Of a stretch of DNA of 29,595 nucleotides, positions 1-29,595 are shown piece after piece. The notes under the pieces are model-generated. The model worked only from the letters and a program-made list of their open reading frames with translations, was not told the origin of the DNA and made no database searches. How positions within the stretch are numbered: position 1 is the first letter of the stretch; every line of letters starts with the position of its first letter. This DNA comes from Lachnospiraceae bacterium. Its GTDB lineage: Bacteria > Bacillota > Clostridia > Lachnospirales > Lachnospiraceae. The DNA is taken from the NCBI GenBank assembly GCA_902363665.1, contig CABJAW010000025.1, forward strand, positions 1 through 29,595. Reading direction: 5' to 3'. The position numbers were made by a program, and so were the translations under genes.

Positions 1-104
1 TTTTTAAACGAAGACTGTTTTATTCTTTTTTGTTTACCACATCCTTTTCACGATAAAAGCACACAAATCCATTAATTTGTAATAAGCTTAACTAAGTGAC
101 ATTG

Positions 105-236
105 GTTCAGAACCACCTCCAAAATGCTGCACATTTCGTCGGTGTGGCGTATCCGCCAAATAGATTTCCATGTAAAAGTGTTCATTCATGCAAGCATGAT
201 TCACACTTTTGCATGAAAATCTGCTTGGCTCTGAAC
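105..236. repeat. Inverted-repeat element, copy 1
   Basis: The ends GTTCAGAACC (105-114) and GGCTCTGAAC (227-236) are near-complementary. Inside, 155-229 form a long imperfect hairpin with matching blocks GCCAA/TTGGC, AGATTT/AAATCT, CATG/CATG, AAAAGTGT/ACACTTTT and CATGC/GCATG. A second, shorter element with the same ends lies at 1615-1695. No ORF inside looks real. It could be a MITE-like or REP-like family; nothing in the sequence shows function. The rest of 1-329 shows no gene. Confidence 0.7.
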
Positions 237-329
237 AGCTACAAATCGGGCAAAACAAAAGAAAATCTGCGAAAAACGAGATTTTGCAGAATAACAGATG
301 CGTGGGCATACAAAAAATATAAAAAATGC

Positions 330-358
330 TTGACATATTCAGACTAGTGTGTTACTAT
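330..358 (+). promoter_or_regulatory. Promoter of rplJ-rplL
   Basis: Consensus sigma-A type: TTGACA (330-335), 17-bp spacer, TACTAT (353-358). It is directly followed by the L10 leader, as expected for a ribosomal-protein operon. Confidence 0.85.
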
Positions 359-360
359 GT

Positions 361-480
361 TAGACGATGACTGCCGAAGACAGCAGGTGCCGCAAGGCAT
401 AAGGAGAAAACGCCTGCCGAGGAGTATAAGATTCTAAGGAAGAATTTGACTACCCCTCTGTGCGCAGAGGGGTTTTTTGA
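361..480 (+). promoter_or_regulatory. Ribosomal protein L10 leader with attenuator
   Basis: The segment between promoter and rplJ contains the conserved L10-leader pieces CAGCAGG, GGAGAAAACGCCTGCCGAGG and a downstream intrinsic terminator. In this Rfam leader family L10(L12)4 binds the RNA and represses its own operon. The terminator (453-478) inside the transcribed leader suggests that repression acts by transcription attenuation here. Identified by pattern recognition, not by a covariance search. Confidence 0.85.
453..478 (+). terminator. Intrinsic terminator of the L10 leader
   Basis: CCCCTCTG (453-460) pairs with CAGAGGGG (465-472) and is followed by six T residues. It lies 50 bp before rplJ, so it is an attenuator rather than an operon end. 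Confidence 0.88.
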
Positions 481-532
481 TATTCCTGTTTATACGGCGG
501 TACACTCAAATCTATAAGGAGGTGCACCATTC

Positions 533-1033
533 ATGGCAAAAGTTGAACTGAAGAAACCGGTTGTAGCCGAGATTTCTGAGAACATCAAAGACGCACAGGC
601 TGTTGTTCTGGTAAACTATTGCGGTATCACGGTAGAGGCTGACACAGAGCTTCGTAAGGAGCTGCGTGAGGCTGGCGTTACCTACAAAGTATACAAGAAC
701 ACCATGATGAACTTCGCGTTCCAGGGTACAGACTATGAGCCGCTGGCAAAGCATCTGGAAGGACCGAACGCTGTCGCTATTTCTAAAGACGACGCAACAG
801 CTCCGGCAAGAATTATTTCCAAGTATGCGAAAAAGGCTCCGACACTGAAGATGATCGCAGGTGTCGTTGAGGGCAATTACTATGACGAGAAGGGTGTTGC
901 TGCACTGGCAACTGTTCCGTCAAGAGAAGAGCTTCTTGGAAAACTCCTTGGAAGCATCCAGTCACCGATCACAAATCTCGCTCGTGTGCTTAATCAGATC
1001 GCAGAGTCCAAGACAGAGGCTGCTGCTGAGTAA
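533..1033 (+). CDS. rplJ: 50S ribosomal protein L10
   Basis: 166 aa, normal for bacterial L10. The protein forms the base of the ribosomal stalk, binding 23S rRNA and carrying L7/L12 dimers on its C-terminal helix. The N-terminal MAKVELKKPVVAEI, the central YKVYKNTMMNFA and the C-terminal helix (NLARVLNQIAESK) are typical. ATG at 533 is preceded by AAGGAGGTG at 517-525. First gene after the L10 leader and followed by rplL, the usual pair. Autoregulated through the leader, by family knowledge. Confidence 0.97.
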   Translation: MAKVELKKPVVAEISENIKDAQAVVLVNYCGITVEADTELRKELREAGVTYKVYKNTMMNFAFQGTDYEPLAKHLEGPNAVAISKDDATAPARIISKYAKKAPTLKMIAGVVEGNYYDEKGVAALATVPSREELLGKLLGSIQSPITNLARVLNQIAESKTEAAAE

Positions 1034-1147
1034 GAGATTTCCGGTGAAAAGCCGTGCTGCGTAATGCAGTGGATGGCCATAGGCCGCTGAAGAGGTCTGC
1101 ACAGAGCAGACAGAAAAATTACATTATATAATCAGGAGGAAAAAGAA
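1034..1147 (+). other. rplJ-rplL spacer with hairpins
   Basis: A 114-bp spacer holding GGCC-ata-GGCC and GTCTGC-acaga-GCAGAC stems before the rplL ribosome binding site AGGAGG (about 1134-1139). The second stem is followed by an A-rich rather than T-rich stretch, so it does not look like a terminator. It may be an mRNA stability or processing element, which would fit the higher output of L7/L12 than L10 known in bacteria; that role is inference. Confidence 0.4.
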
Positions 1148-1525
1148 ATGGCAAAGTTGACAACTGCTGAGTTTATTGAAGCAATCAAAGAGTTATCTGT
1201 ACTTGAGCTGAACGAGCTGGTAAAGGCTTGCGAGGAGGAGTTTGGTGTATCTGCAGCAGCAGGCGTTGTTGTAGCAGCAGCAGGCGCTGGCGCAGCTGAG
1301 GAAGCTGAGGAGAAGACTGAGTTTGATGTAGAGCTGACAGAGGTTGGCCCGAACAAGGTTAAGGTTATCAAGGTTGTTCGTGAGGCAACTGGTCTTGGCC
1401 TGAAGGAAGCTAAGGAAGTAGTTGACGGCGCTCCGAAGGTAGTTAAGGAAGGTGCTTCCAAGGCAGAGGCTGAAGAGCTGAAGACAAAGCTTGAGGCAGA
1501 AGGCGCAAAGGTTACTCTGAAATAA
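1148..1525 (+). CDS. rplL: 50S ribosomal protein L7/L12
   Basis: 125 aa. The N-terminal dimerisation domain (about residues 1-35), an Ala/Gly-rich hinge (about 37-52) and the C-terminal factor-binding domain with [24 protein letters not shown] are all present. L7/L12 is the flexible stalk protein that recruits EF-G and EF-Tu, both also encoded in this window. ATG at 1148 follows AGGAGGAAAAAGAA. Strong terminator downstream. Confidence 0.97.
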
Positions 1526-1558
1526 TAGAGCGTATACCGCGAGACGTGTGAAAGCATA

Positions 1559-1609
1559 GGGAAACACGCAGAAGGAATTATTTCCTGGCGCGTGTTTCCT
1601 TTCTTTTTT
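1559..1609 (+). terminator. Terminator of rplJ-rplL
   Basis: GGAAACACGC (1560-1569) pairs with GCGTGTTTCC (1590-1599), with a nested AGGAA/TTTCCT stem inside, followed by a T-rich run to 1609. It separates the L10 operon from rpoB, which has its own promoter. Confidence 0.9.
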
Positions 1610-1614
1610 GCTCT

Positions 1615-1695
1615 GTTCGGAGCCGGGTAAAATTTCATAAAACATGCAATGGCTGTGTTTTACGCCTGTTTTTGGAATTTTATTTGGCTCTGAAC
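1615..1695. repeat. Inverted-repeat element, copy 2
   Basis: 81 bp with complementary ends GTTCGGAGCC (1615-1624) and GGCTCTGAAC (1686-1695). AAAATT/AATTTT and AAAAC/GTTTT also pair inside. The right 12 bp, TTGGCTCTGAAC, are identical to those of copy 1. It ends 9 bp before the rpoB -35 box. Confidence 0.65.
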
Positions 1696-1704
1696 AAAAA
1701 GGTA

Positions 1705-1733
1705 TTGACATAAATTGTTATATATGCTAGAGT
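1705..1733 (+). promoter_or_regulatory. Promoter of rpoB-rpoC
   Basis: TTGACA (1705-1710), 17-bp spacer, TAGAGT (1728-1733) with an upstream TGC that makes it an extended -10. It lies about 90 bp before the chosen rpoB start and after the rplL terminator. Confidence 0.75.
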
Positions 1734-1825
1734 GTAGGTTGCACTATTGTGCAGGATTATGCCCTGCGGCATTATTATGCCCAAAAGTTGAATCAGACTG
1801 CAGAAAGAACAGAGGTGAAACATCG

Positions 1826-4800
1826 ATGGAGAAAAACAGGATACGTCCTATTACAAATGGTAAGGGACTTCGCATGAGTTATTCGCGCCGGAAAGAAGTT
1901 CTTGAGATGCCGAATCTTATTGAGGTTCAGAGAGATTCTTATAAATGGTTCCTGAACGAAGGACTTAAAGAAGTCTTTGATGATATCTCACCGATCGAGG
2001 ATTATGGCGGAAAGCTGAGCCTTGAATTTGTGGATTTCAAACTGTGTGAAGACGATGTGAAGTACTCGATTGAAGAGTGTGTGGCGCGTGACGCTACGTA
2101 TGCGGCACCGCTGAAGGTAAGGGTTCGTCTCCATAATAAAGAAAATGATGAGATCAGTGAGCATGATATTTTCATGGGTGATCTTCCACTGATGACAGTT
2201 ACCGGCACGTTCGTTATCAACGGTGCGGAGCGTGTAATCGTCAGCCAGCTTGTTCGTTCACCTGGTATTTATTATGCGATTGCCCATGACAAGCTGGGCA
2301 AAAAGCTCTATTCCTGTACGGTCATCCCGAACCGTGGTGCATGGCTGGAATATGAGACAGACTCCAATGATGTATTTTATGTACGTGTAGACCGTACCAG
2401 AAAACTTCCGGTAACGGTTCTGATTCGTGCACTTGGCATCGGTTCTAATGCAGAAATTATAGATCTGTTCGGCGAGGAGCCGAAAATTGTTGCAACACTT
2501 GCAAAGGATACTTCCGAGAACTATCAGGAAGGTCTTCTTGAACTCTACAAGAAGATCCGTCCGGGAGAGCCGCTTGCAGTAGAGAGTGCTGAGAGTCTGA
2601 TTATGAGCATGTTCTTTGACCCGCGCCGTTATGATCTGGCGAAGGTCGGAAGATATAAGTTCAATAAGAAACTGCTTTTCCGCAACCGTATTGCAGGCCA
2701 TATACTCGCAGAGGATGCAGTAGATCCGACAACCGGAGAGGTTCTGGCAGAGGCTGGCACAGAAGTGACACGCGAGCTGGCAGATACGATCCAGAATGCG
2801 GCAGTACCGTACGTTATGATTCAGACAGAGGAGCGCAATGCGAAGGTTCTTTCCAATATGATGGTAGACCTTGCTGCTTATGTGGACTGCGATCCGAAGA
2901 GCCTTGGTATTACGGAATTAGTATACTATCCGGTTCTTGAAAAAATACTGGAAGAAAATGAAAATCCGGAAGACATCAAGGATGCAATCCGGAAATCTGT
3001 TCATGAACTGATCCCGAAGCATATTACGAAGGAAGATATTTTTGCTTCCATCAACTACAATATGCATCTGGAGTACGGAATCGGAACGGATGACGATATC
3101 GACCATCTGGGCAACCGTCGTATCCGTGCGGTCGGCGAGCTGCTTCAGAACCAGTACCGTATCGGTCTTTCCAGACTGGAAAGAGTGGTGCGTGAGCGTA
3201 TGACTACACAGGAGATCGAGGGAATTTCCCCGCAGTCCCTGATCAATATCAAACCGGTAACGGCGGCTGTCAAGGAGTTCTTTGGATCGTCCCAGCTGTC
3301 ACAGTTCATGGATCAGAATAACCCGCTTGGTGAGCTGACCCACAAGAGACGTCTTTCCGCCCTGGGACCTGGCGGTCTGTCAAGAGACCGTGCCGGATTC
3401 GAGGTACGAGACGTACATTATTCCCATTACGGAAGAATGTGTCCGATTGAGACCCCTGAGGGACCGAACATCGGACTGATCAACTCCCTTGCATGCTATG
3501 CAAGAATCAATGAGTACGGTTTCGTAGAGGCACCGTACCGCAAAATCGATAAAACCGATCCGAAAAATCCGCGTGTCACCGACGAAGTTGTCTACATGAC
3601 CGCAGATGAAGAGGATAATTACCATGTAGCACAGGCAAATGAGGCGCTGGACGCAGAGGGACATTTCCTCCGCAAGAACGTTTCCGGTCGTTACCGCGAG
3701 GAAACGCAGGAGTACGAGCGCAGTATGTTCGATTACATGGACGTATCCCCGAAGATGGTATTCTCCGTGGCTACCGCGCTGATTCCGTTCCTGCAGAATG
3801 ACGATGCAAACCGTGCTCTGATGGGATCAAACATGCAGCGTCAGGCCGTTCCGCTTCTTACCACAGAGGCTCCGGTTGTTGGTACCGGACTTGAGGTGAA
3901 GGCAGCGGTTGACTCAGGTGTGTGCGTTGTCGCAAAGCGTGCCGGTGTCGTAGAGCGTTCCGAGTCCAATCGGATCATCATCCGCGCGGAGGATGGTACG
4001 AGAGATGAGTACCACCTGACGAAATTCAAACGAAGCAACCAGAGCAACTGCTACAATCAGCGTCCGATCGTATTCAAGGGAGAGCGTGTGGAAGAGGGCA
4101 CAGTTATTGCAGACGGTGCATCGACTTCAAACGGCGAGATCGCACTTGGAAAGAACCCGCTGATCGGATTTATGACCTGGGAAGGCTATAACTACGAGGA
4201 TGCCGTTCTTCTGAGCGAGAAGCTGGTTATGAATGACGTTTACACGTCTGTTCATATGGAAGAATATGAGGCAGAAGCACGTGACACGAAGCTGGGACCG
4301 GAAGAGATCACCCGTGATGTTCCGGGCGTCGGCGACGATGCACTGAAGGATCTGGATGAGAGAGGTATCATCCGTATCGGTGCAGAAGTACGTGCCGGTG
4401 ATATCCTGGTCGGCAAGGTTACACCGAAGGGTGAGACTGAGCTGACGGCAGAGGAGCGTCTGCTGCGAGCAATCTTTGGTGAGAAAGCACGTGAGGTGCG
4501 TGATACTTCCCTGAAGGTACCGCACGGTGAATATGGTATCGTTGTAGATGCAAAGGTATTTACCCGCGAGAACGGCGATGAGCTGGCGCCTGGAGTAAAT
4601 CAGGCAGTTCGTATCTACATTGCACAGAAGAGAAAGATTACAGTCGGCGATAAGATGGCAGGCCGTCACGGAAACAAGGGTGTCGTTTCCCGCGTACTTC
4701 CGGTAGAGGATATGCCATTCCTGCCGAACGGACGTCCGCTGGATATCGTGCTGAACCCGCTGGGTGTGCCGTCACGTATGAATATCGGTCAGGTCCTGGA

Positions 4801-5680
4801 AATCCACCTGAGCCTGGCTGCAAAAGTACTTGGATTTAACGTTTCTACACCGGTATTTGACGGTGCAAACGAGAATGATATTATGGATACTCTTGATCTC
4901 GCAAATGACTATGTAAACATGGAGTGGGATGAGTTCAAGGAGAAGCATGGCGATGAGCTGCTTCCGGAAGTTCTGGATTATCTGTACGAGAATCGCGACC
5001 ACAGAGCACTGTGGAAGGGTGTGCCGATCTCCCGTGACGGAAAGGTAAGACTCCGTGACGGACGTACCGGAGAGTATTTTGACAGTCCGACTACGATTGG
5101 ACACATGCATTACCTGAAACTGCATCACCTGGTTGACGATAAGATCCATGCACGTTCAACCGGCCCGTACTCCCTTGTTACACAGCAGCCGCTGGGTGGT
5201 AAAGCTCAGTTCGGCGGACAGCGTTTCGGAGAGATGGAGGTTTGGGCTCTTGAAGCATACGGTGCTTCCTACACACTGCAGGAGATCCTGACTGTGAAGT
5301 CGGACGATGTTGTCGGACGTGTGAAGACCTACGAAGCGATCATCAAGGGCAACAACATTCCTGAGCCGGGTATTCCGGAGTCCTTCAAGGTACTGCTCAA
5401 AGAGCTTCAGTCGCTCGGACTGGACGTAAGAGTACTGAGGGAGGACAATACGGAAGTCGAGATCATGGAGTCGATCGATTACGGCGACACCGACCTCCGC
5501 TCTGTTATTGAAGGTGACAGAAAGTACCATGATAAAGAAGAGGATTCATTTGGAAAGTATGGCTTCAGCAAGCAGCACTTTGAAGGTGAGGAGCTGGTAG
5601 ACCTGGAAGAGGACAGCAATGCTGACGCATCTTCCGATGATGATTACCTCGACCTGGAAGAGACTTTTGACGAAGAGTAG
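1826..5680 (+). CDS. rpoB: DNA-directed RNA polymerase subunit beta
   Basis: 1284 aa from ATG 1826, chosen because AGAGGTG sits 8 bp upstream and [19 protein letters not shown] fits family N-termini; upstream in-frame codons run into the promoter. The subunit forms one wall of the RNA polymerase active cleft. The rifampicin region (about nt 3290-3370) reads [23 protein letters not shown] with the usual sensitive residues (Asp, His and Ser of the three classic positions). Later landmarks include [13 protein letters not shown] and [24 protein letters not shown]. The C-terminus ends in an acidic tail of roughly 45 residues ([13 protein letters not shown] and following). rpoC follows after 21 bp. 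Confidence 0.98.
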
Positions 5681-5701
5681 CGTGTGAAAGGAGTACCATC
5701 A

Positions 5702-8700
5702 ATGCCAGAGACAACTACTAACAACGAAGTGTATCAGCCGATGACGTTTGATGCAATCAAGATCGGGCTGGCTTCTCCGGAGAAGATCAGAGAGTGGTCT
5801 CACGGAGAGGTAAAAAAGCCTGAAACAATAAATTACAGAACTTTAAAGCCGGAGAAGGACGGCCTGTTCTGTGAGCGGATCTTCGGACCGAGCAAGGACT
5901 GGGAGTGCCACTGCGGAAAGTACAAGAAAATTCGCTATAAAGGCGTAGTCTGCGACCGATGCGGCGTTGAGGTTACCAAATCCAGCGTTCGCCGTGAGCG
6001 CATGGGACATATCGAGCTTGCAGCTCCGGTATCCCATATCTGGTATTTCAAGGGAATTCCGTCGAGAATGGGTCTGATTCTGGACCTTTCTCCGCGTACT
6101 CTTGAAAAAGTACTGTACTTTGCGAACTATATCGTTTTGGATCCGGGAGCTACAGATCTTTCTAAGAAGCAGGTGCTGACAGAGAAAGAATACCAGGAAG
6201 CAAAAGAAAAGTGGGGAAATGCGTTCCGTGCAGGCATGGGTGCAGAGTCCATCAAAGAGCTTCTGGAAGAGATCGATATGGAAAAGGAGTCCGAAGAGCT
6301 GAAAAGAGGCCTGAAGGAGTCCACCGGCCAGAAGCGTGCGAGAATCATCAAGCGCCTTGAGGTCGTAGAAGCATTCCGTGAGTCGGGAAACCGTCCTGAG
6401 TGGATGGTGATGACCGTAATTCCGGTTATCCCGCCTGACCTTCGTCCGATGGTACAGCTGGACGGCGGCCGTTTTGCAACGTCCGACCTGAATGATCTGT
6501 ACCGCCGTATTATCAACAGAAACAACCGTCTGAAAAGACTGCTGGAGCTTGGCGCTCCGGATATCATCGTCCGCAACGAGAAACGTATGCTGCAGGAAGC
6601 AGTTGATGCGCTGATCGACAACGGCCGCCGTGGTCGTCCGGTTACAGGCCCTGGAAACAGAGCCCTGAAATCCCTTTCCGACATGCTGAAGGGTAAATCC
6701 GGACGTTTCCGTCAGAACCTGCTCGGAAAACGAGTAGACTATTCTGGACGTTCCGTAATCGTCGTAGGACCGGAACTGAAGATTTATCAGTGCGGTCTTC
6801 CGAAAGAGATGGCAATCGAGCTGTTCAAACCGTTCGTTATGAAAGAACTCGTTGCAAACGGAACCTCACACAACATCAAAAATGCAAAGAAGATGGTTGA
6901 GAGACTCGAGCCGCAGGTATGGGACGTTCTCGAGGAAGTTATCAAAGAGCATCCGGTTATGCTGAACCGTGCTCCTACACTGCACCGTCTTGGTATTCAG
7001 GCGTTTGAGCCGATCCTGGTAGAAGGTAAGGCGATCAAGCTGCATCCGCTCGTTTGTACCGCATTCAACGCGGACTTCGACGGAGACCAGATGGCCGTTC
7101 ATCTTCCGCTGACCGTAGAAGCACAGGCAGAGTGCCGTTTCATGCTTCTTTCCCCGAACAACCTGCTGAAGCCGTCCGACGGAGGTCCGGTAGCCGTACC
7201 TTCTCAGGATATGGTTCTTGGTATTTATTACCTGACGCAGGAGAGACCGGGTGTGCTCGGTGAAGGCAAGTTCTTCAAGAGCATCAACGAGGCGATTCTT
7301 GCATACGAAAACAAATATATCACACTGCAGTCGAAGATCACGGTGCGTGTTGAGAAAACAATGCCGGACGGCACAGCCATGACAGGCAACGTATCTTCTA
7401 CACTGGGAAGATTCCTTTTCAACGAGATCCTTCCGCAGGATCTTGGATTTGTAGACCGCAGCGTTCCGGGCAATGAGCTGAAGCTTGAGGTAGATTTCCT
7501 GGTAGGAAAGAAGCAGCTGAAGCAGATCCTGGAGAAAGTAATCAACACACATGGAGCGACCAAGACCGCAGAGGTACTGGACAATATCAAATCCATGGGT
7601 TACAAATATTCGACCAGAGCAGCGATGACCGTATCCATTTCCGATATGACGGTACCGCCGGAAAAACCGGAAATGATCAAGAGCGCACAGGAAGTCGTAG
7701 ACCGGATCACCCGCAACTATAAGCGTGGTCTGATTACAGATGAGGAGCGTTACAAAGAGGTTATCGAGACCTGGAAAGAGACCGATGACAAGCTGACGAA
7801 AGCACTGCTGAGCGGTCTGGATAAATACAACAACATCTTCATGATGGCGGACTCCGGAGCCCGTGGTTCTGACAAGCAGATCAAGCAGCTTGCCGGAATG
7901 CGTGGACTGATGGCAGATACAACCGGTCATACGATCGAGCTGCCGATCAAGTCAAACTTCCGTGAAGGTCTTCAGGTACTGGAATACTTCATGTCTGCAC
8001 ATGGAGCTCGAAAGGGAATGTCCGATACCGCGCTTCGTACCGCCGACTCTGGTTATCTGACCAGACGTCTGGTAGACGTATCTCAGGATCTGATCATCCG
8101 TGAGATGGACTGCAGCCACGGTGGAGAAATCCCGGGCATGTATGTAAAGCAGTTCTCCGACGGAAAAGAGGAGATTGAGAGCCTTCAGGAGCGTATCACA
8201 GGACGTTTCTCCTGCGAGGATATCAAGACAGCGGATGGAGAAGTAATCGTAAAAGCAAACCATATGATCACACCGAAGCGTGCTGCACGTGTTATGAAGG
8301 AAGGCGTGGACAAAGATGGCCAGCCGTTCAAGAAGATCAAGGTTCGTACGATCCTGACCTGCCGTTCCCACGTCGGTATCTGTGCAAAATGCTACGGCGC
8401 GAACATGGCTACTGGTGAGCCGGTACAGGTTGGTGAGTCTGTCGGAATCATTGCCGCACAGTCCATCGGTGAGCCGGGTACCCAGCTGACGATGCGTACC
8501 TTCCATACCGGAGGTGTTGCCGGCGGAGATATCACACAGGGTCTTCCACGTGTCGAGGAGCTTTTTGAGGCAAGAAAACCGAAAGGACTTGCCATCATCA
8601 CAGAAATCAGTGGTCTTGCAACACTGAAGGATACCAAGAAGAAACGAGAGATTATCGTTACAAACGAGGAGACGGGTGAGTCCAAGACCTACCTGATCCC

Positions 8701-9490
8701 GTACGGTTCACGAATCAGACAGGTAGATGGTCAGTATCTGGAGGCCGGTGACGAACTTACAGAAGGTAGTATTAACCCGCACGACATCCTGAGAATCAAG
8801 GGCGTCGAGGCAGTACAGGACTACATGCTCCGCGAGGTACAGCGTGTATACCGTCTGCAGGGTGTAGAAATCAACGATAAGCATATCGAAGTCATTGTAC
8901 GTCAGATGCTGAAGAAGATTCGCATCGAGAACAATGGAGATACCGAATTCCTTCCGGGTACGCTTGTTGATATTCTTGATTATGAGGATACAAACGAGGA
9001 GATGCTCGCAGAGGGCAAAGAGCCTGCAGAAGGAAAACGTGTCATCCTTGGTATCACGAAGGCTTCTCTTGCAACGAACTCCTTCCTGTCAGCAGCATCC
9101 TTCCAGGAAACGACGAAGGTTCTGACAGAGGCGGCGATTAAGGGTAAGGTTGACCCGCTGATCGGTCTGAAGGAGAATGTTATCATTGGTAAGCTGATTC
9201 CGGCTGGTACTGGTATGAAGCGTTACAGTAATGTACAGATTGATACATCAGGTACGGATGATTACAAGTATGTAAAGCATGAGGAAAAGGCAGAGCCGGT
9301 TGCAGATGATAAGGCATCTGATGAAGAGATCGATCTTGAGGAAGATGCAGATGCACTGGACGATACACTTGAGCTTGCAGAGTTAGACGGAGCATCCGAT
9401 GAGGATCTGAGCACGGATGATGCTCCGGAAGAGGGTGCAGACGAGCAGGAGACTGCAGAAGATACCGCTGCCGATTCGGATGAAGAGTAA
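5702..9490 (+). CDS. rpoC: DNA-directed RNA polymerase subunit beta'
   Basis: 1262 aa from ATG 5702, preceded by AAAGGAG with 8-bp spacing; an upstream in-frame start at 5684 would overlap that site. Zinc site 1 is Cys69, Cys71, Cys84 and Cys87 (CHCGKY...CDRCG). The catalytic Mg-binding loop NADFDGD is at 456-462. The second zinc site ([13 protein letters not shown]) is near nt 8360-8395. Intact and of usual clostridial length. The last 70 or so residues are very acidic (many Asp/Glu), resembling the acidic tail on RpoB. Cotranscribed with rpoB. Confidence 0.98.
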
Positions 9491-9519
9491 AGCTTTGAAA
9501 TGTAAAATAATAAGATAGC

Positions 9520-9549
9520 GACAAAGTGGATCGTTAAGATCCGCTTTGT
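9520..9549 (+). terminator. Terminator of rpoB-rpoC
   Basis: ACAAAGTGGATC pairs with GATCCGCTTTGT around a 5-nt loop just after the rpoC stop. The U tract is short (TTATTC). An AAAGCGAA/TTTCGTTTT stem follows at about 9555-9579. Confidence 0.7.
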
Positions 9550-9611
9550 TATTCACTCAAATAACAAAGCGAATTGCGAATTTCGTTTTGACTGAAACAA
9601 CAGCACAGGCA

Positions 9612-9664
9612 TAAAAATAAGAGCCATCGCCAGACAGGAAAAATCCTGTAAGGTGATAGCTCTT
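9612..9664 (-). terminator. Terminator of the VanZ-like gene
   Basis: On the minus strand AAGAGC (9664-9659) pairs with GCTCTT (9624-9619), with a nested ACAGGA/TCCTGT stem, followed by a T-rich run. It lies directly after the stop of the VanZ-like gene. Confidence 0.8.
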
Positions 9665-9669
9665 GTTGT

Positions 9670-10668
9670 TTACTCCGATTTATGAACCGGATGTTTCCCG
9701 GCGTTATGGCGTTCCTGTTTCTGATCCTTGATGTCATGCATTAGTTTTCGGAAAGACATATCCTCGGAAAGCTTGTCGGGAACGTAGTCATCATCCATTT
9801 CCGGGTATGGCGTGTAACCGTTTTGCTGTGCAGTGTTATTCGGATACGGCACATATCCACTGGTTTGATTCTGGTAAGGATGGCTGTTTTGCTGTGGAGC
9901 GCCATAGGCGTTATCCGGATACGGTGTGTATCCGTTTGGATTACCCTGATAAGGATAAGCGCCTGACTGAGGCTGATTATAGTCATTTCCTGACTGTGGC
10001 GCGTATCCGTTTTGTGAAGTCTGATACGGAAAGTTATTCCGTGGCGCTTCATAGCTGTTGTTTGAATATGTTCCATAACTATTTGGATTATCGTAAGCAT
10101 TTCCGGAATAGGGAACATATTTTTTTTGCTTTTTGCGAGCCTTTTTTTCATCCCGTTTCTGCAGCGCCTCATCGCTGAATGGCCGGAATATCGTCTTGCG
10201 GCCGGTCCAGCCGACGATGCGGGCAAGAATAATACCCCAGAAGACACCGAAAGAATCGATCGCAACATCGCGCTTTGACGGAGAACGGCCTGAGACGAAG
10301 GATTGGTGATATTCATCGCCGCAGGCAAAGGCGACGCAGATAAAACCGGCTACCAGCATCAGCCATATTCCACGCAGCCCATAAACATAAAGCGGAAATG
10401 CGACGGCGACAGCGAGTGCAAAATATTCGGTCATGTGCGCGATCTTGCGGACAAGACCGTGGAAACGGATGGCAAGGCTGTCAATCTGATAAGGTTCCAG
10501 ATTTTCCCCAAGAACTTTCGCACCGGTCTCTACGATTTTATAGCTGACTTTATAGCTGAGTGCAGAGGAGGTGACGCTGTCCTGCGCGGAAAAACTGAAG
10601 ATCATGTACATCAGGCACAGAGCCGGAACAAAAGACAAAGGCTTCAATAAAGCCCGTATAACTTTCAT
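9670..10668 (-). CDS. VanZ-like membrane protein with low-complexity tail
   Basis: 332 aa from ATG 10668, chosen because AAGGGAG lies 8 bp upstream; a GTG at 10677 would touch that site. Residues 1-155 form a VanZ-like domain with about four membrane segments and the family motifs RKIAHMTEYFALAV (75-88) and DEYHQSFVSGRSPSKRDVAID (118-138). Residues 165-185 are strongly basic. Residues about 186-290 are rich in Asn, Gln, Tyr, Pro and Gly, with loose repeats such as NGYTPYP and GYVPYPNN. The last 40 residues are charged. VanZ of Tn1546 gives low-level teicoplanin resistance, but most chromosomal relatives have no known role, and none is claimed. It sits alone, opposite to its neighbours. Confidence 0.85.
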   Translation of the reverse strand: MKVIRALLKPLSFVPALCLMYMIFSFSAQDSVTSSALSYKVSYKIVETGAKVLGENLEPYQIDSLAIRFHGLVRKIAHMTEYFALAVAVAFPLYVYGLRGIWLMLVAGFICVAFACGDEYHQSFVSGRSPSKRDVAIDSFGVFWGIILARIVGWTGRKTIFRPFSDEALQKRDEKKARKKQKKYVPYSGNAYDNPNSYGTYSNNSYEAPRNNFPYQTSQNGYAPQSGNDYNQPQSGAYPYQGNPNGYTPYPDNAYGAPQQNSHPYQNQTSGYVPYPNNTAQQNGYTPYPEMDDDYVPDKLSEDMSFRKLMHDIKDQKQERHNAGKHPVHKSE

Positions 10669-10768
10669 AGCAAACACTCCCTTCTTGATTTCACGCTATT
10701 TTAACATCGAGGATGCAGACTGTCCAGTGGTTTTACAAAAAAGTAAGAATCTCTTCCTATTTATATAG

Positions 10769-10885
10769 TACCAGGACATTCCGTATGCAGACCACAGACA
10801 CGTTCGCTTCGCGAACTATCCGCTGCCAAAGCAGCTCCTGGCTAACATCGTAAGGAGGATGCCTTATGATACATACGGAACTGGT
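10769..10885. repeat. Palindromic structured block upstream of rpsL
   Basis: Outer arms ACCAG (10770-10774) plus TTCCGTATG (10779-10787) match CATACGGAA (10872-10880) plus CTGGT (10881-10885). Inside are GTTCGC-ttc-GCGAAC (10802-10816) and GCTGC-caaa-GCAGC (10822-10835), then TCCTGG (10836-10841), which could instead pair with CCAGGA at 10771-10776. No convincing ORF. It lies upstream of the rpsL promoter, so it is not part of that leader. It may be a mobile palindromic repeat or a structured RNA. Nothing else is seen in 10669-10906. Confidence 0.55.
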
Positions 10886-10906
10886 GAAATATATTTTAAA
10901 ATCTCC

Positions 10907-10935
10907 TTGACAAGCAGTGAGGCTCTAAGTATAAT
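10907..10935 (+). promoter_or_regulatory. Promoter of rpsL-rpsG-fusA
   Basis: Perfect sigma-A boxes: TTGACA (10907-10912), 17-bp spacer, TATAAT (10930-10935). Confidence 0.92.
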
Positions 10936-10941
10936 GTTAAG

Positions 10942-11065
10942 GTGTGCGTGATTATGCACACTTATTGTAGAACACTTTGTTCTTGCAGCCACACGAGCAC
11001 ATGCTCAGACAAATGCAGAAAGGCATTTGGAATGCAGAACAGAAATCAGAAGATGCGTTCTGCAT
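10942..11065 (+). promoter_or_regulatory. Structured 5' leader of the str operon
   Basis: Three stems lie between the promoter and rpsL: GTGTGC/GCACAC (10942-10961), AAATGC/GCATTT (11011-11028) and ATGCAGAAC/GTTCTGCAT (11032-11065). No T run follows them, so a terminator is unlikely. A role in translational feedback or mRNA stability is possible but not shown. Confidence 0.4.
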
Positions 11066-11090
11066 ATCAAATCAGGAGGTGAAAGAATAA

Positions 11091-11513
11091 ATGCCAACAT
11101 TTAACCAGTTAGTAAGAAAAGGCAGACAGACATCCGTAAAGAAATCTACTGCACCGGCTCTCCAGAAAGGATTCAATTCCCTTCAGAAGAAACAGACCAA
11201 CGTTTCTGCACCGCAGAAGAGAGGTGTGTGCACCGCAGTTAAGACCGCTACCCCGAAGAAGCCGAACTCAGCTCTTCGTAAGATCGCCAGAGTACGTCTG
11301 TCAAACGGAATCGAAGTTACAAGCTACATCCCGGGTGAGGGACACAACCTTCAGGAGCATAGCGTTGTTCTGATCCGTGGTGGTAGAGTAAAGGACCTTC
11401 CGGGTACCAGATACCACATCGTCAGAGGAACACTTGATACTGCAGGTGTTGCAAAGAGAAGACAGGCCCGTTCCAAATACGGTGCTAAGAGACCGAAAGA
11501 CGCTAAGAAATAA
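11091..11513 (+). CDS. rpsL: 30S ribosomal protein S12
   Basis: 140 aa, typical for Firmicutes S12, a decoding-centre protein. Conserved [19 protein letters not shown] and [17 protein letters not shown] are present. The lysines where streptomycin-resistance substitutions occur (in PKKPNS and GRVKDLPG) are the unmutated residues. ATG 11091 follows AGGAGGTGAAAGAATAA. First gene of rpsL-rpsG-fusA. The C-terminus is basic ([14 protein letters not shown]). Confidence 0.98.
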
Positions 11514-11610
11514 TTTATCAGGCGTTTTGGTTTTAGAGAATCACAGACAGTAACATTTGTTTCACCTTATGCCGGAGTTTCTGTTTACCGTATGGCTGCA
11601 GGTAAGATAG

Positions 11611-12180
<570 letters not shown>

Positions 12181-12198
12181 TCATAGGAGGAAAAAGTT

Positions 12199-14316
12199 TT
12201 GGCTGGAAGAGAATATCCGTTGGAGAGAACCAGAAATATCGGTATCATGGCTCACATCGATGCTGGTAAAACTACATTGACCGAGCGTATTCTTTACTAT
12301 ACCGGTGTCAATTATAAAATTGGTGATACTCACGAAGGTACCGCTACCATGGACTGGATGGAGCAGGAGCAGGAGAGAGGTATCACAATTACATCTGCAG
12401 CTACCACTTGCCATTGGACTCTGGAAGATCATACCAAGCCGAAGGCAGGCGCGTTGGAGCATCGTATCAACATCATCGACACACCAGGCCACGTAGACTT
12501 CACTGTAGAGGTTGAGCGTTCCCTGCGTGTACTGGACGGAGCAGTTGGTGTCTTCTGTGCAAAGGGTGGAGTTGAGCCGCAGTCTGAGAACGTATGGCGT
12601 CAGGCTGATACGTACAACGTACCGCGTATGGCATTCATCAACAAGATGGATATCCTGGGTGCAAACTTCTACGGCGCAGTAGATCAGATCCGTACCAGAC
12701 TGGGCAAGAATGCCATCTGTCTGCAGCTGCCGATCGGCAAGGAGGATGAATTCAAGGGAATCATCGACCTGTTCGAGATGGATGCTTATATTTATAATGA
12801 TGATAAAGGTGAGGATGTCACCGTTTGCGAGATTCCGGAAGATATGAAGGATGAAGCAGAGCTGTATCACACCGAGCTGGTAGAGAAGATCTGCGAGCTG
12901 GACGATGATCTGATGATGCAGTACCTTGAGGGCGAAGAGCCGTCCGTTGAGGATATGAAAAAAGTCCTGAGAAAAGCAACCTGTGAGTGTACTGCAATTC
13001 CGGTATGCTGTGGATCTGCTTACAGAAACAAGGGTGTTCAGAAGCTTCTGGATGCAATCCTTGAGTATATGCCGGCTCCGACAGACATTCCACCAATCAA
13101 GGGTACCGATATGGACGGCAATGAAGTTGTAAGACATTCTTCTGATGATGAGCCGTTCTCCGCACTGGCATTCAAGATCATGGCTGACCCGTTTGTAGGA
13201 AAGCTTGCATTCTTCCGTGTATATTCCGGTACGATGAACTCCGGTTCTTACGTACTCAATGCAACAAAGGGCAAAAAGGAGCGTGTAGGCCGTATCCTTC
13301 AGATGCATGCAAACAAGCGTGCTGAGCTGGATAAGGTATACTCCGGAGATATCGCTGCTGCAGTTGGATTTAAGACAACTACAACCGGTGATACAATCTG
13401 CGATGAGCAGCATCCGGTAATTCTTGAGTCCATGGAGTTCCCGGAGCCGGTTATCGAGCTGGCAATCGAGCCGAAGACCAAAGCTGGTCAGGGCAAGATG
13501 GGCGAGGCTCTTGCAAAACTGGCTGAAGAGGATCCGACATTCCGTGCTCATACAGATCAGGAGACAGGTCAGACTATCATTGCTGGTATGGGTGAGCTTC
13601 ATCTGGAGATCATCGTTGACCGTCTGCTTCGTGAGTTCAAGGTAGAAGCAAACGTAGGTGCTCCGCAGGTTGCTTACAAAGAGACCTTCACAAAAGAAGT
13701 CAACGTTGACAGCAAGTATGCAAAGCAGTCTGGTGGACGTGGACAGTACGGCCATTGTAAAGTTATCTTCACACCGATGGATCCGAACGGCGAAGAGACC
13801 TTCAAGTTCGAGTCAACCGTTGTCGGCGGTGCGATTCCGAAAGAGTACATCCCGGCAGTCGGCGAGGGTATTGAGGAAGCAGCTAAGGCTGGTGTCCTTG
13901 GCGGATTCCCGGTACTTGGTGTTCATGCAAACGTATACGATGGTTCCTACCATGAAGTCGATTCAAGTGAGATGGCATTCCACATCGCTGGATCCCTGGC
14001 ATTCAAGGATGCAATGAAGAAGGGTAATCCGGTACTGCTTGAGCCGATCATGAAGGTAGAGGTAACGATGCCGGAAGAGTACATGGGCGACGTTATCGGT
14101 GATATCAACTCCCGTCGTGGACGTATCGAGGGTATGGAAGATATCGGCGGCGGCAAGATGGTTAAGGGTTATGTACCGCTTGCTGAGATGTTCGGTTACT
14201 CTACAGACCTTCGTTCCAAGACTCAGGGACGTGGTAACTACTCCATGTTCTTCGAGAAATACGAGCAGGTTCCGAAGTCCGTACAGGAGAAGGTTCTGAG
14301 CGCGAAAGCAAAATAA
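12199..14316 (+). CDS. fusA: Translation elongation factor G
   Basis: 705 aa. The GTPase moves tRNAs and mRNA through the ribosome. P-loop AHIDAGKTT, switch element DTPGHVD and NKMD are present, and the later domains include [10 protein letters not shown] and the C-terminal [17 protein letters not shown]. The start is a TTG at 12199, with AGGAGG 8 bp upstream (12185-12190) and [20 protein letters not shown] following; no ATG or GTG fits in frame before the P-loop without losing conserved residues. Last gene of the rpsL-rpsG-fusA group. Confidence 0.97.
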
Positions 14317-14336
14317 TTCATTCGGTTTCGACCATT

Positions 14337-14391
14337 CGCTGCGGCAGTCATAAGGCGGTCGCAGCGGATCAAAAATAAATCCTTATTTTTT
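14337..14391 (+). terminator. Putative terminator after fusA
   Basis: CGCTGCG (14337-14343) pairs with CGCAGCG (14360-14366). Next, AAAATAA pairs with TTATTTT (to about 14391), ending in T residues. This probably weakens or ends the fusA transcript before the tuf promoter. Confidence 0.55.
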
Positions 14392-14422
14392 TGAATATCT
14401 AATGCAGATATTTAAAAAAGGC

Positions 14423-14451
14423 TTGAAAATACTGGCGTTTTGAAATATAAT
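14423..14451 (+). promoter_or_regulatory. Promoter of tuf
   Basis: TTGAAA (14423-14428), 17-bp spacer, TATAAT (14446-14451), about 70 bp before the tuf start. tuf can thus be made separately from the str operon. Confidence 0.85.
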
Positions 14452-14519
14452 CGAATCTAGCCGGTATAAATTAATCAGTAACAGATGCGAAAGCAATCTA
14501 TTCAAGGAGGACATTCAAA

Positions 14520-15713
14520 ATGGCAAAGGCTAAATTTGACAGAACAAAACCGCATTGTAACATTGGTACCATCGGACACGTTGACCATGGTAAAACAACC
14601 CTGACAGCTGCAATCACAAAGGTTCTGGCTGCAAGAGTTGCTGGTAATACAGCTACAGATTTCGAGAACATTGACAAGGCTCCGGAAGAGAGAGAGCGTG
14701 GTATCACAATTTCTACTGCTCACGTTGAGTACGAGACAGAGAAGAGACATTACGCACACGTTGACTGCCCAGGCCATGCTGACTATGTAAAGAACATGAT
14801 CACAGGTGCTGCACAGATGGACGGCGCTATCCTTGTAGTAGCTGCTACCGATGGTGTTATGGCTCAGACAAAAGAGCACATCCTTCTGTCCCGTCAGGTA
14901 GGCGTTCCGTATATCGTAGTATTCATGAACAAATGCGATATGGTAGACGATCCGGAGCTGCTTGAGCTGGTAGACATGGAGATCCGTGAGCTGCTGAACG
15001 AGTACGAGTTCCCGGGCGATGACACACCGATCATTCAGGGTTCCGCACTGAAGGCTCTTGAGGATCCGTCAAGCGAGTGGGGCGACAAGATCATGGAGCT
15101 CATGGATGCTGTTGATACATGGATTCCGGATCCGAAGCGTGCAACAGATCAGCCGTTCCTGATGCCGGTTGAGGACGTATTCACTATCACAGGTCGTGGT
15201 ACCGTTGCTACTGGCCGTGTAGAGCGTGGTGTTCTTCATCTGAACGAGGAAGTTGAGATCGTAGGTGTTAAGGAAGAGATCCAGAAGACAACTGTAACTG
15301 GTATCGAGATGTTCCGTAAGCTTCTTGATGAGGCTCAGGCTGGTGATAATATCGGAGCTCTGCTTCGTGGTATCAAGAGAGAGCAGATCGAAAGAGGACA
15401 GGTTCTCTGCAAACCGGGCTCAATCAAATGCCATAAGAAATTCACAGCACAGGTTTACGTACTGACCAAAGACGAGGGTGGCCGTCATACACCGTTCTTC
15501 AACAACTATCGTCCGCAGTTCTACTTCAGAACAACTGACGTTACAGGCGTTATCTCCCTTCCGGAAGGAACAGAGATGTGCATGCCGGGCGACAACGTTG
15601 AGATGACCATCGAGCTGATCCATCCGATCGCTATGGAGCAGGGTCTTACATTCGCTATCCGTGAAGGTGGACGTACTGTAGGATCAGGACGTGTTGCTAC
15701 AATCATCGAGTAA
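14520..15713 (+). CDS. tuf: Translation elongation factor Tu
   Basis: 397 aa, complete. EF-Tu delivers aminoacyl-tRNA to the ribosome as a GTP complex. [35 protein letters not shown] and NKCDMV mark the GTPase domain; domains 2 and 3 follow and end in [18 protein letters not shown] 14520 follows AAGGAGGACATTCAAA. The final codons lie inside the 55-bp block repeated at 25811-25865. Under the favoured integration model the last part of the gene and its terminator are supplied by the inserted element, with the protein sequence kept intact. Confidence 0.98.
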
Positions 15714-15720
15714 TCACTGA
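15666..15720 (+). repeat. Left attachment repeat (attL), tuf 3' end
   Basis: 55 bp identical to 25811-25865, covering the last 16 codons of tuf, the stop and 7 bp beyond. Similarity continues at a lower level through the terminator to CGTAAATTT at 15822-15830, matching 25980-25988. Confidence 0.88.
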
Positions 15721-15734
15721 CTAATATATATTGA

Positions 15735-15799
15735 GTACCGCAAGGTACATTGTGTCCAAACGTAAGATACCCCGGAACCGTAAGGTTTCCGGGGTTTTT
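15735..15799 (+). terminator. tuf terminator, left copy, with upstream GNRA hairpin
   Basis: A small hairpin GTACC-GCAA-GGTAC (15735-15748) is followed by the intrinsic terminator CCCCGGAA/TTCCGGGG (15770-15794) and a T run. The same two-part structure, with different stem bases, recurs at 25890-25955. Confidence 0.88.
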
Positions 15800-15907
15800 C
15801 TGTACTCTAAGAAAAGAATTATTCGTAAATTTATCAGGTTAGTAATAGTGAAACATTTATCAGCAAGATGAAATACAGATAAATTTATAATTAAAAAATA
15901 AGACCAG

Positions 15908-15927
15908 CGGTGCCAAAACGGTGCCAA
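15908..15927 (+). repeat. Terminal direct repeat, left
   Basis: CGGTGCCAAAACGGTGCCAA, itself two tandem GGTGCCAA units, is found again in the same orientation at 25684-25703. Paired sites just inside both ends of an element suggest arm-type binding sites for the integrase N-terminal domain; inference from known tyrosine-integrase systems such as Tn916. Confidence 0.7.
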
Positions 15928-15933
15928 AAAGAA

Positions 15934-15968
15934 ACTCCTGCGAATGTTTGCTATTCACAGGAGTATTT
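15934..15968 (-). terminator. Bidirectional terminator at the element's left end
   Basis: ACTCCTG...CAGGAGT (15934-15964) with a nested GAAT/ATTC pair. T runs lie on both strands: TTTTTTT on the plus side, TTCTTTTT on the minus side. It ends the minus-strand repressor gene and shields it from tuf read-through. Confidence 0.8.
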
Positions 15969-15970
15969 TT

Positions 15971-16453
15971 TTACCAGCCTTTGATCTGTTTGATTTGTTC
16001 AGCACGTTCTGGATCACGATGATATTGTAATTTCAGACGGATAGTTTCCACAACTTCCTGTCTGGATTCATCATCAAGCTGATAGAACGATGTAAGCAGA
16101 TTATCTACATCAGGCATACTGTTCTTACCGAAAAGGTACATCAGCGGATACATAGAATTTTTTAAGTAAGTCTTTACACGACTTGCGTCTAATGCTCCGT
16201 TCAAACCGTCTGGAAGTGTAGGATAAATCTCTTCTTCCTTAATTGTGCCAGAAAATGGACTGGCAGAACATATCTCATTCACATCAATTTGCAATTCATT
16301 CGCAAGTCTTAATGCAAAATCAAATCGAATATTGGAATCTTTTTGAATAATTGAATATAAGGTTGTAGCACTGATTCCGGTTGCCTTTGCAATTTTGCGG
16401 ACATTTGTGCCTTTTTCATCAAGATATTTCTTTAAATTTTTACCGTCACCCAT
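15971..16453 (-). CDS. XRE-family transcriptional repressor
   Basis: 160 aa from ATG 16453, chosen because AAGGAGG lies 5 bp upstream; an earlier in-frame ATG at 16471 would precede that site. Residues 6-63 are a Cro/C1-type helix-turn-helix (LKKYLDEKGTNVRKIAKATGIS...LANELQIDVNEIC). The C-terminal half is helical and unassigned. Divergent from the excisionase-integrase genes, with TACGA-type inverted repeats between them, as expected for a repressor keeping excision and replication genes silent in the integrated state. That role is inferred from position. Confidence 0.85.
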   Translation of the reverse strand: MGDGKNLKKYLDEKGTNVRKIAKATGISATTLYSIIQKDSNIRFDFALRLANELQIDVNEICSASPFSGTIKEEEIYPTLPDGLNGALDASRVKTYLKNSMYPLMYLFGKNSMPDVDNLLTSFYQLDDESRQEVVETIRLKLQYHRDPERAEQIKQIKGW

Positions 16454-16482
16454 AGAATCCTCCTTTTTCATATATTAGAAAA

Positions 16483-16628
16483 TTACGAAAAACATAAATC
16501 TATAAAATATCATAACACAGACGTGGAATAAAATAAAGAAAAAATAGTGTACGAAGTTCGTAAAAATGTGTTTACGAAATATTGACAACGATAGAAATAC
16601 ATGATATTATCAATTTACGAAAATCGTA
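16483..16628. promoter_or_regulatory. Operator sites for the XRE repressor
   Basis: Two palindromes, TACGAAGTTCGTA (16550-16562) and TACGAAAATCGTA (16616-16628), plus half sites TTACGAAA at 16483 and TTACGAAAT at 16572. They bracket the excisionase promoter, one upstream of -35 and one directly downstream of -10. No other gene in the window shows this motif set. Confidence 0.7.
16582..16610 (+). promoter_or_regulatory. Promoter of xis-int
   Basis: TTGACA (16582-16587), 17-bp spacer, TATTAT (16605-16610), sandwiched by the TACGA operators. Confidence 0.82.
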
Positions 16629-16685
16629 CAGATATAGAAATACAGTAAACGTATTCTATATCTGGAGAGGAAAGGAGGAGGCAAT

Positions 16686-16880
16686 ATGGCAAGTTACAAT
16701 TATATGATGAGTGCTGATGAAGTGGCACAGGAATTAAACTGCTCAAAATCTCATGCCTATAAACTGGTGAAAGCTATGAATAAAGAATTATCTGCACAGG
16801 GATATATTACGATGGCTGGAAGAATACCAAAGGCGTTTTGGGCAAAAAAGATGTATGGCTATGAAATAGCAGAAAATTAG
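16686..16880 (+). CDS. xis: Excisionase-like helix-turn-helix protein
   Basis: 64 aa, small and basic. MSADEVAQELNCSKSHAYKLVKAMNKEL (8-35) is a MerR/excisionase-type helix-turn-helix, followed by a short wing region (GRIPKAFWAKKMYG). Preceded by AAAGGAGGAGGCAAT and followed 11 bp later by the integrase, the usual pairing for a recombination directionality factor that steers the integrase toward excision. Function by position and family. Confidence 0.8.
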   Translation: MASYNYMMSADEVAQELNCSKSHAYKLVKAMNKELSAQGYITMAGRIPKAFWAKKMYGYEIAEN

Positions 16881-16891
16881 GGAGGATCAAT

Positions 16892-17983
16892 ATGGCTTAC
16901 AGAGAAAAAGACACAAAAAAATGGACAGCCCAGTGGTTTGAGACAAATGTCATGGGTGAGAAGAAAAAACGCAGAAAGCGTGGATTTGAAACAAAGCGAG
17001 AAGCATTGGAGTTTGAACGAAGCAAAAAGTTGAGCAATGAGCGAAGTATGGATATGAAGCTGAGCGATTTTATTGAGATTTATTTTTCAGACAAACAAAA
17101 TGATCTGAAAGATCGAACAATCAAAAATAAAAGATATATGATGCAACAGCATATCGTTCCATACTTCGGAAATCAGATGATGAGTGAAATCAAGGCTTCA
17201 CAGATTATTCAGTGGCAGAATGAAATTCAGAAAAAAGGCTATTCAGATTCTTATCTGAGAATGATTCAGAATCAGTTGACCAGTCTGTTTACACATGCAG
17301 CTAAAATCTATGACTTGCCGGTTAATCCATGCAAGAAAGTGAAACGAATGGGAAATTCAGATTCAAGAAGTTTGAACTTCTGGACACTGGACGAGTACAA
17401 ACAGTTTATACAGACAATGGAGCCGGGAACAAGATATTATCTTATGTTTGAGATGCTGTTCTGGACTGGATGCAGGATCGGGGAGCTGCTTGCGATTACA
17501 AAAGCTGATATCAATTTTGAAAAGAATCAGCTTAGTATCAATAAGACTTATTACCGGACAGGAATGCAGGATATTATCACAGAACCGAAAACAAAACAGT
17601 CCTTTCGGACAATCGAAATTCCGGAATTTCTGAAAGAGGAAATTAAGGAATTTGTAGATGGTCATTACGGAATGCCGGATACAGAAAGATTATTTCCGGT
17701 TGTTCAGGAAGCGGTACAGCATAAGATGAAACGGCAGATTGAGCTGGCAGGAGTGAAGAAAATTCGAGTGCATGATATCAGGCACAGCCATGTGGCTTAT
17801 CTTATTGAGAAAGGTGTGGAACCGTTATTGATTCGGGACAGATTAGGTCATAAAGATATTCGTATCACATTGAACACTTATGGACATCTTTATCCAAATC
17901 AGCAGAGAAAGATTGCAAATCTTCTGGATAATGAAAATGGAAATGCTGTTACCGGATTGGGAGAAGAAAGAGATGAATGTTGA
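16892..17983 (+). CDS. int: Site-specific tyrosine integrase
   Basis: 363 aa. N-terminal arm-binding region (1-50, basic, KKKRRKRGFETKREA), a core-binding SAM-like domain (about 57-150) and the catalytic domain. Catalytic residues: Arg195 (GCRIGELL), Lys235, His294 and Arg297 (HDIR), His320 (LGH) and Tyr330 (NTYGHLYP). All are present, so it should be active. Related to the Tn916/lambda-type integrases common in Firmicutes elements. Expected to recombine the tuf 3' end repeats; target assignment is inferred from the flanking repeats. Confidence 0.94.
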   Translation: MAYREKDTKKWTAQWFETNVMGEKKKRRKRGFETKREALEFERSKKLSNERSMDMKLSDFIEIYFSDKQNDLKDRTIKNKRYMMQQHIVPYFGNQMMSEIKASQIIQWQNEIQKKGYSDSYLRMIQNQLTSLFTHAAKIYDLPVNPCKKVKRMGNSDSRSLNFWTLDEYKQFIQTMEPGTRYYLMFEMLFWTGCRIGELLAITKADINFEKNQLSINKTYYRTGMQDIITEPKTKQSFRTIEIPEFLKEEIKEFVDGHYGMPDTERLFPVVQEAVQHKMKRQIELAGVKKIRVHDIRHSHVAYLIEKGVEPLLIRDRLGHKDIRITLNTYGHLYPNQQRKIANLLDNENGNAVTGLGEERDEC

Positions 17984-18152
17984 AAAGGCAAAAGAAAAAG
18001 CCCAGATAAATAATCTGAGCAAGTTCTCTGATAATCAGATTCACTGATATACCATCTTGGCAGATTCAGTATATCACGAATCGGGAAATACGACAATTCC
18101 CGAATATCTGTTCATCAGAGACTTGCCCGGAAGGGCAGGAGGAGATGATGGA
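17984..18152 (+). other. Structured spacer between int and the ATPase gene
   Basis: 169 bp with several stems: CAGAT/ATCTG near 18003-18018, GATATAC/GTATATC (about 18046-18076), CGGGAA/TTCCCG (about 18083-18103) and GCCC-ggaa-GGGC (18126-18137). The last sits just before the ribosome binding site. Repeated CAGATT-type words could be initiator-binding sites for the adjacent RepA-like protein, but this is a weak guess. Confidence 0.35.
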
Positions 18153-19235
18153 ATGAATATGAATGAAAAAAATAAAATTGAGAATTGTAGAATAGAACCA
18201 AAACTGAAACTGATCAATATGGATTCAGTAGAGGTGGAACAGGTAGAATGGCTGCTTTATCCGTTTATTCCTTATGGAAAAGTGACCATTATACAGGGAG
18301 ATCCAGGAGAAGGCAAGACAACGATGGTACTTCAGATTATTGCAAAACTGACCAGAGGAGAGCCGATTCTTCCTGTTACTGATAAAACGAAAACAAAAGA
18401 AAAACGAAGTGATGAAGTCGATAGTGAGAATGAAGATTTAGATGCTGAAGATAATATGCAGGAACAGTCTTCTGTGTCACCTGTAAATGTAATCTATCAG
18501 ACAGCAGAAGATGGACTTGGAGATACTATCAAACCCAGATTACTTGCTGCAGGTGCAGATTGTTCAAAGGTGCTGGTGATTGATGACAGTGACCAGCCAC
18601 TGACAATGGCAGATGTCAGATTGGAAGAAGCAATCGTGCAGACAAAAGCAAAAATGGTTGTTCTTGATCCGATACAGGGCTTTCTGGGAGCGGACGTAGA
18701 TATGCACAGGGCAAATGAGATCAGACCACTGATGAAGCGTATCGCAGTGCTGTCAGAAAAATATCACTGTGCAGTTATTTTAATCGGTCATATGAACAAA
18801 AACAGCAACGGCAAATCTTCTTATCGAGGACTTGGCTCCATTGATTTTCAGGCTGCTGCAAGAAGTGTTCTGATTGTCGGGCGAGTGAAAGATGAACCGG
18901 AAGTAAGAGTGGTATGTCATACGAAGAGTTCTCTTGCACCGGAAGGAACGTCCATTGCATTCAGACTGGATAAGAATAATGGGTTTGAATGGATTGGAGA
19001 ATATGATATCAGTGCCGATGAACTTCTTAATGGAGACGGAAGAGGACAGAAAAGTCGGAAAGCAAAAGAATTTCTCCTTGAGATACTGGCAAATGGAGGA
19101 ATGACTCAGAAGAAAATTGCAGAAGAAGCAGAAGCCAGAGGAATCAAAAGTAAAACGCTATGGAACGCCAAACGGGAACTTGAAATTGATTCCGTAAAAC
19201 GTGGAAAGCAATGGTATTGGATGTTGCCAGAATAA
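18153..19235 (+). CDS. RepA-like AAA ATPase (replicative helicase family)
   Basis: 360 aa from ATG 18153, preceded by AGGAGGAG; longer in-frame starts reach into structured spacer. Walker A GDPGEGKTT (49-57), Walker B MVVLDP followed by an H-motif ILIGHMNKN, and GLGSIDFQAAARSVLIVGR typical of the RepA/KaiC-like hexameric helicases of mobilizable elements. A highly charged insert (about 79-108) lies between the Walker motifs. The C-terminal 60 residues look like a winged helix (TQKKIAEEAEARGIKSKTLW). It may support replication of the excised circle. Confidence 0.85.
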   Translation: MNMNEKNKIENCRIEPKLKLINMDSVEVEQVEWLLYPFIPYGKVTIIQGDPGEGKTTMVLQIIAKLTRGEPILPVTDKTKTKEKRSDEVDSENEDLDAEDNMQEQSSVSPVNVIYQTAEDGLGDTIKPRLLAAGADCSKVLVIDDSDQPLTMADVRLEEAIVQTKAKMVVLDPIQGFLGADVDMHRANEIRPLMKRIAVLSEKYHCAVILIGHMNKNSNGKSSYRGLGSIDFQAAARSVLIVGRVKDEPEVRVVCHTKSSLAPEGTSIAFRLDKNNGFEWIGEYDISADELLNGDGRGQKSRKAKEFLLEILANGGMTQKKIAEEAEARGIKSKTLWNAKRELEIDSVKRGKQWYWMLPE

Positions 19236-19302
19236 AAATGGAAGATGGCAAGATTACCATTTCTTAAGAAGAGGGGATCTTGCTACCTTGAAAGGAGAAT
19301 AG

Positions 19303-19542
19303 ATGCAAAATAAAAGTGTACAGATTCCATACGAGTTATTCTTTCAGCTCTTGCAATATTTTTTGATGGATAACTACGATGGTGAAGAAATAATACGGTT
19401 GGGATTGGAGAAAAAACTGGATGCAATGGTGAATCGTGAAGTATACAGCAAATCCAAAACAGCACCAACGGAAGAAGAAAGAGAAAAGTTCCGGAAGGAA
19501 TATCTGGACAGACGGGGAATACCGGAGAACTTTCGATGGTAA
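19303..19542 (+). CDS. Small hypothetical protein of the element
   Basis: 79 aa, start after AAAGGAGAATAG. Starts with IPYELFFQLLQYFLMDN, then a charged helical stretch and EEEREKFRKEYLDRRGIP. No domain that I can name with certainty. It lies between the ATPase and the mobilization genes in the same direction, so it probably belongs to the element's maintenance operon. Confidence 0.7.
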   Translation: MQNKSVQIPYELFFQLLQYFLMDNYDGEEIIRLGLEKKLDAMVNREVYSKSKTAPTEEEREKFRKEYLDRRGIPENFRW

Positions 19543-19716
19543 AGGTTCTTTCTGAACACTTTATTACAGGAGCGTGTCACGCACCTGTAGATAGCAGACA
19601 AGGAGAATGTTGGTAAGGTGTAGTCGGGAGTTGACTGGCGTAGAAGAGAATTTTCAAAAGGGAGCCCTGATTCAGGGCGCCCCTGCGGAAACGGTAGATG
19701 AAAGGAGATTGGCACA
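19543..19716 (+). other. Spacer with strong palindromes
   Basis: A near-perfect palindrome ACAGG-a-GCGTG-t-CACGC-a-CCTGT at 19566-19588 and a hairpin GCCCTG-att-CAGGGC at 19664-19678. Together with the RepA-like gene upstream, this may be part of an origin of replication or transfer; unproven. Confidence 0.4.
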
Positions 19717-19944
19717 ATGAGAGAAGGAAGATTAGGATATAACAGTTATAACAAAAGATATGGATTATTATCATCAGATCTATGGATTGATACAGGATTT
19801 CACTGTGGAGAATGCCTGGAAGTGTTGCTTGATGATGAATGGGTTCAGACCAGAATGGAAATGAATCCTGCAAGAGAATGGTATCTTGTAGGGACACCGT
19901 ATTGTGGTGATTTGGAATATATTCGGGCAAGGATACCGGAGTAA
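19717..19944 (+). CDS. DUF5348-like small protein
   Basis: 75 aa with RYGLLSSDLWIDTGFHCGEC, a predicted mixed beta fold and the ending YLVGTPYCGDLEYIRARIPE, which I recall as the DUF5348 pattern of clostridial mobile elements. Ribosome binding site AAAGGAGATTGGCACA. It lies just ahead of the relaxase region. Function unknown in the family as far as I know. Confidence 0.75.
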   Translation: MREGRLGYNSYNKRYGLLSSDLWIDTGFHCGECLEVLLDDEWVQTRMEMNPAREWYLVGTPYCGDLEYIRARIPE

Positions 19945-19952
19945 AGGTCTCT

Positions 19953-20035
19953 GTACCCCCGGAGGGCGCAAGGGTACTTTTGATGGACGGTACGGCTGTC
20001 GAAAGTGCTTTTGCGTTACTTTTGACAAAAGTAAC
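19953..20035 (+). other. Candidate origin of transfer (oriT)
   Basis: Directly upstream of the relaxase gene are GTACCC/GGGTAC (19953-19977) and a perfect 10-bp inverted repeat GTTACTTTTG-a-CAAAAGTAAC (20015-20035). MOBV relaxases act on inverted repeats near their own gene. The nick position cannot be assigned. Confidence 0.5.
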
Positions 20036-20139
20036 AAAACCGCCGTATCCGGCGAATATTTCTTTTTATACTATAGCTGGCAAAGATACAAATTTATGTG
20101 CCATGTCTGGCACTGGTTTTAGAAAGCGGGGTGAGGAAT

Positions 20140-21561
20140 ATGACGATGAAACGAACAATCAGTGGTATGATCGGGACAGGGTCTCTGGCTCATAACAGAC
20201 GAGATTTTATAGCAGAAAATGTTGATCCAGACAGAGTGCAATTAAATATTTGTTACCGGAATGAGAATCTGAAAGAAGTCTATAAAGAGCTGTTTGATGA
20301 AGCTGTAGAACGGTATAATGTCGGGAAAAGAAAAGATCGGCAGATTACAAATTATTATGAAAAGATTCGCCAAGGAAAACAGGAAAAGTTGTTCCATGAA
20401 GTGATTTTCCAGATTGGAAACCGAGAAGATATGGCTGTTGGAACAGAAGCAGGAGATCTGGCTGTAAACGTACTGGATGAGTATGTAAAAGATTTCCAGA
20501 AACGGAATCCGACACTTCGGGTATTTAGTTGCTATCTGCATCAGGATGAGGCTACTCCACATCTCCATATTGATTTTATTCCTTATGTGACGGACTGGAA
20601 AGGAAAAGGAATGGATACCAGAGTTTCACTGAAACAGGCATTAAAAAGTCTTGGATTTCAAGGTGGAAATAAGCATGATACGGAACTGAATCAGTGGATA
20701 AATCATGAAAAAGAAGTTCTGGCAGAGACTGCAAAGCAGTATGGAATTGAATGGGAACAGAAAGGTACTCATGAGGAACATCTGGATGTCTATAACTTCA
20801 AGAAAAAAGAACGGAAAAAGGAAGTACAGGAATTGGAGCAGGAGAAAGAGCATCTAACTGCTGAAAAAGAAGAATTAACAGCACAAATTGCAGAATCCAG
20901 AGCAGATATCCAGAATTTAAAAGACGATAAGGAACAGGCAATCAAGGCGAAGCAAGAAGCAGAACAAAAGGCAGGGAGCGCAGAAAAAGAACTAAAAAGC
21001 CTGGAAGATCGCAGAGAACAGCTACAACCGATTATGGATAGTGTGAGCAAAGAAATCAAAGAATATGGAACGGTTAAAATGTTACTGCCGGAGGCGGGCA
21101 CGCTAGAACGGGCAGTAACCTATCGAGATAAAAAAATTAAACCACTGTTTCTTCAAATAAAGAATAAGGTTGCTGTAATGGCGGCTCAGGTTAAAGAACT
21201 TACGAAAGAGGTGGAAGGTTGGAAGAGAAAATATCAAAAGGTGAAACAAAAATATAATGCTATTCAGAGAGAACTGGATGATATACGTAAAGATAATCAG
21301 AAATTGTCAGAAGAAAAAGATATATTACAAGGTGTTTCTGATAGGTATGATCGTGTTGTGCGTGTTCTTGGAATAGAAACTGTAGATACAGCAGTACAGC
21401 AGGATATTCAAAACGAGAAAGTCCTGGAAGAAAAGCGACGGATGGAACAAATGCCGAAGGGAAATATTCATGAAAGATTGGCATGGGGAATGAAAAAAAG
21501 CGAGATGGAGAATCAGCAGCGTAAGAAAACTAAATCAAAAAACAGAGAAATGGAGAGATAA
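20140..21561 (+). CDS. mobV: MOBV-family relaxase (Mob/Pre)
   Basis: 473 aa from ATG 20140; ATG 20146 is equally possible, with GAGG 9 bp upstream. The N-terminal half is the relaxase domain. HQDEATPHLHIDFIPY (134-149) is the metal-binding motif III of MOBV relaxases: His134, Asp136, Glu137, His141, His143. The early GSLAHNRRDFIAENVDPDR is the usual N-terminal signature. From about 215 on, the protein is a long coiled coil rich in Glu, Lys and Gln. It nicks oriT and pilots the DNA through a helper conjugation system, since none is encoded here. Confidence 0.9.
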   Translation: MTMKRTISGMIGTGSLAHNRRDFIAENVDPDRVQLNICYRNENLKEVYKELFDEAVERYNVGKRKDRQITNYYEKIRQGKQEKLFHEVIFQIGNREDMAVGTEAGDLAVNVLDEYVKDFQKRNPTLRVFSCYLHQDEATPHLHIDFIPYVTDWKGKGMDTRVSLKQALKSLGFQGGNKHDTELNQWINHEKEVLAETAKQYGIEWEQKGTHEEHLDVYNFKKKERKKEVQELEQEKEHLTAEKEELTAQIAESRADIQNLKDDKEQAIKAKQEAEQKAGSAEKELKSLEDRREQLQPIMDSVSKEIKEYGTVKMLLPEAGTLERAVTYRDKKIKPLFLQIKNKVAVMAAQVKELTKEVEGWKRKYQKVKQKYNAIQRELDDIRKDNQKLSEEKDILQGVSDRYDRVVRVLGIETVDTAVQQDIQNEKVLEEKRRMEQMPKGNIHERLAWGMKKSEMENQQRKKTKSKNREMER

Positions 21562-21565
21562 GATT

Positions 21566-22042
21566 ATGGAAACACACATTTATGATGAAAAGAACGGATT
21601 AAGCTATACTTTGCATGGAGATTATTATTTGCCGGATTTGGTATTGAATGAAGAAGAACCGATATATGGGAAATATGGAATGCTGAGGAAACAGTTTCTG
21701 AAGGAACACAGATTAGCAAAATATCAATATTTGTTGTTGACTGGAAAGCTGACGGAACACCTGAATCAAATTGATCAGGAGAGCAGAGAGCAGGTGGAAA
21801 TGCTTATGGAACAGATGGCAGAAAAACAGGGCGTAACTGAAGAATTAAAGGTACAGAATCGGACGAAGTGGGTTAGACTGATGAATAATATAAAAGCTAG
21901 TGCAGAAGAAATGGTGTTGAAACTTCTGAAAAGCACATTGTTTGTAAAACTCCCTGCTATTAGGTTCCACATTCTCACCTCCTTTCTCGTTGGAAAGTTG
22001 GTGGTGCTTCCCCCTTTTCGCGGGGCAATACGGCGTTTTTGA
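21566..22042 (+). CDS. tnpV: TnpV-like protein with foreign C-terminus
   Basis: 158 aa as read. Residues 1-119 match my recollection of the TnpV family of Tn4451-type elements: HGDYYLPDLVL, YGMLRKQFLKEHR, LLLTGKLTEHLNQID, MAEKQGVTEELK and WVRLMNNIKASAEEMVLK. TnpV proteins normally end soon after this last motif. Here the frame runs on for 39 residues (LLKSTLFVKLPAI...) that read as antisense of another gene start, so the natural end has been replaced at about nt 21925. Starts 4 bp after the relaxase stop. Function unknown. Confidence 0.7.
   Translation: METHIYDEKNGLSYTLHGDYYLPDLVLNEEEPIYGKYGMLRKQFLKEHRLAKYQYLLLTGKLTEHLNQIDQESREQVEMLMEQMAEKQGVTEELKVQNRTKWVRLMNNIKASAEEMVLKLLKSTLFVKLPAIRFHILTSFLVGKLVVLPPFRGAIRRF
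21945..21983 (-). pseudogene. Orphan gene start facing tnpV
   Basis: On the minus strand a strong AAAGGAGGTGAGA precedes an ATG (21974) reading MWNLIAGSFTNNVLFR before running into the antisense of tnpV. It looks like the 5' end of a gene whose body was lost at the tnpV junction. Short, so uncertain. Confidence 0.35.
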
Positions 22043-22127
22043 AAAACGCCGAAGATTTTTTGAAATTTTTTCAAAAAATTTTTTGAGCAGCAAAATACGC
22101 CTGTCCGAAAAGCCCGGACAGGCGTAT
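22030..22127. terminator. Hairpins at the left edge of the cargo cassette
   Basis: CGGCGTTTTT/AAAACGCCG (about 22031-22051) is followed by T-rich sequence. Then comes a 13-bp perfect stem ATACGCCTGTCCG/CGGACAGGCGTAT (22095-22127). These probably end the relaxase operon. No gene is visible in 22043-22145. Confidence 0.55.
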
Positions 22128-22145
22128 AGGTATTGTAAGCAGTAT

Positions 22146-22256
22146 TTAGATGATTAGACAGTTCATAGTCAAGGGTAGAGAGGTTCCCGGCGGTGGTCGG
22201 GCTTTTTTTGATATGTCAATGACCGTCGGATTTTGTCGATAGGGTATGTGCTTCAT
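22146..22256 (-). CDS. 36-aa ORF with hairpin-sequestered ribosome binding site
   Basis: On the minus strand the sequence GGCGGCTA-AAGGAGG-TAGCCGCC (22279-22257) places a perfect Shine-Dalgarno in the loop of an 8-bp stem, directly followed by ATG 22256. The peptide starts MKHIPYRQNPTVIDISKKAR and ends TMNCLII. A plus-strand terminator (CCCG/CGGG plus seven T, 22186-22209) lies within it. It may be the truncated start of a lost mobile-element gene; translation is not certain. Confidence 0.4.
   Translation of the reverse strand: MKHIPYRQNPTVIDISKKARPPPGTSLPLTMNCLII
22186..22209 (+). terminator. Plus-strand intrinsic terminator
   Basis: CCCG (22186-22189) pairs with CGGG (22198-22201) and is followed by CTTTTTTT. 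22280-22426 hold no recognisable gene. Confidence 0.6.
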
Positions 22257-22426
22257 GGCGGCTACCTCCTTTAGCCGCCGCTTTTAACAGTGATACCGCG
22301 TCATTTCATTAGAAGATAAAAAGAAACGGCGGCTTTGATTTTTCAAAGCTGCTGCGGAAATCAAAGAACGACAAGCAACAGTTCTGATTTTGCTCCAATA
22401 TGGTTATTAGGGGCACAAATTAAAAT

Positions 22427-22476
22427 CAAAAAAGAGCCGATAACAGCAGTATTTCAAACTGCATATTATCGGCTCT
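22427..22476 (-). terminator. Terminator of the KTR-rlmN-like operon
   Basis: On the minus strand AGAGCCGATAA (22476-22466) pairs with TTATCGGCTCT (22443-22433), with a nested GCAGT/ACTGC stem, followed by six T. It lies 30 bp past the methyltransferase stop. Confidence 0.9.
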
Positions 22477-22506
22477 GCGTCTGTGCGTCTGGCTCTTTTA
22501 ATTAAA

Positions 22507-23496
22507 TTATTTCTGTTGTTTTTTGGCTTTATTATATGTATTAGCTAACTGTCCACAAGCTGCTTTAATCTCTCTACCATGAGAAACTCTCATGGTAACT
22601 TCAAGTCCTGTTTGCTCTAATTGATGTTTGAACGCAACCATTTCTTGTTTTTGTGGTGCTCTAATTTTTGAATTACTCGTCGGGTTGTATTGCAGCACGT
22701 TAATCATAACATTTTTGCCCTTAAACCATTTTGCAAGTTGCCTTATATCTGAGGAACGGTCATTTATACCTGGTAAAAGCAAATACGCAAATACCACTTT
22801 TCGATTATGCCTTTGAGAATAGGACAATGCTTGCTTAACAACATCTTCAATAGCGTACATGTGCATATGAGGAATGATACAGTTTCTCGCAGCCTGTGTT
22901 GCTGCATGTAAAGATATTGTCAACTGAATTTTTAGATGTTCTTCGCGCAATTTTTTTAATTGATTAACTGGACCAACTGTTGATACGGTAATGCCGTCGG
23001 TTGGAAAGTTAAGTCCATTTCTATCTCGAAGAATATGGATTGCTGCAATCAAGTTGTCGTAATTGAATAAAGGTTCTCCCATTCCCATAAAAACGATACG
23101 ATTTACTTTTTGACGTATCAATACAACCTGCTGCACAATTTCAGACGGTGTTAGATTACGAACAAAACCATTGCGTCCGGACTCACAAAAAATACAGCCA
23201 ACAGAACAACCAACTTGCGTACTTACGCAAACAGTCCCACCATCTCGCCGTTTAATAAAAACCGTTTCAATATACCTGTTATCTTTCAATTCATAAACAT
23301 ACTTTTCAGTATCGCTACTTTTATAGACTTTTTTTGTTGATATTGATAGATTTTCTTTGTGAAATGGCTGTTTATACAATTCCGTATATAAGGCTCTTGC
23401 TTTATCCTCTCCAATTACTTCCGACATTTCTTTGTAAGTAAATCCGTATGGGTCATTCAATATTTCCGTAGGTGTACTTTTAGGTAAGTGTTTCAT
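22507..23496 (-). CDS. RlmN/Cfr-like radical SAM 23S rRNA methyltransferase
   Basis: 329 aa. Radical-SAM cluster cysteines 97, 101 and 104 (CSVGCIFC), GMGEP (138-142), a conserved Cys90 in VCVSTQ matching Cys105 of Cfr, and the methyl-carrying Cys314 in AACGQL. All catalytic landmarks of the RlmN/Cfr family (A2503 C2 or C8 methylation of 23S rRNA) are present. The N-terminal 85 residues are short and unlike standard housekeeping RlmN, and CESG replaces the usual CATG. It is cargo of a mobile element, behind a drug-type attenuator with a KTR gene, which suggests a resistance role, but Cfr-type C8 activity cannot be inferred. Ribosome binding site AAGGAAGG, 8 bp before the start. Confidence 0.85.
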   Translation of the reverse strand: MKHLPKSTPTEILNDPYGFTYKEMSEVIGEDKARALYTELYKQPFHKENLSISTKKVYKSSDTEKYVYELKDNRYIETVFIKRRDGGTVCVSTQVGCSVGCIFCESGRNGFVRNLTPSEIVQQVVLIRQKVNRIVFMGMGEPLFNYDNLIAAIHILRDRNGLNFPTDGITVSTVGPVNQLKKLREEHLKIQLTISLHAATQAARNCIIPHMHMYAIEDVVKQALSYSQRHNRKVVFAYLLLPGINDRSSDIRQLAKWFKGKNVMINVLQYNPTSNSKIRAPQKQEMVAFKHQLEQTGLEVTMRVSHGREIKAACGQLANTYNKAKKQQK

Positions 23497-23519
23497 TTAA
23501 ATATCCTTCCTTTTCAAAA

Positions 23520-23699
23520 TTAAAAAGTTTGTTTTTCAGAGTTTTTGATTATGATTTCTAGTTTTTCAACATCAACGATATGCGTTAATTTACATTTAGG
23601 GCAGAAAAGAGGAAAATTTCTTAATACCGTATTATAAAATACTTGAACCCTCGTCTTTCCGTTACAAATTGGACATTTTATCCAATATTTTTCAAGCAT
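23520..23699 (-). CDS. Cysteine-rich KTR protein
   Basis: 59 aa from ATG 23699, just downstream of AAAGGAGAAAT. Two CxxC pairs, KCPICNGKTRVQV and FCPKCK, form a likely zinc ribbon, with the KTR tripeptide in the first knuckle. This family is best known as the small ORF associated with tet(M) in Tn916-like elements. It is the first gene of a two-gene operon with the methyltransferase (23-bp gap) and directly follows the attenuator terminator. Function unknown. Confidence 0.85.
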   Translation of the reverse strand: MLEKYWIKCPICNGKTRVQVFYNTVLRNFPLFCPKCKLTHIVDVEKLEIIIKNSEKQTF

Positions 23700-23717
23700 A
23701 ATATTTCTCCTTTTGCG

Positions 23718-23763
23718 CAAAAAAATGCAGGTCAATTCTCAACATGAGCATTGACCTGCATTT
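23718..23763 (-). terminator. Attenuator terminator 2
   Basis: AAATGCAGGTCAAT (23723-23736) is perfectly complementary to ATTGACCTGCATTT (23750-23763). A run of seven T on the minus strand follows. It is 20 bp upstream of the KTR start, so by default it should block operon expression. Confidence 0.88.
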
Positions 23764-23907
23764 ATACATATAATACTACAACAAAATTAAGGCATAGTTT
23801 TTATACTATGTCTATACGTCGTTAGTTTTGTTGTATAGCATACGCAAAATAAGCATGACAAAAAAGCCCATATTGAAAATGGGAAAAATCTTTTTTGATT
23901 TCAATGC

Positions 23908-23934
23908 TTATCGAATACGCATGCTATGTAACAT
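23908..23934 (-). CDS. Leader peptide MLHSMRIR with macrolide-arrest motif
   Basis: Eight codons, ATG at 23934, after the run AAGGGGGGGA on the minus strand (7-bp spacing); an in-frame ATG at 23940 would give MFMLHSMRIR. The peptide closely resembles the start of the ErmD leader (MTHSMRLR), where the Arg-X-Arg motif stalls macrolide-bound ribosomes. It lies inside the 5' arm of the leader's long stem, the right place for stalling to change the RNA fold. Stalling itself is inferred. Confidence 0.7.
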   Translation of the reverse strand: MLHSMRIR

Positions 23935-23959
23935 AAACATTCCCCCCCTTTTATATAAT

Positions 23960-23987
23960 ATTATATACAAAAGCAGCTTGTTGTCAA
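23960..23987 (-). promoter_or_regulatory. Promoter of the KTR-rlmN-like operon
   Basis: On the minus strand TTGACA (23987-23982), 16-bp spacer, TATAAT (23965-23960) with an upstream TG. Confidence 0.8.
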
Positions 23988-24083
23988 CATATATATATAT
24001 GAATTATTTTGGCTAACTGATAGAACTATGTAGACATATCCAAGAAGAAAGGGGAACAGTAAAATGTAAGAGGGTGAATAACT

Positions 24084-24323
24084 ATGGCAAAAAGACCAGT
24101 ACCAAAATACGACTTCAAGGCTTTTGGGGCAGCGATAAAGGCAGCGCGTGAAGGACGCAAGGAAAGCCGCAAGAAAGTAGGCGACGAAATGTTTATCTCG
24201 CCGCGCTACCTTGCGAACATTGAGAACAAGGGGCAGCACCCAAGTTTACAGATATTCTTTGAGCTGATACAGCGTTACCATATATCCGTATCTCATTACT
24301 TCCAGCTTTGGCACGACTATTGA
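24084..24323 (+). pseudogene. Tn916 Orf9-like HTH regulator, truncated
   Basis: 79 aa as read. KYDFKAFGAAIKAAREGRKESRKKVGDEMFISPRYLANIENKGQHPSLQ is the helix-turn-helix region of Tn916 Orf9-type regulators. Similarity runs to HISV (codons ending at 24290) and is then lost; the full-length family is about 115 aa. The sequence beyond belongs, in another frame, to a different regulator. Ribosome binding site GAGGGTG. Divergent from the KTR-rlmN-like promoter, so it may still bind there, but the dimerisation part is missing. Confidence 0.75.
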
Positions 24324-25216
24324 AAATTGATATGAATGAATTGTTTTCGTTTCATGAAGAATTGACAGAAAAAGAGATTGGACAATTTGTGAATGAACTT
24401 TCGGAAGTTTCATTGGACAGCTTTACAGAGGCTTTCGAGATGGCATCTCGTAAAATACAGGAGTATCCTCATTGCGACTTATTAATATATACGATCGCAA
24501 CCGTTCTGAACGGATCTTTGACTTTGTCAGATCTTAATGACGAAGAACGAATGGAATATAATACAGCTATTATTGAGTGGCTGGAACGAACAGCAGATAG
24601 TCAGGATGAAAGAGTGAGAAATTCAAGCGTTTTTATACTTGCAACAAAATATGTCCAAATGGAGAAATATGAAGAAGCAAATGCCCTTTTGAAAAAAATT
24701 CCTGATACTGTAATTGATGCAACGATTATGAAAACAAGTGTATTAGCACATCAGGAAGGAACAGATACTGCTGCATTATTCTTAGAAGGGAAATTGCTAC
24801 AGGCAGTTATCAATATCCAAAGCTACTTGTATAAGTTAATAGAAATGGAAGAAGAGACAGGAAATCATGATAAAGCAGAGAAAATTGCTGAGATTACAGA
24901 TCACATGATATCATTGTTTGGACTATGGAATTATGGCAACACAGTTCCATATCTGCTGATTGCTGGATATCGAAAAGATGTAGAAAAATGTATCCAGTTA
25001 ATTAAGCGATTATTAAGTGAATCACAGAAGCCTTGGAATATGACACAATCCCCTTTGTATTACAGGTATGAAGATACTGCACAGGGAAAAGCTTTTTCGG
25101 GACTTGGAAAAAATTTTGTTCGTGAATTGTATTCGGAAATTGAAAATAAGAAAGAGTATGAATTCTTGAGGGGGAATAAGGAACTCGAATCAATTTTTGA
25201 GGAACACTTGAAATAG
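24291..25216 (+). pseudogene. 3' part of a XRE-family regulator (HTH domain lost)
   Basis: The open frame begins ISLLPALARLLKIDMNELFSFHEELTEKEI, which is the segment that follows the helix-turn-helix domain in a large class of clostridial XRE regulators. About 290 further helical residues (TPR-like, 24360-25216) follow and are uninterrupted. The helix-turn-helix and start codon are missing, replaced at about 24290 by the Orf9-like gene in a different frame. Internal TTG 24308 or ATG 24332 might still permit translation of a tail fragment. The codons are AT-rich like the rest of the element. Confidence 0.7.
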
Positions 25217-25264
25217 GTTGTAAAAATGTATGGAAATAGATGTAGTTGAGAAAGAAGAAAATTT

Positions 25265-25293
25265 TTGACATTTCCACAGATGCGTGCTAATAT
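25265..25293 (+). promoter_or_regulatory. Promoter of the putative antitoxin RNA
   Basis: TTGACA (25265-25270), 17-bp spacer, TAATAT (25288-25293). No ORF follows; only a short transcript to the terminator at 25348-25392. Confidence 0.75.
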
Positions 25294-25299
25294 GATTAT

Positions 25300-25393
25300 A
25301 GAAAAAGAGTGCTACCGATAGACGGTTAGTCCACATACTTATTGATTACAAAAATAACCGTTCAGTTTGCAGGCTGGGGCGGTTATTTTTGTG
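25300..25393 (+). ncRNA. Putative type I antitoxin RNA
   Basis: About 95 nt between a good promoter and a 13-bp perfect bidirectional terminator (ACAAAAATAACCG 25348-25360, CGGTTATTTTTGT 25380-25392). Its 3' end is antisense to the end of the toxin mRNA. Its 5' part (25309-25332) has nearly the same sequence as the 5' part of the toxin mRNA. Layout resembles the Fst/par family, in which convergent RNAs share a terminator. Confidence 0.65.
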
Positions 25394-25481
25394 GTTTATG
25401 ATTATCTTTGCCTAATGTATATCCGATACTAAAGCAGGTTAAGCCGAAGCTCACTACTGCTATGAAGTCCACAATACTCAT
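25383..25481 (-). CDS. Small hydrophobic toxin-like peptide (type I TA)
   Basis: 32 aa: MSIVDFIAVVSFGLTCFSIG, then YTLGKDNHKPQK. One membrane segment (about 5-23) and a charged C-terminus, as in Fst/holin-like type I toxins of Firmicutes. ATG 25481 has AAAGGAGGG 8 bp upstream. The stop codon lies in the stem of the bidirectional terminator. The 5' UTR of about 110 nt contains CAGAGGG/CCCTCTG and a pyrimidine block (CCTTCTCC) that could mask the ribosome binding site. No cognate family is proven. Confidence 0.7.
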   Translation of the reverse strand: MSIVDFIAVVSFGLTCFSIGYTLGKDNHKPQK

Positions 25482-25595
25482 TGGCTTAGCCCTCCTTTCC
25501 ACTGGATTCCTTTACAGGTTTCTATGTAATCAGAGGGTCACAGTCCCTCTGGAGAAGGACTAACCGCCTACCGTTATGGTAGCACCCATGTTTCG

Positions 25596-25624
25596 ATTAT
25601 AACAGTTAAAAATTACCGGTGCAA
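25596..25624 (-). promoter_or_regulatory. Promoter of the toxin-like mRNA
   Basis: On the minus strand TTGCAC (25624-25619), 17-bp spacer, TATAAT (25601-25596). Confidence 0.8.
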
Positions 25625-25683
25625 TATAAAGTTGGTAGAGAAGTATCTAGTATCTACAGAAGAGAATCGGTTTGAGTATTCTC

Positions 25684-25703
25684 CGGTGCCAAAACGGTGC
25701 CAA
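25684..25703 (+). repeat. Terminal direct repeat, right
   Basis: Exact copy of 15908-15927 in the same orientation, 107 bp inside the right attachment repeat. No gene is visible in 25625-25998 apart from the attachment site and terminator. Confidence 0.7.
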
Positions 25704-25810
25704 GAAATCAGGCAAATCAAAATAGGTGGTGCAATTCAGCTGTTTTTCACTGTATTTTGGAGAGAAAACCATAAAAAATATGAGATAAAACGGGATTAAA
25801 GTATCGTGAG

Positions 25811-25865
25811 GGTGGACGTACTGTAGGATCAGGACGTGTTGCTACAATCATCGAGTAATCACTGA
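25811..25865 (+). repeat. Right attachment repeat (attR)
   Basis: 55 bp identical to the tuf 3' end (15666-15720), preceded by non-tuf sequence. It is a stub of tuf without an upstream gene, as expected at the far junction of an element integrated in tuf. Confidence 0.88.
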
Positions 25866-25889
25866 TTGACAGATAATAATATATAAATC

Positions 25890-25955
25890 GGTATCAGAAG
25901 ATACCATGTGTCCAAGCGTAAGATACCCCGGAATCCTAAGGTTTCCGGGGTTTTT
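25890..25955 (+). terminator. tuf terminator, right copy
   Basis: Hairpin GGTATC-AGAA-GATACC (25890-25905), then CCCCGGAA/TTCCGGGG (25926-25950) and a T run. Homologous to the left copy but with different bases in the first stem. Favoured as the host's original tuf terminator. Confidence 0.85.
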
Positions 25956-25998
25956 CTGTACTCTAAGAAAAGAATCCTTCGTAAATTTGGAGGTAAAC

Positions 25999-26199
25999 AT
26001 GATGAAACTCGATAATTTTGTTGATATGATGACGGGACACTTTAACCGAGTCAGGCAAGTCCCCTGCGTGGTTGCGTGGAGCAATAAGCAGTGGGTGGGG
26101 ACTTGCTTGTATCAGGAGTGGGGATGCAAAAAATGGCATTTGATTTTAAGAAAGAATATAAAGAGTTTTATTTACCCAAGAATAAGGCACAGATTGTAA
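25999..26199 (+). pseudogene. Probable truncated small ORF after attR
   Basis: Strong GGAGG ribosome binding site 5-8 bp before ATG ATG. The first residues, MMKLDNFVDMMTGHFN, look like a genuine protein start, but the frame then passes through a 10-bp inverted repeat (26055-26106) and overlaps the next gene in another frame, ending after 66 codons. I take it as the remains of a gene cut by insertion or deletion. Confidence 0.4.
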
Positions 26200-26765
26200 C
26201 AATGCCAAGGATGAATTATGTAGCAGTTAGAGGTAAAGGAAACCCTGATGAAGAGGGTGGACAATATAAAACTGCGATTGGTGTTTTGTATTCTGTTGCT
26301 TACACTCTCAAGATGAGTTATAAAACGGATTACAAAATAAAAGGTTTCTTTGAATATGTAGTTCCACCACTTGAAGGATTTTGGTGGCAGGATCATGTTG
26401 AAGGTGTAGATTATTCCAATAAGTCAGCTTTTAATTGGATTTCTGTTATTCGGTTGCCTGATTTTATTACAAAGAAAGATTTTGATTGGGCGGTAGATAC
26501 CGCTTCAAAAAAGAAAAAGATGGATTGTTCCAGTGCAGAATTTTTGAGTATAGAGGAAGGCTTATGTGTACAGATTATGCATATTGGAGCATTTGATAAT
26601 GAGCCTGAAACAGTAGCAATAATGGATAAATATTTGAGAGAAAATGGATATGTGAATGATTTCACGGATGAACGTCACCATCACGAAATCTATTTATCAG
26701 ACCCAAGAAAAGTTGCACCGGAAAGATGTAAAACGGTTATCAGACATCCGATAAAGAAATTGTAA
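26124..26765 (+). CDS. GyrI-like small-molecule-binding domain protein
   Basis: 213 aa from ATG 26124, with AGGAG 5 bp upstream. Begins FDFKKEYKEFYLPKNKAQIVTMPRMNYVAVRGKGNPDE and continues with VLYSVAYTLKMSYK, GFFEYVVPPLEGFWW and KDFDWAVDTA. This is the stand-alone GyrI-like/effector-binding fold of Firmicutes, related to the ligand domain of BmrR/SAV1822 proteins. No DNA-binding domain is attached. It may sequester small toxic molecules, but the ligand is unknown. First intact gene past the integrated element. Confidence 0.8.
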   Translation: MQKMAFDFKKEYKEFYLPKNKAQIVTMPRMNYVAVRGKGNPDEEGGQYKTAIGVLYSVAYTLKMSYKTDYKIKGFFEYVVPPLEGFWWQDHVEGVDYSNKSAFNWISVIRLPDFITKKDFDWAVDTASKKKKMDCSSAEFLSIEEGLCVQIMHIGAFDNEPETVAIMDKYLRENGYVNDFTDERHHHEIYLSDPRKVAPERCKTVIRHPIKKL

Positions 26766-26792
26766 TCAGCAAATAAAAATTGAGATTTTTTA

Positions 26793-26821
26793 TTGCATTT
26801 TTCATGATAATTGCATATAAT
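26793..26821 (+). promoter_or_regulatory. Promoter of the type III antitoxin RNA
   Basis: TTGCAT (26793-26798), 17-bp spacer, TATAAT (26816-26821). It is immediately followed by a small hairpin AGCAAG/CTTGCT and the repeat array. Confidence 0.82.
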
Positions 26822-26847
26822 ATAAATGAGCAAGAAAGCTTGCTTGA

Positions 26848-26955
26848 TTTAAGTGCGTTGCTACTTTGAGTGCAAACCTTTAATTTAAGTGCTTCACTAC
26901 TTTGAATGTGAACCTTTAATTTAAGTGCTTCGCAGCTTAAAATGCGAATCGTTAA
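26848..26955 (+). ncRNA. toxI: Type III antitoxin RNA: three 36-nt repeats (ToxI-like)
   Basis: Three tandem units of exactly 36 bp start at 26848, 26884 and 26920, each opening with TTTAAGTGC. In every unit, positions 4-7 (AAGT) can pair with 16-19 (ACTT or GCTT), while 10-14 in that loop pair with 25-29: TTGC/GCAA, TTCAC/GTGAA, TTCGC/GCGAA. That is an H-type pseudoknot with covarying bases. The unit length equals that of ToxI of the Pectobacterium ToxIN system. The array lies between a promoter and a terminator and directly ahead of a ToxN-like gene, the standard type III toxin-antitoxin layout. Confidence 0.88.
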
Positions 26956-26959
26956 TTTC

Positions 26960-26992
26960 AGGGAGATAAGACTCTTATCTCCCTGTTTTGTT
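26960..26992 (+). terminator. Terminator between antitoxin RNA and toxN
   Basis: AGGGAGATAA (26960-26969) pairs with TTATCTCCCT (26975-26984) followed by GTTTTGTT. In ToxIN loci such a terminator sets the ratio of antitoxin RNA to toxin mRNA. Confidence 0.88.
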
Positions 26993-27011
26993 ATACTATG
27001 TAGGAGAAAAT

Positions 27012-27515
27012 ATGGATTTTTATCGTATAAATGAGGAATACAATCAGTATCTCCAGAGGTATGAAAAAGAAAAAAGAGGGGTTACAAAGGTACCTAATAT
27101 CAGATATACTGATCGAAATAAATTTGCTTTCGGTGCAGTTATGCAGGTTAATGGAATAAACTATTAGGTGTCTGTATCTTCTTTTGACAAAAAGCAGGAA
27201 GCTAACATTTTGATCCGTATACCGGGAGATGAAAAAGAAATCAAGGGGTCTTTACGATTCAACTATATGATTCCAGTGCCGGAGGAGTGTATTGAAAGAC
27301 TGGTTATTAAAGATGTAGAGGATGAAAAATACCGCTTGTTACTAAATAAGGAATATCAATTTTGTATGGACAATGCTGAGCGGATTCAGAAAAAAGCAAA
27401 TAAAATATATGAAATGGTTATAACAAATCGAAAACAGAAATTAACTGACAACAGTTGTTCTTTTAGTATTTTGGAGCAGGGATACCAAGAATATGTTGAA
27501 AATGTTTTGAAATAA
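27012..27515 (+). pseudogene. toxN: ToxN/AbiQ-family type III toxin, amber-interrupted
   Basis: Reading through one TAG gives 167 residues, the usual ToxN size. The N-terminus is MDFYRINEEYNQYLQRYEKE; KVPNIRY and AFGAVMQVNGINY follow up to codon 51, then TAG (27165-27167). It resumes in the same frame with VSVSSFDKKQEANILIRIPGD, GSLRFNYMIPVPEE and a helical C-terminus. ToxN is an endoribonuclease that cleaves its own antitoxin repeats and cellular RNA, and is inhibited by ToxI; several protect against phages. TAG is one change from Tyr (TAT/TAC), which fits the GINY-Y context. A restart at GTG 27168 would lack the N-terminal strands and is unlikely to be active. Confidence 0.85.
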
Positions 27516-27573
27516 AGGCATTAATAAACATAGCTGTATCATAAAGATTAGCACATGAAAGGACATTATGTAA

Positions 27574-28029
27574 ATGGCTATTGAGTATAAAATGCTTACG
27601 GAAAAAGAACTGAATACTTTTATTAATATGAGGATAAATCAGCTTAGAGAAGAAGGGGCTAAAGAAGAAATTGATTTGGTTCCTGCCTTGAAGGACTATT
27701 ATACTCGTCATATGGCAGACGGAACATTTGTATCCTGGCTTGCCCTTGATGGAAAAAATATTATTGGGACAAGTGGAATGTCATTTGTGGAGAAGCCGCC
27801 TTATTTTGGATGTCCAAATGGAAAGATAGGATTGTTATCCAGTATGTTTACAGAACCACAATATAGAAGAAAAGGTATTGCAAAGGAATTATTATCTCGT
27901 GTTGTAAATGAGGCTAGAGAATATGGGTGCGGAGTGATACAGATTACGGCATCTGATATGGGGGTTAAATTGTATAAAGATTTCGGATTTGTACATAATG
28001 GTAATTTCATGCAATATGAGCTTTCTTAA
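27574..28029 (+). CDS. GNAT-family N-acetyltransferase
   Basis: 151 aa. The acetyl-CoA-binding motif QYRRKGIAKELL (97-107) with Arg99, Gly101 and Ala103 is clear. The beta4 region GKIGLLSSMFT and the C-terminal LYKDFGFVHNG complete the fold. Substrate unknown; the class includes antibiotic, amino-acid and protein acetyltransferases. ATG 27574 is preceded by AAAGGA at a 10-bp distance, with a start-stop ATGTAA directly before it. It is 58 bp after the toxN frame. Confidence 0.88.
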   Translation: MAIEYKMLTEKELNTFINMRINQLREEGAKEEIDLVPALKDYYTRHMADGTFVSWLALDGKNIIGTSGMSFVEKPPYFGCPNGKIGLLSSMFTEPQYRRKGIAKELLSRVVNEAREYGCGVIQITASDMGVKLYKDFGFVHNGNFMQYELS

Positions 28030-28072
28030 AAGATATTTCATTATACATGGGAATTTTTATACAAAATATGAT

Positions 28073-28107
28073 GAGAGCCCATAACTCATTGATTGTTATG
28101 GACTCTC
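28073..28107. terminator. Hairpin after the acetyltransferase gene
   Basis: GAGAG-CCATAAC (28073-28085) pairs with GTTATGG-CTCTC (28095-28107). The T tracts are weak on both strands. Probably a shared end for the converging genes. Confidence 0.5.
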
Positions 28108-28112
28108 TACTG

Positions 28113-28250
28113 CTATATTATTAAAGAATCTTCTGCATCTACCCACATTTGCATCCTTCCATCAAGATACAATCTTACATATTCAAGTGGTTCATCAATT
28201 GCAAGTGCGTTCAATGCACAGTCAGATCCGGGAGTAGTTTTCAAGTTCTT
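28113..28250 (-). pseudogene. C-terminal gene fragment joined to an IS remnant
   Basis: A 46-codon stretch without a start: KNLKTTPGSDCALNALAIDE, then EYVRLYLDGRMQMWVDAEDS. It looks like the well-kept C-terminal part of a small conserved protein that I cannot name. Upstream on the minus strand the frame meets a stop and transposase sequence at 28251, so its N-terminal part has been lost. Confidence 0.55.
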
Positions 28251-28926
28251 TTAAAAGCACGCAGTGCTTTGGGGTTTCCAAATGCCTTTTCAGGATAACT
28301 TAAAAGAACAACCGCATTTTCGATACCATTCAGGTTTCCTTCATACCGGTACACATAATACTTTCGTTTTTTGACTGTCACAAGGTCAAATCCCTTCTCT
28401 GTTACCGATAATTCAGCAGCAAGTTCGCTGAGCTTCTTTTTCATTCCTGACGGGTACAGCAGGCGGTTTGTTTTTAAAGCTACGATGGTTTTGAAGCTAT
28501 GGTATCATCCACAATACAAAAAACAGGCTTTCCGGTGCGCTGTGCTTCTGAATAAATAATTTCAACTACGGAGGATTTTAAAGCATTTTCCAGTAAGGTA
28601 TCATCCCATTTCCCGGAATTGAGGAAATGCGCGATGGTAGTTCTGTGGCAGGAACTGTTTTGTGCAAAGTCGGTAGTCTTTCCATGGTAACCTGAGATAA
28701 AAATACTGATCAGGATACTCATGAGATGACCGATCACTCTGTTCGAAAAAGATTTGCATAAATTTAATTTCTTAAACTGGTTGTATATGAATGTAGAATG
28801 ATGTATAGTATTTGCGAGGGATACCTTCTTTCGTAAATGTTGCAATGTTTGTTTGGTCACTTTCATTATACAATACAAACGATTTAAGGTGTCTTTCTTT
28901 TTATGCAAAATCACGAACTTGCTCAT
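28251..28926 (-). mobile_element. Transposase remnant with internal deletion
   Basis: Two pieces of one DDE transposase (IS4-superfamily type). The N-terminal part (28480-28926) covers MKVTKQTLQHLRKKVSLANT to FCIVDDTIASK. The second part (28250-28478) reads ALKTNRLLYPSGMKKKLSEL to NPKALRAF. The catalytic middle is missing at a junction near 28485-28495, and the C-terminus is cut at 28251. It cannot encode an active enzyme. No terminal inverted repeats of an intact IS are seen. Confidence 0.75.
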
Positions 28927-28980
28927 TTATAGTTTTTAAAACAGGTGAAATCACAATCGGGATTTGGAGGACTAAAATCA

Positions 28981-29319
28981 ATGAATATTAAGCAAAAAGA
29001 AGCTGCTCAAATTAACATGGTAGAGTGGTTGGAACATCCGAATGAGTTAGGGAAACAACCATACAAGATAGAATGTACAGGAAACTTTAAGCTTCACGAC
29101 ATGCAGTATTACATTTTCAGATTTAAAACAGGAGTATTGAGCCAATGGTTTGTGGGGGTAAGTGGTGGCTATGAGGGTGATTGTCTCGAACCATGCGGTC
29201 ATACTTTTAGTGATATGAAAAAGTATAACTCTACTACTGCACAAAATGATTGTATAGAGATGATAGAAAGAATTCGAGCTTACTGGATGGAACAGGCAAA
29301 ATATTACACTCAGCAATAG
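28981..29319 (+). CDS. Hypothetical protein
   Basis: 112 aa from ATG 28981, with GGAGG 9 bp upstream; a longer in-frame start at 28945 lacks such a site. Starts MNIKQKEAAQINMVEWLEHP and contains KIECTGNFKLHDMQYYIFRF, WFVGVSGGYEG and CGHTFSDMKKYN. Mixed alpha/beta, no signal peptide, no membrane segment. Family not recognised. It follows the transposase remnant in a diverging orientation. Confidence 0.7.
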   Translation: MNIKQKEAAQINMVEWLEHPNELGKQPYKIECTGNFKLHDMQYYIFRFKTGVLSQWFVGVSGGYEGDCLEPCGHTFSDMKKYNSTTAQNDCIEMIERIRAYWMEQAKYYTQQ

Positions 29320-29330
29320 AAACAAATTCT

Positions 29331-29423
29331 TTAGGTTAGAATCGATGATGGTGTAAACGAAAAAGCAGTTTTGACCTTGCATGGAACTGCCCTTTCGTTT
29401 ACATCATTTTCGATTTGACCTAA
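29331..29423. repeat. Large inverted repeat
   Basis: Arms starting TTAGGTTAGAATCGATGATG (29331 on) and ending at TTGACCTAA (to 29423) are complementary over about 32 bp with few mismatches, including TGTAAACGAAA/TTTCGTTTACA. The loop contains a nested GCAGTT/AACTGC. It is longer than a normal terminator, so it may be a terminator of the preceding gene or a MITE-like repeat. The remaining bases to 29595 hold TGTCAC/GTGACA and GCCCG/CGGGC hairpins but no gene. Confidence 0.65.
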
Positions 29424-29595
29424 TTGAACAAAGTAAGTGTCCAGATATCCATTATCTATGGATTTTCAATCGGTTGTTCTTACCCTTTATGTTACTGATC
29501 TCATGAGTTGACATTCATCTGCTCACATGAGATGTCGCCATTCTGCTTAAGTTTTTGTCACTGTTTCGTCCGTGACATGCCGCCCGTTTCCGGGC

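What the first reader, a model, noticed from the sequence alone, without database searches (positions are those of the whole stretch)
26793..27515. Type III toxin-antitoxin locus with pseudoknot repeats and an amber-killed toxin
Promoter, three exact 36-bp repeats, terminator and a ToxN-like gene are in the classical ToxIN order. The repeats show an H-type pseudoknot whose inner helix covaries between units (TTGC/GCAA, TTCAC/GTGAA, TTCGC/GCGAA), so the RNA fold has been under selection. The toxin frame has a single TAG at codon 52 (27165-27167) with the rest intact, which suggests recent inactivation, or amber read-through. It seems to be a ToxN lineage of gut Firmicutes distinct from the model systems.
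Basis: partly seen in the sequence, partly recalled or inferred. Interest (0 to 1): 0.85.

Follow-up and report, generated by a model that had tools for sequence, protein, structure and literature searches.

The report
Broken ToxIN with ordered antitoxin units
A gut bacterium carries a toxin-antitoxin locus whose toxin gene has a stop signal in the middle, while its RNA antitoxin looks intact and is made of three different units that related loci keep in the same order.

Summary
The locus is real and belongs by descent to the ToxIN family of type III toxin-antitoxin systems: promoter, three 36-nt pseudoknot units (exact spacing, not exact copies), strong terminator, and a ToxN frame cut by one TAG. 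Searched apart, both toxin pieces hit Pfam ToxN (2.5e-9, 2.6e-31). I add a 5' hairpin before unit 1 (29 of 29 leaders examined).

The toxin is most likely recently dead. All 90 invariant residues tested are kept, TAG is an ordinary stop in this window, and a near-identical allele, judged by its protein, has another lesion. Of 43 related loci, 5 are clearly and 1 doubtfully interrupted.

The less expected part is the antitoxin. In this clade the units differ within an array (74.5% identical) but are conserved by position: for 65 of 66 units the nearest relative is the same-position unit elsewhere, while toxin four-fold sites differ at a median 0.66. Eleven measurable arrays of other ToxIN loci are 83-100% alike within themselves, though two of these also show unit-specific helices. 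I did not find the ordered array described; why it is kept is not shown.

The parts
26793..26821 (+). promoter: -35 TTGCAT (26793-26798), 17-nt spacer, -10 TATAAT (26816-26821)
   Evidence: read by eye; -10 region similar in related leaders; the module shared with relatives starts about here in 22 of 30 loci; not listed by the consensus scanner
26827..26846 (+). 5' leader hairpin of the antitoxin RNA, 8 pairs (G-U allowed) with a 4-nt loop, abutting unit 1
   Evidence: 29 of 29 leaders have a stem of at least 6 pairs within 27 nt of unit 1 (0-2 nt away in 28, 6 nt in L054) against 16% of shuffled leaders; 15 distinct outer stems; arms of other loci pair at 55%, own arms at 100% by construction
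26847..26882 (+). ToxI-like unit 1 (S1 AAGT/ACTT, S2 TTGC/GCAA)
26883..26918 (+). ToxI-like unit 2 (S1 AAGT/ACTT, S2 TTCAC/GTGAA)
26919..26954 (+). ToxI-like unit 3 (S1 AAGT/GCTT with a wobble, S2 TTCGC/GCGAA)
26959..26990 (+). intrinsic terminator between antitoxin and toxin
27002..27006 (+). ribosome-binding site AGGAG of toxN
   Evidence: read by eye
27012..27515 (+). toxN frame (ToxN/AbiQ family endoribonuclease), interrupted
   Evidence: 90 of 90 tested invariant residues present in the two pieces, the column of the stop left out
27165..27167 (+). in-frame TAG at codon 52 of toxN, a column that is invariant in the 20 relatives aligned

Best explanation
This is a ToxIN-family type III toxin-antitoxin locus in a Blautia-like gut bacterium whose toxin has recently been inactivated by a nonsense mutation. 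Shown: anatomy, family, covarying pseudoknots, the stop. Inferred: the promoter still makes an antitoxin precursor of about 160 nt that starts with a protective 5' hairpin, carries three pseudoknots and ends at the terminator. In working relatives, terminator read-through would supply a little ToxN, an endoribonuclease that cuts the precursor into units and is held inactive by them until a stress such as phage infection frees it (known for the family). Here the stop leaves a 51-aa fragment without the Ser-Ser that aligns with the active site, and at best a restart product of 115 aa without the N-terminal part, so the precursor should stay uncut. It can at most give immunity to a cognate incoming ToxIN; otherwise it decays. 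In this clade the array is an ordered set of three units kept distinct by position. Inferred role of that order: unit-specific inner helices lower mispairing between neighbouring units while the RNA is made, and reduced identity steadies the copy number at three.
For: Family: both pieces hit PF13958 and AbiQ; the C piece hits ToxN 4ato at 4.7e-10, and an intact relative hits four solved ToxN/AbiQ chains. Recent death: 90 of 90 tested invariant residues kept; array 108 of 108 identical to the Roseburia porci locus although 24 of 40 four-fold sites of toxN differ. Not recoding: TAG ends 2 of 15 window genes; no PylS over cut-off in 64 genomes. Another lesion: P0001 holds the C piece letter for letter, with a sense codon where the window has TAG, but its first 32 residues are the window's sequence read in another frame; its DNA was not seen. 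Toxin loss is not rare: 6 of 43 loci interrupted, one of them doubtful, each with an array still upstream. Order: 22 distinct three-unit arrays, same-position identity 0.857, different-position 0.733, within array 0.745; 65 of 66 nearest neighbours in the same position; 0 of 2000 order shuffles. Some positions outside the helices also differ by unit.
Against: The source assembly is not held, so an assembly or sequencing error at codon 52 cannot be excluded; the lesion of P0001 could be an error too. No expression data. The mispairing idea is weak in part: S1 does not differ between units (cross-pairing 95%, own 98%), 54% of cross S2 cores still pair fully if G-U counts, and 5 of 22 arrays lack three distinct S2 cores. 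The copy-number idea is weakened by about 21 nt still shared around unit junctions (read by eye), and by arrays of two, four and five units (5 of 29). Unit-specific inner helices are not unique to this clade: the two whole units of L007 and the incomplete third unit of L059 differ in the same way (read by eye).
Confidence: 0.75

Rival explanations
1. The TAG is a sequencing or assembly error and the locus is an intact, working ToxIN system.
For: The rest of the frame is fully conserved at the invariant positions; relatives are numerous (840 homologs) and 37 of 43 loci are open across the match. The own assembly cannot be inspected.
Against: A near-identical allele seems to carry another lesion, and broken copies occur in several relatives, so a real lesion needs no special pleading.
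Confidence: 0.13
2. The locus now serves as a kept orphan antitoxin (anti-addiction RNA): selection keeps ToxI without its toxin, to neutralise cognate ToxN brought by mobile elements. Not exclusive with the best explanation.
For: Array identical to that of an intact relative. One genus genome (G060) has hairpin-like leader, full array and terminator just after the tuf terminator and no toxN in the 6 kb read; G043 keeps five units with a toxin deletion. Excess antitoxin suppressing ToxIN activity is published (PMC3475682, passages seen).
Against: Arrays without a toxin show decay: in L086 one S2 pair and one S1 pair are broken (read by eye), in L047 unit 1 is mostly deleted, L061 has only two units. 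The window array is clean, which recent loss explains as well.
Confidence: 0.2
3. Toxin is still made: low read-through of TAG, or restart at the GTG directly after the stop (27168) giving two pieces that reassemble.
For: TAG is followed at once by an in-frame GTG; one metagenome protein (P0002, 5 members) begins exactly at that codon in another allele.
Against: TAG is an ordinary stop in this window; no PylS over cut-off; residues that align with the active site are split between the pieces. The contig of P0002 was not available, so its start may be a contig edge. No ribosome-site test was made for the restart.
Confidence: 0.04
4. The position-specific units are a relic: three old units that never recombined, the inner helix changing slowly because both sides must change.
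For: Compensated pairs are expected to change slowly; the same order (CAC-type then CGC-type) appears in the two-unit sister group, 10 of 11 loci; most unpaired unit-3 marks are held by only 10 to 15 of 22 arrays.
Against: Unpaired positions 16, 21, 22, 24, 31 and 33 carry unit-specific majority bases while four-fold sites of the same loci differ at a median 0.66; 9 of 11 measurable arrays elsewhere look homogeneous.
Confidence: 0.35

Closest known systems
ToxIN of Pectobacterium atrosepticum (ToxN 2xd0; 36 nt x 5.5 ToxI)
   Same: Order of repeats, terminator, toxin; 36-nt units; two-stem pseudoknot; PF13958-type toxin.
   Different: ToxI_Pa units differ at a single base (PMC3475682, figure legend seen); here units are 74.5% identical within arrays and position-specific. 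A 5' hairpin is not mentioned in the passages read. Toxin broken here.
ToxIN of Bacillus thuringiensis (4ato; 34 nt x 2.9)
   Same: Best solved relative of the toxin (that 4ato is the B. thuringiensis protein is recalled); about three units.
   Different: Distant toxin; its array was not compared here.
AbiQ/antiQ of Lactococcus lactis (4glk; 35 nt x 2.8)
   Same: PADLOC AbiQ match for both pieces; about three units.
   Different: Distant toxin (9.3e-5 for an intact relative); its array was not compared here.
ToxIN loci of Roseburia porci, Hungatella hathewayi WAL-18680, Schaedlerella arabinosiphila, Faecalibacillus intestinalis (L031, L038, L041, L046)
   Same: Same clade: three ordered units of the same kinds, leader hairpin, terminator; array of L031 identical to the window's.
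   Different: Their toxin frames are open.

Membership tests
ToxIN (type III toxin-antitoxin) | Toxin of the ToxN/AbiQ family | tested here: met
   PF13958: N piece 2.5e-9, C piece 2.6e-31; AbiQ 0.0016 and 3.1e-22
ToxIN (type III toxin-antitoxin) | Tandem array of repeats of about 34-36 nt upstream of the toxin | tested here: met
   3 x 36 nt
ToxIN (type III toxin-antitoxin) | Rho-independent terminator between array and toxin | tested here: met
   26959-26985, z -5.87
ToxIN (type III toxin-antitoxin) | Promoter upstream of the array | tested here: inconclusive
   perfect -10, weak -35, read by eye; shared block starts there in 22 of 30 loci; scanner missed it
ToxIN (type III toxin-antitoxin) | Units fold as pseudoknots | tested here: met
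   covariation in both stems over 49 units; no experiment
ToxIN (type III toxin-antitoxin) | Open toxin frame | tested here: not met
   TAG at codon 52: member by descent, predicted not to work
ToxIN (type III toxin-antitoxin) | Near-identical repeats within an array (usual, not part of the definition read in PMC5086642) | tested here: not met
   0.745 within arrays of this clade against 0.83-1.00 in the 11 arrays measurable elsewhere
ToxIN (type III toxin-antitoxin) | Endoribonuclease activity, processing of the antitoxin, 3:3 ring, phage defence | not testable with these tools
   needs experiments; a structure prediction of an intact relative was asked for and never ran
CptIN / TenpIN | Toxin closer to CptN or TenpN than to ToxN | tested here: not met
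   only PF13958 passes its cut-off for the two pieces in Pfam; solved hits of an intact relative are ToxN and AbiQ

The most novel reading that the evidence does not exclude
In this gut Firmicutes clade the antitoxin is not a repeat but an ordered set of three different RNAs (A-B-C), each under its own selection, delivered by one precursor in equal numbers. One of each may close the three-toxin ring, so the units would not be interchangeable and the ring would be asymmetric.
Probability: 0.2. Interest if true: 0.72.

Novelty: new variant of a known kind. Interest (0 to 1): 0.5.

Why it matters
Type III antitoxins are usually treated as repeats of one sequence (the review PMC5086642 shows one consensus repeat per system). 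An array whose units are distinct and kept in order across genera makes a direct test possible: are antitoxin units interchangeable, and does unit order set assembly or copy number? The set of broken toxins with surviving arrays (nonsense, frameshift, deletion, insertion, complete loss) is a natural series for asking how long an RNA antitoxin outlives its toxin and whether orphan ToxI is kept as protection.

Tried and rejected
Amber as a sense codon: rejected (TAG ends 2 of 15 window genes inspected; no PylS over cut-off in 64 genus genomes; weak matches in 59 of them are below the cut-off, and 13 of 14 controls also ring, 1 over the cut-off). Whether the source strain has a suppressor tRNA could not be checked (own genome not held). 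Plasmid or phage origin of this allele: no DNA match in plasmids or phages; no viral contig found that encodes a relative. Rfam: no family covers the array (one sub-threshold hit, 14.9 bits against 128). Recurrent stop at codon 52: one protein, P0002, starts at that codon, but its contig was not available, so left open. L049, flagged with a stop by my script, was checked and is a natural end. dN/dS against relatives gave no number because synonymous sites are saturated; four-fold and residue differences were used instead. The genus-wide search with the Pfam family on G001 alone rang nowhere, controls included, so it says nothing.

Literature: title and abstract listings show no paper on non-identical ordered ToxI units. 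In one search the term 'ToxI' and 'ToxIN' also matched every word beginning so, so these two were of little use. Papers opened: PMC5086642 (outline, sections 2, 3, 4.3 and 7, and passages), PMC8860590 (passages and one results section), PMC5772629 and PMC3475682 (passages). Only this open library is covered; 10.1093/nar/gks231 is not held.

Dropped before counts: one of 50 distinct units (third unit of L055, register shifted); two loci with arrays identical to others were merged (24 loci, 22 distinct arrays); one spurious pick of L032; loci whose unit scores were below 26 or whose unit number was not three were not in the order test. The covariance-model searches used stricter filters that can lose weak matches.

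Full report
Anatomy. The finding is in the sequence at the stated place. Three units of 36 nt lie at 26847-26954 with exact spacing; the copies are 85% and 74% identical to the first, so they are not exact. A 13-nt-arm terminator hairpin follows at 26959-26985. A promoter can be read by eye upstream (-35 TTGCAT 26793-26798, -10 TATAAT 26816-26821), although the consensus scanner did not list it. A frame from 27012 to 27515 with an AGGAG in front has one in-frame TAG before its end, at 27165-27167. I add one part: a hairpin at 26827-26846 that touches unit 1. All 29 leaders examined have a stem of 6 or more pairs (G-U allowed) near unit 1, 0-2 nt away in 28 and 6 nt in L054, against 16% of base-shuffled leaders; 15 distinct outer stems occur, and arms from other loci pair at 55% (own arms at 100%, by construction). 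L050's stem is poor, and the toxin-less array of G060 folds only 4 pairs there. In Firmicutes a 5'-terminal hairpin is a known way to slow decay from the 5' end (recalled, not tested).

Family. Searched as two separate pieces, the N part (51 aa) and C part (115 aa) both hit PF13958 ToxN above its cut-off, at 2.5e-9 and 2.6e-31, and PADLOC AbiQ; neither hits an NCBIfam model. The C part hits the solved ToxN 4ato at 4.7e-10; the N part alone finds no solved ToxN. An intact relative (P0114) hits ToxN 4ato and 2xd0, 7d8o and AbiQ 4glk. The C part has 840 homologs at E <= 0.001 among 843 candidates (120 listed). So this is ToxIN by descent.

Pseudoknots. In the unit, S1 is columns 5-8 with 17-20 and S2 columns 11-15 with 26-30. 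Over 49 distinct units 94.8% of cells pair, against 17-44% when the partner is slid. S2 pair 13-28 is CG 34, UA 14, UG 1; pair 14-27 is GC 32, AU 17; S1 pair 5-20 is AU 44, GC 4, other 1; pair 8-17 is UA 23, UG 18, CG 4, other 4. S2 pair 11-30 is absent in 18 of 49. Of the tool's shuffle measures, cells paired, cells changed on both sides and the covariation score exceed all 500 shuffles; the number of pairs with a double change (109 of 500 reach it) and of further pair types (496 of 500) do not. The double changes at the two central pairs are plain.

The toxin is probably dead, and recently so. All 90 invariant residues tested in the two pieces are present, the column of the stop left out. 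The 108-nt array is identical to that of Roseburia porci (L031), while 24 of 40 four-fold sites of toxN differ between the two. TAG ends rpoB and a TPR gene here (2 of 15 genes inspected), and none of 64 genus genomes has a pyrrolysyl-tRNA synthetase over the cut-off (1 of 14 controls has), so a sense reading is unlikely. A database protein, P0001, contains the C piece letter for letter and has a sense codon at the place of the TAG, but its first 32 residues equal the window read in another frame: it looks like a near-identical allele with a different lesion, though its DNA was not seen. Among 43 related loci, 37 are open across the match and 6 are interrupted: L047 by an insertion with transposase-like genes (I take it for IS66-type from the gene trio, recalled), L058 and L061 by deletions, L063 by a nonsense codon, L073 by a frameshift, and L050 at its C-terminus near a contig end (doubtful). 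Each of the six keeps an array upstream. In PMC8860590 (passages seen) the catalytic residues of E. coli ToxN are Lys33, Thr52, Ser53 and Lys55. By the alignment to ToxN 2xd0, the Ser-Ser of the C piece stands at Thr52-Ser53 and the lysine region of the N piece near Lys33; the lysine equivalents are uncertain. Neither piece alone should be active.

Host. The own assembly is not held; the nearest held genome G001 shares 24% of sampled words.

Toxin-less arrays. A covariance model of array plus terminator was run on whole genomes. Genus: 4 of 64 genomes match: G043 (toxin with internal deletion), G060 (full array, no toxN), and G001 and G024 (only a single unit-3-like piece with the hairpin). 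A C-terminal toxN remnant without an array match is in G053. Family: 10 of 397: in five (G266, G268, G374, G409, G471) a ToxN of 76-94% identity follows in one unbroken match, G508 is cut by the contig end, G071, G213 and G269 have no ToxN match, and G001 again. Order: 7 of 392, overlapping the others; new are G567 and G724 with a distant ToxN (40% and 29%) and G519 at a contig end. Toxin checks are; the match in G213 looks like the hairpin alone. Against a genus-wide rule: an intact 170-aa ToxN cluster (P0114) bears the name Blautia sp. HCP3S3_C4 in one source. In G060 the orphan array stands directly after the tuf terminator. The window's locus lies about 0.8 kb beyond a copy of that terminator, with a GyrI-like gene between, so the place may or may not be the same by descent. 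The orphan in G060 has begun to lose pairs (unit 1 S2, unit 3 S1; read by eye), which argues against strong selection on ToxI alone.

The ordered array. Of 44 loci (window plus 43), 29 have recognisable units of this type near the gene: 24 have three, 3 have two, one has four and one has five. Twenty-two distinct three-unit arrays were compared. Same-position units of different loci are 85.7% identical, different-position units 73.3%, units within one array 74.5%. For 65 of 66 units the nearest other unit is the same-position unit of another locus; none of 2000 shuffles of unit order comes near (maximum 0.025 against 0.124). The S2 core is TCAC/GTGA in unit 2 of 22 of 22 arrays, TCGC/GCGA in unit 3 of 20 of 22, and TTGC/GCAA in unit 1 of 16 of 22. 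Over 231 pairs of 22 loci with open toxins the median array difference is 0.148, the median residue difference of ToxN 0.28 and the median four-fold difference 0.66: time enough for neutral positions to randomise, so position-specific identity is kept by selection or by very slow change. As a yardstick, 26 other ToxIN loci were examined: 11 gave at least two whole units, 83-100% identical within the array; 2 gave less than two whole units; 13 gave no array with this simple script. Two of the eleven speak against uniqueness: the units of L007 (83%) differ by compensated changes in a helix, and the incomplete third unit of L059 has another S2 (read by eye). In the model ToxI_Pa the repeats differ at one base, and cloning gave 2.5 to 5.5 copies, for which the authors suggest strand slippage (PMC3475682, passages seen). 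A distant two-unit sister group (toxins 36-44% identical to the query) repeats the order CAC-type then CGC-type in 10 of 11 loci.

Why order might be kept. (i) Unit-specific S2 helices lower mispairing between neighbours: mean S2 duplex energy is -3.9 kcal/mol within a unit and -1.2 across units, while S1 shows little difference (-1.2 and -1.0); 54% of cross S2 cores still pair fully with G-U allowed, and 5 of 22 arrays lack three distinct S2 cores. (ii) Reduced identity protects the copy number of three, which suits a three-toxin ring; but about 21 nt around the junctions are still shared. (iii) The units have different jobs in assembly. None is shown; (i) and (ii) are my preferred reading, and the relic explanation is a serious rival.

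Verdict. It is a probably dead member of a known family, with an antitoxin architecture that I did not find described in the searches named (listings only, open-access library only).

Noticed in passing
window 15666-25865: An integrative mobilisable element sits at the 3' end of tuf: exact 55-bp direct repeat 15666-15720 / 25811-25865 (tuf end), with an HTH gene, tyrosine integrase (16892-17983), AAA ATPase and MobV-like relaxase (20098-21561); the same genes also follow tuf in G001 and G006. The ToxIN locus lies outside it.
   Followed up: partly
window 22507-23496 (-): RlmN/Cfr-superfamily rRNA methyltransferase inside that element, below the curated cut-offs of both RlmN (270 of 290 bits) and Cfr (197 of 530) models; identity as a resistance gene not established.
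   Followed up: no
window 23718-23929 (-): Rfam RF02862 sRNA_1300 (50.1 bits, cut-off 48.8) upstream of the RlmN-like gene; an L10 leader at 356-487 is ordinary.
   Followed up: no
window 28480-28926 (-): Transposase-like remnant (DDE_5, 22.2 bits, below its cut-off of 27) whose DNA is multi-copy in genus genomes, for example four places in G053.
   Followed up: no
L094 1501-1675: Array with two longer ToxI-like units (an extra stretch inside) and a short third, then a terminator and a gene whose first 198 aa have no Pfam match, instead of ToxN: possibly an antitoxin-like RNA with another partner.
   Followed up: partly
L095 and L100 1501-1563 (-): A single unit-3-like piece with the terminator hairpin in two genus genomes (G001, G024), with its S2 as TCGT/ACGA, a compensated change (reverse complement read by eye).
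   Followed up: partly
P0002, P0010, P0012, P0023, P0028: Several metagenome ToxN proteins start or change N-terminus within a few residues of the window's stop; P0012 and P0028 share the same foreign N-terminus in different alleles. Could be contig edges or a recurrent breakpoint.
   Followed up: no
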